The notes beneath the pieces were generated by a model. That model made no database searches and was not told the DNA's origin. It saw only the letters and a list, made by a program, of their open reading frames with translations. Positions 1-64,000 of a stretch of DNA of 64,000 bases are shown piece by piece. Origin of the DNA: Paramagnetospirillum marisnigri. Lineage in GTDB: Bacteria > Pseudomonadota > Alphaproteobacteria > Rhodospirillales > Magnetospirillaceae. The DNA is taken from the NCBI RefSeq assembly GCF_001650715.1, contig NZ_LWQT01000109.1:62001-126000 (forward strand), in the 5' to 3' direction. Each line of letters starts with the position of its first letter. Position 1 is the stretch's first letter. The position numbers were made by a program, and so were the translations under genes.

Positions 1-389
1 TCGAAACCACCTTCCAGCGCAATACGGTGCCGGTGGAAATCCTCAAATACATGGCCAGCAACGCCCCGGCCTTCGGCATGATCGCCACCCTGATCGGCCT
101 GGTGGTGATGCTGGATTCCATGGGCAGCGATCCCTCCAAGCTGGGCGCCGGCATGGCCGTCGGCCTGCTGGGCACGCTTTACGGCGTGCTGTTCGCCCGC
201 CTGGCCATCATGCCGAGCGCCGAAAAGACCCATCAGCGCGAATCCATCGTCCGCTTCCGCAATCTCCTGGTGGCAGAGGGCCTGTCCCTGCTGGCCGACC
301 GGCGCAATCCGCGTTTCATCCAGGACGCCATGAACAGCTATCTCGACCCCTCCATCCACTTCGACATCGACAAGGCGCCGAAGAAGTAG
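1..389 (+). CDS. motA: MotA/PomA-type flagellar motor stator subunit (5' end outside window)
   Basis: The frame is open from the first base, so the window starts inside the gene. About 129 C-terminal residues are present. Two membrane segments are visible: AFGMIATLIGLVVML and GAGMAVGLLGTLYGVLFARL, matching the last two helices of MotA/PomA. A charged cytoplasmic tail follows. In the family these helices, with MotB, form the ion channel that drives the flagellar rotor. The gene is followed 13 bp later by motB, the usual stator pair. Whether the coupling ion is H+ or Na+ cannot be told from this fragment. The family is secure; only the N-terminus is missing. Confidence 0.9.
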   Translation, partial: ETTFQRNTVPVEILKYMASNAPAFGMIATLIGLVVMLDSMGSDPSKLGAGMAVGLLGTLYGVLFARLAIMPSAEKTHQRESIVRFRNLLVAEGLSLLADRRNPRFIQDAMNSYLDPSIHFDIDKAPKK

Positions 390-402
390 GGAGACGACGG
401 CC

Positions 403-1062
403 ATGAGCGGCAAGTTCCACAAGGAAAACAAGGAAGCGGCCGAGGACTGGCTGCTCTCCTACGCCGATATGATCACCCTGCTGATGGCTTTCTTCATCGT
501 GCTGGTGTCCATGTCCAAGATCGATCCCGCCAAATACGAGGAAGTCCAGGCCGGCATGGCCAAGGATGTGGGCAACCGCGAAGTCACCAAGCCGCTGCAG
601 GACCTCAAGACCGAACTGCTGGGCGAGATCGCCGGGGCGGGCGTCGAGGAAAGCGTCGATGTGGGCAAGGACGACAAGGGAATCGTCCTCAATCTGGCCA
701 GCGGCACGGTGTTCAAGCCCGGCTCGGCCGAGGTTCGCCCCGAGATCCTGCCACTGATGAGGGAAGTGGTCGGCACCCTCAACCAGCAGCGCTTCCTGGG
801 CTATCAGGTGGAAATCCAGGGCCATACCGACGATACGCCGGTCAAGACCCAGATGTTTCCCTCCAACTGGGACCTGTCGGCGGCGCGCGCCCTGGCGACC
901 CTGCGCCTGCTCGCCGAACTGGGGGTCGCCCAGTCGCGCATGAAGATTTCCGCCCTGGCCGACACCGCGCCAAGGGTTCCCAACCGCAGCGAAAGCGGCA
1001 AGCCCTATCCCGAGAACCAGGCCATCAACCGCCGGGTGGAACTGCACATCTATCCGAGATAG
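403..1062 (+). CDS. motB: MotB/OmpA-family stator protein
   Basis: The protein has 219 residues. A short basic N-terminus leads into one membrane helix, SYADMITLLMAFFIVLVSMS, that contains the ion-binding aspartate (D22) typical of MotB/PomB. A linker and an OmpA-like peptidoglycan-binding domain follow (about residues 90-219, with QGHTDDTPV and NRRVELHIYP). It anchors the stator to the cell wall and, with MotA, conducts ions to rotate the flagellum. The gene follows motA by 13 bp, with GGGAG before the ATG, so the two are probably co-transcribed. It is short compared with E. coli MotB (about 300 residues), as is common for this alphaproteobacterial form. Confidence 0.93.
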   Translation: MSGKFHKENKEAAEDWLLSYADMITLLMAFFIVLVSMSKIDPAKYEEVQAGMAKDVGNREVTKPLQDLKTELLGEIAGAGVEESVDVGKDDKGIVLNLASGTVFKPGSAEVRPEILPLMREVVGTLNQQRFLGYQVEIQGHTDDTPVKTQMFPSNWDLSAARALATLRLLAELGVAQSRMKISALADTAPRVPNRSESGKPYPENQAINRRVELHIYPR

Positions 1063-1068
1063 CGCCCC

Positions 1069-1896
1069 TCAGGCCAGGCGGACTTCCATGCCGTCACGGG
1101 CGCAGAAGGCGCCGTCCCAACTCGCCTTGGCCTCGGCCTCGATGACCGCCATGACATCGTCGGTATGCTCGGGGTCATGATGGAAGATGGCGAGGCGCTT
1201 GACGCCGCAGGCCTTGGCCAGACGCACCGCCTCCTGCCAGGTGGAATGGCCCCAGCCGACCTTGGCGGGGAATTCGGCATCGGTATAGGTGCTGTCATAG
1301 ATCATCAGATCGACGCCCTGGATCAGCGACATGACATTGGCGTCGGGCTCGCCCGGCACATGCTCGGTATCGGTGATATAGGCGGCGGCAAGACCGCCAT
1401 GCTCGACGCGATAGCCGCAGGCGCCGTTGGGATGGCGCAGGCGGGCGGTGCGCACCACCACGCCGGGATAAGGCTCATGCACCGTGCCGATGGCGAAATC
1501 CTCGTCCGAGGCGATGCCCCGCATGGCCGCCAGCGGAACCGGGAAATTGGGCGTCTCCATCTGGGCGGACAGGATATGGCGGATGCCCTTGGGGCTGCCT
1601 TCCAACTGGGCGGCATGGATGTGAAGCTTGAAATTGGGATTATAGGCCGGTCCAAAGAACGGAAATCCCAGGATGTGATCCCAATGGGCATGGGTGAAGA
1701 ACAGATGGGCCTGCGTGGCACCAAGCTTGCCGAGATGGCTGCCCAGCGAACGGATGCCGGTCCCGGCGTCAAAGGCCAGAACCCCCTGCTCGGTAGTGAT
1801 GGAGATGCTGCTGGTATTGCCGCCATAGACCACATGGTCGGGCGAAGGACAGGCGATGCTTCCGCGCACCCCCCAAAACTTCACCGTGAATTCCAT
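1069..1896 (-). CDS. MBL-fold metallohydrolase
   Basis: The product is 275 residues from the chosen ATG. It starts EFTVKFWGVRGSI, the usual opening of this metallo-beta-lactamase subfamily, and carries the metal-binding HAHWDH motif near residue 75. Later ligand regions include YITDTEH, YDSTYTD and the distal HH near IFHHDPEH. The fold suggests a binuclear metal phosphodiesterase-like hydrolase, but the substrate is unknown. An upstream ATG at 1911 is possible. I prefer 1896 because GGAGAG precedes it and a good promoter (TTGTGG, 17 bp, TGTAAT) lies so close that 1911 would leave almost no leader. The 3' end faces motB. Confidence 0.85.
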   Translation of the reverse strand: MEFTVKFWGVRGSIACPSPDHVVYGGNTSSISITTEQGVLAFDAGTGIRSLGSHLGKLGATQAHLFFTHAHWDHILGFPFFGPAYNPNFKLHIHAAQLEGSPKGIRHILSAQMETPNFPVPLAAMRGIASDEDFAIGTVHEPYPGVVVRTARLRHPNGACGYRVEHGGLAAAYITDTEHVPGEPDANVMSLIQGVDLMIYDSTYTDAEFPAKVGWGHSTWQEAVRLAKACGVKRLAIFHHDPEHTDDVMAVIEAEAKASWDGAFCARDGMEVRLA

Positions 1897-1924
1897 GGCC
1901 TTGCTCTCCATCCCCGCTCCCCAG

Positions 1925-1953
1925 ATTACAGGTTAGTCTTAAACCCTCCACAA
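1925..1953 (-). promoter_or_regulatory. Candidate sigma-70-type promoter of the MBL hydrolase
   Basis: Reading the minus strand, TTGTGG (1953-1948) and TGTAAT (1930-1925) are separated by exactly 17 bp. The hydrolase start lies about 30 bp downstream. This is a sequence match only; no transcript data are available. Confidence 0.45.
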
Positions 1954-1983
1954 CCAATATGTATTTGGTCACACAGAACCAAA

Positions 1984-2001
1984 AAAATTAGCGCTAATTT
2001 T
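1984..2001. repeat. 18-bp perfect palindrome at the end of the SAM-hydroxide adenosyltransferase gene
   Basis: AAAATTAGCGCTAATTTT is a perfect palindrome. On the minus strand it follows the adenosyltransferase stop and runs into seven T residues, so it could act as a weak terminator. It also lies just upstream of the MBL promoter and could be an operator. The sequence does not decide between these. Confidence 0.4.
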
Positions 2002-2726
2002 CAACAAATTGTGACGATTGTCCCCAATTCAATGCCGGGAAGCTCAGACGCGCGACCGCCATTGACCGCGATCTCCACCAGACTGCTTGAATTTTCGTAG
2101 CAGAAGGCCCTGCCCTTGGGGACATCCCCGAAGGTCCTCGCCCGGGGAATGGTGCTGTCACCCAGCGCAAGGCCCGCATCGGTCAGGAGCGAGGCCCGCA
2201 GCCCGGTCCAGGCATTGCCGTAGTGATCGAGATAGATGATCCGCGCCAGATCGTCGGGCCAATCCAACCGGCGCGGCGTCGCCACGGGCCGCAGCCCGGA
2301 GACATCCCCCCCGGCCAGCCGGACGGCCATGGGCGCGAACAGATCACGGCCGTGGAAGGTTGCGGAAAGCCGATCGGGGCGCCAGGCGATCTCGAAGGCC
2401 TCCACCTCCACCGCCCTGCGGATCAGGGGCTCGAACAACCCGTTGTCGGGGCCGACCAGCCAACGCCCGTCCAGGCGCAGGGCCAGCGGCGCGCGCGAGC
2501 CACCGACCCCGGGATCGACCACGCAGGCCATCACCGCATCATGCGGGACGTCCACCGCCAGTGCCGCCAGCAGGTATGCCGCGGCCCTGGGATCGAACAT
2601 GGGGGCATCCGCCAACAGATGAACCACCGGCACGGTGGGGGCCAGACGGCGGATCGCCATCTCCATCTGGCCGAGATAGGGTCCCTGGGCGCCGAAATCG
2701 GTGAAGGTTACGATCATCGGCGCCAT
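2001..2726 (-). CDS. SAM hydroxide adenosyltransferase (DUF62 family)
   Basis: The protein has 241 residues. It shows the family's conserved blocks in order: IVTFTDFG at the N-terminus, VVDPGVGG, GPDNGLFEPL, FHGRDLFAP and, in the C-terminal domain, YLDHYGNAWT. Characterised members hydrolyse S-adenosylmethionine to adenosine and methionine using a hydroxide ion, and relatives are fluorinases and chlorinases. The ATG at 2726 has AGGGAGG just upstream. It follows nnrS by 17 bp on the same strand, so the two probably share a transcript. A longer open frame extends upstream but is only the nnrS sequence read in another frame. Confidence 0.87.
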   Translation of the reverse strand: MAPMIVTFTDFGAQGPYLGQMEMAIRRLAPTVPVVHLLADAPMFDPRAAAYLLAALAVDVPHDAVMACVVDPGVGGSRAPLALRLDGRWLVGPDNGLFEPLIRRAVEVEAFEIAWRPDRLSATFHGRDLFAPMAVRLAGGDVSGLRPVATPRRLDWPDDLARIIYLDHYGNAWTGLRASLLTDAGLALGDSTIPRARTFGDVPKGRAFCYENSSSLVEIAVNGGRASELPGIELGTIVTIC

Positions 2727-2743
2727 GGCACCTCCCTTGGGCC

Positions 2744-3955
2744 TTACCCCGGACGGCCATCCGCGCGGGGCTGGGTGGTGACGGGGAAATAGACCACGGC
2801 ATAGACCAACCATCCGGCGGTCCAGGCCAGCCCGCCGGCCCAGGTCAGCTCCGCCACCGCGCCACCGACCACCGGCGCCAGCACCCGCAGCAGGGTGCCG
2901 ACCGATATCAGTATATAGGCGCCGACCGTGGCCGGGGCCAGTTGCAGCGGACGGCCGGAATGGCCGAGGGCGGCGCGGCTCATGACGCCGATCACCATGG
3001 TTCCCACCGATCCGGCCGTCAGCGCATGCACCGCCGCCGAGGCGGGTAGGCCCGACACGAAGGCCGACAGGCCCAGCAGGGCGAATCCCGCCACCATCCA
3101 GCCATAGCCCAGATGCAGCACACCCAGGATGGGGTTGGAGAGAGTCTTGAGGCCGTGCCAGCGCGACAGTCGCCAGCCATGCACCAGAGCGGCCACCAGG
3201 GCCAGGGCACCGGCCAGGGCCGAGCCGGGCAGGACCAGTTGGGCCAGGGCGGCCAGGATCAGGCTGGCGGCGGCGCCACCCTTCTCGATCCAGTCGCCGT
3301 CCGGCATGGTCACAGGCTGGCCTTGCATGCGCAGCCAGTTCTGGGTGAAGGACGGAATGATGCGCCCGCCGACGATGACGATCATCAGCAGCACCACGAA
3401 CAGGCCGAGATAGACGCCCTTGAGCCCGCTGGAGAATCCGGCGATGGCTTCGAGATGGACGCACAGATCGGCCAGCCACAACACGCCCAGGATGGGCAGG
3501 AAGGCGATGTTGCGCCACTTGCCCGCCGCCATCAGCGGCTTGGCCAGCAGCACCGCCAGGATAGGCAGATAGGCGAGGTCGATTGCCGCCACCAGCAGCG
3601 GCGGCAGTACTCCGGCGAAGGCGGTGGCCAGACGCCCGGCCAACCACACCCCGAACAGCAGCATCAGCGGCCGACCCGAGACATGGTGGGAATTGGTCCA
3701 GTTGGGCACCGCCGTCAGCAGGAAGCCGCCGATAGCGGCGCCAGCGAAGCCGAACACCATGGCATGGGCATGCCAGACAACCGGGTTCCAGTTGGCCCCC
3801 AGGGGCAAAATGCCGAAGAACACCAGCAGCCAGAGCGGCAGCATGATCGCGGCCTGGACGGCGGCGAACAGGAAGAAGGGGCGGAACCCGGCGGCAAAGA
3901 AGACCGGACCGGCCGAGCCTTTATAGACGGGTTCCTGCAAGGGAATGGTTGCCAT
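2744..3955 (-). CDS. nnrS: NnrS family membrane protein
   Basis: The product has 403 residues and about 12 hydrophobic segments. It has the typical N-terminal block FFAAGFRPFFLFAAVQAA, then WHAHAMVFGFAGAAIGGFLLTAVPNW with the conserved histidines, and later RIIPSFTQNW. NnrS proteins are haem- and copper-containing inner-membrane proteins of denitrifiers that help cells tolerate nitric oxide, and are usually controlled by the NO-responsive regulator NnrR. A matching TTGAG-N4-GTCAA site lies about 66 bp upstream of the start codon. No denitrification enzymes are in the window. It leads a two-gene unit with the SAM-hydroxide adenosyltransferase. Confidence 0.93.
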   Translation of the reverse strand: MATIPLQEPVYKGSAGPVFFAAGFRPFFLFAAVQAAIMLPLWLLVFFGILPLGANWNPVVWHAHAMVFGFAGAAIGGFLLTAVPNWTNSHHVSGRPLMLLFGVWLAGRLATAFAGVLPPLLVAAIDLAYLPILAVLLAKPLMAAGKWRNIAFLPILGVLWLADLCVHLEAIAGFSSGLKGVYLGLFVVLLMIVIVGGRIIPSFTQNWLRMQGQPVTMPDGDWIEKGGAAASLILAALAQLVLPGSALAGALALVAALVHGWRLSRWHGLKTLSNPILGVLHLGYGWMVAGFALLGLSAFVSGLPASAAVHALTAGSVGTMVIGVMSRAALGHSGRPLQLAPATVGAYILISVGTLLRVLAPVVGGAVAELTWAGGLAWTAGWLVYAVVYFPVTTQPRADGRPG

Positions 3956-4014
3956 GGCGCTGCTGCCTTGATGCGAAAGATGTCGCAGCTTGCGCCTTGC
4001 GAAACATTCTCACC

Positions 4015-4028
4015 TTGAGCGGGGTCAA
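4015..4028. promoter_or_regulatory. FNR/NNR-type regulator box upstream of nnrS
   Basis: TTGAGCGGGGTCAA matches the TTGA-N6-TCAA pattern bound by FNR, FixK and NnrR/DNR proteins of the CRP/FNR family. Its centre is about 66 bp from the nnrS ATG, which would put it near -41 of a promoter with a short leader. NnrS is a classic NnrR target. The site could also serve the divergent chemoreceptor gene at 4119. The regulator cannot be named from sequence alone. Confidence 0.65.
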
Positions 4029-4030
4029 GC

Positions 4031-4048
4031 CCCCCAATCCTTTGGGGG
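4031..4048. other. Small inverted repeat between nnrS and the chemoreceptor gene
   Basis: CCCCCAA and TTGGGGG (7-bp arms) flank TCCT, next to the FNR-type box. There is no T-run, so it is not an obvious terminator. It may be an operator or a leader hairpin of the chemoreceptor gene. Confidence 0.3.
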
Positions 4049-4118
4049 CATTTTACCCAAGACATTGGTCCAGGATTGCCTATAGTTCAGGCTAGGGCAT
4101 TGTGCATGGAGAATAGGC

Positions 4119-6020
4119 ATGGTTTCGAGCGTTCGCATCGGCGGCAGGCTGGCGGCACTGACCGGCGTGATGGCTCTGTTCCTGGTGGTGGTGACATGGG
4201 TTGGCGTCTCCGGCCAGACCGCCATCCTGGGCGGCCTCAGGACCGTGTACGAGGACCGCACGGTGGCGCTGGTCCAGTTGAGCCGGATCGCCGACGCGCT
4301 GCATCGCATGCGGACCCATGCCGTCTTCGCCGCCTCGGGTGCCGCCTCGGACCGGATGGATGCGCTGGTCGCCGATGTCGCCAAGTTGGACCAGACCGCC
4401 CGGTCGGTGCTGAAGGATTATATGGCGACCTACCTCACCCCCGAGGAAAAGACCATTGCCGAACGTTTTGGAGCCGCCCTGCCCGTCTACCAGGCCAGCC
4501 GCGACCAAACCTTGCGCCTGGCGGCCAAGGGTGAGTTCGACGGCTCCATGAAGAATATGCGCGAGGATGCCGGGCCGAAATTCGCCAAGGCCATGGCGGA
4601 AGTGGAAGCCCTGATCGCGCTTCAGGACCGGGTCGCCAAGCAGGAATTCGACAAGGGCATGGCCACCGCCGCCAGCAGCCGGACCATGGCGCTGGTGTCC
4701 GCCGGTCTGGCCCTGTTGCTGGGAATGGGACTGGCGACGGTCATCGTGCGCTCCATCACTCAACCGCTGAACGCCATTCTGGCCGTCATGGCCCGCTTGG
4801 CCGGTGGCGACCGCGAGGTCGCGGTGATCGGGAGCGATCGCAAGGACGAGATCGGCGATATCGGCCGCGCGGTCGAGGTGTTCAAGCAGGCCGCCGTCGA
4901 AAAGCACCGGATGGAGGAGGAGCAGAAGGCCGCCGACGCGGCCCAGCGCCAGGCGGAAGAGGCCCAGCGCCAGCACGAAGCCGCCATCGTCGCCGAAGTG
5001 GCCCAGGTGGCCAGCGCCGCCAGCCAGGGCAATCTCGACCGCCGCATCGATTTGGCGGGCAAGGACGGCTTCCTCCTGAGCCTGTGCGAAGGCGTCAATA
5101 CTCTGGTCCGCCTGACCGAGGTGGCGCTGAAGGATGTGGCCGGGGTGCTGGAATCGGTGGCGCGCGGCGATCTGACCCGGCGCATCACCAATCCCTATGA
5201 AGGCGTGTTCGACCAGTTGAAAACCGATGTCAACCGCACCGCCGACCGGCTGTCGGATATCGTCACCAACATCAACACCGCCGCGGCCCAGATCGGATCG
5301 GCCGCCGCCGAGGTCGCCTCGGGCAGCCAGGACCTGTCGGAACGTTCGGAGCAACAGGCGTCATCCCTGGAGGAAACCGCCGCCTCCATGGAGGAACTGG
5401 CCGCCACCGTGCGCCAGAACGCCGCCAATGCCCAGCAGGCCAGCCAACTGGCATCGGCGGCTCGCGAGGTCGCGGCGGGCGGCGGTCAGGTCGTCACCGA
5501 CGCCGTCGCCGCCATGGGACGGATCGAAACCTCCAGTCAGAAGATCGGCGATATCGTCGGCATGATCGACGAGATCGCCTTCCAGACCAATCTGCTGGCG
5601 CTGAACGCGGCGGTGGAGGCTGCCCGTGCCGGAGACGCGGGCAAGGGATTCGCCGTGGTCGCCCAGGAAGTCCGCAACCTGGCCCAACGCTCGGCCCAGG
5701 CGTCCAGGGAGATCAAGACCCTGATCAACCAAAGCGGTGGCGAGGTCGCCCAGGGCGCGGAACTGGTCAAGGGCGCGGGCAAGACCCTGGACGACATCCT
5801 GGGCAGCGTCAAACGGGTGGCCGACATCGTCGCCGAGATCGCCTCGGCCTCCGCCGAACAGGCCTCGGGCATCGATCAGGTCAATTCCGCCGTCACCCAG
5901 ATGGACGAGATGACCCAGCAGAATGCCGCCCTGGTGGAGGAGAGCACCGCCGCCGCCCATGCCCTGGAAGACCAGTCACGGGAACTCAACCGGCTGATGG
6001 GGTTCTTCCGGGTCGCCTGA
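4119..6020 (+). CDS. Methyl-accepting chemotaxis protein
   Basis: The protein has 633 residues. A membrane segment at about 10-30 and another at about 190-215 bracket a four-helix-bundle periplasmic sensor domain. A HAMP domain follows ([21 protein letters not shown]), then a helical linker with a second HAMP-like unit near 330-380 ([15 protein letters not shown]). The signalling domain carries the highly conserved tip [20 protein letters not shown]. It should transmit ligand or redox signals to CheA/CheW; the ligand is unknown. There is no C-terminal pentapeptide tether for CheR/CheB. It is transcribed divergently from nnrS and its end overlaps the convergent xdhC-like gene by 35 bp. Confidence 0.95.
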
Positions 6021-6999
6021 TTGGCTTCCCCCGCCGCGCCGCGATGACCTCGGCCAGGATCGACACCGCGATCTCGGCCGGGGTCTTGGCGCCGATATCG
6101 AGGCCCACCGGCGCCTGGATACGCTCCAGATCGGCCGTGGCGATCCCGGCGCTCTCCAGCCGCTGGCACCGCTTGGCGTGGGTTCGGGTGCTGCCCAGGG
6201 CGCCGACATAGAAGGCGGGCGAGGCCAGGGCCATTTTCAGGGCGGCGTCATCCAGGCGCGGCACATGGGTGACGCTGACCAGGGCGGTGCGGCGGTCCAG
6301 GGTCATGGCCGCCAGCACTTCCTCGGGCTCGCCGCAGAGCAGGCTGATGCCGGGAAAGCGCTCTCCTTGCGCAAAGGCGGTGCGCGGGTCCAGCACGGTG
6401 ACGGCGAAGCCCACCTGACGCGCCATGCCCGCCAGGATCTGGGAAATATGCACCGCCCCGGTGATGATCATGGTCCAAGGCGCCTCGTGCTGGCGGATGA
6501 ACAGGGTCTCGGAGGGCTGGGGCAGCCGCCCGATCTCCTCGTCGCCCTCGGCCAGACTCTGGGCGCCGCTGGCGAGGTCGAGAGCCAGGGCGGTGGGAAT
6601 GCGCCGGGAATGACACGCCACCACCCGCTCCAGCAGAGCCTTGACAGGGTGGAACACCGCCACCCGGATGGTGCCGCCGCAGGGCAGGCCCACATGCCAG
6701 GCGGTCTCGTCCTCCACCCCGAAGGACAGGACGCGGGGCGCCTCGCCGTCTTCCAGCTCGCGGGCCTCGGAAATCACCGCCGATTCGACGCAGCCCCCCG
6801 AGACCGACCCGGCGAAGGCCCCGTCCGACGCCACCGCCATATAGGAACCGGTGGCGCGCGGCGCCGAGCCCCAGGTGGCCAGCACCACGGCAAGGCGAAC
6901 CGCCCGCCCCTCTCCCATCCAGCGCAACGCCGTCTCCAGCACCTCTGCGTCATCGGCGGCCATGTCGGCGGGATCGGGGCGGATGGTGTCGAGGCACAT
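5986..6999 (-). CDS. XdhC/CoxI-family molybdenum cofactor maturation protein
   Basis: The protein has 337 residues. The N-terminal XdhC/CoxI domain shows [18 protein letters not shown] and [11 protein letters not shown]. The C-terminal Rossmann-like domain includes [22 protein letters not shown] and [15 protein letters not shown]. Family members bind sulfurated molybdopterin-cytosine cofactor and load it into xanthine-dehydrogenase-type enzymes. It starts 3 bp after hcrB, with GGAG upstream of the ATG, so it is the last gene of the hcr operon. Its natural client is therefore 4-hydroxybenzoyl-CoA reductase (inference from position). The last 35 bp overlap the chemoreceptor gene tail to tail. 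Confidence 0.9.
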
Positions 7000-7002
7000 G
7001 GC

Positions 7003-7977
7003 TCAGGCTCCGGCCCACAACTCGTCAACCGCCTTGCGCGCCATGGCCAGCAACACCCGGCGGCGATACTTGACGCCGGTGATGGTGGTCTTGAGTACGT
7101 TGGAGGTCTTGCGCACCAATTGGGTCAGGCTTTCGCCCGCCGCCGCGTCCCAGGTTCCACCCACCAGTGAGTCGGTAGAGACCAGCAGCGGCGCCGAATT
7201 GGTGCCGGTGATGGCCAGCTTCAGGCCGCTCAGTGTGTCTCCGTCACGCTTCAGCGCCACGGCAATGCCCGCCAGGGGGAAGTCGATGGCGTCACGCACC
7301 CGCACCTTGACATAGCGGGCGCGCCAGCCGTCCAGGGGCGGCACCATGACGGCGGCCAGCACCTCGCCCTTCTCCAAGGTCAGATGCCGCTGGCCCACTT
7401 CGCGGAACAGCTCGGCCAGCTTCAGGCTCCGCTTGCCGGTGGGGCCGACCACCTCCGCCTCGGCGCCCAGCACCATCAGGGCCGGGGCCACGTCGCCGTG
7501 ATAGGTGGCGTAGCAGCGATCGGACTTCACCACCACATGGCACTTGTCGCCCTCGTATTTGAGGCAATAGCCATTGCCCGAGCGCCACCATTCCGACTGG
7601 TTATAGAACACGCAGCGGGTGTCCTGGCACAGATTGCCGCCCAGGGTGGCGGCGGCGCGATGGGTGGGACCGGCCACCAGTTCGGCGGCCTGGGCCAGCA
7701 CCGGCCAACCGGACTTGATCGCCTCGCTTTCGGCGATGGCTTCCAGACTGGTTCCGGCGCCGATGCGCAAATTCCCATCGGCCAGGACGGCAATGCCGCT
7801 CAGATTGCCGATGGCGGTCATGTCAACCAGGGTGACAGGCTTGCCCAGGCCCCGGCGGAGATTGGGCAGCAGGTCGGTGCCACCGCCCAGGGCCTGGGCG
7901 CCATCGGCGGCCAGGGCGGCGACCGCCTCGGCCAGGGTGGCGGGGCGCAGCGTCTTGAAATCGGGCAGGATGTTCAT
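7003..7977 (-). CDS. hcrB: 4-hydroxybenzoyl-CoA reductase, FAD-binding beta subunit
   Basis: The product has 324 residues of the CO-dehydrogenase flavoprotein medium-subunit family, with the FAD-binding segments [14 protein letters not shown] and TLGGNL. It carries an insertion, about residues 117-160, found in 4-hydroxybenzoyl-CoA reductases but not in ordinary xanthine dehydrogenases. Four cysteines at 122, 138, 146 and 155 correspond to the ligands of the extra [4Fe-4S] cluster that passes low-potential electrons toward molybdenum. This diagnostic loop makes the assignment firm. The start codon overlaps the hcrA stop (ATGA), so translation is probably coupled. The natural electron donor is reduced ferredoxin. 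Confidence 0.95.
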
Positions 7978-10282
7978 TCCGCGGCCTCCTTGGCGTCCAG
8001 CAGTTCGGTGATGGTCTCGGGGCTCAGGGGAAACTTGGTGGCGCGCACGCCCACCGCCTCGAAGACCGCCTCGTGCACGGCGGGCAGGAACCCGGCCAGC
8101 ATGCCTTCCGACGCCTCCTTGGCGCCGAACGGGCCGTTGGGGTCGATGCTTTCGACGATGATGACCTCGATATCGGGGCTTTCCGCCATGGTCGGCACCC
8201 GGTAGTCCAGGATATTGCCGTGGATCATCTTGCCCGAATCGTCATAGCGGGTTTCCTCCGACAGGGCCTGGCCCATGCCCATCCAGACGCCGCCCTGGGT
8301 CTGGCCTTCCACCGCCAGGGGATTGAGCGCCTTGCCCACATCCACCGCCACCCACACCTTGTGGGCGGTGACGCGGCCGGTGATCTCGTCGACGCTGGCC
8401 TCCACCACCTGGGCGGCATAGCAGAAGCCCATGGTGGCGCCGATGGCGCTGCCCCGGATTTTCTTGTCGCCCTGGAACTCGGTGGGACAAGTGAAGGTGC
8501 CTTTCACCGTGATGGTGCCGGTGTCGATCAGGGCGGCCTTGACCACCTCCTGGAAGGTCAGGCCGGGGTCCTGGCTGCCCGAGACCACGAAGATTTCATC
8601 AATGACCTCGATATCCTCCTCGCAGGCGTCCAGCTTCTTGGCCGCAGCCTTGACCAGGATGCCCTTCAACTCCTCGGCCGCCGCGATGGAGGCGTTGCCC
8701 ACCATGAAGGTGACGCGCGAGGAATAGGAGCCGTTATCCTTGGGGGTCAGCGCCGAATCCGCCGAGATCACTCGGATGCGATTCAACCGCACCCCCAGGA
8801 CCTCGGCCGCCACCTGGGTCGCCATGGTGTTGGAGCCCTGGCCGATATCGGCGGCGCCGGTCAGCAGGGTGATACCGCCGTCGAAATCCAGCTTCAGGTT
8901 GACAGTGGCGTGGGGCTCGCCGGTCCAGTGCTTCGGCGTCGAGGTGCCCGAGACGAAATGCGAGCAGGCGATGCCCAGTCCCCGTCCCTTGGGCATGTTG
9001 CCCTTGCGCGCCTCCCAGCCCGAGGCCGCCTTGACCTTCTCCAGGCATTCGGGCAGGCCATAGCTCATGACCCGCTGGGCATACATCGTCACATAAGGAA
9101 TTTCTGGCAACAGATTGATCTGGCGTATTTTCAGGGAGTCGATTCCGAGTTCATCTCCCATCTCAGTCAACAGCGCCTCGAAGGCGGCGCGGGTGTCGAC
9201 GGTGCCGTGGCCGCGCATGGCGCCACAGGGTGGCGTGTTGGTATAGACCCGCCAGGCGTCGTGCTTGATGGCCGGAATGTGATAGAGCCCGTGCATCAGG
9301 GCGCCGGTATAGAGGATGGTGATGATGCCGTATCCGGCATAGGCGCCGCCCGCCTGGGTGGCCTCCAGCGCCAGGGCGGCGATCTTGCCGTCCTTCTTCA
9401 GGCCGATCCTCATCTTCACTTCGGTCCAGGGACGGCCGCGATGGGCGATGAAGGTCTCTTCCCGGGTCTGGATCAGCCGCACATTGCCCTTGGCCTTGCG
9501 GGCCAGCAGACCGGCGATGATCTCGAAATGCAGGCATTCGGTGCGCGCCCCGAAGCCGCCGCCCAGGAAGGGCTTGATCACCCGGATGCGGGCGGAATCC
9601 ATTTCCAGGCAGGCCGCCACCTTGAGATGGACGTAATAGGGCACCTGGGTGGTGGTGTTCAGCGTCAACATGTCCCGGACGGGATCGTATTCGGCCAGGG
9701 TTGCGTTCAGCTCCATATGGACATGGTTGACCTCGGCGAAGGTGTAGACCTTCTCGCGGATCAGGTCCGCCTCGGCGAAGGCGGCCTCCACATCACCGAA
9801 CTCGGCATGGACCTCGCGCAGGATGTTGTTGGGCTTGTCGTCGTGGATGGCCACCGCGCCGGGCTTCATGGCCGCCTTGGCGGTGGTATAGGCGGGCAGC
9901 GCCTCGTACTCCACCTTGATCAGGCCCAGGGCCTTCTCGGCGGTCAGTTCATCGACGGCGGCGACGGCGGCCACGGGATCGCCGCGATAGCGGACCTTGT
10001 CGCGGGCCAGCGGATACTCGTTCTCGGCGATGGGCAGCACGCCGAACGGAACCGGCGTCTCCGCCCCGGTGCAGACGCAGATGACGCCGTCCAGCGCCTC
10101 GGCCGCCGTGGTGTCGATGGAGAGAATACGGGCATGGGCGACCGGGCTCCTTAAGATTCGCCCGACCAGGGCGTCCTTGGCGGCGATATCGGCGGTGTAC
10201 CTGGCCTTGCCGGTGACCTTCTCGACCCCGTCCACCAGGGGGGTGCGGGCGCCGACAGTGCCGTTCTTGGGGAGTTTCACGC

Positions 10283-10286
<4 letters not shown>
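7974..10286 (-). CDS. hcrA: 4-hydroxybenzoyl-CoA reductase, molybdenum alpha subunit
   Basis: The product has 770 residues of the xanthine dehydrogenase/aldehyde oxidase large-subunit family. It begins [24 protein letters not shown] and carries the molybdopterin-cytosine-dinucleotide motifs [15 protein letters not shown] and [13 protein letters not shown] conserved active-site glutamate lies near residue 724 in [10 protein letters not shown]. It reductively removes the phenolic hydroxyl of 4-hydroxybenzoyl-CoA to give benzoyl-CoA, using two electrons from reduced ferredoxin. The ATG at 10286 overlaps the hcrC stop by 4 bp. Longer open sequence upstream is hcrC in another frame. Neighbouring HcrB and HcrC confirm the identity. 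Confidence 0.94.
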
Positions 10287-10765
<479 letters not shown>

Positions 10766-10801
10766 GGTCGTCCTCCCCGCCCCATTTCGGGGCTTGCTTG
10801 C

Positions 10802-11269
10802 TTATTTGTAGAGCCGCTTGAGCAACCCGATCAGGGTATGGCGCTCGGCCTCGCTCAAGGCCTTGGAAAACTCGCGGTCCTGGGCGGTCACCGCCTGTTC
10901 GATGCGGGCCAGCTCATTGCGGCCGAAACTGGTCAGGCGCAGGCAATAGCTGCGGCGATCGGTGGGCGAGGCGTCGCGCACGATCAGCCGCTTGTCCTCC
11001 AGCTGGTTGACCACCTTGACGATGGAGGAGCGGTCCACGTCCATGGCCTCGGCCAGGGCGCTTTGGGTCAGGCCCGAATTGTTGGCGATCACCTGCAGCA
11101 TGCCATAAAGGCCGGGGGTGATACCTTCCGCCGCCGTCACCGTCTGGCCGAAATGCTTGAAGGCCGCCACCTGCGAGCGCCGCAGATGGAATCCCAGCTC
11201 ATCATCCATGCAGCCATGGGCGACCCCGGGCGCGGCGTCCTCGACGGTCTTCATCTGAGCAAGTTTCAT
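10802..11269 (-). CDS. MarR-family regulator of the hcr operon
   Basis: The protein has 155 residues with a winged-helix core: a recognition-helix region GLTQSALAEAMDVDRSSIVKVVNQLE, then a wing with DRRSYCLRLT. It is the first gene of the hcr transcript. Two matching palindromes lie 30-85 bp upstream, so it probably represses its own operon. MarR proteins of aromatic pathways often respond to CoA thioesters, so 4-hydroxybenzoyl-CoA is a plausible effector (inference). I chose the ATG at 11269 because GGAG sits nine bases upstream; an in-frame TTG at 11287 is less likely. Confidence 0.88.
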   Translation of the reverse strand: MKLAQMKTVEDAAPGVAHGCMDDELGFHLRRSQVAAFKHFGQTVTAAEGITPGLYGMLQVIANNSGLTQSALAEAMDVDRSSIVKVVNQLEDKRLIVRDASPTDRRSYCLRLTSFGRNELARIEQAVTAQDREFSKALSEAERHTLIGLLKRLYK

Positions 11270-11298
11270 GGCGGCCCACTCCGGCAAATCCCGAGAAT

Positions 11299-11320
11299 AT
11301 TGTTTACTAGGTCAACGAAT
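11299..11320. promoter_or_regulatory. Proposed MarR operator 1 of the hcr operon
   Basis: The core TTGTTTACTAGGTCAAC is an imperfect palindrome with arms TTGTT and AACgA. It is nearly the same as the second copy 33 bp away. It lies 30 bp upstream of the marR-type start codon, where it would block transcription. Binding by this MarR protein is inferred from position and symmetry. Confidence 0.6.
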
Positions 11321-11331
11321 TTGGCAACAGG

Positions 11332-11353
11332 ATTGTTTGCCTGGTCAACAATT
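11332..11353. promoter_or_regulatory. Proposed MarR operator 2 of the hcr operon
   Basis: The core TTGTTTGCCTGGTCAACAA is a 19-bp palindrome (TTGTT...AACAA, with CC/GG inside). It repeats operator 1 with a 33-bp offset, about three helical turns, so two dimers would sit on the same face of the DNA. It lies between the hcr and pot operons and could affect both. Confidence 0.6.
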
Positions 11354-11401
11354 ATCCCCCGTCCTTTTGCCATGAGCCCCCATCCGGGGGCAGGATCATG
11401 G

Positions 11402-11430
11402 TTGACAACGGGCGGGTGGGGTCTGAAATA
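11402..11430 (+). promoter_or_regulatory. Candidate promoter of the polyamine transporter operon
   Basis: TTGACA at 11402-11407 is followed after 17 bp by GAAATA, a fair -10. The potF start codon is about 40 bp downstream, with AGGGGG before it. The -35 is perfect and the -10 is weak. Confidence 0.4.
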
Positions 11431-11468
11431 TCCGCACCGCCACGATTCAGCCGAACAGGGGGCTTTCG

Positions 11469-12547
11469 ATGCGTATCGCCTTGATCATGGGACTGGTGCT
11501 GGTCTCCACCGCGGCCTTGGCCGAGGAAGAGAAAGTCGTCAACGTCTACAACTGGTCCGACTATGTGGCGCCGGATACCTTGGAGAAATTCACCAAGGCC
11601 ACCGGCATCAAGGTCAATTACGACGTCTATGACGGCAACGAGATCCTGTCCGCCAAGCTGCAGGCGGGCAAGAGCGGCTATGACGTTGTGTTCCCCTCGG
11701 CTTCGCCCTTCCTGGCGACCCAGATCAAGGCGGGCCTGTACCGCAAGCTGGATACCGCCAAGCTGAAGAACTATGCCGGTCTCGACCCCCAGGTCATGAA
11801 GACCCTGGCCGCCGTGGCCGATCCCGGCAATGCCTATGCGGTGCCCTATCAGATTTCCGCCACCGGCATCGCCTATAACATCGACAAAGCCGCCAAGGCG
11901 GCGCCGGGTCTGGCCTTCAATTCCTGGTCGGTGCTGTTCGATCCGGAAAAAGTCGCCAAGCTGAAGGGCTGCGGCGTCAGCGTGCTGGACGCCCCCACCG
12001 AGGTGTTCCCCGCCGCCCTGCTCTATCTCGGCAAGAATGGCGCCAGCCTGGAGACCCCGGACCTCAAGGCCGCCGCCGAGGCGGTCGCCAAGATCAGGCC
12101 GTCACTGAAGTATTTCCACTCGTCCAAATACATCAACGACATGGCCAACGGCGACACCTGCATGGCGCACGGCTATGTCGGCGATCTAGTCCAGGCCCGC
12201 AACCGCGCCAATGAGGCGGGCAAGGGCGTCAAGCTGGGCATCTTCAAGGCGCCGTGGTCAATATCGACGCCGCCGCCATTCCCAAGGACGCGCCCCATCC
12301 CGACAACGCCCATGCCTTCATCGACTTCCTGCTGAAGCCCGAGATCATGGCCGAGATCACCAACACCACCGGCTACGCCAACGCGGTCACCGCGTCCAAG
12401 CCGCTGATCAAGAAGGAAATCCTGGCCGATCCGGTGATCTATCCCCCGGCGGAGGTGGTGGCCAAGGAATTCCAGGTTCCGCCCGCCGAACTGACCAAGG
12501 AGCGCGAACGCACCCGCCTGTGGACCAGCGTGAAAACCGGCAAGTAA
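11469..12547 (+). pseudogene. potF: Polyamine ABC transporter periplasmic binding protein, frameshifted
   Basis: The first frame encodes a signal peptide (cleaved after AALA) and a PotD/PotF-type binding protein starting VVNVYNWSDYV, up to GKGVKLGIF near 12245. The match then jumps to another frame from about 12248 (GAVVNIDAAAIPKDA) to the stop at 12547. The two parts join to about 360 residues, normal for the family. The junction lacks roughly the IPKE residues I expect from E. coli PotF, so the lesion looks like a loss of about 10 bp rather than one base; that comparison is from memory. Unrepaired, the product stops early in a scrambled tail. It heads a four-gene operon for spermidine or putrescine uptake. 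Confidence 0.8.
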
Positions 12548-13677
12548 TGGCAAGCCAGCCCGCCTTCGCTCCCTGGACCGATCCCCAGGCCAAGCCGCTG
12601 ATCCGCTTCGAGGCAGTCTCGAAGCGGTTCGGCGATTTCACCGCCGTGGACCGGGTCAGCCTGTCCATCCACAAGGGGGAAATCTTCTCGCTGCTGGGAG
12701 CGTCGGGCTGTGGCAAGACCACGCTTTTGCGCATGCTGGCCGGGTTCGAGACGCCCAGCGAGGGCCGCATCTTCATCGACGGCATCGATATCACCAACGT
12801 GCCGCCCTATGAGCGGCCGGTGAACATGATGTTCCAGTCCTATGCCCTGTTTCCCCATATGACGGTGGAGGGCAATATCGCCTTCGGCCTGAAGCAGGAC
12901 AGGCTGCCCAAGGACGTGATCGCCGAGCGGACCAGGGCGGTGCTGGATCTGGTGCAGATGGGCAAGTTCGCCAACCGTAAGCCGCATCAGCTTTCGGGCG
13001 GCCAGCGCCAGCGCGTCGCCCTGGCCCGCGCCCTGGCCAAGGAACCCAAGGTGCTGCTGCTGGACGAACCCCTGGGCGCGCTGGACAAGAAGCTGCGCGA
13101 GGCGACCCAGTTGGAGCTGGTCAATATCCAGGACCGGGTCGGCGTTACCTTCGTCATGGTCACCCATGACCAGGAAGAGGCCATGACCATGTCGTCGCGC
13201 ATCGGCGTCATGAATGCGGGCGGCATCCAGCAGGTGGGGACTCCCATCGACATCTACGAATACCCGGAAAGCCGCTTCGTCGCCGATTTCATCGGCGCCG
13301 CCAACATGTTCGAGGCCCGGGTGGCGGGAGACCGCGACGGCCGCCTGGTGGTCCACTGCCCCGAACTGGCCCATGACCTCACCATCGACCACGCGGCGCC
13401 GCTGGCGGCGGGCACCCCCGTCACCGTCATGGTGCGCCCCGAAAAGGTCGCCATCACCCGCGACATGCCCGCCGAGGGCCTGAACTGGGCCGAGGGCGTG
13501 GTCTCGGATATCGCCTATCTGGGCGATGTCTCCATCTTCCATGTCCGCCTCGCCTCGGGCCACAAGATCGAGGCGCTGCAGACCAACCGCCGCCACACCG
13601 ACGAGCAGAAGCTGACCTGGGACGACAAGGTCTATCTCGGCTGGCATCCGGCCAACGCGCTGGTGCTGACCAAATGA
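12547..13677 (+). CDS. potG: Polyamine ABC transporter ATP-binding protein
   Basis: The protein has 376 residues. The ATPase domain shows Walker A GASGCGKTT, the Q-loop FQSYALFPHMTVEGNIAFGL, signature LSGGQRQRVALARAL, Walker B VLLLDEPLGALD and switch VTHD. A C-terminal TOBE regulatory domain (about 285-376) contains VMVRPEKVAI. It powers the importer formed with the two permeases that follow. The ATG overlaps the potF stop (TAATG). The upstream extension of the open frame is potF sequence. PotA and PotG cannot be separated with confidence, but the gene order matches potFGHI. Confidence 0.92.
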   Translation: MASQPAFAPWTDPQAKPLIRFEAVSKRFGDFTAVDRVSLSIHKGEIFSLLGASGCGKTTLLRMLAGFETPSEGRIFIDGIDITNVPPYERPVNMMFQSYALFPHMTVEGNIAFGLKQDRLPKDVIAERTRAVLDLVQMGKFANRKPHQLSGGQRQRVALARALAKEPKVLLLDEPLGALDKKLREATQLELVNIQDRVGVTFVMVTHDQEEAMTMSSRIGVMNAGGIQQVGTPIDIYEYPESRFVADFIGAANMFEARVAGDRDGRLVVHCPELAHDLTIDHAAPLAAGTPVTVMVRPEKVAITRDMPAEGLNWAEGVVSDIAYLGDVSIFHVRLASGHKIEALQTNRRHTDEQKLTWDDKVYLGWHPANALVLTK

Positions 13678-14579
13678 CCGGGCGATTCGGGCGCTTCCTG
13701 GTGGGGCTGCCGCCCTATGCCTGGCTGGCGCTGTTCTTCCTGGTGCCCTTCCTGATCGTGCTGAAGATCAGCCTGTCGGAACCCTCGGCCGGGGCGCCGC
13801 CCTATCTGCCGCTGTGGGAGTGGGACGAGGCCGGAAACCTGGCCTTCCACTTCAATCCGGCCAATTACGGCATGCTGTTCGGCGACGACCTCTACCTGTC
13901 GGCCTATCTCAATTCCATCCGTATCGCCGGTATCTCCACCCTGGCCTGCCTGGCGCTGGGCTATCCCGCCGCCTATGCCATCGCCCGGGCGCCGCTGGCC
14001 TGGCGCCAGTCGCTGCTGTTGCTGGTGGCGCTGCCGTTCTGGACCTCGTTCCTGATCCGGGTCTATGCCTGGATCGGCATCCTGAAGACCGAGGGCATGC
14101 TGAACGCGGTACTGCTGTGGGCCGGGGTGATTTCCGAGCCGCTGCAGATCCTCCAGACCGATCTGGCGGTGATCATCGGCATGACCTATTCCTACCTGCC
14201 CTTCATGGTGCTGCCGCTTTACGCCACCTTGGAGAAGATGGACCTGACCTTGCTGGAAGCCGCCGCCGACCTGGGCTGCCGCCCGTTCAAGGCCTTCCTC
14301 GCCGTCACCTTGCCGCTATCCATGCCCGGCGTCATCGCCGGATCGCTGCTGGTCTTCATCCCGGCGGTGGGCGAATACGTCATTCCCGACCTGCTGGGTG
14401 GCCCCGACACATTGATGATCGGCAAGGTGCTGTGGGCCGAGTTCTTCGACAATCGCGACTGGCCGGTGGCCTCGGCGGTGGCCATCGCCATGCTGGTGCT
14501 GCTGGTGGCGCCGATCATGATCATCCAGAACGCCAGGACCAAGGCCGAGGAGAAGGCCGAGGGGAGGACGGGGCGATGA
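13674..14579 (+). CDS. potH: Polyamine ABC transporter permease 1
   Basis: The protein has 301 residues, with an N-terminal membrane helix (YAWLALFFLVPFLIVLKISL) and five more. The permease EAA loop is EAAADLGCRPFKAFLAVTLP. It forms half of the transmembrane channel of the polyamine importer. It overlaps potG by 4 bp (ATGA) and potI by 4 bp, indicating tight translational coupling. Length and segment pattern are normal for PotB/PotH. Confidence 0.92.
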   Translation: MTGRFGRFLVGLPPYAWLALFFLVPFLIVLKISLSEPSAGAPPYLPLWEWDEAGNLAFHFNPANYGMLFGDDLYLSAYLNSIRIAGISTLACLALGYPAAYAIARAPLAWRQSLLLLVALPFWTSFLIRVYAWIGILKTEGMLNAVLLWAGVISEPLQILQTDLAVIIGMTYSYLPFMVLPLYATLEKMDLTLLEAAADLGCRPFKAFLAVTLPLSMPGVIAGSLLVFIPAVGEYVIPDLLGGPDTLMIGKVLWAEFFDNRDWPVASAVAIAMLVLLVAPIMIIQNARTKAEEKAEGRTGR

Positions 14580-15370
14580 TCCTGCGCGGCCTGCTGATCC
14601 TGGCCTATGCCTTCCTCTACATCCCCATCGCGGTGATGATCGTCTTTTCGTTCAACGCCTCCAAGCTGGTCACGGTGTGGGGCGGCTTTTCCACCAAGTG
14701 GTATGGCGAACTGCTGCATGACGAGAAGGTGCTGGACGCCGCCTGGCTCAGCCTCAAGGTCGCCCTGGCCAGCGCCACCCTGGCCACCGTTCTCGGTACC
14801 CTGGCCGCCGTGGTGCTGGTGCGCTTCACCCGTTTCTTCGGCCGCACCCTGTTCACCGGCATGGTCACCGCGCCGCTGGTGATGCCGGAAGTCATCACCG
14901 GCCTGTCGCTGCTGCTGCTGTTCGTCGCCATGGAGGCCGCCTTCGGCTGGCCCGCCGGTCGCTCCGTCACCACCATCGTCCTGGCTCATGCCACTTTCAG
15001 CCTGGCCTTCGTCACCGTGGTGGTGCGCTCGCGCCTCGCCACCATGGACCGCTCGCTGGAGGAGGCCGCCATGGATCTGGGGGCGCGGCCCCTGAAGGTC
15101 TTCCTCACCATCACCTTGCCGCTGATCGCGCCGTCGCTGCTGGCGGGCTGGCTGCTGGCCTTCACCCTGTCCATCGACGACGTGGTGATTTCCGCCTTCG
15201 TCTCCGGCCCCGGCGCCACGCCGCTGCCCATCGTGATCTTTTCCAAGGTTCGCCTGGGCGTCAGCCCCGAGATCAACGCGCTCGCCACCATCGTGGTGGC
15301 GGTGGTGGCCGTGGCCATGGTGGTGGCGGGCCGGGTGGCATTGAGGAAGGACGAGGCCCGCACGGGCTGA
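14576..15370 (+). CDS. potI: Polyamine ABC transporter permease 2
   Basis: The protein has 264 residues and six membrane helices. It starts FLYIPIAVMIVFSFNASK and carries the EAA loop EEAAMDLGARPLKVFLTITLP, then LLAFTLSIDDVVISAFVSGPGATPLP, typical of PotC/PotI. It forms the second half of the import channel. The ATG at 14576 overlaps the potH stop. It is the last gene of the operon; the PaaX-type regulator begins 99 bp later on the same strand. Confidence 0.92.
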   Translation: MILRGLLILAYAFLYIPIAVMIVFSFNASKLVTVWGGFSTKWYGELLHDEKVLDAAWLSLKVALASATLATVLGTLAAVVLVRFTRFFGRTLFTGMVTAPLVMPEVITGLSLLLLFVAMEAAFGWPAGRSVTTIVLAHATFSLAFVTVVVRSRLATMDRSLEEAAMDLGARPLKVFLTITLPLIAPSLLAGWLLAFTLSIDDVVISAFVSGPGATPLPIVIFSKVRLGVSPEINALATIVVAVVAVAMVVAGRVALRKDEARTG

Positions 15371-15469
15371 ATCCGCCTGCTATCCCTTAAATGATACAAA
15401 ATCCCGGTTGCCCTGTGACGCATCATCATTAGGATGTGGCAGCCGTTTTTCCCTTGATCAGGTTGCCTG

Positions 15470-16402
15470 ATGAACCGCCGCCTTGGTGATATCCTTGCCC
15501 AAGTCTTCGATCGGCTTCGCCCCAAGGCGAAATCCCTGATCATCACCGTCTATGGCGACGCCATTCTGCATCACGGCGGCTCGGCCTGGCTGGGCAGCGT
15601 CATCAATCTGGTGGAGCCGCTGGGCCTGAACGAGCGCATCGTGCGGACCTCGGTGTTCCGCCTGTCCAAGGAAGAGTGGCTGGCGTCGAGCCAGATCGGA
15701 CGGCGCAGCTATTACCGCCTGACCGAGCAGGGCCGCCGCCGCTTCGAGGCCGCTAACAGCCGCATCTATTTCCATGTCAGCCAGCCCTGGGATGGTGGTT
15801 GGACCCTGGTCATCACCAACACGGCCGGACTTGATCCCGACACCCGCGACATGATCCGGCGCAATCTCGGCTGGACGGGATTCGGACAGTTGGCGCCCGG
15901 GATCATGCTGCATCCCGACCCCGACAAGGGCGTCATGCGCCAGATCCTGACCGATCTCGGCGTATCGGATCAGGCGGTGGTGATGACGGGGGGCACCGAG
16001 GCCGGTTTCTCCACCGCCGCGCTGGAAGCCATGATCCATGGCTGCTGGGACCTGAAGCGCCTCGCCGCCGATTACGACGAGTTCCTCGATATCTTCCGGC
16101 CGCTGTGGCAAAGCCTGTCGGCCAATGGCGAGTTGGACCCGGAACTGTGCTTCGTGGTCCGCACCCTGCTGATGCACGGCTATCGTCGCGCCCTGCTGCG
16201 CGATCCCATGCTGCCCGACGAGTTGCTGCCCGCCAACTGGCCCGGCACCGCCGCACGCGCGCTGTGCCGCAATCTCTATCGCCTGGTCCAGGCCGCGGCC
16301 GAAACCCATGTGATGACCATGCTGGAAACCGCCGAAGGCCCGGTGCCCGAGGCCCATCCCAGCTATTTCACCCGCTTCGGCGGCCTTCAGTCCGCCGACT
16401 GA
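15470..16402 (+). CDS. PaaX-family transcriptional regulator
   Basis: The protein has 310 residues. The N-terminal winged-helix domain includes SLIITVYGDAILHHGGSAWLG and RLSKEEWLASSQIGRRSYY. A middle domain (WDGGWTLVIT) and a C-terminal PaaX domain follow. PaaX represses phenylacetate genes in aerobic bacteria and is released by phenylacetyl-CoA. Here it lies directly upstream of anaerobic padB, which makes it a good candidate sensor for the same CoA ester in this pathway (inference). The Shine-Dalgarno sequence is weak. It follows the pot operon by 99 bp. Confidence 0.88.
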   Translation: MNRRLGDILAQVFDRLRPKAKSLIITVYGDAILHHGGSAWLGSVINLVEPLGLNERIVRTSVFRLSKEEWLASSQIGRRSYYRLTEQGRRRFEAANSRIYFHVSQPWDGGWTLVITNTAGLDPDTRDMIRRNLGWTGFGQLAPGIMLHPDPDKGVMRQILTDLGVSDQAVVMTGGTEAGFSTAALEAMIHGCWDLKRLAADYDEFLDIFRPLWQSLSANGELDPELCFVVRTLLMHGYRRALLRDPMLPDELLPANWPGTAARALCRNLYRLVQAAAETHVMTMLETAEGPVPEAHPSYFTRFGGLQSAD

Positions 16403-16430
16403 TATCCCTCGGCGCTTCACTCGACCCTGA

Positions 16431-16484
16431 GCGGGCAAGATGCCCGCGCTCCGACACAGATCGGAGCGCGGCCGTCCCGGCCGC
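16431..16484. repeat. Triple-hairpin palindromic element after the PaaX-type gene
   Basis: Three stems follow one another almost without spacing: GCGGGC/GCCCGC (16431-16447), CGCTCCGA/TCGGAGCG (16447-16468) and GCGGCC/GGCCGC (16468-16484). This is the layout of a dispersed REP-type intergenic repeat. It may also end transcription of the regulator gene. Copy number in the genome cannot be judged from this window. Confidence 0.6.
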
Positions 16485-16568
16485 CGTTCCCACCGGAGGA
16501 ACTCCAACGAGCCCTTATTGGGCCGCCCCCATCCCTTTTGGGTAGGCCCACCCTCCCCTTGGCTAATA

Positions 16569-16623
16569 TTGCGCAAATTTTTTGACTCTTGCGCATTTTT
16601 TGCATTACGTTTGTAAAAAATGC
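16569..16623 (+). promoter_or_regulatory. padB upstream control region with direct and inverted repeats
   Basis: This is an AT-rich stretch just before padB. TTGCGCAAATTTTTTG (16569-16584) and TTGCGCATTTTTTG (16589-16602) are direct repeats offset by 20 bp. GCATTTTTT (16593-16601) and AAAAAATGC (16615-16623) form an inverted repeat. A similar TTGCGTAATTTTTTG lies upstream of livK. These may be operator or promoter elements; the regulator is not known. Confidence 0.45.
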
Positions 16624-16657
16624 ATAACGCCGACAGGCGCTGGGAGGAGTCAAACCC

Positions 16658-19402
16658 ATGCTGGATAAGGTATCCGTCCAACGGAAATCGGTCCCGACCT
16701 ATTGCTACAACTGCGTCGCCGGTCCTGACCTGATGTGCGTCACGGTCGAGGATGGCGTGGCGGTATCGGTTTCTCCCAACCATGCCGGGGTCGGCATCCA
16801 CCCCGCCGATGGGCGGCCCTGCGTCAAGGCCTATGGCCTGGTGCAGAAGACCTATAATCCGAACCGGGTCCTGACCCCCATGAAACGCACCAACCCGAAA
16901 AAGGGGCGCCACGAGGACCCAGGCTTCGTCGCCATTTCGTGGGACGAGGCCCTGGACATGGTGGCGGCCAAGCTGCGGAGCCTGCGCGAGGCCGGACTGC
17001 TCAACGCCCAGGGCATGCCGCGCCTTGCCGCCACCTTCGGCCATGGCGGCACCCCGGCCAATTACATGGGCACCCTGCCCGCCCTGCTGGCGGCCTGGGG
17101 GCCCATCGACTTCAGCTTCGGCTCGGGCCAGGGCGTCAAATGCGTCCATTCCGAACATCTCTACGGCGAGTATTGGCATCGCGCCTTCACCGTCTGCGCC
17201 GATACGGTGCACACCAATTTCATCGTCTCGTTCGGAACCAATGTGGAGGTGTCGGGCGGCCCCTGCGCCGTGCGCCGCCATGCCGATGCCCGGGTGCGCG
17301 GCATCAAGCGGGTACAGGTGGAGCCGCATCTGTCGCCCACCGGCGCCTGTTCCGCCCAATGGGTGCCCATCCGGCCCAAGACCGACCCCGCCTTCATGTT
17401 CGCCATGCTGAACGTGATGCTGCACGAGGCGCCACGCGCGGCCCTCGACCTCGACTTCTTGCGATCCCGCACCGCCTCGCCCTATCTGGTGGGGCCGGAC
17501 GGCTATTACCTGCGCGATCCCGACACCGCCAAGCCGCTGATCTGGGACACACTCAGCGGGGGGCCGGTGCCGTTCGACCACGCGAGCGCCGTTCCAGCGC
17601 TGGAGGGCAGCTTCACCGTCACCCGCGCCATCAGCCAGCTCCCCGACGGCGAGACCGCGACGCACGACTCAGCTCCGGCGCGGCCCAGCTTCGCCGTGCT
17701 GGTGGACGCCATGGCGCCCTATACCCCCGACTGGGCGGCCCAGGTCTGCGACGTTCCCGCCGCCACCATCCGGGGTGTGGCGCTGGAATACCTGGAGAAT
17801 GCCTGCGTCGGCCAGACCATCGAGGTGGATGGCAAGACCCTGCCCTTCCGCCCGGTGGCGGTGACCCTGGGCAAGACCGTCAACAACGGCTGGGGCGCCT
17901 ATGAATGCTGCTGGGCGCGCACGGTGCTGGCCACCTTGGTGGGGGCGCTGGAAGTGCCGGGCGGCACGCTGGGCACCACGGTGCGGCTCAACCGCCCCTT
18001 CGAGAACCGTCTGAAAAGCGTCAAGCCGGGCGTCGACGGCTTCATGAACGCCCAGATGAACAGCACCACCAAGGGCAAATGGGCCGACAAGCCCAAGGGG
18101 CGCAACGCCCATACCACCCTGATCCCCATCGTCGGCGATTCATCCTGGGCGCAAGCCTTGGGGCCGACCCATCTGGCCTGGATGTTCCTGAAGGAGGCCC
18201 CCGGCGAGTGGGAAGCCCCCGAGCCCCCCGACGTGTGGATCGCCTATCGCACCAATCCGGCGGTGTCGTTCTGGGACACCAGCCAGTTGACCGACAACAT
18301 GGCCAAGATGCCGTTCGTGGTGGCCTTCGCCTATACCATGGACGAGACCAACCACATGGCCGATGTGCTGCTGCCCGAGGCCACCGACCTGGAAAGTACC
18401 CAGCTGATCCGGGCGGGCGGCACCAAATTCGTCGAGCAGCATTGGGCCCATCACGGCTTCGTGCTGCGCCAGCCCGCCGTCGAGCCCATGGGCGAATCCC
18501 GCGACTTCACCTGGATCACCACCGAACTGGCCCGCCGCACCGGCCTGCTGGAGGGCTACAACAAAGCCATCAACCGGGGCGCGGCGCTGGTGCCGCTGAA
18601 AGGCGAGGGCTTCGACTTCAGCCTGGCCGAGGACCAGGCCCACGGCGTTGACGAGATCTGGGACGCGGTGTGCAAGGCCGCCACTGCCTCGCTGACCGGC
18701 GGAAGCGAGGTCAAGGACCTGGACTGGATGAAGGAGAACGGCTTCTTCGTGGTGCCCTTCACCCGCGACGACTGGTACCTGCACCCCACCATGGTGGAGC
18801 AGAATCTGCGCTATGAACTGCCCTATCAGGAACGGCTGATGCGGGTGGGCGAGGAACTGGGCCGCCGCCTGCACGAGGCCGGCATTTACTGGTGGGACGA
18901 GCAGTTGGAGGAATACCAGGGCATTCCCCATTGGCACGACGTGCCCGGCCGCTGGGTGAAGGCGGTGGAAAAGGCGGGCGCCGACCCGGCCGACTTCCCG
19001 TTCTGGGGCATCACCACCAAGACCATGCCCTACACCACCGGCAACAATGCGGGCATCCCGCTGATGAACGAGGTAGCGGGCAATCTGCGCGGCCACGGCT
19101 CGGTGATCATCAACGCATCCTCCGCCCGCAAGCTGGGCATCCAGGACGGCGACCGGGTCGAGGTCAGTTCAGTGGTTGGCTCCACCCGGGGCAAGGCCGC
19201 CCTGGTCCAGGGCTGCCGCCCCGACACCATCGTCATTCCCGGCCAGTTCCAGCACTGGAAGACCCCCTTCGCCAAGGACCTCGCCTTCCCGTCGCTCAAC
19301 GCCATTTCGCAGATGTCACTGGACCTCACCGACGCCACCGGCTCGGGCGCCGATGTGGTGCGGGTGGCGGTGCGCAAGCTGGACGTGGGAGAAGAGCCAT
19401 GA
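16658..19402 (+). CDS. padB: Phenylacetyl-CoA:acceptor oxidoreductase, molybdopterin subunit
   Basis: The product has 914 residues of the DMSO-reductase superfamily. The N-terminal cluster motif has C16, C19, C27 and C55. C162 in GVKCVHSEH is a candidate molybdenum ligand. A C-terminal molydopterin-dinucleotide-binding domain contains GNLRGHGSVIINASSARKLG. The order PadB-PadC-PadD plus linkage to padEFGHI identifies it as the catalytic subunit that oxidises phenylacetyl-CoA to phenylglyoxylate, a four-electron step to quinones, releasing CoA. GGGAGGAG precedes the ATG. No twin-arginine signal is seen, which fits a cytoplasm-facing enzyme. Another four-electron oxidoreductase is possible but less likely given context. 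Confidence 0.85.
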   Translation: MLDKVSVQRKSVPTYCYNCVAGPDLMCVTVEDGVAVSVSPNHAGVGIHPADGRPCVKAYGLVQKTYNPNRVLTPMKRTNPKKGRHEDPGFVAISWDEALDMVAAKLRSLREAGLLNAQGMPRLAATFGHGGTPANYMGTLPALLAAWGPIDFSFGSGQGVKCVHSEHLYGEYWHRAFTVCADTVHTNFIVSFGTNVEVSGGPCAVRRHADARVRGIKRVQVEPHLSPTGACSAQWVPIRPKTDPAFMFAMLNVMLHEAPRAALDLDFLRSRTASPYLVGPDGYYLRDPDTAKPLIWDTLSGGPVPFDHASAVPALEGSFTVTRAISQLPDGETATHDSAPARPSFAVLVDAMAPYTPDWAAQVCDVPAATIRGVALEYLENACVGQTIEVDGKTLPFRPVAVTLGKTVNNGWGAYECCWARTVLATLVGALEVPGGTLGTTVRLNRPFENRLKSVKPGVDGFMNAQMNSTTKGKWADKPKGRNAHTTLIPIVGDSSWAQALGPTHLAWMFLKEAPGEWEAPEPPDVWIAYRTNPAVSFWDTSQLTDNMAKMPFVVAFAYTMDETNHMADVLLPEATDLESTQLIRAGGTKFVEQHWAHHGFVLRQPAVEPMGESRDFTWITTELARRTGLLEGYNKAINRGAALVPLKGEGFDFSLAEDQAHGVDEIWDAVCKAATASLTGGSEVKDLDWMKENGFFVVPFTRDDWYLHPTMVEQNLRYELPYQERLMRVGEELGRRLHEAGIYWWDEQLEEYQGIPHWHDVPGRWVKAVEKAGADPADFPFWGITTKTMPYTTGNNAGIPLMNEVAGNLRGHGSVIINASSARKLGIQDGDRVEVSSVVGSTRGKAALVQGCRPDTIVIPGQFQHWKTPFAKDLAFPSLNAISQMSLDLTDATGSGADVVRVAVRKLDVGEEP

Positions 19403-20262
19403 GCGCCGCCAGCATGGATCACCCCCTCGCCGCCGAGGGCCACAGCCCGCCCGCCACCGCCGCCATGGCCGAGGTGGTGGTGGAGCGCTGGTGCGCCGGC
19501 ATCGCCGAGGACGGGCTGGACTGGGCCGCCGCCGAGCTGCCGGTCAGCCTGGACTATAACGGCCTGTCCCATGCGGTGATGCTGGCCTCGCCCGCGGACC
19601 TGGAAGACTTCGCCCTGGGCTTCAGCCTGACCGAGGCCATCGTGACACGGCCGGGCGACATCCTGGACCTGAGCGTCTCCACCGTCGCCAACGGAATCAG
19701 GGTCGAGATGCGCATTCCCGAGCGCCGCTTCCACGCCCTGAAGCAGCGACGGCGCTCGCTGGCCGGGCGCACCGGCTGTGGCTTGTGCGGCACCGAAAGC
19801 CTGGCCCAGGTGTTCCGCCCCATGGCCCCGGTGCGCAGCCGCGCCAGCCTGGAGCCCCAGGCCATCCAGCGCGGCTTCGTCGATCTGGCCGCCGCCCAGG
19901 ATCTGCAACGCTGGACCGGCGCCACCCACGCCGCAGGATGGATCGACGCCCAGGGCCGAATGTCGCTATCGCGCGAGGATGTGGGCCGTCACAACGCCCT
20001 GGACAAGCTGATCGGCGCCCTGGCCGCCCGGGGAGAGGATTTGGGGAGCGGCGCGGTGGTGATCACCAGCCGCGCCAGTTCGGAAATGGTGCAAAAGGCC
20101 GCCAGCGTCGGCATCGGCATCCTGGCCGCCATCAGCGCCCCGACCCTGACCGCCATCGAACTGGCCCGCGATCTCGACCTGACCCTGCTGGGATTCGCCC
20201 GCCAGAACCGCCACGTCCTCTATGCCGGGCCGCAGCGCATCCGCCGGGGAGAGCCGTCATGA
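19399..20262 (+). CDS. fdhD: FdhD-family molybdoenzyme sulfurtransferase
   Basis: The protein has 287 residues. The key cysteine pair is C127 and C130 in CGLCG, and the family blocks DFALGFSLTEAIV, REDVGRHNALDKLIG and TSRASSEMVQKAA are present. FdhD moves sulfur from a cysteine desulfurase to the bis-molybdopterin-guanine cofactor and is known for activating formate dehydrogenases. Here it overlaps padB and padC by 4 bp each, so it is made with the PadBCD complex and probably sulfurates its cofactor (inference). No formate dehydrogenase is nearby. Confidence 0.9.
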   Translation: MSAASMDHPLAAEGHSPPATAAMAEVVVERWCAGIAEDGLDWAAAELPVSLDYNGLSHAVMLASPADLEDFALGFSLTEAIVTRPGDILDLSVSTVANGIRVEMRIPERRFHALKQRRRSLAGRTGCGLCGTESLAQVFRPMAPVRSRASLEPQAIQRGFVDLAAAQDLQRWTGATHAAGWIDAQGRMSLSREDVGRHNALDKLIGALAARGEDLGSGAVVITSRASSEMVQKAASVGIGILAAISAPTLTAIELARDLDLTLLGFARQNRHVLYAGPQRIRRGEPS

Positions 20263-20912
20263 CCCGCTATGTCATGGTCGCCGATCTGCGCCGCTGCGTC
20301 GGCTGCCAGACCTGCACCGCGTCGTGCAAGGAGACCAACGGCACGCCCCCCGGCGTGCAATGGCGCCGCGTCCTCGACCTGGAAGCGGGGGACTATCCCG
20401 AGGTCAGCCGGGTTTTCGTCCCCACCGGCTGCCAGCATTGCGACCAGCCCCCCTGCGCCGAGGTCTGCCCGTCGACCGCCACCGCCAAGCGCGCCGATGG
20501 GCTGGTGACCATCGACTACGATATCTGCATCGGCTGCGGCTATTGCGCCATCTCGTGTCCCTACGAGGCCCGCTACAAGGTGGATTCGGCCCAGTTCGCC
20601 TATGGCGGATCGGCGGTGGACAGCGAACGGATCAAGTTCGACCCGGCCAGGATCGGCGTCGCCACCAAATGCACCTTCTGCATCGACCGCATCGATAGCG
20701 GGGTGGCGGCGGGCAAGCTGCCCGGCCGCGACCCCGAGGCCACCCCCGCCTGCGTCAATGCCTGCCTGTCGGGGGCGCTTCGCTTCGGCGATCTGCATGA
20801 CAAGGACAGCGCGGTCACCCGCCTGATCGCCGAGAACCAGTGGTTCCGCATGCATGAGGACGAGGGCACCGGACCGGGCTTCTATTACCTGTGGGACAAG
20901 GAACAGCCATGA
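20259..20912 (+). CDS. padC: Phenylacetyl-CoA:acceptor oxidoreductase, iron-sulfur subunit
   Basis: The protein has 217 residues and four [4Fe-4S] motifs of the DmsB/PhsB type: C13/C16/C19/C23, C58/C61/C66/C70, C90/C93/C96/C100, and CTFC with a later CVNAC. It should carry electrons from PadB to the membrane subunit PadD. It overlaps fdhD and padD by 4 bp each. Alone it could belong to several molybdoenzymes; the assignment rests on the operon. Confidence 0.87.
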   Translation: MTRYVMVADLRRCVGCQTCTASCKETNGTPPGVQWRRVLDLEAGDYPEVSRVFVPTGCQHCDQPPCAEVCPSTATAKRADGLVTIDYDICIGCGYCAISCPYEARYKVDSAQFAYGGSAVDSERIKFDPARIGVATKCTFCIDRIDSGVAAGKLPGRDPEATPACVNACLSGALRFGDLHDKDSAVTRLIAENQWFRMHEDEGTGPGFYYLWDKEQP

Positions 20913-21751
20913 AACAGATCAACACCGCCAAGCGGCAGCGCTTCTGGGACCTGCGGGCGGCGGGCAACTTCATCGGCGGCGGCACCGGCACCGGAATGCT
21001 GCTGGGCGCGGTGGCGGCCTCGGTCCTGGGCCTGGACATCACCATCCCCCTGGTGGTCGGCCTGGGCTTCGTCATGGCGGGCCTGTCCCTGGTCTGGCTG
21101 GAGATCGGCAAGCCCTGGCGGGCGCTGAATGTCTTCTTCCATCCCCAGACATCGTGGATGACCCGCGAAGGCATCCTGGCCGGGCCGCTGGCGCTGGCCA
21201 CCGCCGGATATGTGCTGTTCGGTCCCCCTGTCCTGCTGCCCGTCATCGCGGGGCTGGCCGCCGGATTCCTGTACTGCCAGGCCCGCATCCTGCGCGCGGC
21301 GCGGGGCATCCCCGCCTGGAAGCATCCCCGCTCCCTGCCGCTGATCGTCGTGACCGGCCTGGCCGAGGGCAGCGGCCTGCTCCTGCTATTGGTCTCGCCA
21401 CCCCCCATCCTGATCATCGCCGCCCTGGCGGCGGGTCTGGCGCGCGAGGTGGCGCTGGCCGCCTATCTCAAGGGGCTGGCCAAGGATGGCGCCCCCCAGG
21501 CCAGCCAGGAGGTGTTCACCGCCCGTCCCGCCCGGCTGGCGCGTCAGGCGGGCTGGGCCGGTCTAGCGCTGCTGGCCGTGGCGTTCGCGTTCGATCTGGG
21601 AGCGATGGCGGCGGCCGGGGGCGTGCTGTCGGCCGCCTCGGGTTGGGGATTGAAGGCCTTGCTGGTGACCCGCGCCGCCTTTACCAGGGGGCCGCGCATC
21701 ACCCATACCCCGGTGCGCGGGCGGGGCCTCAGCCGGGTGGTCGAGGCCTAA
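20909..21751 (+). CDS. padD: Phenylacetyl-CoA:acceptor oxidoreductase, membrane anchor subunit
   Basis: The protein has 280 residues and about eight hydrophobic helices, resembling DmsC/NrfD-type anchors. It starts RFWDLRAAGNFIGGGTGTG, and KPWRALNVFFHPQTSWMTREG is a conserved DmsC-like block. It probably fixes PadBC to the cytoplasmic membrane and passes electrons to quinone. The ATG overlaps the padC stop. It ends the padB-fdhD-padC-padD operon and overlaps the convergent MBL-hemerythrin gene by 4 bp. Confidence 0.84.
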   Translation: MKQINTAKRQRFWDLRAAGNFIGGGTGTGMLLGAVAASVLGLDITIPLVVGLGFVMAGLSLVWLEIGKPWRALNVFFHPQTSWMTREGILAGPLALATAGYVLFGPPVLLPVIAGLAAGFLYCQARILRAARGIPAWKHPRSLPLIVVTGLAEGSGLLLLLVSPPPILIIAALAAGLAREVALAAYLKGLAKDGAPQASQEVFTARPARLARQAGWAGLALLAVAFAFDLGAMAAAGGVLSAASGWGLKALLVTRAAFTRGPRITHTPVRGRGLSRVVEA

Positions 21752-24375
21752 TACAATCCCTTGGAATTGAGGAAGACAGCGGCGCGGTGATCGTCGGACA
21801 GGGTGTGGCCGACGATCCATTCCTGCAGGAAGGTGAGAATCTCCACCTCGCTGTAGCCCAGTCCCTTGGCGATGGACTCCTGCATCTCCTCAAGCTGTTG
21901 CATCAGCTTGGCATGGCGCGATCGATGGCCGGGCAAATCAGGATATTTGTAGCGGATCATCAATCCCTCTTCCTCGCCGAAATGGAAGCGGGCGTATTCA
22001 CACAGCAGCCCCATGTTTTCCGCCACATCGGCGTGGGGCGAACGCCGCTCCATCAGATCGAGCACGGAATTGGCGATCTCGAACAGACGGCGATGATGGG
22101 CGTCGATGCGCTGCACCCCCACTGAATACTCGTCATGCCATTTGATCAGCACCCGGGCATGCTCGCCCGCCTCGACCATGGCGCGCGAGCGCTTGGTGCT
22201 GGCCTCGAACAACTTCCAACGCACCGAGGGAATGTCACGCAGGGAATGGGCAGGAACCTTGAACACCTCGCAGGGCTCCAGACTGCGAATCCGCAGCAGG
22301 CTGGGGGTATTGAAGATCGCGGTTTCCTCGCCGAAGAAGTCGCCGCTTTTCAGGGTCTCGAACATATGGTCGCCGAGGAAACGCCCGGCGCTGCCCGACT
22401 TGATCATCCCCACCATATCGTTGCCGACATCGATCACCTCGTCGGCCTTGATCGTGCAGGTGCTGATCGACTGGGCGATGCGGTTCAGAGACTTGGACGA
22501 CACCACTTCGCCGAACAGACTGGTGCGCATCAGGAATTCGCGATGCTCCACCAGCCGCGAGACACCATGGAAAACGTCGTTGCGCCGCACGAATTCGGAA
22601 TACAGCGAACAGGGAATAGCCAGCGCCTGCACGAAACTGGCGGCGCGATAGGTCTCGGACGCGGCGGCGCCGAACAGGCCGGACAACTCGCCGATCAAGG
22701 CCCCCGCCGAGAGCACGGAACGCATCTCGATCTCGATGGGGATCATCTCGACACTGCCAGACAGCAGCAGATAGATCTGGTCGTTGACCAACCTTTCCTT
22801 CACCAGGATGGTGCCGGGATTGAAGGTTACCACCGGGTTGTTCAGCAATACCCGGATCTGGTGGCGGGGAATGCCGGGGAAATAAGCATCCAGCGCCTCA
22901 TAGGCATAGGGCCAGATGAAATCGTGGTTGGACGGGATCAGGACATCCATGGTGCCGAACGAGGCCGACGAGCCGATGGCCTTCTGGGCCCGGGTATTGC
23001 GCTGCGAGGTATGGGCCAGGATGATCTTGCCCGAGGCGTCGTCGCGGAAATCATAGGCGTCGCCATGGATCATGCCGCCGCCCACGTCGATCTTCTTCAC
23101 ATCGGCCGGTTCGGAATAATCCTTGATGACCTGCTCATACATGGCCTGGCTGATGCCCGGCACCTTGGGATCCTCGGTGATGAACCCCTGCAACACCGAC
23201 AACCGCGCGATATCGGCCATATGGCAATAAGTGCGGTAGCCGTTCTCCCACATGGCGCGGAAACGCATGATGGTGGTTTCCACCGGATGGGGCGAGAAAA
23301 CCGGCATCACCTCCAGCCCCTCGATATGGTTCCACTCCCCCTCGGTCAGTTCACAGACGTCGAAATAATCGCCGAACGCCTCTTCCTCGATGGACAGCAG
23401 GGCCGCAACCTTCTTGGCCACCGAGGCCTTCACCAGCGGTGAGGCGTAGTATTTCAGCTTGTGGTCCGAACGGATCAGGGTGGTCAGTCCGGCGAAGTGG
23501 TCGTCGTGGGAATGGGTATGGAAGATACCTTCGATCTCGTTGACGCCGATCCCCAGCGCGTTGAGCGAGTAAAGGATGTTTGGCCCGGCATCCACCAGAT
23601 AGACCTTGCCCTGGAACATCAGGATCGAGGCCATGCTGGGACGGTTGATGTCCCAGCCATCCCCCTCGCCGCAATGGATCACCGCGAAATACTCGCGACG
23701 CAGGCGATAGAAGCCAAGGGGATAAGGCGCCTCATAGGTCTCGAACGACGGCAGGTTCAAATCCACCACCGCCGTCTCGCCCTGATAGGAAAACTCGAAG
23801 ACGTTGAACAGCATGCGCCGCACATGCACCCCGTTGCGAATCTCCACCGGGTCGGTGTCCACCACCAAAGTGTCCAGCAGATCACCGGGATGGCGGATTT
23901 GGCCGAAGGCGAAGCGCAGCTTCATCCGCATCAGCTCGCGGGCCCGTTCGGGCGTCGCCCCCGCCTCGATGATCTCCTCCTCGGTGACCAGCCCGTAATT
24001 GCCGCGATAGATGTACTGCATCTGGGCCTGGACCTGATCGGCACTGCCGATCAGCAAGGGCTTGCAGCCAGTGTTTCCCGGGTGGTTAGGCAGGATCATG
24101 CCCTGGCGATAGAGCATCTGCAGCACCGGAAACTCCGCCAGATTGGAGAAGTTGCCGTTCTGCACCATGGCATCGGACAGCAAGATGGCGTTGGGGCCGG
24201 TCTCGAATGGCACGCCATTGGACTCGGTCGAGACGATCAGTCCCCGCTTCATCAGATGCTTGACCGCATCGGCGGGACAGCCGCAGAGAATAAAGACCCC
24301 GGCCTGAGGAGCCTCGATCCACCAGACGCCGGTGGTTACTTCGATCTTACGCAGCAGCGGCACCCGCTCCTCCAA
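21748..24375 (-). CDS. MBL-fold / double cNMP-binding / hemerythrin fusion protein
   Basis: The product has 875 residues with an unusual set of domains. Residues about 190-500 form a metallo-beta-lactamase fold with T-H288-S-H290-D-D-H293 and further histidines at 363, 385, 455 and 484. Two cyclic-nucleotide-binding-like domains follow, at about 510-610 (GALIGELSGLFG, RAAS) and 630-720 (GDFFGEETAIF); the second lacks the usual phosphate-cassette arginine. Residues about 745-870 are a bacteriohemerythrin with all likely iron ligands (H761, H798, E802, H817, H821, H857, D862). It may sense O2 or NO and gate a metal hydrolase. The start is uncertain: TTG at 24375 is the best in-frame option, and the first ATG is at residue 42. 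Confidence 0.82.
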   Translation of the reverse strand: MEERVPLLRKIEVTTGVWWIEAPQAGVFILCGCPADAVKHLMKRGLIVSTESNGVPFETGPNAILLSDAMVQNGNFSNLAEFPVLQMLYRQGMILPNHPGNTGCKPLLIGSADQVQAQMQYIYRGNYGLVTEEEIIEAGATPERARELMRMKLRFAFGQIRHPGDLLDTLVVDTDPVEIRNGVHVRRMLFNVFEFSYQGETAVVDLNLPSFETYEAPYPLGFYRLRREYFAVIHCGEGDGWDINRPSMASILMFQGKVYLVDAGPNILYSLNALGIGVNEIEGIFHTHSHDDHFAGLTTLIRSDHKLKYYASPLVKASVAKKVAALLSIEEEAFGDYFDVCELTEGEWNHIEGLEVMPVFSPHPVETTIMRFRAMWENGYRTYCHMADIARLSVLQGFITEDPKVPGISQAMYEQVIKDYSEPADVKKIDVGGGMIHGDAYDFRDDASGKIILAHTSQRNTRAQKAIGSSASFGTMDVLIPSNHDFIWPYAYEALDAYFPGIPRHQIRVLLNNPVVTFNPGTILVKERLVNDQIYLLLSGSVEMIPIEIEMRSVLSAGALIGELSGLFGAAASETYRAASFVQALAIPCSLYSEFVRRNDVFHGVSRLVEHREFLMRTSLFGEVVSSKSLNRIAQSISTCTIKADEVIDVGNDMVGMIKSGSAGRFLGDHMFETLKSGDFFGEETAIFNTPSLLRIRSLEPCEVFKVPAHSLRDIPSVRWKLFEASTKRSRAMVEAGEHARVLIKWHDEYSVGVQRIDAHHRRLFEIANSVLDLMERRSPHADVAENMGLLCEYARFHFGEEEGLMIRYKYPDLPGHRSRHAKLMQQLEEMQESIAKGLGYSEVEILTFLQEWIVGHTLSDDHRAAVFLNSKGLY

Positions 24376-24509
24376 GCATGGCGGCGAAGAAGTGACGATC
24401 CCGCAAAGGGTTCCCGCCCATCCGGTTACGTCATTCTACCTATATATCACGGGAGCGTTAACGAAACACCCACTCTCCGAAGGATAGATCGCTACTAAAT
24501 TGCGAGGAT

Positions 24510-24683
24510 TCAAGGCGCTGCGGATGCCGTTCGCGTCGGGGCCGAGCGCAGGTCGACCAAACCTACGGCAGGGGAGAACACCACGGTGATGGCAAGGGCA
24601 AGGCCGCATACAAGGGCAAGGAGCAAACGACGCCCCAACTCTCCGCGATGCGCGTCCGTGGCGACACTCTCAAGGCTGTTCAT
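24510..24683 (-). CDS. Hypothetical small single-helix membrane protein
   Basis: This is a 57-codon frame from ATG to TGA. A charged N-terminus is followed by one hydrophobic segment (LLLALVCGLALAITVVFSP) and a short tail. It fills the otherwise empty 528-bp gap between the MBL-hemerythrin gene and padE. The Shine-Dalgarno sequence is weak. I do not recognise a family. It is plausible as a gene because of its composition and position, but not proven. Confidence 0.4.
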   Translation of the reverse strand: MNSLESVATDAHRGELGRRLLLALVCGLALAITVVFSPAVGLVDLRSAPTRTASAAP

Positions 24684-24767
24684 TGACCCGCACCCTATCC
24701 CAAAGGATTAGAAACTATACGTTGGGCGCAAAGATGGCGTTTTTTCCCGTCCAGGTCCATCCTTTTT

Positions 24768-24809
24768 TGTATCGCACTCACGAGGCTGCAGACCATCGAA
24801 AGCGATACA
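24768..24809. promoter_or_regulatory. Inverted repeat upstream of padE
   Basis: TGTATCGC (24768-24775) and GCGATACA (24802-24809) are perfect 8-bp arms, 34 bp centre to centre, in the AT-rich leader of the padEFGHI operon. GATACA also occurs upstream of the PaaX-type gene (15393-15398). It is a candidate operator, perhaps of that regulator. Further down, GCCGGA/TCCGGC (24863-24883) could form a hairpin in the padE leader. Confidence 0.4.
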
Positions 24810-24903
24810 GATTTTAGCTTTGACTTCCAAATATGTAATTATGTACCTTAATACCTAATTAGGCCGGACGCCAATGATCCGGCAAGAGGGAGGATGAGAA
24901 GGC

Positions 24904-25476
24904 ATGCACGAAGTACGCCTTCATGGTCGGGGCGGCCAGGGTGCCGTCCTGGCTTCGGCCATACTTGCCGCCGCCTTGGTGGAGGAAGGCCGACACGTCA
25001 TGGCCATCCCGGCCTTCGGCTTCGAACGCCGCGGCGCCCCGGTGGTGGCCTTCTTGCGTCTTTCCGATACGGAAATTCGCCGGGTCACCAATATCTATGC
25101 GCCGGATATCGTGGTGGTGATCGATCCGACCGTCGCTCGCGCCGTCGATGTCTATGCGGGCATGCCCATGGGCGGCACCCTGGTGATGGCCACCAGCAAG
25201 CACGCCGACGAGTTGGTGCTTCCCCCCCATCTCGGCAAGGTGGCGGTGTGCAATGCCATCCATATCGCCATGGACATCTTCAAGCGCCAGATCACCAACA
25301 CCATCATGCTGGGCGCCTTCGCCAAGGCCACCGGTCTGGTCTCGGTGGCATCGCTGGAACATGCCCTGGCCGAGACCGATTTCCGCGACGCCGGGCTGCG
25401 CCAGAATATCGAGGCGGTGCGACGCGGCTATGAAGAGACCACCGTTGTCACCCTGGGCAAGGAACAGGCGGCATGA
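24904..25476 (+). CDS. padE: Phenylglyoxylate dehydrogenase, gamma subunit
   Basis: The protein has 190 residues of the 2-oxoacid:acceptor oxidoreductase gamma family. It begins EVRLHGRGGQGAVLASAILAAAL and has AFGFERRGAPVVAF. It forms part of the thiamine-diphosphate enzyme that converts phenylglyoxylate and CoA to benzoyl-CoA and CO2. The gene order gamma-delta-alpha-FAD subunit-beta is the padEFGHI order of denitrifying phenylacetate degraders. GGGAGGATGAGAAGGC precedes the ATG. The gene overlaps padF by 4 bp. Confidence 0.9.
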   Translation: MHEVRLHGRGGQGAVLASAILAAALVEEGRHVMAIPAFGFERRGAPVVAFLRLSDTEIRRVTNIYAPDIVVVIDPTVARAVDVYAGMPMGGTLVMATSKHADELVLPPHLGKVAVCNAIHIAMDIFKRQITNTIMLGAFAKATGLVSVASLEHALAETDFRDAGLRQNIEAVRRGYEETTVVTLGKEQAA

Positions 25477-25754
25477 GCTCCCCCACCACCATCCGCAACG
25501 CCCCCGACAATCTCTGTCCCATCGCCACCGAATACACCACCATGCTGACCGGCGACTGGCGGGCGATGCGGCCGGTGGTGGACCGCGACCGCTGCGTCAA
25601 ATGCGCCACCTGCTGGCTGTATTGCCCGGTGCAGTGCATCCATGAGCGTCCGACCTGGTTCGACGTCAATTACGACACCTGCAAGGGCTGCGGCATCTGC
25701 GCCGAGGAATGCCCCCATCGCGCCATCGCCATGGTCGAAGAGACGGAGGGCTGA
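25473..25754 (+). CDS. padF: Phenylglyoxylate dehydrogenase, delta (ferredoxin-like) subunit
   Basis: The protein has 93 residues with two [4Fe-4S] motifs, CVKCATCWLYCPVQC and CKGCGICAEECPH. It passes electrons from the thiamine-diphosphate site toward the other iron-sulfur and FAD subunits. It overlaps padE (ATGA). It is separated from padG by a 111-bp gap holding a structured insert, while most other gene junctions in the operon are tight. Confidence 0.9.
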   Translation: MSSPTTIRNAPDNLCPIATEYTTMLTGDWRAMRPVVDRDRCVKCATCWLYCPVQCIHERPTWFDVNYDTCKGCGICAEECPHRAIAMVEETEG

Positions 25755-25755
25755 G

Positions 25756-25874
25756 ATGAGCAAGGCGAAGCCGACCGAAGGGAGTTGCGGGCAAGGCCCG
25801 GCGCGCCTCGTGGCGCGAAAGCCAAGCGAACGGAGTTCGCGCCCGGCAACTGAGGGACATAAATCATGAGCAAG
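25756..25874. repeat. Structured palindromic insert between padF and padG with 9-bp flanking repeats
   Basis: ATGAGCAAG occurs at 25756-25764 and again at 25866-25874, where it forms the padG start. Removing one copy plus the DNA between would restore a tight padF-padG junction. Inside are three stems: AGTTGCGGGC/GCCCGGCAACT (25783-25851, one mismatch), CGCGCC-TCGT-GGCGCG (25802-25817) and GCGAAC-GGA-GTTCGC (25826-25840). Two imperfect direct copies of about 27 bp begin at 25766 and 25815. This looks like a non-autonomous mobile or REP-type element. Confidence 0.6.
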
Positions 25875-27068
25875 ACCATCGTCTGCGACGGCAACGAAGC
25901 GGCGGCCTGGGGCGCCTGCCTCTCTCGCCCCGATATGGTGGCGGTCTACCCCATCACGCCGCAAAGCTCGCTGGTGGAGTATCTGGCCAAGTTCATCGCC
26001 GAGGGCAAGATGGACGCCGATCTGATGGATGTGGAGGGCGAGCACTCGGTGCTGTCCGTGCTGCACGGCGCCTGCCTGGCCGGGGCGCGGACCTATTCCG
26101 CCACCTCGGCCCAGGGGCTGGCCTATATGTTCGAGCCCTATTTCCGCACGCCGGGCCTGCGCCTGCCCATGGTGGTGTCGCTGGTCACCCGCGACGCGGT
26201 GTCGCCCACCTGCGTCTGGGGCGGCCAGCAGGACGCCATGACGGTGAAGGAAGTCGGCTGGATCCATATGTATTGCGAGACCCAGCAGGAAATCTGCGAC
26301 ACCATCCCCATCGCCTACAAGGTGGCCGAGCATCCCGACGTGATGCTGCCGGTCAACGTCAATCACGACGGCAACTACCTGTCCTATGGCGTGGCGCGGG
26401 TGGAGCTGCCCGACCAGGCGGTGGTGGATGCCTTCCTGGGCGAGAAGGACGTCAACTGGCATGCCTGCCTTGACCCGGAACGCCCCATGGCGGTGGACCC
26501 GCTGACCGGCGGCGCCGGCGGTGTCGGACCGGCCACCTTCGTGCGCTACCGCAAGGGCATCTGCGCCGGCATGCAGTCGGCTCTCTCCATCATCGAGGAA
26601 GCCCATGCCGATTGGGGGCGCCGCACCGGCCGGTACTGGTCGCCGCTGATCGAGGAATACCGCATGGAGGACGCCGAGACCGCCCTGGTCACCATCGGCT
26701 CCATGACCGGCGCCGCCAAGGATGCGGTGGACGAGGCCCGCCTGGATGGCCACCGCATAGGACTGGTGAAAATCAAGACCTTCCGCCCCTTCCCGATCCA
26801 GCGCATCGCCAAGGCGCTGTCCAAGGTCAAGGCGGTGGGCGTGGTGGACCGCGCCGTCAATTTCGGCTGGAACTCCGGCCCGGTGTTCCAGGAAGTGCTG
26901 GGCGCGCTTTACCACCTGCCCCAACGCATTCCCGCCATGAGCTTCATCGGCGGCTTGGCCGGAGCCGATATCACCGTCGAGCATTTCGCCAGCGCCATCG
27001 ACCGCACCTTGCGGCTGGCGGCGGGCGAGATGGCAACCGCGCCGGTCTGGCTGAACGAGAACGATTGA
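25866..27068 (+). CDS. padG: Phenylglyoxylate dehydrogenase, alpha subunit
   Basis: The protein has 400 residues of the pyruvate:ferredoxin oxidoreductase alpha (pyrimidine-binding) family. Conserved parts are GNEAAAWGACLSRPDMVAVYPITPQSS, EGEHSVLSVLHGACLAGAR and SAQGLAYMFEP. With PadI it forms the thiamine-diphosphate active site that decarboxylates phenylglyoxylate. Its start codon lies in the second copy of the 9-bp repeat flanking the padF-padG insert, so the insert may have changed its translation signals (GAGGGACATAAATC precedes the ATG). Confidence 0.9.
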   Translation: MSKTIVCDGNEAAAWGACLSRPDMVAVYPITPQSSLVEYLAKFIAEGKMDADLMDVEGEHSVLSVLHGACLAGARTYSATSAQGLAYMFEPYFRTPGLRLPMVVSLVTRDAVSPTCVWGGQQDAMTVKEVGWIHMYCETQQEICDTIPIAYKVAEHPDVMLPVNVNHDGNYLSYGVARVELPDQAVVDAFLGEKDVNWHACLDPERPMAVDPLTGGAGGVGPATFVRYRKGICAGMQSALSIIEEAHADWGRRTGRYWSPLIEEYRMEDAETALVTIGSMTGAAKDAVDEARLDGHRIGLVKIKTFRPFPIQRIAKALSKVKAVGVVDRAVNFGWNSGPVFQEVLGALYHLPQRIPAMSFIGGLAGADITVEHFASAIDRTLRLAAGEMATAPVWLNEND

Positions 27069-27076
27069 GGTCAAGC

Positions 27077-28327
27077 ATGCCCGAAGCCAAATATCTTCTC
27101 GTCGGCTCCTCCCACGCCGCCCTGGAAGCCCTGCGCTCCATCCGCCATATGGACCCCGAGGGCTCCATGGCCATGATCACGCGGGATGCCCACCTGCCCT
27201 ATTCCCCCACCATCCTGCCCTATGTGGTGTCGGGCCGTTCCAAGCCGGACGCGGTACTGCTGCGGGATCAGGCCTTTTTCGAGGCCAATCACTGCGCCTT
27301 CGTGCCCAACGCCATCGCCACAGGCCTCAACGCCAAGACCCGGACAGTGACGTTGGAGAGCGGCGAGACCTGGCGCTTCGAGCGCCTGCTGATCGGCACC
27401 GGAGCCGCTCCGGCCATACCGCCGGTCAAGGGCCTGGATAGCGTGAAATTCCATGTGCTGCGTTCGCTGGACGACGCCAAGGCACTGCGCACCGCCATGG
27501 GCGGCGCCCGCCACGCGGTGGTGCTGGGGGCCGGACTGGTGGGGCTGCACGCCGCCGAGACCATGGCCGAGGCCGGATTGTCGGTCTCGGTGGTGGAGAT
27601 GCAGGCCCATGTTCTGCCCGGCTATTTCGACCCCAAGGCCTCCGAGCGCATCGAAGGCGCCTTCGACGACCACGGGGTCAAACTATTCCTGTCGTGCAAG
27701 GTCGTCGCGGTCGAGCCCGAGGATGGCGGCCATTCCTGTCTGGTACACCTTGAGGACAGCCGCGCCCTGAAGGCCGATCTGCTGCTGGTGGCCACCGGCG
27801 TGAAGCCGGTGACCGGCTGGCTGGAAGGCTCGGGGGTGCAGGTGGACAAGGGCGTGCTGGTGGACGAGACCATGCGCACCACCGCCCCCGATGTCTGGGC
27901 GGCGGGCGACGTGGCCCAGGCCATGGACTTCCATACCGGCAAGACGGCCCTGATCGGCATCATCCCCACCGCCGTGGACCAGGGCCGCATCGCGGGCGCG
28001 GGCATGGCGAGCGACCCCGGCGTCAAGTCCTATCCCGGCGGCATCCCGGTCAACACCTACCGCTTCTTTGGCCGGGTGGCGCTGTCCATCGGCCAGGCCG
28101 CCGCCCGCGACGGGGTCGAGGTGGCCGAGAGCGACGCGGACGGCTATCGCCGCCTGGTGCTCGAAGACAACCGGCTGGTGGGCTATGCCAGCGTCGACCA
28201 GCCCTTCGATGTCGGCATCATGGGCGAGTTGATCCGGCGCAAGCTCGACCTGTCGGCCTGCAAGGACGCCTTCCTGGCCAAACCGGTGGAAACCGGGCGG
28301 CGGATCATGAGCGAGCAGTGGAGGTAA
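27077..28327 (+). CDS. padH: Phenylglyoxylate dehydrogenase, FAD subunit (epsilon)
   Basis: The protein has 416 residues of the FAD-dependent pyridine nucleotide-disulfide oxidoreductase family. The first Rossmann site is LLVGSSHAALEALRSI, the second (NAD-binding) is AVVLGAGLVGLHAAETMAEAG, and the FAD motif is TAPDVWAAGDVAQA. In the phenylglyoxylate complex it transfers electrons to NAD+. That subunit is what distinguishes this enzyme from simple ferredoxin-linked 2-oxoacid oxidoreductases. ATG at 27077 lies 8 bp after the padG stop. Confidence 0.9.
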   Translation: MPEAKYLLVGSSHAALEALRSIRHMDPEGSMAMITRDAHLPYSPTILPYVVSGRSKPDAVLLRDQAFFEANHCAFVPNAIATGLNAKTRTVTLESGETWRFERLLIGTGAAPAIPPVKGLDSVKFHVLRSLDDAKALRTAMGGARHAVVLGAGLVGLHAAETMAEAGLSVSVVEMQAHVLPGYFDPKASERIEGAFDDHGVKLFLSCKVVAVEPEDGGHSCLVHLEDSRALKADLLLVATGVKPVTGWLEGSGVQVDKGVLVDETMRTTAPDVWAAGDVAQAMDFHTGKTALIGIIPTAVDQGRIAGAGMASDPGVKSYPGGIPVNTYRFFGRVALSIGQAAARDGVEVAESDADGYRRLVLEDNRLVGYASVDQPFDVGIMGELIRRKLDLSACKDAFLAKPVETGRRIMSEQWR

Positions 28328-28332
28328 TGGCC

Positions 28333-29745
28333 ATGGGTGCCGCGTTCGATACCATCGCCTTCAAGGCCAGCCTGTGCGACGGCTGCGGCGACTGCATGAC
28401 GGCCTGCGCCGAGGCCAAGCAAGGGGCGACTCGTCTCTCCATCGTTCCCGGCGCCAAGGACGGCGCCTTTGAACTGGCCATCTGCCGCCAGTGCGGCGAT
28501 CCCAAATGCGCCATGGTCTGCCCCTCGGGGGCATTGGCCAAGGATGGCGCTTCCGGCGTGATCGGCTGGGACTCCGACAAATGCATCGACTGTCTGCTCT
28601 GCACCGCTGGTTGCGCCTATGGCGGCATTTCGGTGGACCTGGCGGTGGGCCGCGTCGCCAAATGCGACCAGTGCGACGGCGATCCCGCCTGCGCCAAGGC
28701 CTGCCCCACCGGGGCGCTGGAGCTGCGCAAGGCGGGCAGCATCTTCAACACCTATGGCGACAAGGAAGACCTGTTCGTCCCCGGCCTGTCGGGCTGCCAG
28801 GGCTGCAATTCCGAACTGATCATGCGCCACGCCATGCGTAAGATCGGCCGCAACTCGGTGCTGGCCACCCCGCCCGGCTGCATCCCCGGCATGGGCTCGG
28901 TGGGCTATAACGGCAAGACCGGCACCAAGGTGCCGGTGTTCCATCCGCTGCTGACCAATACCGCCTCCATGCTGGCGGGCATCCGCCGCCAGTACGACCG
29001 GGTCGGGCGCAAGGACATCGTGGTCATGGCCCTGGCGGGCGACGGCGGCACCGCCGATTGCGGCTTTCATGCCGTCTCGGGCGCCGCCGAGCGCGGCGAC
29101 AAGATCCTGTATGTCTGCGTCGACAACGAAGGTTATATGAACACCGGCATGCAGCGGTCCGGCACCACGCCCTATGGCTCGTGGACCTCGACCACCCCGG
29201 TGGGCGAGAAGCAGAAGGGCAAGACCCAGGACGCCAAGAACCTGCCCATGATCATGGCCGCCCATAAGTGCCGCTATGTGGCCACCGCGTCCACCGGCTA
29301 CATGGAGGACCTGTACGAGAAGCTGGACAAGGCCATCGCGGCCTCGTTCGAGGGCTTCTCCTACCTGCATATCTATTCCCCCTGCCCCACCGGCTGGCGC
29401 ATCCCGTCATCCAAGGTGATCGAGGCCTGCCGCCTGAGCGTCGAGACCAATTTCGTCACCTTGTGGGAATACACCAACACCGAGGGAATGCGCTTCACCC
29501 GCTCGCCCGACAACGCCCTGCCGGTCGAGACCTATGTCAAGATGATCGGCAAATACCGTCACCTGACTCCCGACCAGCTCGCCCATATTCAGGCCAAGGT
29601 GGACGAGCAGGTCGCGCTGCTGCGGATCATGGCGGCGAATGCGCCGCCGCCGCCCGCGGCGCGGAGGCCTCCGGCCGGATCCTCCACTCCGGCCGGAGGC
29701 GAAATTCCCCAAGCTCCGCTGCGCCAGGAAATCGCCCGCAATTAG
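28333..29745 (+). CDS. padI: Phenylglyoxylate dehydrogenase, beta subunit with N-terminal ferredoxin domain
   Basis: The protein has 470 residues. The N-terminal 120 or so hold ferredoxin motifs (CDGCGDCMTACAEA, CRQCGDPKCAMVCP, CIDCLLCTAGC, CDQCDGDPACAKACP). The rest is the thiamine-diphosphate-binding beta domain with GCQGCNSELIMRHA and the diphosphate motif GDGGTADCGFHAVS...NEGYMN. It forms the active site with PadG. I chose ATG 28333, with GGAGG eight bases upstream; ATG 28327 overlaps the padH stop and is too close to that site. The last 34 residues are Pro/Ala-rich and are partly encoded by a 13-bp-arm palindrome. Confidence 0.9.
   Translation: MGAAFDTIAFKASLCDGCGDCMTACAEAKQGATRLSIVPGAKDGAFELAICRQCGDPKCAMVCPSGALAKDGASGVIGWDSDKCIDCLLCTAGCAYGGISVDLAVGRVAKCDQCDGDPACAKACPTGALELRKAGSIFNTYGDKEDLFVPGLSGCQGCNSELIMRHAMRKIGRNSVLATPPGCIPGMGSVGYNGKTGTKVPVFHPLLTNTASMLAGIRRQYDRVGRKDIVVMALAGDGGTADCGFHAVSGAAERGDKILYVCVDNEGYMNTGMQRSGTTPYGSWTSTTPVGEKQKGKTQDAKNLPMIMAAHKCRYVATASTGYMEDLYEKLDKAIAASFEGFSYLHIYSPCPTGWRIPSSKVIEACRLSVETNFVTLWEYTNTEGMRFTRSPDNALPVETYVKMIGKYRHLTPDQLAHIQAKVDEQVALLRIMAANAPPPPAARRPPAGSSTPAGGEIPQAPLRQEIARN
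29667..29700. repeat. 13-bp perfect inverted repeat inside the 3' end of padI
   Basis: GCCTCCGGCCGGA (29667-29679) and TCCGGCCGGAGGC (29688-29700) flank 8 bp. The sequence is in frame with padI and encodes part of its low-complexity C-terminal tail (PPAGSSTPAGG). It looks like a palindromic repeat that became coding sequence, or a hairpin that protects the mRNA end. Confidence 0.6.
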
Positions 29746-29788
29746 CCGTGAGCGGCCCGGTCTAGTGGAAGCTTCTCCGCTAAACGTC

Positions 29789-29839
29789 ATGGCCGGACTT
29801 GATCCGGCCATCCATGGACCCCCGGATCAAGTCCGGGGG
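29789..29839. repeat. Paired palindromes after padI (REP-type, possible bidirectional terminator)
   Basis: ATGGCCGGA-CTTGA-TCCGGCCAT (29789-29811) is followed by CCCCCGGA-TCAAG-TCCGGGGG (29819-29839). The central 15 bp of the first is the reverse complement of the second, so the two can also pair with each other. It lies between the convergent padI and FTR1 genes. Elements of this form are common intergenic repeats in alphaproteobacteria. Confidence 0.6.
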
Positions 29840-29880
29840 TGACGAAAGAAAGTACAGACTCCATCAAACTCTGACCGACA

Positions 29881-30705
29881 CTAGCCGTGGACGGTTCTGG
29901 AGGTCCGGGCGGCGACGCCGCGCGACAACAGATGAATGCCGCCCAAGGTCGCGACCCAGGCCAGCAGTTGGGCCATGCTGGGGCGGTCGACATAGCCGAT
30001 CAGGGTATGGGCGAGACGGCCGGGCAGGCTGGTTTCCTGCAGCAGGGCCGAACTGTCCCACACCGGCTGCGACGACAGGTCCAGCCATCCGGCGGCGTCC
30101 AGGAAGTTCACCGCCTGGGCCGCCATGCCCGCCGCCAGCAGCATCACCAGCCAGGTGGTGACGCCGATCAGGCGGCGAACCGGAATGCGGACCAGCCCCA
30201 TATAGAGCAGGCTGCCCATGGCCGCCCCGGCCGCCAGCCCCAGGACGCAGCCCGCCAGGGTGGCCAGCGGTCCCTCGGTCGCCGATGCCGTGGTCCCCAG
30301 GACGAACAGCACCGTCTCGGCGCCCTCGCGCAGCACCGCCACGCCGACCACCACCGCCAGCACCCAAAGCGGCCGGTCGCCCGCCGTGACCTGCCGACCG
30401 ACGCCGGTCATCTCGGCCACCAGTTCGCGGGCATGGCTTTGCATCCAGGCCGTGTGCCAGGCCAGCATCGCCACCGCCAGCCCCAGAATGGCGGCGTTGA
30501 ACAGTTCCTGGCCGACACCGTCCATGGCGCCGCTCAGACGTTCCGCCCCCAGCGCCAACAGCGCCGAGCCCAAAACCCCGATGGCGATGCCAAGACCGAC
30601 CCAGCGGCGGCTGGCGGCAACCCCCTTGGTGGCGGCCAGCACGATGCCGATGATCAAGGCGGCTTCAAGAACCTCGCGAAAGACGATGATGGTAGCGGCC
30701 AACAT
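29881..30705 (-). CDS. FTR1-family iron permease
   Basis: The protein has 274 residues and about seven membrane helices. Two REXXE-type iron-binding motifs appear: REVLEA at the N-terminus (ATIIVFREVLEAALIIGIVLA) and REGAE in the fourth helix (LREGAETVLFVLG). FTR1/EfeU proteins import ferric or oxidised iron. The usual partners EfeO and EfeB are absent. It lies between padI (convergent) and livF (same strand, upstream). High iron demand by the many iron-sulfur enzymes here would fit, but that link is only inference. Confidence 0.88.
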   Translation of the reverse strand: MLAATIIVFREVLEAALIIGIVLAATKGVAASRRWVGLGIAIGVLGSALLALGAERLSGAMDGVGQELFNAAILGLAVAMLAWHTAWMQSHARELVAEMTGVGRQVTAGDRPLWVLAVVVGVAVLREGAETVLFVLGTTASATEGPLATLAGCVLGLAAGAAMGSLLYMGLVRIPVRRLIGVTTWLVMLLAAGMAAQAVNFLDAAGWLDLSSQPVWDSSALLQETSLPGRLAHTLIGYVDRPSMAQLLAWVATLGGIHLLSRGVAARTSRTVHG

Positions 30706-30725
30706 GAAGACCCCAATTCTTGCTG

Positions 30726-30753
30726 TTATTGCGTCGCATTCGCATTATTTATG
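30726..30753 (-). promoter_or_regulatory. Weak candidate iron-regulator site upstream of FTR1
   Basis: An AT-rich island 21 bp upstream of the FTR1 start contains TTATTGCGTCGCATTCGCAT with partial symmetry around TGCGAATGCGACGCA on the minus strand. It resembles alphaproteobacterial Fur/Irr-type sites only loosely. It may simply be the promoter. Confidence 0.25.
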
Positions 30754-30798
30754 CCGAGACCAGCCCTGTAAAGGGAAATCGCCCCCAGGAAACCATAA

Positions 30799-30822
30799 GG
30801 GCCGGACGTCGCCGCCCGGCCC
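30799..30822 (-). terminator. Candidate terminator after livF
   Basis: GGGCCGG and CCGGCCC form a 7-bp stem 27-50 bp downstream of the livF stop. On the minus strand it is followed by TTATGG rather than a clear T-run, so it is only a weak terminator candidate. Confidence 0.35.
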
Positions 30823-30848
30823 CGGTCAAGACATGCCAGCGAAAGCGT

Positions 30849-31559
30849 CTACAGGCCCAGATAGGCTTCCTTGACCTTCTCGTTGGAAATCAGGGCCTGG
30901 CCGGTATCGGAGAGCACCACCGAGCCGGTTTCCAGCACATAGCCGCGATCGGCGATGGCCAGGGCGGCATAGGCGTTCTGCTCCACCAGGAAGATGGTGG
31001 TGCCCGCCTCCTTCAAGGCGACGATGGTGCGGAAGATTTCCTCCACCAGCAGCGGCGCCAGTCCCATGCTGGGCTCGTCCAGCAACAGAACCCGGGGCTT
31101 GCCCATCAGGGCGCGGGCAATGGCCAGCATCTGCTGTTGCCCTCCCGACAGGGTCCCGGCGGGAAGCTCGCGCTTCTTGTAGAGGATCGGGAACATGTCA
31201 TACATGCGCTGCATGTCGGCCTGGATTTCCGGCCCCGAACGCAGATAGGCCCCCAGGCGCAGATTATCCTCAACCGACATGGGGCCGAACACCTGCCGTC
31301 CTTCCGGCGACTGGCTGATTCCCAGCCCCACCCGCTTCTCGGCCACCAGAGTGGTGATGTCGGCGCCGTCGAAACGCACCGAACCGCCACTCACCGGCTG
31401 GACACCGGAAATGCAGCGCAACAGCGTGGTCTTGCCCGCGCCATTGGCGCCCACCAGGGCCACCAGTTCGCCTTCCGCCACGGTGACGTCGATGCCCTTC
31501 AGCGCCTGGATGCGGCCGTAATGGCTGGTCAGGCCGGAGATTTCGAGAAGCGTCCCCAT
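30849..31559 (-). CDS. livF: Branched-chain-amino-acid-type ABC transporter ATPase LivF
   Basis: The protein has 236 residues of the LivF family. Walker A is GANGAGKTT, the signature is LSGGQQQMLAIARAL, Walker B is VLLLDEPSMGLAP and the switch is LVEQN. It powers uptake through LivHM. The ATG overlaps the livG stop (TGATG). These HAAT-family transporters carry branched-chain amino acids but also amides, urea or aromatic acids, so the substrate here is open. Position next to the pad genes suggests an aromatic substrate. Confidence 0.9.
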   Translation of the reverse strand: MGTLLEISGLTSHYGRIQALKGIDVTVAEGELVALVGANGAGKTTLLRCISGVQPVSGGSVRFDGADITTLVAEKRVGLGISQSPEGRQVFGPMSVEDNLRLGAYLRSGPEIQADMQRMYDMFPILYKKRELPAGTLSGGQQQMLAIARALMGKPRVLLLDEPSMGLAPLLVEEIFRTIVALKEAGTTIFLVEQNAYAALAIADRGYVLETGSVVLSDTGQALISNEKVKEAYLGL

Positions 31560-32320
31560 CACGCATGTGCTCCCAGATAGGCCTTGACCACGTCCGGATT
31601 GGCGCGCACCTCGGCGGGCGTGCCCTCGGCCAGCTTGCGGCCGTAATCCAGGGCGGTGATGTGATCGGAAATTCCCATCACCATCTTCATGTCATGCTCC
31701 ACCAGCACCACGGTGATGCCCGACGCCGCCACCCGCTTGATGACCTCGTCGATCTCGCGCGATTCGGTGGCGTTGAGACCGGCGGCCGGTTCATCCAGCA
31801 GCAGCATCTTGGGCTTGGCCGCCAGGGCTCGGGCGATTTCCAGGCGCTTGAGCGCGCCATAGGGCATGGAAGCGGCGTCGGCATCCAGATACTTGGCCAG
31901 GCCGACGAATTCCATCAGTTCGGTACAACGGGCGCGGCACTCGCGGTCGCCCCGCACCACAGCGGGCAGCCGCAGGAAGGATGACAGGAAGCCCCGGTTG
32001 AGGTGGAGATGGGCGCCCACCATCACATTCTCGATGGCCTGCATGTTGAAGAATATCTGCAGGTTCTGGAAGGTGCGGCTCATGCCCATGGCCGCCAGTT
32101 CATAGGGCTTCAGCCCCGAGACCAGCCGGTCCTGGAACAGCACCCGGCCCGCGCTCGGCGTATAGACCCCGGTGATCAGGTTGAACAGGGTGGTCTTGCC
32201 CGCCCCGTTGGGGCCGATGATGGAGTGGATATGCCCGGGCTCCACCGAGAAGGTCAGGTCCTCGACGGCATGGACGCCGCCGAATTCCTTGGACAGGTTC
32301 TCGACCTTGAGAAGTGTCAT
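31559..32320 (-). CDS. livG: Branched-chain-amino-acid-type ABC transporter ATPase LivG
   Basis: The protein has 253 residues. Walker A is GPNGAGKTT, followed by the LivG-type segment MSRTFQNLQIFFNMQAIENVMVG. The signature region is degenerate (YGALKRLEIARALA), as usual for LivG, with Walker B MLLLDEPAAGLN and switch VEHD. It pairs with LivF. The ATG at 32320 overlaps the livM stop by 4 bp. Confidence 0.9.
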   Translation of the reverse strand: MTLLKVENLSKEFGGVHAVEDLTFSVEPGHIHSIIGPNGAGKTTLFNLITGVYTPSAGRVLFQDRLVSGLKPYELAAMGMSRTFQNLQIFFNMQAIENVMVGAHLHLNRGFLSSFLRLPAVVRGDRECRARCTELMEFVGLAKYLDADAASMPYGALKRLEIARALAAKPKMLLLDEPAAGLNATESREIDEVIKRVAASGITVVLVEHDMKMVMGISDHITALDYGRKLAEGTPAEVRANPDVVKAYLGAHA

Positions 32321-33264
32321 CGCCCCGCCTCCCTGCTCTTGAGCTTGGCCAGCAGGCTGGGCAGCAGGCCCTTGGGCATGAAGATCATGGTCCCCATCAT
32401 GATGACGCCCAGGATCATGGCCTCGTACTGTTCCACCGAGGCCAGCACCTGGGGCAGCAGGGTCAGGATGACCGCGCCGACCACGGCGCCGAATACCGAG
32501 GCCATGCCGCCCAGCACCACCATGGTCACCAGATGGACCGAGCCGAAGAAGCTGCCGATATCGGGGGTGATGAAGCCGTTCTTGTGGGCGAACAGCGAGC
32601 CCACCACCGAGGCGAACACCGCCGAGACCACGAAGACCAGCACCTTGTAGCTGGAGGTGTCGACGCCGACCACCTCGGCGCCGACCTCGGACCCGTGCAC
32701 GGCGCGCAGCGCCCGGCCCACGGGGCTGTCGATCAGGTTCAAGGCCAGCCAGACGGCAAGGATCAGCAATACCCCTGCCACCCAGTACCACATGCGGTCG
32801 CCCATGACGGTGAAGCCCAACATCTTGAAATTGTCCAGACTCATGCCGTCGGGACCACCGGTGAACTTGGATTCGGTCTTCAGCACGATATGGATGATGA
32901 TGCCGATGCCCAGCGTCGCCATGGCCAGATAATGGCCCTTCAGCTTCAGGATGGGACGCCCGACCACGAAGGCCAGCAGTCCCACCACCAGGGCCGAGAT
33001 GGTCAAAGCGCCGATGGGCGGCACGTTGTACATGGTGGTCAGCAGCGCCGAGCCATAGGCGCCCAGCGCGAAGAACCCGGCATGGCCCAGGCTGATCTGG
33101 CCGGCATAGCCGATCAGCAGGTTCAGCCCGACGCAGACGATGGCGTTGAACATGGCGTTGACGCCGACATCATAGAAATAGCTGTTGGTGAAGCCGATGG
33201 GAGCGGCGGCGACCACGATCGCCAGCAGCGCCAATCCCCCGGTCCTTGGTGTCTTGAGGTTCAT
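32317..33264 (-). CDS. livM: Branched-chain-amino-acid-type ABC transporter permease LivM
   Basis: The protein has 315 residues and about nine membrane segments. It has the family blocks NLLIGYAGQISLGHAGFFALGAY and GRALRAVHGSEVGAEVVGVD. It forms the import channel with LivH. It follows livH by 4 bp and overlaps livG by 4 bp. Confidence 0.9.
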   Translation of the reverse strand: MNLKTPRTGGLALLAIVVAAAPIGFTNSYFYDVGVNAMFNAIVCVGLNLLIGYAGQISLGHAGFFALGAYGSALLTTMYNVPPIGALTISALVVGLLAFVVGRPILKLKGHYLAMATLGIGIIIHIVLKTESKFTGGPDGMSLDNFKMLGFTVMGDRMWYWVAGVLLILAVWLALNLIDSPVGRALRAVHGSEVGAEVVGVDTSSYKVLVFVVSAVFASVVGSLFAHKNGFITPDIGSFFGSVHLVTMVVLGGMASVFGAVVGAVILTLLPQVLASVEQYEAMILGVIMMGTMIFMPKGLLPSLLAKLKSREAGR

Positions 33265-33268
33265 TGCT

Positions 33269-34144
33269 TTACACCCGATCCGTGCCGCGCTTGCCGAAAA
33301 GGCCGTTGGGCATGAAGAACAGCACGAAGAGAATGATGACGAAGGCGATGGCGTCCTTGTAGGCGGACGACAGATAGCCCGAGGCCAGCGCCTCGACGAT
33401 GCCGACGATCAGGCCGCCGATGATGGCGCCGCCGCCATTGCCCAACCCGCCCAGCACCGCCGCGCTGAACCCCTTCAGGCCCAGCATGATGCCGGCTTCG
33501 TAATTGGTGAAGGTGATGGGGGTCACCACCACGCCGCCCACCGCGCCCAGCAGGGCCGACAGGGCGAAGCTGGCCAGCAGCACCTTCTTGACGCCGACGC
33601 CCACCAGTTGGGCGGCCAGGCGGTTGTGCGAGGTGGCCAGCATGGCCTTGCCGAACATGGTGCGGTTGAAGAACCACCACAGGCCGACGATCATTACCGC
33701 CGCCACCGCGAACACCCACAGGCTTTGCGGCATCAGGGTGGCGCCCATGACGCCGATGGGGGTCTCGCCGGAGAAGGCGGGCAGCGAGTGGAATTCCTTG
33801 TCCAAGATGATCTGGGTGGCGCCGCGCAGGAAGATGGAGGCGCCGATGGTGATGATGATGATGGTCACCACATCGGCATTGCGCGCCGGTTCGATGGCGA
33901 ACTTCTCCAACGCCACGCCCACCGCCATGGAGATAAGCAGGGCCAACACGATGGCCAGCGGCATGGGAACTCCCGCCGCCACCAGGGTGGCCGAGGCCAT
34001 GCCGCCGATCATGATGAACTCGCCCTGGGCGAAGTTGATCACGTGGCTGGCGTTGTAGATGATGGCGAAGCCAAGGCCCGCCAAGGCGTAGATGGCGCCC
34101 GAGGTCAGCCCGGAAAACAGGTATTGCAGGAATGCGGCGAACAT
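33269..34144 (-). CDS. livH: Branched-chain-amino-acid-type ABC transporter permease LivH
   Basis: The protein has 291 residues and about eight membrane segments. Typical LivH sequences are LTSGAIYALAGLGFAIIYNASHVINFAQGEF and GLKGFSAAVLGGLGNGGGAIIGG. It forms the channel with LivM. It is separated from livK by 96 bp containing a strong stem-loop, which could allow much more binding protein than permease to be made. Confidence 0.9.
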   Translation of the reverse strand: MFAAFLQYLFSGLTSGAIYALAGLGFAIIYNASHVINFAQGEFIMIGGMASATLVAAGVPMPLAIVLALLISMAVGVALEKFAIEPARNADVVTIIIITIGASIFLRGATQIILDKEFHSLPAFSGETPIGVMGATLMPQSLWVFAVAAVMIVGLWWFFNRTMFGKAMLATSHNRLAAQLVGVGVKKVLLASFALSALLGAVGGVVVTPITFTNYEAGIMLGLKGFSAAVLGGLGNGGGAIIGGLIVGIVEALASGYLSSAYKDAIAFVIILFVLFFMPNGLFGKRGTDRV

Positions 34145-34194
34145 AATTCCCCCGGCCCCACGCTAGTTACACTAGGTCGGATTGACCGGCGGCC

Positions 34195-34218
34195 CCGCCA
34201 CGCCCGAAGACGCGGCGG
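34195..34218 (-). other. UUCG-tetraloop stem-loop between livK and livH
   Basis: On the minus-strand transcript, CCGCCGCGTC pairs with GGCGTGGCGG (10 bp, two G-U pairs) around a TTCG loop. It lies directly after the binding-protein gene and has no T-run. In ABC importers such hairpins commonly protect the binding-protein mRNA and reduce downstream expression. Confidence 0.5.
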
Positions 34219-34240
34219 AAACCACCGAAACAGTTTAGGA

Positions 34241-35395
34241 TCAGTCGCTCAGAACCCAATCGCCCTTGCGGATTTCCACCATGTGGAAGGCCGAGAGCGA
34301 CAGGCCCATATGGTCGGTCGCGGTCATGGAGACCAGACCGCCGGTGCCGACATAGCCCGAGGTCTTTTCGATCTCGTCACGGACCTTTTCCTTGTCCACC
34401 GAACCGGCGCGAGCAGCGGCGGCCAGGAAGATCTGGAGGCCGTCATAGGCATGGCCCGCGAAAGTGGAGACGTCCGACTTGAAGGCGGCCTCGTATTCCT
34501 TCTTGAACGCGGTCACCACCGGCTTTTGCGGGTCGGTGGCGGCGAGCTGATCGGGAACAACCAGACCGGCGGCGGGCAGACGCACGCCCTCGGCGGCTTC
34601 ACCGGCCAGCTTGATATAGTCCTTGGAGGCGACACCGTGGGACTGGTACAGCGGCACCGTCATGCCGAGCTGCTTGAAGTTCTTGGTGACGATGGCCGGT
34701 CCCTGGCCGAAGCCGAAATTGAACACCGCCTGGACGCCGGGGGTGTTCTTGATCTTGGTAAGCTGGGCGGTGACGTCGGGATCCTTGGGCGAATAGACCT
34801 CGTCGGCGACGATTTCGATGCCGTAGTTCTTCACCACCAGCATCGACTGGTCATGGCCCGACTTGCCGAAACCGGCATCCTCGGAAATCAGGGCGATCTT
34901 GCTGATGCCCTTCTTCTTCATGTCGCCGAAGACCTTCTCGGCGGCCATGCGGTCGGTGTGGGGAGTCTTGAACACCCACTTCTTCACGGGCTCGACGATG
35001 TTGACGCCACCCGCCAGCGAAATGAAGGGAATGCCCGCGCGCTCCACCAGGGGAACCGCCGCCATGGTGGTGCCGGTGGTGGAACCGCCGATCAGGACGT
35101 CGACCTTGTCGCTTTCGATCAGGCGCTTGGCGAAAGTGGAGGCCTTATCGCCCGCGCCGCCGTCGTCATAGACCACCAGTTCGAGCTTGCGTCCCATGAC
35201 GCCGCCCGCCTTGTTCATCTTCTCGACATACATTTCCAAGGTCTTCTTCTCGGGCTCGCCGAGAAACGACGCCGGACCGGTGGCGGACAGGAAAGCGCCG
35301 ATCTTGATGGGCTCGGCGGCAGAGGCCTGACCGGCCAAGGCTACGACTCCGGCGCAGACCATGGCGGTCGCGCCCCACTTGACGAGGTTACGCAT
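34241..35395 (-). CDS. livK: Periplasmic binding protein of the liv-type ABC transporter
   Basis: The protein has 384 residues. A signal peptide ends near AGQASA|AEP. The mature protein is a type-1 periplasmic binding protein (IKIGAFLSATGPASFLGEP, GSTTGTTMAAVPLVERAGIPFISLAGG). It captures the substrate for LivHMGF. GGGAGGAAAATGA gives a strong ribosome site. It is first in the operon, and its upstream region shares TTGCGTAATTTTTTG with padB. It may bind phenylacetate or an aromatic amino acid, but residue-level evidence for this is lacking. Confidence 0.9.
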   Translation of the reverse strand: MRNLVKWGATAMVCAGVVALAGQASAAEPIKIGAFLSATGPASFLGEPEKKTLEMYVEKMNKAGGVMGRKLELVVYDDGGAGDKASTFAKRLIESDKVDVLIGGSTTGTTMAAVPLVERAGIPFISLAGGVNIVEPVKKWVFKTPHTDRMAAEKVFGDMKKKGISKIALISEDAGFGKSGHDQSMLVVKNYGIEIVADEVYSPKDPDVTAQLTKIKNTPGVQAVFNFGFGQGPAIVTKNFKQLGMTVPLYQSHGVASKDYIKLAGEAAEGVRLPAAGLVVPDQLAATDPQKPVVTAFKKEYEAAFKSDVSTFAGHAYDGLQIFLAAAARAGSVDKEKVRDEIEKTSGYVGTGGLVSMTATDHMGLSLSAFHMVEIRKGDWVLSD

Positions 35396-35484
35396 TCATT
35401 TTCCTCCCAGAAGCAGCTCACGGCTTATGGCGCCGCGTAGCTTATCTAAGAGCCTATTTAACCTGAGAGCAACCGCCAACGCCA

Positions 35485-35515
35485 CAAAAAATTACGCAAA
35501 TGAGTACCGATTTGC
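35485..35515. promoter_or_regulatory. Control region between livK and the EAL gene
   Basis: On the livK strand, TTGCGTAATTTTTTG (35499-35485) resembles the direct repeats upstream of padB. It overlaps an inverted repeat GCAAAT-N8-ATTTGC (35496-35515). The segment is AT-rich and lies about 90-120 bp upstream of livK. Confidence 0.4.
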
Positions 35516-35653
35516 TGAATGAAAAAATGCAAAGGTATGCCCTACCCGCCCACCAGCGTAATTGACTTGCAACAAAACGTAACTTTTTGTAACGTCTTGG
35601 TTGGGGAAGAGTACCCGGAATGGGGAGACGGTGGCCGACGGGCCCCGGGGGTC

Positions 35654-37330
35654 ATGAGCAGTGACAATGTTCTCATCGAGAAACTGAAGCAGCAACGGGA
35701 CCGGTTCATCGCCTTCGCCTTCGCGGGGGCCGACTTGCTGCTGGAAATGGACGACCAGGATGTCGTCACCTATTCCGCCGGGGCGGGAGAGGCCTTGTAC
35801 GGCATCTCCGACGCCGAACTGGTGGGAAAGCCGCTGGCCGACTTCATCTTTCCCCGCGACCGCAAGAAGTTCACCGAGGCGCTGCTGCGGCTGCGCAATA
35901 CCGGGCGGCTGGACCACACGCCCCTGACCATGGTGGGCTCCACCGGGGCTGTATCGCGCATGCGCATGGGCGGCATCAAGCTGCCCCAGTTCCCCAAGGG
36001 CTACCATCTGGTGATGTCGCGGGTCTCGCCGGTGGCCGAGGATTCCAATCAGGCGACCACCGCCGACCCCAAGGTCCGCTTCGTGGAAATGGTGCAGCAG
36101 CGCCTCAACGAGGCCAACCGCCTGGGTCAGGAATACACCCTGACCCTGTTCGACCTGTCCAGTTCGAACCTGAAATCCATCGAACCAGCCACCCTGCAAA
36201 GTTTCCTGACCACCATCTTGCACACTCTGGAGGAATGTTCGGTCCGCCAGACCTCGGCCGGGCCGCTCAACGACAGGGCCTTCGGGCTGGTCCACGATTC
36301 CAAGGTCACGGCCGGAGCGGTGCAGCAGCGGGTGGCGGATGTGGTCCAGCAGTTCGGCGGCCGGGTCAAGGGCGCCAATATCAAGATGCACTCCGCCACC
36401 ATGGACATGGACGACAAGGCCCTGTCGGAAGAGGATATCGGCAAGGCGCTGGGATTCATCATCAACGGCTTCGTGCGCGAGGCCTCGAAATTCACCATCA
36501 AGTCACTGTCCGAGGGCGCCCAGGTTGCCAGCGCCGATACCCTGGCGCGGGTGCGAAACTTCCGCAAGATGATCAAGGGCGAGAAGCTGGTCTTCCTGTA
36601 TCAGCCCATGGTCAACATCCATTCCGGCGCCGTGCTGGCCTATGAGGCCTTTGGCCGCATCTCCCACGGGGCGGGCTATTTCAACCCGTCGCAGATCATT
36701 CCCTTCGCCACCGATGTGGGCGTCATCGGCGAATTCGACCTGATCGCCGTCAACAAGGCGCTGGGCACCATGAAGGCGGCCATGGACGTATCGTCCCTGG
36801 CCAGCATCGCCATCAACGTCTCGGGCACCTCGCTGGGCAATCCGGCCTTCTATCACGCCCTGCTGAAGATCCTGGAACAGAACAAGCCGCTGCTGGCCCG
36901 CACCGTGCTGGAAATCACCGACGCCGCCCGGATCTATAACCTGGACGAGGCGCGGCGACTGCTGGCCCGCATCAAGCGCCTCGGCGTGCGCCTGTCGCTG
37001 GACGATTTCGGCTCGGGCGGCGCCGCCTTCGACATCCTGAAGATCCTGCCGGTGGATTACGTCAAGATCGACCCGTCCTATCTCCACGAGGCGCGCGAGA
37101 AGCGGGGCCGGTCGGTGCTGCGGGCGCTGACCAGCCTCAGCCACGACCTCGGCATGACCACCATCGCCGAATGCGTCGAGGACAGCCAGATGATGGACAT
37201 CATGCGCGACGTGGGCATCGAGTATGCCCAGGGCTATTTCTTCGCGCCGCCCAGCGTCGACGGCGCCAAGCGCATCAAGTACTTCAAGGATCACCTGAAG
37301 ACCGACGAGCGGACCTCGGCGGCGGAATAG
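35654..37330 (+). CDS. PAS-EAL domain protein (c-di-GMP phosphodiesterase-like)
   Basis: The protein has 558 residues from the chosen ATG. A PAS-like domain (ADLLLEMDDQDVVTYSAGAGEALYG) is followed by a middle region with no recognisable GGDEF motif and a C-terminal EAL domain. EAL signature positions read EAF instead of EAL, then NVSG, EITD, DDFGSG, VKID, AECVED and AQGY. Most catalytic residues remain, but EITD and EAF are unusual, so activity is uncertain. An in-frame ATG at 35519 exists. I reject it because the extra 45 residues are AT-rich, unlike protein, and overlap the livK control region. Confidence 0.82.
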   Translation: MSSDNVLIEKLKQQRDRFIAFAFAGADLLLEMDDQDVVTYSAGAGEALYGISDAELVGKPLADFIFPRDRKKFTEALLRLRNTGRLDHTPLTMVGSTGAVSRMRMGGIKLPQFPKGYHLVMSRVSPVAEDSNQATTADPKVRFVEMVQQRLNEANRLGQEYTLTLFDLSSSNLKSIEPATLQSFLTTILHTLEECSVRQTSAGPLNDRAFGLVHDSKVTAGAVQQRVADVVQQFGGRVKGANIKMHSATMDMDDKALSEEDIGKALGFIINGFVREASKFTIKSLSEGAQVASADTLARVRNFRKMIKGEKLVFLYQPMVNIHSGAVLAYEAFGRISHGAGYFNPSQIIPFATDVGVIGEFDLIAVNKALGTMKAAMDVSSLASIAINVSGTSLGNPAFYHALLKILEQNKPLLARTVLEITDAARIYNLDEARRLLARIKRLGVRLSLDDFGSGGAAFDILKILPVDYVKIDPSYLHEAREKRGRSVLRALTSLSHDLGMTTIAECVEDSQMMDIMRDVGIEYAQGYFFAPPSVDGAKRIKYFKDHLKTDERTSAAE

Positions 37331-37453
37331 ACCGGGTCCCATTCCACTGGACCACGGAACGGGCTGGGTCTATTTTGCCAGCCAACCGTGCCGATGCCTG
37401 CCCCCTTCTCCACCCGGCAGGTACACAGGCAGCCTTCCGCGAGGGTCTCCATC

Positions 37454-38629
37454 ATGCATGATCCGTTGAATGCTTTCGCCCTGGGGGGCGATGTCTATAT
37501 CGATGGGGCCAAGACCGGCCCCCTGGCCGGGCTGACCTTCGCCGCCAAGGATGTGTTCGACGTTCAGGGCTATGTCACCGGCGCGGGTAATCCCGATTGG
37601 CGCCGCCTGGCCGAACCGGCCAAGCACACCGCCTGGGCGGTGGCCGCCATGCTGGAATCCGGCGCCCGGCTGGTGGGCAAGACCCATACCGACGAATTGA
37701 GCAAGGGCATCTTCGGCGACAACGCCCATTACGGCACCCCGGAAAACCCCCGTGCCCCCGGCCATGTCCCCGGCGGGTCCAGCAGCGGTTCCGCCGCGGC
37801 GGTGGCGGGCGGGCTGTGTCAGTTGGCTCTGGGAACCGATACCGCCGGATCGACCCGGGTCCCCGCTTCGTTCTGCGGCATCTGGGGCCTGCGCCCGACC
37901 CTGGGGGCGATCTCCATGGAAGCCACCCTGGGCCAGTCCAACACTTTCGATACCGTTGGCCTGATGGCCGACGATCCCGATCATCTCGCCTTGATGGGCG
38001 AGGTCTTGCTGCGCAAGAAGGTCAAGGATGTCCGCCCCGCCAAGGTGGTGGTACTGGAAGATGCCCTGGAAGCCTGCGACGCAGCGGTCGTGGCCGCCTT
38101 CGACTCCGTTCTGCCCCGCCTGGCCGAGGCCGTCGCCCCGGTGACACGCGGCACCCGCATCTCGCCGGTTCCCCTGCTCGACTGGCTCGAACACCAGAAC
38201 GCCATCCAGGGCCGTGAGGCATGGGAGAAATACGGCGAATGGATCAACCTCAACAATCCCCGCCTGGGATTCGAGGTGGCCGACAATTTCCTGCGCGGCT
38301 CTAAGGTCTCCAACCGCACCGTCTCCGCCGCGCGCGGCTTCCGCCTCAGGGCGCGGCGCTGGATCGCCGAGGCGCTGGAGGGAAATGCCGTCCTCGCCCT
38401 GCCCACCACGCCCGTCACCGCGCCGCCGCTGCACAGCCCGCGCTCGGTGCTGTGGGAAGTCCGCAGTCGCATGGTGGCGCTGACCGCCATCGCCGGCATG
38501 GCCGGTTGCCCCCAGATCACCCTGCCGCTGTGCACGGTGGGCGGCCTGCCGCTGGGCATTTCGCTGATCGGCCCGCGTGGCGGCGATGCTCTCCTGCTGG
38601 CGGCGGCGAAGCGCATCGGGAAGGCCTGA
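37454..38629 (+). CDS. Amidase (amidase signature family)
   Basis: The protein has 391 residues with the Ser-cisSer-Lys catalytic machinery of the amidase signature family. The lysine is in LTFAAKDVFDVQGYVTGAGN, and the serines are in GHVPGGSSSGSAAAVA and GTDTAGSTRVPASFCG. It hydrolyses an amide, but the substrate is unknown. It is short for the family (often 450 or more), as seen in plant AMI1-like enzymes that act on indole-3-acetamide. The ATG at 37454 is chosen over 37388 because GAGGG sits ten bases upstream and homologous sequence begins there. Confidence 0.87.
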   Translation: MHDPLNAFALGGDVYIDGAKTGPLAGLTFAAKDVFDVQGYVTGAGNPDWRRLAEPAKHTAWAVAAMLESGARLVGKTHTDELSKGIFGDNAHYGTPENPRAPGHVPGGSSSGSAAAVAGGLCQLALGTDTAGSTRVPASFCGIWGLRPTLGAISMEATLGQSNTFDTVGLMADDPDHLALMGEVLLRKKVKDVRPAKVVVLEDALEACDAAVVAAFDSVLPRLAEAVAPVTRGTRISPVPLLDWLEHQNAIQGREAWEKYGEWINLNNPRLGFEVADNFLRGSKVSNRTVSAARGFRLRARRWIAEALEGNAVLALPTTPVTAPPLHSPRSVLWEVRSRMVALTAIAGMAGCPQITLPLCTVGGLPLGISLIGPRGGDALLLAAAKRIGKA

Positions 38630-38665
38630 GTCACCAAGCCCCCTCCCACCCGCTACGCGGGTCCC

Positions 38666-38761
38666 CCCTCCCCCGGCCCGGCCGGGGGAGGGTTTGGGGT
38701 GGGGGCCGCTTCGATTTACCCCCTCCCCCGGCCAAGCCGGGGGAGGGTCGGGGTGGGGGCC
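38666..38761. repeat. Two tandem copies of a GC-rich palindromic repeat
   Basis: CCCTCCCCCGGC/GCCGGGGGAGGG is a 12-bp perfect stem in each copy (38666-38692 and 38721-38747), with loops CCG and CAA. Each copy is followed by GGGGTGGGGGCC. A partial unit precedes them near 38641. It lies between convergent genes and could terminate both. The form is that of a dispersed alphaproteobacterial REP-type element. Confidence 0.7.
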
Positions 38762-38764
38762 TTC

Positions 38765-39640
38765 CTACAGCCCCCTGATCCAGCGCGGCCGCAACGCCAC
38801 CTGCCCCGCCAGGGCGGCATCCAACTGCGCCAGGAGTTTAGGCTTGTCCCGGGGCAGGGTTCCGGCCAGGGGCAAGGTATTGCTGGCATGGTTGGAGCGG
38901 AAGATCACCGGCGCCGGGGGGTCGAGGCGCTCGATCAGGCGGCGCAGTTCCAGCATCACCGCCCGGTCGTCCTGCCACTGGAAGCCGTCGCCCCACCGCT
39001 CGAAAAAGCGCGGCGCCACGCTGCTTTCGAGGCCCAGTTGCAAGGTGGAGAGATAGACCGGCGGCGCCCGGTTGACCAGGTCGGCGGTGGCATCGATGTG
39101 ATCCTGCCAGTCGCGCTGGCCGCCCAGGCCGAGGATGACGGTGGCCGAGACCTTGAGCCCATTGGCCCGCGCCTTGGCCAGGGCATCCTCCATCTGTCGC
39201 GACGAGCCCTTGGCGATGCGCTTCAGCAAGGCGTCGGAGCCGGATTCGATGCCGAGATAGACCAGACCCAGCCGCTTGGACTTCAGCAGGGCGATGTCCT
39301 CGTCGGACTTCTTCAGGATATCGAAGGGCGTGGCATAGGCCGAAATGCGTTGCAGGGCGGGAAACCGGTCCGCCAGCCCGTCGCACAGCGCCACCAATGT
39401 CTCGGTGGGCAGGCAATAGGCGTCGCCATCGGCCAGGAATACCCGATGGGCCTCGGGCCAGTCGCGGGCGGCTTCGTCCATGTCGGCGAAGACCTCGCCC
39501 AGCGGCCGGGCGCGGTAGTCCTTGGTCTTGTACATGGAGCAGAAGCTGCACTGGTTGTAGCGACACCCCAATGTGGCCTGGATGATCAGGTTGTCGCCTT
39601 CCGAGGGCGGCCGCCACAGGGGGAAATCGTAGTCGATCAC
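38765..39640 (-). CDS. Radical SAM protein
   Basis: The protein has 291 residues. The iron-sulfur site is CRYNQCSFC (CxxxxCxxC, spaced like CX4CX2C), preceded by IIQATLGC, so the first cysteine set may be CX3-5C. Later come GIESGSDALLKRI and VILGLGG, typical of the radical SAM barrel. The reaction is unknown. The GTG start at 39640 overlaps the glutathione reductase stop (GTGA), so the two genes are probably translated together. An ATG-like longer frame would run back inside gor and is rejected. Confidence 0.82.
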   Translation of the reverse strand: MIDYDFPLWRPPSEGDNLIIQATLGCRYNQCSFCSMYKTKDYRARPLGEVFADMDEAARDWPEAHRVFLADGDAYCLPTETLVALCDGLADRFPALQRISAYATPFDILKKSDEDIALLKSKRLGLVYLGIESGSDALLKRIAKGSSRQMEDALAKARANGLKVSATVILGLGGQRDWQDHIDATADLVNRAPPVYLSTLQLGLESSVAPRFFERWGDGFQWQDDRAVMLELRRLIERLDPPAPVIFRSNHASNTLPLAGTLPRDKPKLLAQLDAALAGQVALRPRWIRGL

Positions 39641-40989
39641 GGCCGCTTGTCCCGCATGGTCACCAACTCCTCCGCCGCCGTGGGATGGATGCCGACGGTG
39701 GCGTCGAACTGGGCCTTGGTGGCGCCGCATTTCAGCGCCACCGCGAAGCCCTGGATGATCTCGGGCGCATCCGGCCCCAGCATGTGCACCCCCAGCACCC
39801 GGTCGGACTCGGGGTCCACCACCAGCTTCATCAGCGTGCGTTCCTCGCGCCCGGCCAGGATGTTGCGCATGGGCTTGAAGCGCGACAGATAGACATCCAC
39901 CGCGCCGAATTTCTCGTGGGCGTCGGCCTCGGTCAGTCCCACCGTCGCCAGGGGCGGCTGGCTGAACACCGCCGAGGGCACATTGGCGTAGTCCATGGCG
40001 GTGGGCTGGCCCTGGAAGGCGGTGCGCACGAAGGCCATGGCCTCGTGAATGGCCACCGGAGTCAGATTCATGCGGTCGGTGACGTCGCCCACCGCCCAGA
40101 TATGGTCGACGCTGGTGCGGGAATAGGCATCCACCACCACCGCGCCCTGCCCGTCCAGCACCACTCCGGCCTCCTCAAGGCCCAGACCGGCGGTATTGGG
40201 ACGGCGGCCGGTGGCGTAAAGCACCAGATCGGTCTCCATCACCTCATCCTCGGACAGGCGCAGGCTGTATCCCTTGCCCGTCCGCTCGATGGAGCGCACC
40301 TGGGTCTCGGCGCGAATGGCGACGCCGCGCCGGGCCATCTCCTCGGCCAGGGCGGCGCGCAAGTCCTGGTCGAAGCCGCGCAGCACCCCATCGCCGCGCA
40401 GCACCAGGGTGACGGCGACTCCCAGGGTGCTGAAGATGCCGGCGAATTCCACCGCGATATAGCCGCCGCCCACCACCACCATGCGCTCGGGCAGTTGCAT
40501 CAGGTCCAGCGCCTCGTTGGAGGTCACCGCGTGCTCGATGCCCGGCAGCCGGGGCAGCGAGGGATGGCCGCCGGTGGCGATCAGCAGATGGGGCGCCGTC
40601 AGTCTGCGGTTGCCGACCTCGACGGTATGGGGATCAAGCAGGCGGCCCCGCCCCTCCACCACCGTGACGCCGCTGTCGCGCAGGATGCGGCCATAGATGG
40701 TTTCCAGCCGGTTGAGCTCGGCATTCTTGGCCGCCACCAGACGGGCCCAGTCGAAGCGGGCATTGTCGATGTCCCAGCCATAGCCCTGAGCATCGGCCAA
40801 GTCGTCGGCGAAGCGCGATCCGAACACCAGCAGCTTCTTGGGCACGCAGCCGCGCATGACGCAGGTGCCGCCCAGGCGGCTTTCCTCCACCACCGCCACC
40901 TTGCGCCCGGCCTGGGACGCCATCCGGGCGGCGCGCACGCCCCCCGAACCGGCCCCAAGGACGATCAGGTCGAATGAACTGGTGGGCAT
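39637..40989 (-). CDS. gor: Glutathione-disulfide reductase
   Basis: The protein has 450 residues. The FAD site is LIVLGAGSGGVRAARMA, the redox pair is in GGTCVMRGCVPKK, the NADPH site is MVVVGGGYIAVEFAG, and the C-terminal catalytic block is GIHPTAAEELVTMR. It reduces oxidised glutathione. The plant/bacterial CVMRGCVPKK form is characteristic of glutathione rather than dihydrolipoamide dehydrogenase. It shares an operon with the radical SAM gene. Confidence 0.93.
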   Translation of the reverse strand: MPTSSFDLIVLGAGSGGVRAARMASQAGRKVAVVEESRLGGTCVMRGCVPKKLLVFGSRFADDLADAQGYGWDIDNARFDWARLVAAKNAELNRLETIYGRILRDSGVTVVEGRGRLLDPHTVEVGNRRLTAPHLLIATGGHPSLPRLPGIEHAVTSNEALDLMQLPERMVVVGGGYIAVEFAGIFSTLGVAVTLVLRGDGVLRGFDQDLRAALAEEMARRGVAIRAETQVRSIERTGKGYSLRLSEDEVMETDLVLYATGRRPNTAGLGLEEAGVVLDGQGAVVVDAYSRTSVDHIWAVGDVTDRMNLTPVAIHEAMAFVRTAFQGQPTAMDYANVPSAVFSQPPLATVGLTEADAHEKFGAVDVYLSRFKPMRNILAGREERTLMKLVVDPESDRVLGVHMLGPDAPEIIQGFAVALKCGATKAQFDATVGIHPTAAEELVTMRDKRP

Positions 40990-41113
40990 GATGCGTCTCT
41001 CCGGCGGTGGCGGTTACAGGCTATCAAGTGGGGCCAATTCCGGGAAGCTCAATGCGGCTTGGCAGTGGCTCGCCGCCGTGCCAAGCTTGGAAAAATTGTT
41101 GGGAGGCTCAACA

Positions 41114-42352
41114 ATGCCCAAACAGGGGCTGGCGGCGCGACTGCCGTTCCATTACGGCTGGCTGGTCGTGCTGGCGGGGGCGGTGACGACCTTCGCCTGC
41201 CTGGGCATGGGCCGCTTCGCGCTCGGCATGCTGCTGCCCTCCATGGGCCTATCGCTGCCGCTGACCCGGTCCGAGATGGGCTGGATTTCCACCGGCAATT
41301 TCATCGGCTACATGGCCGCCGTCTCCATGGGCGGGCTGATGGTCCGCCACCTGGGAGCGCGCCGGGCGGTGGCGCTGGGACTGGCCCTGGTGGGCGCTTC
41401 CATGATCCTGGTGTCCCGTGCCGAGGGCTTTGTCGCCGTGTTGGCGCTGTACCTGCTGACCGGCTTCGGCAGCGGCACCGCCAATGTGCCGGTGATGGGA
41501 TTGATCGCCCACTGGTTCGGCCGCCGCGTGCGCGGCCGCGCCGCCGGATTCGTGGTGATCGGCTCGGGCGTCGCCATCATGGCCACCGGAGTCATGGTTC
41601 CCGCCATCAACGCCGCCCAGGGGGCAGAGGGCTGGCGCATGTCGTGGATGGTGATCGGAGGCATCGTGCTGGTGGCCGCCGTGATCGACGCCATCGCCCT
41701 GCGCAACCACCCCTCGGAGTTGGGGCTAGAGCCGGTCGGAGGGGTGGGCGTCATACCGGGAGCGCCGGCCTGCGCCGCTCAGCCGATGGTATCGCGCACC
41801 CGCATCCTGGCCCATCTCGGAGCACTCTATGCCGCCTTCGGCTTCACCTATGTGATCTACGCCACCTTCATCGTCACCGCCCTGGTGCAGGAACGCGGCT
41901 TTCCCGAATCCACCGCCGGGCAGTTCTGGTCCTGGATCGGCCTGCTGTCCCTGGCCTCGGGGCCGGTGTTCGGCGGCCTGTCCGACCGTTTCGGCCGGGG
42001 GCGCGGCATGATGGTAGTCTTTTCGTTCCAGGCCCTGTCCTACCTGATGGTGGCGTTGCCGCTGCCCGAGCCCTTCCTCTACGCCTCCACCATCCTGTTC
42101 GGTCTGGCGCTGTGGGCGATTCCCTCCATCATGGCCGCCGCCGTGGGCGACTATCTGGGGCCGGACCAGGCGGCCTCGGCCTTCGGCACCATCACCGTGG
42201 CCTTCGCCCTGGGCCAGATCGTCGGCCCCGCCCTGGCCGGGCTGATGGCCGATGCCTGGGGCAGCTTCTCGGGAAGTTTCGCCATGGCTACGGTGGTGGC
42301 GGCTCTCGCGGTCGGCGGCGCGGCCCTGCTGCCAGCGGGCCAGAAACATTAG
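41114..42352 (+). CDS. MFS transporter (YbfB/YjiJ-like)
   Basis: The protein has 412 residues and 12 hydrophobic helices. An N-terminal FHYGWLVVLAGAVTTFACLGMGRFALGMLLPSM block and GLSDRFGRGRGM between the halves are typical of the major facilitator superfamily. The substrate is unknown. GGGAGG lies eight bases before the ATG. It is divergent from gor, and its 3' end overlaps the convergent SBF-type gene by 4 bp. Confidence 0.88.
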   Translation: MPKQGLAARLPFHYGWLVVLAGAVTTFACLGMGRFALGMLLPSMGLSLPLTRSEMGWISTGNFIGYMAAVSMGGLMVRHLGARRAVALGLALVGASMILVSRAEGFVAVLALYLLTGFGSGTANVPVMGLIAHWFGRRVRGRAAGFVVIGSGVAIMATGVMVPAINAAQGAEGWRMSWMVIGGIVLVAAVIDAIALRNHPSELGLEPVGGVGVIPGAPACAAQPMVSRTRILAHLGALYAAFGFTYVIYATFIVTALVQERGFPESTAGQFWSWIGLLSLASGPVFGGLSDRFGRGRGMMVVFSFQALSYLMVALPLPEPFLYASTILFGLALWAIPSIMAAAVGDYLGPDQAASAFGTITVAFALGQIVGPALAGLMADAWGSFSGSFAMATVVAALAVGGAALLPAGQKH

Positions 42353-43332
42353 CCCTGATGCTGGCGCTGATACCGGCGCGCGATCATGCCCGCCGCCACC
42401 AGTTGGATCAGGTGGTAGAGGATGGTGGGCGCGATCACCATGCCCAGGATGGGGCTGGCGCCGAACATGATCTTGGCCATGGGGACACCGGTGGCCAATG
42501 ACTTCTTGGTGCCGCAGAACACCCCGGCGATGACGTCCTCGCGATTGAAGCCCAGCAGGCGGCAGACCAGGCTCAGCAAGCCGAACACCAGGAAGAACAA
42601 GGCGGCCGCGCCCCCCGCCACCCAGGCCAGGGTATCGGGACCGTGACGCTCCCAGATACCCCCCGCCACCGAATCGGCGAAGGAGTTCAGCACGATCAGC
42701 AAGATGGTGATGCGGTCCAGGGGCTTGAGCCAGCCCATATTGCGCCCGACCCAGCCATGCAGCCAGGGCCGCAGGGCTTGGCCCAGGGCGATGGGCAGCA
42801 GCACCAGCAGCACGATCTTGGTCAGCACCAGGGAAAGATCGAGGGAGCCGCCGCTGGTGGACAGGTACCAGTTGACCCAGAGCGGCGTCGCCACCACCCC
42901 GATCAGGCTGGACAGGGTGGCGTTGAAGATGGCGCCCGCCACGTTGCCCCCGGCGATGGAGGTCATGGCCACCGAGGACGAGATGGTGGACGGCAGCGCC
43001 GCCAGGAAGAAGAAGCCCAGCAGCAGATCGGCATGAACCCGCTGATCCAGGGCCTTGGCCACAGCCAGCATCAGCACCGGGAACAGGACGAAGGTGGAGA
43101 GCTGGACCAGCAGATGCAGCCGCCAGTTCAGCATGCCGGCCTTCAGCCGTTCCGGCGGCAGGGTCAGGCCATAGAGCAGGAACACCAGCGCCACGCCCCA
43201 GGTGGCGACCACATCCATGGCCAGCCAGCCGCCGCTACGCCCCAGATCGGGCAGCAGCCAAGCCAGCCCGACCATGCCGACCAGACCGATCAGGAAGGCA
43301 TCGATGCCGATGCGGGCAAGCAGACGGAGCAC
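42349..43332 (-). CDS. Bile acid:sodium symporter (SBF/YfeH-like) family transporter
   Basis: The protein has 327 residues and about nine or ten membrane segments. SBF-like features include LLYGLTLPPERLKAGMLNWRLH, LAALPSTISSSVAMTSIAGGN and FCGTKKSLATGVPMAKI. It resembles the YfeH/P7 branch, whose substrates are poorly known. The start is GTG at 43332 with GAGG six bases upstream. It is convergent with the MFS gene and divergent from the secreted hypothetical gene. Confidence 0.85.
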   Translation of the reverse strand: MLRLLARIGIDAFLIGLVGMVGLAWLLPDLGRSGGWLAMDVVATWGVALVFLLYGLTLPPERLKAGMLNWRLHLLVQLSTFVLFPVLMLAVAKALDQRVHADLLLGFFFLAALPSTISSSVAMTSIAGGNVAGAIFNATLSSLIGVVATPLWVNWYLSTSGGSLDLSLVLTKIVLLVLLPIALGQALRPWLHGWVGRNMGWLKPLDRITILLIVLNSFADSVAGGIWERHGPDTLAWVAGGAAALFFLVFGLLSLVCRLLGFNREDVIAGVFCGTKKSLATGVPMAKIMFGASPILGMVIAPTILYHLIQLVAAGMIARRYQRQHQG

Positions 43333-43427
43333 GGCCGACCTCGATGATGGATGACGCCAGTACCGGAGGCTGGCGGCGCCAACCGGCCCGTGCGATCATT
43401 ACCCGTTTGCTGTCGAGGTCAAGCCGC

Positions 43428-43883
43428 GTGTCACGCATCCTGCCCATGCTGGCGCTCGCCGCCATGACTTTGCTTCCCGCGACCGCCCGGGCCGAAACCA
43501 TCCTGGGCCAGCGGATTTTCGTGGAATTCGCCTTCGACCTGTCCACCAGTGAACTGGCGGCGGCCGAACGCTATGGCGCGACTTACTTCACCAAGGCCAA
43601 GGCGGCGGGCCGACCGCTCACCGCCCGGGTGGCGCGAAGCGATAGCACCATCCTGATCAGCCTGGAATCGGTCGCCATCTGCGAAAGGGCCAAGGGCTGC
43701 CCACTTCTGGTCTTCCGCGACATCACCAAGAAGCCGGTCCTGGAGCGCTTTGCCTTCCAGAATTTGATCCTCGACTATCGCGAGAAGGGGACCTTCCTGA
43801 TCCTGCGAGTGTGGAACACCACCACGGAATGCCTGGTCTCCAACGTGCTGCGGGCCAAGTGCAAGGATGTAAGCCCGAAATGA
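43428..43883 (+). CDS. Hypothetical secreted protein
   Basis: From GTG at 43428 the product has 151 residues. A signal peptide (ILPMLALAAMTLLPATARA) should be cleaved before ETILGQ. The mature part is about 130 residues with four cysteines (CERAKGC, CLVSNVLRAKC) that could form disulfides. I do not recognise a family. GAGG nine bases upstream supports the GTG; ATG 43446 would also leave a usable signal. It is followed by the efflux lipoprotein gene 67 bp later on the same strand. Confidence 0.65.
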   Translation: MSRILPMLALAAMTLLPATARAETILGQRIFVEFAFDLSTSELAAAERYGATYFTKAKAAGRPLTARVARSDSTILISLESVAICERAKGCPLLVFRDITKKPVLERFAFQNLILDYREKGTFLILRVWNTTTECLVSNVLRAKCKDVSPK

Positions 43884-43950
43884 CTGACCTCTTTCGGCCT
43901 CGGCCAGGGTGTGGTACGAACGGTGCGCAAGCCGGAAGCCAGGGGACAGG

Positions 43951-45789
43951 ATGGGCGGCGACAGGGTCATGTATCGGGTGGGACGATGGGCGCTGCTGAC
44001 GGCGGCGGTCCTGGTGCCGTCCGCCTGCAACCTGACTCCGACCTATGAGCGGCCCAAGCAGGACATTCCCGCGAACTATCGCAACCCGCTCCCCGATCCC
44101 TCGCCCGATCTTCCCCGTCCGCTCTCGGAATGGTGGAAGTCGTTCGGCTCGGACGAATTGAACGCCCTGGTGGACGAAGCGCTGGCCAATAACCGCGACA
44201 TCAAGGCCGCCACCCAACGCATTCTCCAGGCCGAGGCCCAAGCGGGCAGCACCGCCGCGTCGCTGTTTCCGTCCGTGACCTTGAACGCTAAGCGCAGCGC
44301 CGATTCCCCCACCGGCGGCCAAGGCACCCTGATCACCGGCAATACCAATCGCACCCACCGCCTGACCTCCATCGGCCTTTCCGCCAGTTATGAAGTGGAT
44401 CTGTGGGGCAAGCTGCGCGCCTCCGAGGCCTCCGCCCTTGCCACCGCCCTGTCCAACGTCCATGACCGCGAGGCACTGGCCATCACCATGGTCTCGGACC
44501 TGGTGGGTACCTATCTCCAGTATCTGGAAAGCCTGGACCGCGAGGAAGTGGCCCGGAACAACATCGCAAACATGAAGACCATGCACGCCGCCGTGCGCGA
44601 GCGGGTCCGCCTGGGCGAAAGCTCGGAACTGGAACTGGCGCAGCAGCGCAACGTGCTGGCCCAGGGCGAGGCCACCATTCCGCCCATCACCCTGCAGCGG
44701 GAACGTGCCTTCAACAAGATCGCCATCCTGCTGGGTAAGCCTCCGGCCACGCTGAAGATCAAGGGCAACAGCCTGATGAGCCTGTCGCTGCCGGAACTGG
44801 TGCCAGGCCTGCCATCGGACCTGTTGCTGCGCCGCCCCGACATCAAGAAGGCCGAGGCCAATCTGGTAGCCGCCAATGCCAATATCGGCGTGGCGCGCGC
44901 CAAGATGCTGCCGACCTTCTCGCTCAGCGGCGATCGTGGCTGGGCCAGCCAGCTGTTCGACAGCATCGCCTCGCCCGCCGCCATCTACTGGACCATCGCG
45001 GGAACCGTCGCCACCACCATCTTCGACGGCGGCAAGACCGAGGCTGACATTGCCTATGCCAAGGCCCGCTATGGCGAACTGGCGGAAACCTATCAGCAGA
45101 CCATCCTGACCAGCTTGCGCGACGTCGAGGATGCCCTGGCGTCCATCCGCCTCCAGGGCGATCTGGAAGTGGCGCAGCAGGAAGTGCTGCAGGCCTCCAT
45201 GGATGCCTACCGTCTCAGCTCGGAGGCGTTCCGCCTGGGCATGGTGGACTATCTGAACGTGCTGGAGACCCAACGCACCCGCTTCCAGGCCCAGGATGCC
45301 CAGGTCCAGTCCCGCTTCGGCCGCCTCAGTTCCGTGGTGGCCTTGTACAAGGCCCTTGGCGGCGGCATGGAACGCCCCGAGGAACCCGCGCCGACCGCCG
45401 AGGGCACAGCCAAGGAACCGACCACTTCCATTCCCGTCGCGGCTCCTGCGGTTTCAATGGTTCCCGCGCGGGAGCCCATCGCTCTTCCGGTGGCCGCTCC
45501 CGCTCCGGCGCCCGTGGCTACTCCCGCTTCGGCTCCCGTGGCCGCTCCCGCTCCGGCACCCGTGGCCGCTCCCGCCCCCCTGCAACTGAGCATCCCGGCG
45601 CCACAGCAGCCGGTGGCTCCGAAGCAGCTCCCCCAGGGGCCGATGACCCTGGAACTCATCACCCCACCACCGGCCCCGTCATCGTCCCCGATCGCGCCGG
45701 TCAAGGCCCCGGCGGTGACGGCGACCGCCGCCCCCATCGGGCCTGCCGTGGAAAGCAGCAAGCCGACCTTCACCTCGGAAGCCAACTGA
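43951..45789 (+). CDS. Outer membrane efflux lipoprotein (NodT/OprM family) with Pro/Ala-rich tail
   Basis: The protein has 612 residues. A lipoprotein signal ends LVPSAC (C26). Two outer-membrane efflux repeats follow: WWKSFGSDELNALVDEALANN, and YEVDLWGKLRASEASALA with LLRRPDIKKAEANLVAANANIGVARA. The normal domain ends about residue 473. A further 139 residues rich in Pro and Ala, with four 24-bp repeats encoding VAAPAPAP, are not part of the usual family. It should be the outer-membrane channel of a tripartite pump, but no RND pump or adaptor gene is nearby. ATG 43951 has AGGGGA upstream; ATG 43969 is an alternative. Confidence 0.88.
   Translation: MGGDRVMYRVGRWALLTAAVLVPSACNLTPTYERPKQDIPANYRNPLPDPSPDLPRPLSEWWKSFGSDELNALVDEALANNRDIKAATQRILQAEAQAGSTAASLFPSVTLNAKRSADSPTGGQGTLITGNTNRTHRLTSIGLSASYEVDLWGKLRASEASALATALSNVHDREALAITMVSDLVGTYLQYLESLDREEVARNNIANMKTMHAAVRERVRLGESSELELAQQRNVLAQGEATIPPITLQRERAFNKIAILLGKPPATLKIKGNSLMSLSLPELVPGLPSDLLLRRPDIKKAEANLVAANANIGVARAKMLPTFSLSGDRGWASQLFDSIASPAAIYWTIAGTVATTIFDGGKTEADIAYAKARYGELAETYQQTILTSLRDVEDALASIRLQGDLEVAQQEVLQASMDAYRLSSEAFRLGMVDYLNVLETQRTRFQAQDAQVQSRFGRLSSVVALYKALGGGMERPEEPAPTAEGTAKEPTTSIPVAAPAVSMVPAREPIALPVAAPAPAPVATPASAPVAAPAPAPVAAPAPLQLSIPAPQQPVAPKQLPQGPMTLELITPPPAPSSSPIAPVKAPAVTATAAPIGPAVESSKPTFTSEAN
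45490..45579 (+). repeat. 24-bp tandem repeat in the efflux lipoprotein gene
   Basis: Three full copies of a 24-bp unit (45490, 45514, 45538) and a partial one (45562) encode VAAPAPAP, VATPASAP, VAAPAPAP and VAAPAP. The number of copies may vary between strains. Confidence 0.75.
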
Positions 45790-45810
45790 TTACGGCCAAT
45801 GGCCGGAGGA

Positions 45811-47781
45811 TCACGCCGCCGGAAGGGTGAAGTGGAAGGTACTGCCCTCGCCTTCCCGCGATTCCACCCAAATGCGGCCGCCATTGTGCTGTACCAGCTT
45901 GCGGCAGATGGCCAGACCGATCCCGGTGCCACCATAGGCATCGCGGGCATGCAGGCGCTGGAACATAGTGAAGATCCGGTCGTGGTATTCCTCGGAGATA
46001 CCAATTCCATTATCAGCCACCGAGATGGTCCATTCGGGACCGGATCGCCGCGCCGATATGGCAATGACCGGAGGCACGCCAGAACGGGCGTATTTGAGAC
46101 CATTGCCGATCAGGTTCTGGAAAATCCGGGCCAGTTCCGATTCGTGGGCGAGAACCCGAGGCAGGCCTCTTGCCTCAACCCTGCCGCCTTGTCGGGCAAT
46201 GGCGGCGCTCATGTCGCTCAGCACCCGCTCCAGCACCGCGTCGCTCTCGATGGGCCGCCGGGCATCCATCTCGGAATTCAGCCGTGAATAGTCCAGCAGG
46301 CTCGAGATCATCTCCTGCATGCGCTTGACCCCATCCACCGCGAAATCGATGAACTGGTCGGCATCCTTGTCCAATTTCCCGCGATAGCGCCGCCCCAGCA
46401 ATTGCACATAGCCCGAGACATTACGCAGCGGCTCTTGCAGGTCATGGCTGGCGATATAGGCGAATTGCAGCAAATCCTCGTTGGATCGCCGCAGATTCTG
46501 CACCAGACTCTCGCGCTCGGCCTCGGCCTGGTGGCGAAGGGTGATGTCGTTGATCAGTGACAGCACGGCCGGACGGCCATCCATGGTCACCCGCGCCGAT
46601 ACGATCTCGACATCGATGCCGCGCCCATCGAGAGTCAGCAATCTGGTTTCCATGCTGGGCAGCGCCCCGCCATCGGACATCAGCGCCTGCACCCGGGACA
46701 GGGCCTGCGGCCGGAAATCGGGATGGACCTGTTCGAAGATGTTCACGCCGACGAAGTCTTCGGCCGATCTGGCCGCCGCCATCCGCACCGCCGCCTCATT
46801 GGCGAAGATGATGACGCCGTCGCGATGGACGCAGACCGCCATGGGAGAGGTTTCCACCAGGGCACGATAGCGCTCCTCGCTCTCGGCGGCCCTCCAGCGG
46901 GCCGACCGCAGCGAACGGATATAGAAGGCCGTCCCGAACGAAGCCAAGCCGACGATCAGCGCCAAGATGATGCCAAGCAGGCGTGTCACCTGGAGTTCGG
47001 CATGGTCGGCGTCCCAGCCGCCCTTGGGCAGGGCCGCCAACTGCCAACTGCCGCCGGGTAGCATCACGTCCATCTCGATGGGACTGTCGGAGAAGATCGC
47101 CTCGTCCCCCCAGATCATGCCACCGGCGGCGCCAAGACCGTCGCGCCCGCGAATGGCGAGACGGATGGGAAGAGTCTCCTGGTCGACGCCTGCGGTGGCA
47201 AAAGCCACGGGAACATCGATCACCACACTGATCAGGCCAAAGAAGTCCGACTCCGTTTTGTCGGCACGCGGCAGATACACCGGAACCCGGCCGATCAGGG
47301 CCACGCCACCCTGCACCAGGGTGACCGGCCCAGCCAGCACCGGCCGGCGCGTCTTGATGGCCCGCTCCACCGTGCCCCACTGGTCGGGGCGCGAGCGATA
47401 ATCCACCCCCAAGGCGGCGCGGTTGCCGGCTTCGGGGTAAACCGCCGCAATCACGGTTCCCCGCGCCAGGGTCAGATTGCGGATGGCGGGATAATCGGCC
47501 AGCAGCACCGCCGCCAGCCGCGAGAACTCTTCGTCGGACATGTCGCCATGCTCGACCAGATCGGCCTGCAAGCCCCGCGTCACCAGCAAGGGCTCGGTCA
47601 GGGCGCTTTCGAGCCTGGCCCGCAGTCCCCCCAGCCTTTCAACCACTTCGGCCCGCGCCGTTTCGGCCCGGCGCTCCACCTGAAGCCGATAAACCTCGAT
47701 CAGGGCAAGAGAGGCCAGTGCCGTAACGACAGCAGCCACAGCAAAGGGAAGCAAGGTCCAGACACGCTGTCCCCTCACCAC
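45811..47781 (-). CDS. CHASE/PAS sensor histidine kinase
   Basis: The protein has 656 residues. An N-terminal membrane helix, a periplasmic CHASE-like domain (about 45-270, with TLARGTVIAAVYPEAGNRAALGVDY) and a second helix (LLGIILALIVGLASFGTAF) precede a PAS domain (YRALVETSPMAVCVHRDG). The kinase core has H-box FAYIASHDLQEPLRNVSGYVQ, N-box NLIGNGLKYA, DNGIGI and GGTGIGLAI. The H-box is of the phytochrome-like HisKA type. No response regulator is adjacent, so it is an orphan kinase. The start is GTG. It is convergent with the efflux lipoprotein. Confidence 0.9.
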   Translation of the reverse strand: MVRGQRVWTLLPFAVAAVVTALASLALIEVYRLQVERRAETARAEVVERLGGLRARLESALTEPLLVTRGLQADLVEHGDMSDEEFSRLAAVLLADYPAIRNLTLARGTVIAAVYPEAGNRAALGVDYRSRPDQWGTVERAIKTRRPVLAGPVTLVQGGVALIGRVPVYLPRADKTESDFFGLISVVIDVPVAFATAGVDQETLPIRLAIRGRDGLGAAGGMIWGDEAIFSDSPIEMDVMLPGGSWQLAALPKGGWDADHAELQVTRLLGIILALIVGLASFGTAFYIRSLRSARWRAAESEERYRALVETSPMAVCVHRDGVIIFANEAAVRMAAARSAEDFVGVNIFEQVHPDFRPQALSRVQALMSDGGALPSMETRLLTLDGRGIDVEIVSARVTMDGRPAVLSLINDITLRHQAEAERESLVQNLRRSNEDLLQFAYIASHDLQEPLRNVSGYVQLLGRRYRGKLDKDADQFIDFAVDGVKRMQEMISSLLDYSRLNSEMDARRPIESDAVLERVLSDMSAAIARQGGRVEARGLPRVLAHESELARIFQNLIGNGLKYARSGVPPVIAISARRSGPEWTISVADNGIGISEEYHDRIFTMFQRLHARDAYGGTGIGLAICRKLVQHNGGRIWVESREGEGSTFHFTLPAA

Positions 47782-47896
47782 ATCACCTTACGATAACCCA
47801 TGGATGGAAAACCCCACCGCGCCCAGGAAGCAGAGCAATTCTACCCGAGGGAACAAAGCTCCGATAGGGATTATGCGCGCCACTTCAGTATAGGAA

Positions 47897-49054
47897 TCAC
47901 GGCGGCAGATTATTGTAGAAATGCACCAGACCCGGCGCCACACGATTTCGCTCGGTATCTGTCCCACCCACCGAATGCATCAACTTTCGCAAGAACATTC
48001 GATCGCATTTGGGCAATTCGAAAAATGCCTTGATGGCCAGCATGTCGCCCGCCCGCTTGGGCAATTCGCGAATGCGGCGCACGATGCAGTCGCGCACAGC
48101 GCCTTCACGGGCCTGATCGTGGCGACTCTTGGGGTGGAATTCCTGCTGGTACAGCAAGGTCAGTTCGCGCCACGCGTCCAGCATGGACTCGGGTTCCCAG
48201 CGGATCACCGAATGCAGCAGCGGAATGTCGGAAATATTGGGCGGCGTGTAATTTCCCGCCTTGGCGGCCTCGGTAAAGACCTCCCAGGGATTCTCGCCCT
48301 TCTTGTGCTTGGTGCCGATGCCTTCCGAGCCATAGGCGGCCCAACGGGAATCCCAGGTATCCAGGATGGGATTGCCCGCGCCACCCGACTGGATCATGCC
48401 GATCAGACGGTTGCTGCCGGTCTCGTCCCAGGTGCGGCTTTGCTGCAGGGCAAGGATGCGCTTGGTGGCCCGCAGATCCGGCAGGACGAACTTCCGCAGC
48501 AGGGTCTCGTAACAGGCGGCGAAACCGGGCGCGGCGATGAAGGGAACCGGGATGAAGGGGCGCAGGCTGCCATGATTGGGACCGACCACCAGACATAGAA
48601 GCGACCGGCGGGTATAGCGGGCGATGGTCTCGTCGAACATGGACTTGAAGCTGCTGTGGTCGATGGGTTCCTCGACCTCTTCCTCGGTGACCGGAGGGGG
48701 CACCTCCACCACCACCTCGACCTTCTTGCGCTTGCCCAGGTATTTCTTGGTGATGTCGAAAAGCTGCCAGCGCTCCTTGTCGCGCTGGTCCTCATCGCCG
48801 GGAGGCAGCAGCGTATCGAACTGCTGATCGGCGGCGGCCCCCAGGACCTCGACATCCATGGCGGCGACGGCCCGGTCGAGAATGGTGTCGAACACCACCC
48901 CCAGTTCGCGCTCATTGGCCCAGGAACTGGTTTCGGGATCGGCCTGGGTCATACGGCGCAGCATGAAGATATGAGTGACTGACAGGCCCGACGTCACCGC
49001 CAACAGCTCCGCAACCTTACTTTCGAATTTCGCCTTGCGGTTCTCGTCAGTCAT
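47897..49054 (-). CDS. Hypothetical protein, no recognised domain
   Basis: The protein has 385 residues from ATG 49054. It is soluble and charged, with an acidic Pro/Val/Glu-rich segment near 115-140 (VEVPPPVTEEEVEEPID) dividing an N-terminal helical part from a larger C-terminal part (SLLCLVVGPNHGSLRPFIPVPFIAAPGFAACYETLLRKF). I see no signal, membrane segment or catalytic motif. The Shine-Dalgarno sequence is weak. It stands alone between the CHASE kinase and the zinc genes, both on the same strand. Coding quality is good, so I treat it as real. Confidence 0.7.
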   Translation of the reverse strand: MTDENRKAKFESKVAELLAVTSGLSVTHIFMLRRMTQADPETSSWANERELGVVFDTILDRAVAAMDVEVLGAAADQQFDTLLPPGDEDQRDKERWQLFDITKKYLGKRKKVEVVVEVPPPVTEEEVEEPIDHSSFKSMFDETIARYTRRSLLCLVVGPNHGSLRPFIPVPFIAAPGFAACYETLLRKFVLPDLRATKRILALQQSRTWDETGSNRLIGMIQSGGAGNPILDTWDSRWAAYGSEGIGTKHKKGENPWEVFTEAAKAGNYTPPNISDIPLLHSVIRWEPESMLDAWRELTLLYQQEFHPKSRHDQAREGAVRDCIVRRIRELPKRAGDMLAIKAFFELPKCDRMFLRKLMHSVGGTDTERNRVAPGLVHFYNNLPP

Positions 49055-49144
49055 CGTCCGATGCACGCCCCAGCCCAATAAACTTGAATGGATATTGGCA
49101 CTGCCGAAGGCCTTCGGCAAGTCGCCGCCGGTCGCTCGGCTGGA

Positions 49145-49933
49145 TTAGCGACAACTTGCGCTCATTATTCTCGACACTCCGAACAAGGCGGCGGCCACGG
49201 TGACGATGCTGGGGCCCGAAGGGGTGTCCCATTGCCAGCTGATGGCAAGTCCGCCCGCCACCGCAAGCCCCCCGATCAGGGCGGCGCCCAGGGCCATCTG
49301 CTCGGGGGTGCGGGCCGCTCCCCGGGCGGCGGCGGCGGGAATCACCAACATGGCGGTGACCAGCATGACACCGACCACCTTGATGGCCGCCGCCACCGAA
49401 AGGGCGACCATCAGCATCAGCACCAGACGCCCGCGCCTGACGTCGTGACCATCCACCCGGGCCAAATCCTCATCCACCGCGATGGCCACCAGACAGCGCC
49501 AGTGGCGGGCCAACAGCGCCAGGACAGCCAGGCCTCCCGCCCAGACCAGTCCCACGTCGGGCCAGTCCACCGCCAGGATATCCCCGAACAGCCAGCCCAT
49601 CAGGTCGAGCCGCACCTTGTCCAGGGTGGACAGCAGCACCAGCCCCAGCGCCAGGGCGCCATGGGCGAGAATTCCCAACAGGCTATCCGAGGCGATGGAC
49701 CCATCCTTGCCCTGGGCCGCCAGGATCAGGGCCACGGCGACGCAGACCGCAATCACCCCCAACAGGGGCACGATTCCGAGCAGCAATCCGGCCACGATGC
49801 CCAGCAAGGCCGAGTGGGCCAGGGCATCGCCGAAATAGGCCATGCGGCGCCAGACCACGAAACAGCCCAGCGGCCCGGCGACGGCGGCAAGCCCGAGCCC
49901 GGCCGCGAGGGCACGGATCAGGAATTCATCCAT
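49145..49933 (-). CDS. znuB: Zinc ABC transporter permease ZnuB
   Basis: The protein has 262 residues and about eight membrane helices. Family blocks are GPLGCFVVWRRMAYFGDALAHSALLG and VKVVGVMLVTAMLVIPAAAA-type sequence. It forms the zinc channel with ZnuC and ZnuA. The ATG at 49933 overlaps znuC by 8 bp. It ends the zur-znuC-znuB unit. Confidence 0.93.
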   Translation of the reverse strand: MDEFLIRALAAGLGLAAVAGPLGCFVVWRRMAYFGDALAHSALLGIVAGLLLGIVPLLGVIAVCVAVALILAAQGKDGSIASDSLLGILAHGALALGLVLLSTLDKVRLDLMGWLFGDILAVDWPDVGLVWAGGLAVLALLARHWRCLVAIAVDEDLARVDGHDVRRGRLVLMLMVALSVAAAIKVVGVMLVTAMLVIPAAAARGAARTPEQMALGAALIGGLAVAGGLAISWQWDTPSGPSIVTVAAALFGVSRIMSASCR

Positions 49934-50711
49934 GGCGGCACTCCGGGCCGTGGCGATGCCCGCCATCCAGGGGCAGGATGGAGCCGTCGGCGGAATGGCC
50001 ATGGTCATGGGCATGGGTATAGATGGCCAGGCTGCCCGCCACCCGGGGCCCGAACAGCGCCAGATATTCGGGGTGGCGGCTGACCGTCTCGGGATGGCCG
50101 GCACAGCAGACATGGCGGTTGAGACATACCACCTCGTCGGTGGCGGCCATCACCACATGCAGATCATGCGACACCATCAACACCCCCACGCCTTCGTCGC
50201 GGGCAACCCCGGCGATCAGGTCATAGAGTTCCGCCTGCCCCGCCATGTCGACGCCGCCCACCGGCTCGTCCAGAACCAGCAGGTCCGGCTTGCGCAGCAA
50301 GGCGCGGGCCAGCAACACCCGCTGCAGCTCACCGCCCGACAGATCGGCGACCTGCCTGCCGAGCACATGCCCGGCCCCGACGCGCTCCAGCCCAGCCTCC
50401 AGCACGGAGTTCATGCCCCCCTGCCCCACCCCCATGGCCAGGAACCGCCGGACCGACAGGGGCAGGATGCGTTCCACCTGAAGCCGCTGCGGCACATAGC
50501 CGATGCAGGCCGCCGGGCGCTCCACCATTCCGGCATCAGGCAGGATCAAGCCCAGGGCCACCTTGAGCAAGGTCGACTTGCCCGCCCCGTTGGGGCCCAC
50601 CACCGTCACGATCCGTCCCCGCTCCACCGTCAGGTCGACGGCATCGAGAACCACATGGCCGCCATAGGCCACCGAGACTCCGCGCAACGTCACCAGTGCC
50701 GCGGAACTCAT
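49926..50711 (-). CDS. znuC: Zinc ABC transporter ATPase ZnuC
   Basis: The protein has 261 residues. Walker A is GPNGAGKST, signature LSGGELQRVLLARAL, Walker B LLVLDEPVGGVD and switch VSHD. The C-terminus is histidine-rich (THAHDHGHSADG, GGHRHGPECRHG), which could bind zinc and regulate transport. Its ATG overlaps the zur stop (ATGA). Confidence 0.94.
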   Translation of the reverse strand: MSSAALVTLRGVSVAYGGHVVLDAVDLTVERGRIVTVVGPNGAGKSTLLKVALGLILPDAGMVERPAACIGYVPQRLQVERILPLSVRRFLAMGVGQGGMNSVLEAGLERVGAGHVLGRQVADLSGGELQRVLLARALLRKPDLLVLDEPVGGVDMAGQAELYDLIAGVARDEGVGVLMVSHDLHVVMAATDEVVCLNRHVCCAGHPETVSRHPEYLALFGPRVAGSLAIYTHAHDHGHSADGSILPLDGGHRHGPECRHG

Positions 50712-51190
50712 GGTGCCGGGTCCTTGTCCCGGCAGCCAGGGCAGACGCCTTCAACCTCGATGGTCTGGCGAGACACCGAGAATCCCAGGCCCGCCGCCGC
50801 CTCGGCGATGGCCTTGACCACCGGCGCGTCATCCAGTTCGGCGGCGGCACCACAGACCTTACACAACAGGAATGCCCCGGCATGGGGCTGGCCGGGATGG
50901 GTGCAGCCGACAAAAGCGTTCAGCAGGGCGATGCGATGAACCAATCCATGACGCAGCAGAAAGTCCAGCGCCCGGTAAACCGTCGGCGGCGCCGCCGACC
51001 AGCCTTCCCGGGCCAGGCTTTCCAACAGGGCATAGGCCCCTACCGGCTGGTGGCTGCTCCACACCAGTTCCAGGACCCGGCGGCGGATAAGGGTCAGCCG
51101 CGCGCCCTGGCGGCGGCATTCGGCCTCGGCCGCGTCGAGCGCGGCGCGGATGCAGGCGCCATGGTCGTGCTGGGCAAGGGGAAAGCTCAT
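50708..51190 (-). CDS. zur: Zinc uptake regulator Zur (Fur family)
   Basis: The protein has 160 residues. The winged helix includes RLTLIRRRVLELVWSSHQPVGAYALLE and PTVYRALDFLLRHGLVHRI. Structural zinc cysteines appear as CKVC and CPGC. With zinc bound, Zur represses uptake genes. It is the first gene of zur-znuC-znuB and lies across a perfect palindrome from znuA. ATG 51190 is preferred; TTG 51199 is the only longer option. Confidence 0.93.
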   Translation of the reverse strand: MSFPLAQHDHGACIRAALDAAEAECRRQGARLTLIRRRVLELVWSSHQPVGAYALLESLAREGWSAAPPTVYRALDFLLRHGLVHRIALLNAFVGCTHPGQPHAGAFLLCKVCGAAAELDDAPVVKAIAEAAAGLGFSVSRQTIEVEGVCPGCRDKDPAP

Positions 51191-51207
51191 GCTTGGCAAG
51201 TCCGGAC

Positions 51208-51222
51208 TGTTATATTATAACA
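51208..51222. promoter_or_regulatory. Zur box between zur and znuA
   Basis: TGTTATATTATAACA is a perfect 15-bp palindrome centred at 51215, 18 bp from the zur start and 37 bp from the znuA start. It matches the TGTTATA-N-TATAACA form of alphaproteobacterial Zur sites and should control both transcripts. Confidence 0.85.
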
Positions 51223-51258
51223 TATCGACAAGTCCCCATCATCGCATGGAGCCGCCCA

Positions 51259-52182
51259 ATGCGAAAGAGCCTGATCACCGCCGCCCTGATGGCCCTGATG
51301 GCCGCCACCCCGGCCATGGCCGAGCCCTCGCCGCGGGTTCTGGTCAGCATCAAGCCGCTGCACGGTCTGGTGGCCTCGGTCATGAAGGGGGTGGCCGAGC
51401 CCGGCCTGATCGTGGCTGGGGTCAATTCCCCCCATGGCTACGCCATGAAGCCGTCGGATCTGCGAGCACTGGAACAGGCTGACCTGGTGGTCTGGGTCGG
51501 CAAGGACTTCGAGACCTGGCTAGCCAAGCCCTTGGCCAAGGTCAGGAACCGCATTTCCATGCGCGACTTGCCCGGCATGCTGGTACTGGACAGCCGCGAG
51601 GGCGGCGTGTGGGAGGCCCACGGCCATGCCAAGCCCAAGCATCACCACCATGACGACCATGACGAAACCGACAGCCATGTCTGGCTCGATCCCGACAATG
51701 CCGCCCGGCTGGTGGATGCCGTCGCCATCCGGCTGAAGAGTCTGGACCCCGCCCATGCCGCCCTGTACGACGCCAATGCCGCCGAGACCCGCTCCCGCCT
51801 GACACGGCTGGATTCCGAATTGGCCGCGCGCCTGATCCCGGTGGCCTCGAAGCCCTATGTGGTGTTCCACGACGCCCAGCAGTATTTCGAGAAGCGTTAC
51901 GGCCTGTCCCCGGCGGGAGCCATGACCGTCGATCCCGAGCGCCCCTTGAGCGCCAAGCGGCTGGCCAGCCTGCGCGATCGCCTGAAAACCGCCAATGCCG
52001 CCTGTGTCTTCCGCGAGCCAGGATACGGGGCCGAGGCTGCCAAGACCCTGGCTGACGCCGCCGGGGTCCGTATCGGCGAGCTTGACCCCGAGGGAACCCG
52101 GATCGAGCCAGGCCCCGACGCCTATGTGGCCCTGATGACCGGCTTGGGCAATGCGATCGCCGATTGCCTTTCCGGCCGCTGA
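51259..52182 (+). CDS. znuA: Zinc-binding periplasmic protein ZnuA
   Basis: The protein has 307 residues. The signal peptide ends PAMA|EPSPR. The zinc-ligand region PLHGLVASV is followed by a His/Asp-rich loop ([25 protein letters not shown]), then [16 protein letters not shown]. It binds zinc for ZnuBC. GGAG lies seven bases before the ATG. It begins the rightward Zur-controlled unit with hisI and the COG0523 GTPase. Confidence 0.93.
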
Positions 52183-52226
52183 GGGATGCACTATATCAGG
52201 GGCAACAGAATCACGAGGTAGCCCCC

Positions 52227-52625
52227 ATGTCCGCCGTCGACCCCGCCGCCACCCTGCAACAGCTCGCTTTCAACGCCGACGGATTGGTTCCGGCCATCGC
52301 CCAGCAATTCGATACCGGTGAAGTATTGATGATGGCCTGGATGAACCGCGAAGCGGTGGCCGAGACCCTGGCCACCGGTCGGGTCTGCTACTGGTCGCGC
52401 TCGCGCCAGGGCCTGTGGCGCAAGGGCGAGACCTCGGGCCAGCAGCAGCGGCTGGTGGATTTCCTGATCGATTGCGACGGCGACACCATCTTGCTGAAGG
52501 TCGACCAGGATGGCGTCGCCTGTCACACCGGCCGCCGCACCTGCTTTTACACCGCCGCCCGCCCCGACGGCCTGACCGAGGTGGCGATGGTCCAGGTCTC
52601 CCCCGAGGAGCTGTACAAGAAGTGA
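52227..52625 (+). CDS. hisI: Phosphoribosyl-AMP cyclohydrolase
   Basis: The protein has 132 residues. The zinc/magnesium site is intact: D82, C83, D84 and D86 in IDCDGDT, and C99, H100 and C106 in CHTGRRTC. It opens the ring of phosphoribosyl-AMP in histidine synthesis. No other his genes are nearby. It lies 44 bp after znuA and overlaps the metallochaperone gene by 4 bp, so it may be expressed under zinc limitation. Retained cysteines mean it still needs zinc. Confidence 0.93.
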
Positions 52626-53662
52626 GCCTCATCCCCGTCACCGTCCTGACCGGCTTCCTGGGCAGCGGCAAGACCACCCTGCTCAACCATCTGCTGGCCC
52701 AGCCGGGTTTGTCCGATACCGCCGTCCTGATCAATGAATTCGGTGCCGTCGGCCTGGACCATCTGCTGGTGCGCGAGGTCGCCGAGGATGTGGTCCTGCT
52801 GCAATCGGGCTGCCTCTGCTGCACCGTGCGCGGTGATCTGGTGGAGGGCATGCGCGACCTGTTCATCAAGCGGGTCAAGGGCGAGGTGCCGGAGTTCGGC
52901 AGGGTGGTGATCGAAACCACCGGACTGGCCGATCCCGCCCCCATTATCCACACCCTGATGACCGATCCGCTGATCGCCAGCCGCTACAAGCTCGACGGCA
53001 TCGTCACCACCGTGGACGCGGTCAATGGCGAGCGCACCCTGAACGCCCAGGCCGAAGCGGTGAAGCAGGCGGCGGTGGCCGACCGGCTGATCCTGACCAA
53101 GGCCGATATCGCCGACCCCACCAAGGTGGAACTGCTATGCGAACGCCTGCGGATGCTGAACCCGGCCGCCCCCATCATCGCCGTGGCCATGGGACGGGTT
53201 GCCCCCGAAGATATCCTGGACGCCGGACTGTTCAACAAGGATGCGAAAATTCCCGACGTGGACCGCTGGCTGAACGAGGAGGCCTATCGCGCCCATGACC
53301 TCGCCCGGCTGGGACACGACCACCACCACCACGATCCCAATCGCCACGACGCCCATATCCAGGCCTTCGTCTTCACCGCCACCGAGCCGGTGTCCTGGAC
53401 ATCCCTCGGTTTCGCCCTGGAACTGATGATCGCCTCAAAGGGCGAGAATCTGCTGCGCATCAAGGGCATCATCAATGCCCGCGAGCATGATGTTCCCCTG
53501 GCCATCCATGGGGTGCAGCATGTCTTCCATCCGCCCACGCCGCTGCCCTGCTGGCCCGACGACGACCATCGGACCCGCATCGTGTTCATCACCCGCGATC
53601 TGGACCGGCGAGCGGTGGAGGACTTGCTGAAAGGAGTGCTGGCCCTGGACGAGACCGGCTAG
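52622..53662 (+). CDS. COG0523 (CobW/ZNG1-like) GTPase, putative zinc chaperone
   Basis: The protein has 346 residues. The P-loop is GFLGSGKTT, the metal motif is CLCC ([12 protein letters not shown]), and the Walker B-like segment is [12 protein letters not shown] His-rich stretch ([14 protein letters not shown]) precedes the C-terminal CobW domain. Such GTPases deliver metals to client proteins. The Zur box, znuA and hisI in the same run point to zinc rather than cobalt. The GTG start at 52622 overlaps the hisI stop (GTGA). Confidence 0.9.
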
Positions 53663-53672
53663 GCTTCGCCTA

Positions 53673-54116
53673 TCAGGCCGATGGGGCCAAGGCCTTGGCC
53701 AACTGCCACACCTGGAAGCGCAGATTGGGATCGGTGATGCCGTAATAGGCCCGGACCAACTCGCGGGCCTCGGCGGAATCCGACTGCCCGTCACTGTCCG
53801 CATCCAACCGGCTGTCGGTCGGGGTGGTTCGCGCGTCCGGCAGTCCCTCGAAGAAATACGACACCGAGACATGAAGCGCCCGCGACAAATCGTAAAGCCG
53901 CGAACTGCTGACCCGGTTGATGCCGCGCTCGTATTTCTGAATCTGCTGCAAGGTCAGTCCCAGCGCCCGGCCCAGTTCGGTCTGGGTCATCCCCAGTTCC
54001 TGGCGCCGAAGACGGGTCCGCTCACCCACATGCAAATCTGTCGGATTGGGGGTTGAAACCACGCGGCGAGCACGGCGGTCATCGGTTCCATCCGTCGTGA
54101 ACTGCTCGGTGATCAT
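53673..54116 (-). CDS. XRE-family transcriptional regulator
   Basis: The protein has 147 residues. A helix-turn-helix at about 30-90 (RLRRQELGMTQTELGRALGLTLQQIQKYERGINRVSSSRLYDLS) and a tail with ALHVSVSYFFEGLPDAR are typical of alphaproteobacterial Cro/CI-like regulators. Its targets are unknown. GGAGGG lies six bases before ATG 54116. A palindrome 60 bp upstream may be its own operator. Confidence 0.85.
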   Translation of the reverse strand: MITEQFTTDGTDDRRARRVVSTPNPTDLHVGERTRLRRQELGMTQTELGRALGLTLQQIQKYERGINRVSSSRLYDLSRALHVSVSYFFEGLPDARTTPTDSRLDADSDGQSDSAEARELVRAYYGITDPNLRFQVWQLAKALAPSA

Positions 54117-54174
54117 GCAACCCTCCACAAGGCTTCGATGGGGCGGATCGTAGCACTCGTGAACGAGCCTGAAG

Positions 54175-54193
54175 ATGCGTAGAAACTACGCAT
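54175..54193. promoter_or_regulatory. Palindrome upstream of the XRE regulator
   Basis: ATGCGTAG-AAA-CTACGCAT has perfect 8-bp arms. It is about 60-78 bp from the XRE start codon. It is a candidate operator for that regulator or for the nearby FixJ-type regulator. Confidence 0.4.
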
Positions 54194-54349
54194 GCGCAAG
54201 GACCAAGGGTATGCCGGCAATGACAGGCTTTAATCTGAATGAAAGAACCTGATCTATTTACTCTACAAATACGGACACAACTGTATACAAGAGGCCAGCC
54301 CGCCACCCTTCTTGATCAATAAATAAGATAAGTGCCCTGATGCCGTGAC

Positions 54350-54973
54350 TCAGACGCTGTCTGGACGGAACAAGCCCTTGAGATGAAAGGAGCTTTGCAC
54401 CAAATCATCCAGGCCGCGGGCCTCCATTTTTTCGAATACCCGCCCTCGATGTGTTTCCGCCGTACGTGTACTGATGCACAGCCGAGCGGCGAACTCCTTG
54501 GTGGCGGCGCCGCCCACCAGCAACCAATAGACATCGGCCTCGCGGTCGGTCAGCCTTTGATACCGGGTAATGGCATCGGTGGCGGCCCCATGGGCGGCAC
54601 GAATCTGGGAATGGCGCTCGCAGGCCTCGGCCACGGCGACCAGCAGCTTGTCGTTATCGGTGGGCTTCTCGATGAAGCCATGGGCCCCCAAACGCACCGC
54701 CATGACCGCGGTCGGAATGTCGCCATAGGCGGAAATCATCAGCGCAGGCGCGTCATGGCCCTTGAGGCGGGCCTTCCTCAGGGCATCAATGCCGCTTTCC
54801 TCCCCCAACCGGAGATCAATCAGGGCACAGCCCACCAGGGAGGGATCGTGGCCGTCGATGAAGGTTGCCAGGGCCCCGTAACAACGGACGTCATACCCCG
54901 AGGAACTCAGCAGCCATTGCAGAGCCTCCCTGAAGCCGGCGTCGTCGTCAACAAGCGCAACCACGTATTGCAC
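54350..54973 (-). CDS. FixJ/NarL-type response regulator
   Basis: The protein has 207 residues. The receiver domain has acidic residues DDD at 9-11, the phosphate-accepting D53 in ALIDLRLGEES, and IEKP with the conserved lysine. A LuxR-type helix-turn-helix follows (RLTDREADVYWLLVGGAATKEFAARLCISTRTAETHRGRVFEKM). The start is GTG 54973, directly after the kinase stop, with AGGAGGG inside the kinase gene. It is the partner of the kinase upstream. Targets are unknown. Confidence 0.9.
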   Translation of the reverse strand: MQYVVALVDDDAGFREALQWLLSSSGYDVRCYGALATFIDGHDPSLVGCALIDLRLGEESGIDALRKARLKGHDAPALMISAYGDIPTAVMAVRLGAHGFIEKPTDNDKLLVAVAEACERHSQIRAAHGAATDAITRYQRLTDREADVYWLLVGGAATKEFAARLCISTRTAETHRGRVFEKMEARGLDDLVQSSFHLKGLFRPDSV

Positions 54974-56437
54974 CTATTCCCTCCTTTTCTCCAACCTCGG
55001 CAACCAGCATGTTACCCGGCCGCCGCCATTTTCGTCATTGGCTATTTCCAGTCCCCCGCCGTGCGCCGCCATGATGGCGGCGGCGATGGGCAGTCCAAAG
55101 CCACTGCCCACCGGCTTCGAAGACGAGAACAGGGCATGCCCGGTCTGGATGATGTCGCGCGGGAATCCCAGGCCGCTGTCCTGGACGGTAAAGGATATCC
55201 GCGGCCCCGGTTCATCGATCAATAACAGGCGAAGGCGGCGGCGGTGCCTGGGCAAATCAGCCATGGCCTCGCAGGCATTGCGCACCAGATTGACCACCAC
55301 CTGCTGCAGCGAGGTCCGGTTCCCAAGCACCACCGGCCCCGGGGAGGCCACATCCAGCCAAGCCGCCACCACGGCATCGTCGCAGGTCTGGCGCACCAGG
55401 GGCAGCACGTCGCGCAGCACATCGCCCAGGAACAGGGATTCGTTCTCTCCCCCAGACGCGGCGACCCGCGACTGGCTGGTCGAGATGATATCGCGGACCC
55501 GCTGCACTTCACGCCCGATGCGATCCATCAGGCCGGGCAATTCCTGCTGGTCCAGGGAGCCGGTCCGCAATTGGGCTTGCACCCCCTGGACATAAGTCGA
55601 GACACAGGCCAGCGGCTGCTTGATCTCGTGGGCCAGCTTGGCGGCGGTCTCCAGGGTGGAAAAATGGCGGTACGCCCGGTCCAGCGCCGCCTCCTGTTGC
55701 CGCAACCGCCGCAGGGCCGCCTCGCGTTCGCCCAGGCTGTCGGCCAGGCTGGCCGACATGGAATTAATGGCCGAGGTCATGTCGTCCAGCTCGTCCGGTG
55801 GATTCGGCGGCGTCCGCGTCAATTCCACCGGCCGAACCGGCGCCCCGAGGCGATAGTTGCGCAGAAAGGCGCTGATGGAGACCAGATGGCGGGTGACCAG
55901 CCGGTGAACGATGAACAGGATGAAAGCGGACACCAGGAAGGTCTTCACACCCTGGCTGATCAGGATGGCGGCAGCCCGATCGGCAATGCGGCCATAGACC
56001 CCCAGCAGCGATGCCTCCACATGCAGCACCCCGATGGTCAGCAGGTCGTTCCGGTCGCGGCTCGGCGCATAATGGACGGGAAAGTCATGGCTGATGACCT
56101 GCTCCGTCGCCCTCACCCCCACCGATCTTGCCAATTGGCGCTTGTGCGGCCGCCCGACCTCGCGCACCTCCACGTATTGGATGTCCGGCAGATGCTTGAT
56201 ACCCTCGATCTGAAGCTGGATCTGCTCCTCGTCCAGGCTCCACAGGCTGCCCCCCAACCCCCCGAGATAGCTTTTCCCGATCTCGGAAAGACGGTCACGG
56301 ATATCCTGGATCTCGCTGCGATAATCCAGATAGAGCTGGAGCGCCGTCAGACTCAGGGTCACGAACGAACTGAACAGGACGATGGCCAGCAACAGCCGCC
56401 AACCGATCCCCTGTCCGATGGTTCCGATCCTGGTCAT
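54974..56437 (-). CDS. Membrane sensor histidine kinase
   Basis: The protein has 487 residues. Two membrane helices (LLLAIVLFSSFVTLSLTALQL and FLVSAFILFIVHRLV) bracket a periplasmic domain of about 150 residues. The kinase core has KLAHEIKQPLACVSTYVQGV, NLVRNACEAM, DSGLGF and GSGFGLPIA. The EIKQPL H-box is of the DctB/FixL-like type often paired with FixJ-like regulators. It overlaps the LysE gene (ATGA) and directly precedes the regulator, forming one operon. The signal is unknown. Confidence 0.9.
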   Translation of the reverse strand: MTRIGTIGQGIGWRLLLAIVLFSSFVTLSLTALQLYLDYRSEIQDIRDRLSEIGKSYLGGLGGSLWSLDEEQIQLQIEGIKHLPDIQYVEVREVGRPHKRQLARSVGVRATEQVISHDFPVHYAPSRDRNDLLTIGVLHVEASLLGVYGRIADRAAAILISQGVKTFLVSAFILFIVHRLVTRHLVSISAFLRNYRLGAPVRPVELTRTPPNPPDELDDMTSAINSMSASLADSLGEREAALRRLRQQEAALDRAYRHFSTLETAAKLAHEIKQPLACVSTYVQGVQAQLRTGSLDQQELPGLMDRIGREVQRVRDIISTSQSRVAASGGENESLFLGDVLRDVLPLVRQTCDDAVVAAWLDVASPGPVVLGNRTSLQQVVVNLVRNACEAMADLPRHRRRLRLLLIDEPGPRISFTVQDSGLGFPRDIIQTGHALFSSSKPVGSGFGLPIAAAIMAAHGGGLEIANDENGGGRVTCWLPRLEKRRE

Positions 56438-57066
56438 GGGGCCGCCATCAACTTGACACCAAGCCCGATGAACACCCCGCCCGCCAACCGATCCAGCCAG
56501 AGTCCCGCCCGGGGAGCCCGAACCAGTCGCTGCCCGATCCAGCCGGAACCGTAGCCGATCAGACCGAACAGCAGCACCGCCTGGGCGGAGAACAACAGCC
56601 CCAGGGCGCCGATCTGCCAGCCGGCCGACAGCGTCCCCTCCACCACGAACTGGGGCAGGAAGGCCAGGAAGAACAGCACCACCTTGGGATTGACCGCATT
56701 GGCCACCAGACCCTTGGCGAACAGGGGCAACAGGCGTTCGGGCGAAGCCTCCGACATCCCATCGACGCGAATGCGTCCCGATGACCGGAGCGCCTGAATG
56801 CCGAGCCACAACAAATACATCCCACCCATGATCTTCAGTGCCAGGAAGGCCCAGGCGGAAGCGGCGATCAGGGCACTGATCCCCAGCGCCGCCAAGACAG
56901 TGTGACTGAGGCAGCCAAGGGCACAGCCAAAACCGAAGGCCATGCCTTGGCGCCGCCCTCGCGACATCCCCAGCCCCAGGATCATCAGATTGTCGGGCCC
57001 CGGCGACAGCGTCACCAGCACCGCCGCCCCCAGAAACCCTATTGCCTGCCAGAACTCCAGGGCCAT
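56434..57066 (-). CDS. LysE-family exporter
   Basis: The protein has 210 residues and about six membrane helices. LysE/RhtB features are VTLSPGPDNLMILGLGMSRGRRQGMAFGFG and KGLVANAVNPKVVLFFLAFLPQFV. It probably exports an amino acid or related metabolite. GAGGAA lies seven bases before ATG 57066. It is the first gene of an operon with a two-component system, which suggests that the system senses the exported compound or its toxicity (inference). Confidence 0.9.
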   Translation of the reverse strand: MALEFWQAIGFLGAAVLVTLSPGPDNLMILGLGMSRGRRQGMAFGFGCALGCLSHTVLAALGISALIAASAWAFLALKIMGGMYLLWLGIQALRSSGRIRVDGMSEASPERLLPLFAKGLVANAVNPKVVLFFLAFLPQFVVEGTLSAGWQIGALGLLFSAQAVLLFGLIGYGSGWIGQRLVRAPRAGLWLDRLAGGVFIGLGVKLMAAP

Positions 57067-57207
57067 CGCCACTTCCTCGCCAATCGCGGGCGGATCATAG
57101 CAGAGCGTTTCCGCCCGATGTACCGGTTTAGGGGGCAGCCCCCCTCACCATGTCGGGCGAAATTTTGCACCGCGTCAATTTGGTGATTGACCACCCATAT
57201 AGTGCTT

Positions 57208-57297
57208 GTTAGTCTTATTCCAGATGTTGATCTCCCCGAGATCAGCCTCCCTCTCTAAGCAGCCTCCATACCGCCCACCCTGTGGGCGGTTTTTTTC
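57208..57297 (+). ncRNA. Candidate CU-rich trans-acting small RNA
   Basis: A strong intrinsic terminator faces right here but no protein gene precedes it on that strand. Upstream is a -10-like TATAGT (57198-57203), giving a start near 57208. The about 90-nt RNA would have a hairpin TGATCTC-CCC-GAGATCA (57228-57244), a single-stranded CU-rich stretch (CCTCCCTCTCT, then GCCTCC) that could pair with Shine-Dalgarno sequences, and the terminator. This layout resembles alphaproteobacterial sRNAs with anti-Shine-Dalgarno motifs. A clear -35 is not visible. Confidence 0.6.
57271..57296 (+). terminator. Intrinsic terminator
   Basis: CCGCCCAC-CCT-GTGGGCGG (8-bp perfect stem, 57271-57289) is followed by seven T residues. 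It is the clearest Rho-independent terminator in the window and is read rightward. Confidence 0.9.
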
Positions 57298-57451
57298 GCC
57301 CCTAGTCTCTGCGACACCCGAGGTTGAATAATACCGACCTCCCCATATATTATTTGCGCGTGTACACAATATGCGCTTGCACTTTTTTAGTTGCGCCCCT
57401 ATCGGCAACCACGCTAGCCTGAGTCGATGTGATAGCGTTCGAGCATGGTGA

Positions 57452-57652
57452 ATGGCGTCGCAACCTCTCCCTACCTGCCTTGCCGGTCTGGAGCTGGCCC
57501 TGAAATGGGTCGGCCGAGGCTCCGACCCGGAAGTCGCCCGCCAGACCGCCGCGGTGGCCCTGGAATGCGCCCAGCGCTCGCTCTGCCACGACCGCGATGA
57601 CTGCGACCGGCGTCTGGCTGCCATCGCCGCCCTGCTGGCGCAGCCGACATAG
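57452..57652 (+). CDS. Hypothetical small protein
   Basis: The frame has 66 codons, starting ATGGCGTCGCAA. The product is helical and Ala/Leu/Arg-rich with four cysteines (CLAG, CAQRSLCHDRDDC). I recognise no family. The composition and codon usage look like a real alphaproteobacterial gene, and a strong palindromic terminator follows at 57680. The ribosome site is weak. The 150 bp upstream is AT-rich, with GTGTACAC near 57359, and may hold its promoter. Confidence 0.45.
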   Translation: MASQPLPTCLAGLELALKWVGRGSDPEVARQTAAVALECAQRSLCHDRDDCDRRLAAIAALLAQPT

Positions 57653-57679
57653 CCCCGTCCCCTGACCCGCCCTAATGCA

Positions 57680-57709
57680 AACGGCCCCCGGAGTGATCCG
57701 GGGGCCGTT
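57680..57709. terminator. Bidirectional hairpin terminator between the small gene and prpE
   Basis: ACGGCCCCCGGA-GTGA-TCCGGGGGCCGT has a 12-bp perfect stem, extended by A-T pairs. On the minus strand it is followed by TTTGCATT, so it best serves prpE. Confidence 0.7.
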
Positions 57710-57733
57710 CCGTCCTTGACCAAGTCGACCAGA

Positions 57734-59651
57734 TTATTCGGCCGATTCCTTGCGGGCCTTGGCGTAGCCGACACCTTCCAGCGACACCTCAATCTCCTCC
57801 AGGATGGAGGGATCATCGATGGTGGCGGGCATCTTAAAGTCCTGGTTGTCGGCGATCTTCTGCATGGTGCCACGCAGAATCTTGCCCGACCGGGTCTTGG
57901 GCAGACGCTTGACCACGGTGCAGGTCTTGAAGGCGGCCACCGGGCCGATCTTCTCGCGCACCAGCTTGACCACCTCGGCGATGACCTGCTCGTCGGGCTT
58001 GGTGACGCCAGCCTTCAGGCAGATGAAGCCCAGCGGCAACTGGCCCTTCAACTGGTCGGCCACGCCGATCACGGCGCATTCCGCCACATCGGGATGGCTG
58101 GCCAGCACTTCTTCCATGCCGCCGGTGGACAGGCGGTGACCGGCGACATTGATGATGTCGTCGGTACGGCTCATGACATAGGCATAGCCGTCCTCGTCGA
58201 TCATGCCGGCATCGGCGGTCTTGTAGCAGCCGGGGAATTCCGAATAGTAGCTGTCGATGCAGCGCTGGTCGGCGTTCCACAGGGTCAGCAAGGCACCGGG
58301 GGGCAGCGGCAGGCGGACCACCAGCGAGCCGACCTTGCCGGCCTCGCAGGGCTGATGCCCTTCGTCCAGCACTTCCAGGCCCCAGCCGGGCACCGGCTTG
58401 GTGGGCGAACCCGGCTTGATGGGGAATTCATGCAGGCCCAGGCAGTTGGCGGCGATGGCCCAGCCGGTTTCGGTCTGCCACCAGTGATCCACCACCGGCA
58501 CCTTCAGGTGATTGACCGCCCAGTTGATGGTGTCGGGGTCCGAGCGCTCGCCCGCCAGGAACAGGGCGCGGAACCCGGCCAGGTCATACTTCTTCAGCAG
58601 CTCGGCATTGGGATCTTCGCGCTTGATGGCGCGGAAGGCCGTCGGCGCGGTGAACAGCGAGGTGATCTTGTACTGGCTGATCATGCGCCAGAAGGCACCG
58701 GCGTCGGGGGTGCCCACCGGCTTGCCCTCGTAGACCACCGGTGGTGGAACCGTTCAGCAGCGGGCCGTAGCAGATATAGGAATGGCCGACCACCCAACCC
58801 ACGTCGGACGCGGCCCAGAACACCTCGCCCGGCTTGATGTTGTAGACGTATTTCATGGACCACATCAGCGCCACCATGTGGCCGCCATTGTCGCGGACCA
58901 CGCCCTTGGGCTGGCCGGTGGTGCCAGAGGTGTAGAGGATGTAGAGCGGATCGGTGGCCTTGACCGGCACGCAGTCGGCGGGCTGGGCCTTGGCGGCGGC
59001 CTCGACCCAGTCCAGGTCGCGCGGCGCCGTCATCTCGGCCTTGGCCTGGGGACGCTGGTACATGATGGTGTGCGAGGGCTTATGCTCGGACATGGCGATG
59101 GCCTCGTCCAGCATGGGCTTGTAGGGCAGCACCTTGGAGCCTTCGATGCCGCACGACGCCGACAGGATCAGCTTGGGCTGGGCGTCATTGATGCGCACCG
59201 CCAGTTCGGACGGGGCGAAACCGCCGAACACCACGGAATGGATGGCGCCCAGGCGGGCGACGGCCAGCATGCCGACCACGGCTTCCGGGATCATGGGCAT
59301 GTAGAGCAGGACGCGGTCGCCCTTGGTCACGCCCAGCGCCGCCATGGCGCCCGCCAGCCGCGACACCTGGTCCAGCAGTTCGTCATAGCTGATGGTGCGC
59401 GCGGTATTGGTGACCGGGCTGTCATAGATGATGGCGGCCTGAGGCCCGCGTCCATCCTTCACATGCCGGTCGACGGCATTGTAACAGGTGTTGGTCTCCG
59501 CCCCCACGAACCAGCGATAGAAGGGCTTCTTGCTGTCGTCGAGGACCTTGTCCCAGGACTTGTACCAGTGGATAGCCTGCGCGGCCTCCCCCCAGAATCC
59601 CTCGGGATCTTTCAGCGACGTCTCATAGGCTTGCTGGTATGCGTTGGTCAT
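57734..59651 (-). pseudogene. prpE: Propionyl-CoA synthetase, frameshifted
   Basis: The N-terminal frame (from ATG 59651, GAGGAA upstream) runs through TDPLYILYTSGTTGQPKG, the AMP-binding motif, to PLLNGSTT. The match continues in another frame from VVYEGKPVGTPDAGAFW to the stop at 57734, including the acylation lysine region RSGKILRG. The junction at 58738-58739 has one extra G; removing it gives a normal 638-residue enzyme. Block ASCGIEGSKVLPYKP and overall fit favour PrpE over acetyl-CoA synthetase. It would activate propionate with CoA and ATP. The single-base lesion may be a sequencing error or a real mutation. Confidence 0.83.
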
Positions 59652-59892
59652 GACGGACGGATTCCTCTGCTTTTGTCTTCCCCTTGGGAAGCGTTGCGGA
59701 CGCCATGGCATCCGGCCGCCCCTCCGAGTGAGTGGGGAGAATGCCGCAACTCAGCAAATTTTGCAAAGGTCGTTTGACCGGGCAGGAAGCGAGCGATTTC
59801 GCGCCCCACGGCACCGCTTCAGCGAAGTCGGTAACAGGTCTCCCTCTCCCCCAGCGGGTAGGGAGCAAGCATGGATAGCGTGATGAGACAAC

Positions 59893-59953
59893 GGACCCGG
59901 TGGAGCCGTGCTTAACAACGGCTCTTGCACGCAGATAGCGGGCGACCGGGTCC
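59893..59953. other. Structured intergenic element between prpE and the YdcH gene
   Basis: This lies in the 323-bp gap 59652-59974, where I see no convincing gene. GGACCCGGT (59893-59901) and ACCGGGTCC (59945-59953) are perfect 9-bp outer arms. AGCCGT (59904-59909) and ACGGCT (59918-59923) form an inner stem. It could be an RNA leader, a small RNA or a repeat. The rest of the gap includes a fragment resembling CCCTCTCCC-type repeats near 59842. Confidence 0.4.
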
Positions 59954-59974
59954 TTCGCCGTCAAAAGGCCTGGC

Positions 59975-60148
59975 TTAATGAGGGACGGTACTGATGCGCG
60001 TCAGTTCGTCCTTGATCCGCAATTTCTTGCGTTTCAGGTCGTTGATGCGGGCGGTGTCGGGGCTGGTGCTGCGGATTTGCGATTCGATCGCCGATTCGAG
60101 ATCCGCGTGTTTGGCTTTCAAGGACTCAATACGGTCATGAAGGCTCAT
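59975..60148 (-). CDS. YdcH-family (DUF465) small protein
   Basis: The product has 57 residues, mostly helical and charged: SLHDRIESLKAKHADLESAI, then INDLKRKKLRIKDELTRI near the end. This is the pattern of the YdcH/DUF465 family, short coiled-coil proteins of unknown role common in alphaproteobacteria. AGGGAGG lies six bases before the ATG. It stands alone between prpE and ubiX. Confidence 0.85.
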   Translation of the reverse strand: MSLHDRIESLKAKHADLESAIESQIRSTSPDTARINDLKRKKLRIKDELTRISTVPH

Positions 60149-60297
60149 CAGGGTCCTCCCTCTTGGATGGGTGACCAGAAAAGCTTATTCCTCGGGCGAC
60201 CGACTTGTCAGCAGGGAAATTGCCCTTGCCCCCCGACTGGGGCTAAGCTTTTCTGTCGCGCCCGCCCGGGCGGCGCCACCATGCAGGACAACCGACC

Positions 60298-60882
60298 TTG
60301 GCCACCCCTCCAGACCGCCTCATCGTAGGAATCAGCGGCGCATCCGGTGTGATCTATGGCATCAGAGTCCTGGAGATGCTCCGGAGATTAGGAATTGAAT
60401 CTCACCTGATCATGAGCCATGCCGCCGAGATCACCCTGGCCCATGAAAGCAGCCTGAAACTGGCCGGGGTCCGGGCCATGGCCAATCATTGGCATCGGCC
60501 CGAGGATATCGCCGCCGCCCCGGCTTCCGGCTCGTTCCGTGGCCTGGGAATGATTGTCGCGCCGTGCTCGATCCGCTCCATGAGCGAAATCGCCACCGGG
60601 GTCACCACCTCACTGCTGACCCGGGCCGCCGACGTCACCTTGAAGGAGCGCCGCCGTCTGGTGCTGATGGTGCGCGAGACACCGCTGCACACCGGCCATC
60701 TGCGCAGCATGCTGCAGCTTTCGGAGATGGGCGCGGTGATCGCGCCACCGGTCCCCGCCTTCTACGCCCGGCCGCAAAGCCTGGACGACATGGTGGAGCA
60801 CACGGCGGGGCGCATGCTCGACCTGTTCGGGCTCGATTGCGGCACCATCCGCCGCTGGGGCGAACCCCAGCCGGGCGATTGA
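60298..60882 (+). CDS. ubiX: Flavin prenyltransferase UbiX
   Basis: The protein has 194 residues. The FMN-binding start RLIVGISGASGVIYGIRVLEML, the middle PCSIRSMSEIATGVTTSLLTRAADV and RRLVLMVRETPLHTGHLRSMLQLSEMGAVIAPPVPAFY are all UbiX hallmarks. It makes prenylated FMN for UbiD decarboxylases, used in ubiquinone synthesis and in some aromatic decarboxylations. The start is TTG at 60298, since no ATG or GTG is in frame upstream and AGGA lies eight bases before it. Confidence 0.93.
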   Translation: MATPPDRLIVGISGASGVIYGIRVLEMLRRLGIESHLIMSHAAEITLAHESSLKLAGVRAMANHWHRPEDIAAAPASGSFRGLGMIVAPCSIRSMSEIATGVTTSLLTRAADVTLKERRRLVLMVRETPLHTGHLRSMLQLSEMGAVIAPPVPAFYARPQSLDDMVEHTAGRMLDLFGLDCGTIRRWGEPQPGD

Positions 60883-60889
60883 GTCCGAC

Positions 60890-61255
60890 CTACCTGAACG
60901 CCACCACCGCCAGTCCCAGGGCGGCCACCAGCGCCATGCCGCTGAGATAGAGCGTGCGCTGGCTTCGGTTGCGGGCGTCCTTTTCCTCCAGGCGATGCAT
61001 CAGCCAACTGGTGGTGACTTCCACCGCCGCCGCTCCGGCGAAATCGGTGAACACGCCTTGGACCGAGGCGGGCTCGAACATGCCGTCGTTGAATTCGTGC
61101 AGGATGAAGGTCATCCACTCGCCGCCGTAATCCACCTGGCAGACCCAATCCTGCAGCACCCAGCGGTTCTGCACCTTGCGCGGCGGGCTTTCCGCCTGTT
61201 GGCGATGGAAGGAAAGCTGATAGCCTTCCACGAAGGCGATACGCCCCTCACTCAT
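60890..61255 (-). CDS. Hypothetical C-terminally membrane-anchored protein
   Basis: The protein has 121 residues. The soluble N-terminal part (RIAFVEGYQLSFHRQQAESPP, then WVCQVDYGGEWMTFILHEFNDGMFEP) is followed by one membrane helix at the very C-terminus (LYLSGMALVAALGLAVVAF). I do not recognise a family. It is convergent with ubiX, only 7 bp apart, and stands alone. Confidence 0.65.
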   Translation of the reverse strand: MSEGRIAFVEGYQLSFHRQQAESPPRKVQNRWVLQDWVCQVDYGGEWMTFILHEFNDGMFEPASVQGVFTDFAGAAAVEVTTSWLMHRLEEKDARNRSQRTLYLSGMALVAALGLAVVAFR

Positions 61256-61495
61256 GACCCCACCCCGCTATTACTGTCTTAATTCTGCAAACGTCGACAT
61301 GAAACAGATGTAATAATTGTTTCACCCCGTGCGAACAAGTCTTTAAGTTATATGACATCGCATGAGAGGCCAAGAAACCCACCTTGTCAAAGGTTCGTCG
61401 GATCGCAACAGTCCCGTGACTTCGTACACGGCTGATCTGGCAAGTTTCTCCCTTTTCTCCGCTATTATCCATTCCTTCATCCGCAGAGGTGAGTC

Positions 61496-62275
61496 ATGAC
61501 CCACCAGACCGTGGCCGTGCACGCCCTTGTTCCGCTTTCCGCCGATGGCATCGAGGTGCGCTTGGCCGAAAGCCGGGCCGAAATCGCCGCCGCCCAGCGC
61601 ATCCGCTACCGGGTATTCTATGAGGAAATGGGGGCCAAGCCCACTGCGGCGATGGCCGCCCTGGAGCTGGATTTCGACGACTATGACGAGGTCTGCGACC
61701 ACCTGCTGGTCCTGGCCGAGGGCGAGGTGGTGGGCACCTATCGCCTGATCCGGCGCCATGCCGCCTATCAGGTTGGCCGGTTCTACACGGCGGGCGAGTT
61801 CGACATTTCCGCCTTCATCGACACGCCCGGCGAGATCCTGGAACTGGGCCGTTCCTGCGTCGACGCCCGCTGGCGTCATCGTGGCACGCTGCAGATGCTG
61901 TGGCAGGGACTGGCCGCCTATATGGTCGAGCATCGGGTACAGGTGCTGTTCGGTTGCGGCTCGCTCCCCGGAACTGAGCCCGACCTGCTGGCGCCGCAAC
62001 TGGCGTATTTGCGCGACAACCACTTGGCACCGCCCCATCTGCGCGGCCGCGCCCTGCCCCATCAGGACCGGGTGGACTTCGCCGATATCACCGCCGCCTG
62101 GGATGCCCGCAAGGTGCTGGCTTCGCTGCCGCCGCTGCTCAAGGGATATCTGCGCCTCGGTGGCGCCATCGGCGACGGTGCCGTCATCGATCACCAGTTC
62201 AACACCACCGACGTGCTGGTGGTGGTCAACGCCGCCGATATCGCCGGACGCTACGTCAAGCGCTTCGCCGTATAG
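61496..62275 (+). CDS. olsB: OlsB-like L-ornithine N-alpha-acyltransferase
   Basis: The protein has 259 residues of the GNAT/hemolysin-like acyltransferase family. Conserved blocks are IRYRVFYEEMGAKP, ILELGRSCVDARWRHRGTLQMLWQGLAAYM and LLKGYLRLGGAIGDGAVIDHQFNTTDVLVVV. OlsB attaches a 3-hydroxyacyl chain to ornithine, the first step of ornithine lipid synthesis, a phosphorus-free membrane lipid. The second enzyme, OlsA, is not in the window. AGAGGTGAG lies just before the ATG. The 240 bp upstream is AT-rich and holds the promoter region. Confidence 0.88.
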   Translation: MTHQTVAVHALVPLSADGIEVRLAESRAEIAAAQRIRYRVFYEEMGAKPTAAMAALELDFDDYDEVCDHLLVLAEGEVVGTYRLIRRHAAYQVGRFYTAGEFDISAFIDTPGEILELGRSCVDARWRHRGTLQMLWQGLAAYMVEHRVQVLFGCGSLPGTEPDLLAPQLAYLRDNHLAPPHLRGRALPHQDRVDFADITAAWDARKVLASLPPLLKGYLRLGGAIGDGAVIDHQFNTTDVLVVVNAADIAGRYVKRFAV

Positions 62276-62305
62276 CTGAAGCAGACCGTTACCTTTTGAT
62301 ACTGT

Positions 62306-62357
62306 CTCTCGGGCCAGTCCGGATATATACTTAGTATCAGTCCGGACTGGCCGAGGG
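62306..62357. repeat. Long interrupted palindrome in the leader of the PAS sensor gene
   Basis: GGCCAGTCCGGA (62312-62323) and TCCGGACTGGCC (62341-62352) are perfect 12-bp arms. Between them is a second, central palindrome ATACT-T-AGTAT (62327-62337), and pairing extends outside with one bulge. TGATACT at 62297 could alternatively pair with AGTATCA at 62333. It lies between olsB and the PAS gene with no T-run, so it looks like an operator or leader switch more than a terminator. Confidence 0.6.
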
Positions 62358-62380
62358 AAAGCCATGCGCTGGATGGGAAG

Positions 62381-64000
62381 ATGCGCATGGCCGAGATGAG
62401 TCAGCCGTTTCGACGGTCTTCGGATATCCTGGGGATCGAGCGGTTTTTTGAACTGAGTTCCGACCTTCTCTGTGTCGTGGACGCCCAGGGCTACTTCCAG
62501 CGATTGTCCAATTCCTGGAACCAGTTGCTGGGCTTCGAGCTCAAGGAGCTGATTGGCCAGGCCTTCATGGATCTGGTCCATCCCGACGACCGCGCCGCCA
62601 CCCTGATCGCCATGGATCGCCAGTTGACCGGGCGGCGCATCATCAATTTCACCAATCGCTATCGCACCCGCTCCGGTGACTATCGTTACCTGTCGTGGCG
62701 TTCCACCCCCACCGAGGACGACGGACTGATCTTCGCCGTCGCCCGCGATGTCACCGACGAAGTCAGGCAGCAACGCCGTCTGTCCGATGATCAGGTCCGG
62801 CTGCGGGCGATCATGGACACCATTCCCGATCTGGTCTTCATCAAGAATTCCACCTTCCGCTATACCGGCTGCAACAAGCCGTTCGAGGAGTTCATCGGCC
62901 ATACCGAGCAGGAACTGATCGGCCGCGACGACTTCCAGATTTTCCCCCCGGACGTGGCCCAGTTCTTCCGCAGCCACGACATCGCCATGTTCCAGTCGGG
63001 CCAGGCACGCCGCAACGAGGAATGGGTGACCTATCCCGATGGGCACCGGGTGCTGCTCGATACCCTGAAGGTTCCGTTCCGCGATTCCCAGGGCGGCTTG
63101 CTTGGCCTGCTCGGCATCAGCCGCGACATCACCGACCAGGCGCAGCTGCGAGGCGAAGTCCAGTTCCTCGGAGCCCTGGTGGAGCGCTGCCGCGACCCCA
63201 TCTACGCCATCAGCCCAAGCCGCGGTTTCATTCTGACCCATGCCAATGATGCGATTTGCGAGTTGCTGGGTCTGGCCAAGCCCGAGGTGATCGGCCAGCC
63301 GGTATCGCGCTTCGACCCAACCATGAGTCCGGAACGGCGAGAGGAGATCTGGGGCGATATCCAGTCCTCCGACACCCCCGTCGTGGTCCATACCGATCTC
63401 TTGCGCTCCGATGGCCAGATGGTGCCGGTGGAAATCTCGGCCAGCCGCGCCAATCATGACGGCGAGGACTTTATCGTCGGCTCCATTCGCGACGTCACCC
63501 TGCGCCGGGAGATCGAACGCAGGCTGCTGGAGCGCGAGGCCTTCTACCGCGCCTCCATCGAGGCAACCTCCGACGGCTTCTGGCTGGTGGCCGCGGATGG
63601 ACGCATCCTGGACGTCAATTCGGCCTATGCCCACCAGTCCGGCTATTCCATCGAGGAATTGCGCACCATGCGCGTCCCCGACCTGGAAGCCATCGAGACC
63701 CCCGGCGAGACCTGGAACCGCATCGAGCTGATCCGCCAGAACAAGAGCTTGACGTTCGAAAGCCAACATCGTCGCAAGGACGGTTCCATCTGGGACGTGG
63801 AGGTCAATACCGTCTATTCCGATATCGAGGGCGGGCGCATGTTCGCCTTCCTGCGCGACCTGCGCCGCCGCCGCCGCGCCGATACGCTGCTGAAGACCCG
63901 CCTGCACTTGTCCGAGGCGGGACGCACCGGCGATGTGGACCGGCTGATGACCGAGGTGTTGGACGCCGCCGAGCGTCTGACCGCCAGCACCATCGGCTTC
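62381..64000 (+). CDS. Multi-PAS sensor protein (3' end outside window)
   Basis: The frame stays open to the window end (540 codons). Four PAS domains are visible: FFELSSDLLCVVDAQGYFQRL, IMDTIPDLVFIKNSTFRYTGC, LVERCRDPIYAISPSRGFIL and SIEATSDGFWLVAADGRILDV, each followed by a PAC-like segment. The last residues (LSEAGRTGDVDRLMTEVLDAAERLTAS) look like the start of a GAF domain. The output domain (kinase or GGDEF/EAL) is beyond the window. The start is uncertain: ATG 62381, 62387 or 62396. A short leader frame with a better ribosome site overlaps it. No membrane segment is seen, so it is probably cytoplasmic. Confidence 0.88.
   Translation, partial: MRMAEMSQPFRRSSDILGIERFFELSSDLLCVVDAQGYFQRLSNSWNQLLGFELKELIGQAFMDLVHPDDRAATLIAMDRQLTGRRIINFTNRYRTRSGDYRYLSWRSTPTEDDGLIFAVARDVTDEVRQQRRLSDDQVRLRAIMDTIPDLVFIKNSTFRYTGCNKPFEEFIGHTEQELIGRDDFQIFPPDVAQFFRSHDIAMFQSGQARRNEEWVTYPDGHRVLLDTLKVPFRDSQGGLLGLLGISRDITDQAQLRGEVQFLGALVERCRDPIYAISPSRGFILTHANDAICELLGLAKPEVIGQPVSRFDPTMSPERREEIWGDIQSSDTPVVVHTDLLRSDGQMVPVEISASRANHDGEDFIVGSIRDVTLRREIERRLLEREAFYRASIEATSDGFWLVAADGRILDVNSAYAHQSGYSIEELRTMRVPDLEAIETPGETWNRIELIRQNKSLTFESQHRRKDGSIWDVEVNTVYSDIEGGRMFAFLRDLRRRRRADTLLKTRLHLSEAGRTGDVDRLMTEVLDAAERLTASTIGF

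Follow-up and report, generated by a model that had tools for sequence, protein, structure and literature searches.

A hydrolase-hemerythrin protein of Paramagnetospirillum marisnigri from a widespread bacterial family of candidate messenger-destroying sensors

We report a gene of Paramagnetospirillum marisnigri whose predicted product carries an MBL hydrolase domain, two domains of the cyclic-nucleotide-binding (CNB) fold and a bacteriohemerythrin domain in one chain. Judged from its sequence, it belongs to a widespread bacterial family of signalling proteins in which an enzyme that probably destroys a messenger is linked to an iron domain sensing oxygen or redox state. An earlier note on this DNA knew of no described protein with such an arrangement, and our literature searches likewise found no published account of a family combining the N-terminal domain (N-domain), MBL and paired CNB domains (CNB2). 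We are confident, short of certainty, that the protein is a hemerythrin-gated signalling hydrolase; for the fuller reading, an oxygen- or redox-gated phosphodiesterase acting probably on a nucleotide messenger, we regard the case as evenly balanced. The features below lie in the window, the whole 64-kb stretch of DNA analysed, and residues are numbered throughout from the TTG at 24375.

21748 to 24363, minus strand: hydrolase-hemerythrin gene (N-domain, MBL, CNB, CNB, hemerythrin), an open reading frame with its start taken from orthologue comparison
23689 to 24354, minus strand: N-domain, residues 8-229, boundary approximate, delimited by conservation, with C31-G-C33 and H98 nearly or fully invariant
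22906 to 23688, minus strand: MBL hydrolase domain, residues about 230-490, from Pfam PF12706 and PF00753, conservation and fold neighbours
23497 to 23520, minus strand: HxHxDH metal motif HTHSHDDH, residues 286-293
22531 to 22905, minus strand: CNB domain 1, residues about 491-615, PBC Glu563 kept, PBC Arg position occupied by A572
22162 to 22530, minus strand: CNB domain 2, residues about 616-738, PBC Glu683 kept, PBC Arg position occupied by S692
21769 to 22146, minus strand: bacteriohemerythrin domain, residues 744-869, from TIGR02481 and NF033749, with a PDB match to DcrH (2avk, E 2e-13)
20891 to 21751, plus strand: membrane-subunit gene, padD-like, an open reading frame convergent with the hydrolase-hemerythrin gene, their stops overlapping by 4 bp
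24904 to 25476, plus strand: padE, phenylglyoxylate dehydrogenase gamma (NF045762, 320.1 bits against a cut-off of 300), divergent

The minus-strand frame from 24375 to 21748 is unbroken over 875 codons from the TTG. The earlier note was thus right about a single intact frame of 875 residues, but the protein is likely to have 871, since the ATG of four orthologues (L012, L013, L015 and L025) aligns exactly with the GTG at 24363, residue 5, which is therefore the likely start. Three further copies lie in the same genome, one of them without hemerythrin; 27 of the 40 related genomes examined, this one included, contain matches, and at least 529 related stretches are present in a species-genome collection. 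The three open paralogues and the hundreds of related stretches rule out a frame joined by sequencing error, and because paralogues and matches in other genomes both exist, the arrangement is the product of neither chance nor an assembly join. Domain order is identical in the full-length relatives listed. Among the matches listed, the holders are magnetospirilla and, going by their titles, Magnetococcales, sulfate-reducing, anammox and Gallionella-type bacteria. Among viruses, three partial matches to the MBL turned up, all weak, at 27-34% identity, and no plasmid match was found.

Domain searches and structure prediction, both proposed in the earlier note, agree with the composition it had described. 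MBL (PF12706 Lactamase_B_2, 33.7 bits against a gathering score of 27; PF00753 Lactamase_B, 33.3 against 22.7), cNMP_binding in two stretches (55.4 against 27.5) and Hemerythrin (42.7 against 25.3) all exceed their Pfam cut-offs, and the full-length model reaches a pLDDT of 88 and a pTM of 0.87. The C-terminal hemerythrin is complete, as had been claimed: NF033749 (bact_hemeryth) scores 103.3 bits against 84 and TIGR02481 108 against 51.75, and all seven ligands are present (H761, H798, E802, H817, H821, H857 and D862). Each of these diiron positions (five His, one Glu, one Asp) is kept in 101 to 108 of the 108 hemerythrin-bearing proteins, and the domain possibly binds a diiron centre and O2 or NO.

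In the MBL, the motif that the earlier note had read, T287-H288-S-H290-D-D292-H293, is there, and its ligands H288, H290, D292 and H293, together with H363, D388 and H455 (whose metal roles are assigned from the motif, not from a metal-containing structure) and five further residues (H385, K427, K428, D430 and H437), are kept in 148 of 148 proteins, 40 of them lacking hemerythrin. When the N-domain and MBL were modelled together (pLDDT 91, pTM 0.90), the top fold neighbours were RNase Z, Apyc1, a PhnP-family diphosphatase, YhfI and PhnP, the nearest solved fold being RNase Z 1y44 (Foldseek E 2e-11); an arylsulfatase and the lactamase PNGM-1 are likewise among them. By profile, the MBL is no more than remotely related to any named enzyme, with 18.2 bits against a cut-off of 50 for Apyc1 (PF23023) and 40.5 bits (1.7e-10) against 292.95 for RNase Z (TIGR02651); RNase Z genes from the same class were sought for a comparison profile, and none of 41 genomes had one that passed the cut-off used. 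YhfI, Apyc1 and Rv1339 are MBL cyclic-nucleotide phosphodiesterases, according to the available parts of two papers (PMC9117128, PMC9293780), and by analogy the MBL described here may hydrolyse 3',5'-cyclic nucleotides.

The N-domain and MBL are the best-conserved parts of the protein. For the N-domain, no Pfam match above cut-off and no PDB sequence match was found, and Pfam searches with the N-domains of 27 members gave scattered weak matches in one or two only. Its order of strands and helices looks similar to that of the MBL, which raises the idea that it is a degenerate MBL repeat like that of ELAC2, the long form of RNase Z. The query TM score of the N+MBL model is 0.54 for one ELAC2 chain versus about 0.38 for single MBLs; a profile-profile comparison of the N-domain with the MBL half gave no support, its score of 6.7 lying below all five column-shuffled controls (11.6 to 25.2).

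The two CNB domains depart from canonical nucleotide binding. The second phosphate cassette had been called degenerate, which holds, but the first also lacks its arginine (position 572 from an SthK alignment, 692 from SthK spacing). Arginine occurs at 572 in 0 of 72 aligned and 0 of 108 hemerythrin-bearing proteins, and at 692 in 1 of 72 and 5 of 108, the SBP-type relatives being exceptions (3 of 7 and 4 of 7). Because neither domain has the PBC arginine, cyclic-nucleotide sensing by the CNB domains is unsupported. In nucleoside-binding kinetoplastid PKA-R, a Glu replaces A202 and A326 of PKA-RIalpha, as stated in the part of PMC10959531 available. The corresponding ribose-binding Glu positions here are S565 and T685, which rules out a CNB of that type; Glu stands there in 1 of 72 and 3 of 72 aligned proteins.

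What precedes or follows the core varies. Receiver domains and periplasmic SBP_bac_3 sensors can also stand in front of the same N-domain+MBL+CNB2 arrangement: among 10 variants scanned for input domains, Response_reg was found in five and SBP_bac_3 in three, and 7 of 20 variants are SBP-type. Joined to hemerythrin, receiver or SBP_bac_3 inputs, the core appears to act as an output module for signalling whose inputs can be exchanged. Of all the domains, hemerythrin is conserved the least. Its presence changes 10 times on the tree, at least five of these changes being forced by well-supported branches, so the core function does not depend on it. The neighbourhood of one paralogue (locus L010) contains a GGDEF protein, a free-standing hemerythrin and an MBL of the ODP family.

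We propose that the diiron site of the hemerythrin senses O2 or redox state, possibly NO, and that a conformational change would pass through the two CNB folds, devoid of a canonical cyclic-phosphate site, to the MBL. The latter would act as a two-metal phosphodiesterase whose substrate, a messenger with a phosphodiester bond, would most likely be a 3',5'-cyclic nucleotide; we tentatively give a cyclic mononucleotide somewhat less than an even chance. Domain content, the conservation of both metal sites, the breadth of the family, the exchange of input modules and the resemblance of the MBL fold to phosphodiesterases are observed, while which way the signal runs, what the enzyme cleaves and whether the CNB domains act as a relay are inferred. 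The earlier note's idea of a diiron gas sensor controlling a metal hydrolase is still the best reading, strengthened by the other sensor and receiver modules found on the MBL-CNB2 core, but its suggestion that the MBL may reduce is unlikely, as the ligands form the hydrolase set HxHxDH/H/D/H and an ODP match is absent. The note had not noticed the family, its modular make-up, how strongly the N-domain and MBL are conserved, or the nucleotide cyclase associated with a paralogue.

The strongest competitor keeps the hemerythrin gate but has the MBL act on something else: RNA ends, as RNase Z does, or else a sulfate, a lactone or a cyclic dinucleotide. We think this unlikely, though a serious contender. 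RNase Z is the best fold match, TIGR02651 is hit despite falling below its cut-off, and an arylsulfatase is among the fold neighbours. GGDEF occurs in 5 of 44 and EAL in 3 of 44 hand-picked neighbours (close by and in the same orientation, two of them lying a further gene away), counts that come with no background rate; as proof of a c-di-GMP link these were set aside for both reasons. Fusions to REC, periplasmic-sensor and hemerythrin modules would, however, be odd for housekeeping RNA processing, and the partner conserved beside the mtx-linked copies is a cyclase.

That partner is seen most clearly at the hemerythrin-less paralogue of P. marisnigri, which lies in a gene string of MtxA, a CHASE2-cyclase (class III), a TPR-CHAT protein and the MBL. 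Across 17 genomes of the genus, a Guanylate_cyc domain lies about 4 kb from 15 of 15 full hemerythrin-less copies, mostly representing one inherited operon. A CHASE2-cyclase and TPR-CHAT also stand upstream, on the same strand, at four hemerythrin-bearing loci (L037, L040, L041 and L042), and a cyclase falls within the fetched flank of 7 of 80 named loci. None was found in the window, nor in the 20 kb surrounding this genome's two other paralogues with hemerythrin. The word MtxA does not occur in a magnetotaxis paper (PMC6532209). It is a speculative extension, and a doubtful one, that in magnetospirilla this unnamed enzyme class (the N-domain+MBL+CNB2 output module) destroys the cyclic nucleotide that the CHASE2 cyclase next to MtxA produces, so that magnetotaxis and anaerobic metabolism would be tied to oxygen or redox state.

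A less probable alternative, to which we give little weight, casts the hemerythrin as an O2/NO scavenger or iron store protecting the MBL or nearby oxygen-sensitive enzymes of the phenylglyoxylate and phenylacetyl-CoA pathways. The gene had been placed tail to tail between two operons. This fits the membrane-subunit gene ending at 21751, which we take to be padD-like from its position and for which no NCBIfam match was found, but padE is head-to-head. No FNR-like site with up to 2 mismatches was found in the gap 24376-24903. Of the 14 genus genomes with PadI, 11 have the gene no more than about 5 kb from padI, and hemerythrin-like matches are numerous in the P. marisnigri genome, as a protective role would have it. 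Against it, only 7 of 80 named loci are flanked by pad-like genes, one case being weak, so the phenylglyoxylate-operon linkage is a genus-level habit and not a family trait; a single fused chain is a poor scavenger; and in other proteins the core is found with REC or SBP inputs in place of hemerythrin. That the MBL is instead a second redox or oxygen sensor of the ODP or flavodiiron type is very improbable, for although the ODP-family MBL, GGDEF protein and free hemerythrin near L010 lend it some colour, the invariant ligands differ from the HxExDH of flavodiiron proteins and the top fold matches are phosphodiesterases, with no ODP match; the ligands led us to reject such a reductase.

If the gated-phosphodiesterase reading is true, cyclic-nucleotide-type messengers would gain a class of hydrolase switched by O2 or redox state, two-component phosphorylation or external ligand; the cyclase beside MtxA in magnetospirilla would acquire a candidate opposing enzyme, and a possible tie between oxygen sensing and magnetotaxis would become open to genetic study.

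Enzymes of c-di-GMP metabolism are known to use hemerythrin as an input, and in DcrH, Bhr-DGC, Bhr-HD-GYP and the P1B-5 ATPase a bacteriohemerythrin feeds an output domain as it would here, Bhr-HD-GYP likewise pairing it with a metal-dependent phosphodiesterase; the word "lactamase" is absent from the main text of the review describing them, as far as that text was available (PMC9388753). Those sensors differ from the present protein, in which an unnamed N-domain, an MBL and two CNB folds make up the output and the hemerythrin is C-terminal. With YhfI, Rv1339 and Apyc1 the protein has PF12706 and the HxHxDH two-metal site in common, YhfI and Apyc1 being fold neighbours as well, but the solved YhfI and Apyc1 chains span about 240-250 residues, whereas this MBL has the conserved N-domain before it and CNB2 plus an input domain after it. 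RNase Z offers the nearest solved fold, yet the sequence scores far below its cut-off and the remaining domains are foreign to it. Two CNB folds in series recall PKA-R, PKG and kinetoplastid PKA-R; the cAMP-independent kinetoplastid PKA-R also lacks the PBC arginine, as both domains do here, but in our protein the ribose-binding Glu gives way to S565 and T685, and the CNB pair is coupled to an MBL, not to a kinase.

The gene reads on the minus strand from a TTG at 24375 and lies between two operons:

16658-19402, plus: molybdopterin oxidoreductase, left of the gene
19399-20262, plus: FdhD, left of the gene
20259-20912, plus: iron-sulfur subunit, left of the gene
20891-21751, plus: membrane subunit, left of the gene and overlapping its end by 4 bp
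24375 to 21748, minus: N-domain/MBL/CNB/CNB/hemerythrin gene, open reading frame from TTG
right of the gene, plus: PadE, PadG, PadH and PadI of phenylglyoxylate dehydrogenase, each exceeding its NCBIfam cut-off

Because the ATG of four orthologues (L012, L013, L015, L025) falls on the GTG at residue 5, the gene is probably 24363-21748, with a product of 871 aa; we keep the earlier numbering, TTG being residue 1. The metallo-beta-lactamase (MBL) fold, two cNMP-fold (CNB) domains and hemerythrin that the earlier note had read from the sequence are borne out by Pfam, where Lactamase_B_2, Lactamase_B, cNMP_binding (twice) and Hemerythrin exceed their cut-offs, as does the bacteriohemerythrin model of NCBIfam. 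Residues 1-229 (the N-domain) match no family in Pfam, and their profile finds no sequence match in the PDB.

Proteins of this architecture form a real and widespread family. The same genome carries three further copies: two are full (57% and 55% identity), and the third lacks hemerythrin. The species-genome collection gave at least 581 pattern matches, reduced to at least 529 related stretches, 80 of which were kept as named loci; many matches are metagenome bins. Taxa among the matches listed, as labelled, include magnetospirilla, Magnetococcales, Desulfobacterales and kin, anammox and other Planctomycetota, Campylobacterota, Gallionella, Nitrospirota and Nitrospinia, among others. Single odd placements may be binning errors, such as L037, labelled Stygiobacter yet placed within a Magnetospirillum branch. 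Members occur in 27 of 40 related genomes and in 56 of 299 sampled across the phylum. A tandem pair, with and without hemerythrin, stands at L065, which seems to be identical with record G022:C52. The 4.6-Mb genome also has 39 hemerythrin-region matches beyond the four family copies, and at one paralogue locus (L010, 8965-13854) the paralogue clusters with a free bacteriohemerythrin, a GGDEF protein and an ODP-family MBL.

We aligned the window protein with members from 71 of the 80 loci (72 proteins, nine loci being omitted for a shorter list); the mean share of the commonest residue is 0.74 in the N-domain, 0.72 in the MBL, 0.60 in CNB1, 0.51 in CNB2 and 0.47 in the hemerythrin. The metal sites are intact: in a larger set of 148 proteins from 146 loci, some of them near-copies of one another, H288, H290, D292, H293, H363, D388 and H455 are kept in all 148, as are H385, K427, K428, D430 and H437, while each of the seven hemerythrin ligands is retained in 101 to 108 of the 108 proteins bearing that domain.

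The inputs are modular. In the phylum sample, many matches stop at profile position 725-740 though their frames run longer. We retrieved 20 such frames; Pfam, run on 10, recognised Response_reg in five, SBP_bac_3 in three and no input domain in two, and by sequence pattern and hydropathy the 20 comprise 11 receiver forms, seven SBP types (scored by a membrane helix ahead of the core) and two unclear. A quick phylogeny with 117 distinct cores (N-domain, MBL and both CNB folds; SH-aLRT support only) puts these three forms on a single branch with support 100; on it, hemerythrin presence needs 10 changes, at least five forced by well-supported branches. The core is a unit that takes different attached inputs, which points to its being a signalling output. 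In the mechanism that we favour, the hemerythrin would sense O2 or redox state, the signal would run via the CNB folds to the MBL, and the MBL would cleave the phosphodiester bond of a messenger, for which a cyclic nucleotide is the likeliest candidate. The domains, the intact metal sites, the modular inputs and the fold class are observed; the substrate, the sign of regulation and the CNB relay are inferred.

A degenerate phosphate-binding cassette had been proposed for the second CNB domain; S692 there agrees with this, but the first domain likewise lacks the arginine. Its cassette, GEMALILRAPRTAT, aligns in HMMER with GELSGLFGAAASET of SthK, placing the phosphate-arginine site at A572, and the same spacing gives S692 in CNB2. 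Arginine occurs at 572 in 0/72 aligned and 0/108 hemerythrin-bearing proteins, and at 692 in 1/72 and 5/108; the cassette Glu is retained in 65/72 (CNB1) and 72/72 (CNB2). SBP-type relatives have arginine at 572 in 3/7 and at 692 in 4/7, and their CNB1 cassette Glu is absent. Since the phosphate arginine is missing, cyclic-nucleotide binding of the usual kind is unlikely for both CNB domains of the window protein. The nucleoside-binding PKA subunits of kinetoplastids also lack it, according to passages of PMC10959531, and carry Glu at the A202 position, where the window protein instead has S565 and T685; Glu stands at these positions in 1/72 and 3/72 aligned proteins.

Some relatives lie beside cyclases. 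The hemerythrin-less paralogue ends a string of genes on a single strand:

L011 (own genome), 9818-18941: MtxA (identified by Pfam MtxA_C, 'Magnetotaxis protein'), CHASE2 with Guanylate_cyc, TPR-CHAT, MBL with two CNB folds

A CHAT protein next to a nucleotide-signalling pair seems unusual. The hemerythrin-less copy is full in 15 of 17 genus genomes, partial in one and absent from the other, and in 15/15 a Guanylate_cyc domain lies about 4 kb off on the same contig. L037, L040, L041 and L042 likewise have genes for a CHASE2-cyclase and a TPR-CHAT protein ahead of a hemerythrin-bearing copy; with L070, L082 and L085, a cyclase stands in the retrieved flank of 7/80 named loci, in about four tree lineages. 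No cyclase was found within the 64-kb window, nor in the 20 kb surrounding each of the two other hemerythrin-bearing paralogues. At a density of 258 cyclase domains in about 154 Mb (40 related genomes, 1 to 16 each), the 1.06 Mb searched around loci should contain about two, and eight were seen, a modest excess that is partly one inherited operon.

The link with pad is a habit of the genus, given that 11 of the 14 genus genomes with PadI have their nearest orthologue no more than about 5 kb from it (in one case a fragment at the edge of its contig), versus pad-like genes flanking 7/80 named loci, one weak. In the other PadI genomes the orthologue is far off (two) or on a separate contig (one), and three genus genomes have the gene and no PadI. 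The left-side genes we take, from their position, to be padBCD-like. The gene had been placed tail to tail with both operons; it is convergent with the left one but divergent from the right, being a minus-strand gene between two plus-strand operons. Between it and padE lies a 57-aa frame with a single hydrophobic stretch (24510-24683, minus), with similar frames at pad-linked L012, L013 and L025 (39-47% over 47-56 aa). Past padI stands an EfeU/Ftr1-like ferrous iron transporter gene (29881-30705, minus) scoring under NCBIfam cut-offs. Patterns like the FNR box (at most 2 mismatches to the consensus) number 22 across the window against 11.25 expected by shuffling, a count reached in 0/100 shuffles.

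The earlier note knew of no described protein with this arrangement, and we found none in the full-text literature covered, judged by titles and abstract openings and including few subscription journals; as far as searched, the family is undescribed. In its main text, a 2022 review of hemerythrin-domain sensors (PMC9388753) nowhere mentions 'lactamase', and the main text of a survey covering 56 architectures with hemerythrin (PMC4919030) uses none of the terms lactamase, cNMP and cyclic nucleotide. One M. gryphiswaldense study (PMC5459824) gives a larger value under low than under high oxygen for MGMSRv2_1306, whose function is unknown and which encodes a cyclic-nucleotide-binding domain.

AlphaFold2 gave models of pLDDT 88 and pTM 0.87 (full length) and pLDDT 91 and pTM 0.90 (N-domain with MBL). 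Searched against the PDB with Foldseek, the predicted CNB pair groups with PKA-R and PKG, and the predicted MBL has as top neighbours RNase Z, Apyc1, a PhnP-family diphosphatase, YhfI and PhnP, with an arylsulfatase and PNGM-1 lactamase variants also among the matches. Apyc1, YhfI and Rv1339 are reported to hydrolyse cyclic nucleotides by means of a site of this sort (PMC9117128 and PMC9293780). Beside the hemerythrin sensors named in the 2022 review (DcrH, Bhr-DGC, Bhr-HD-GYP and the P1B-5 ATPase; PMC9388753), the family would add a new class of output, with an N-domain of no known family.
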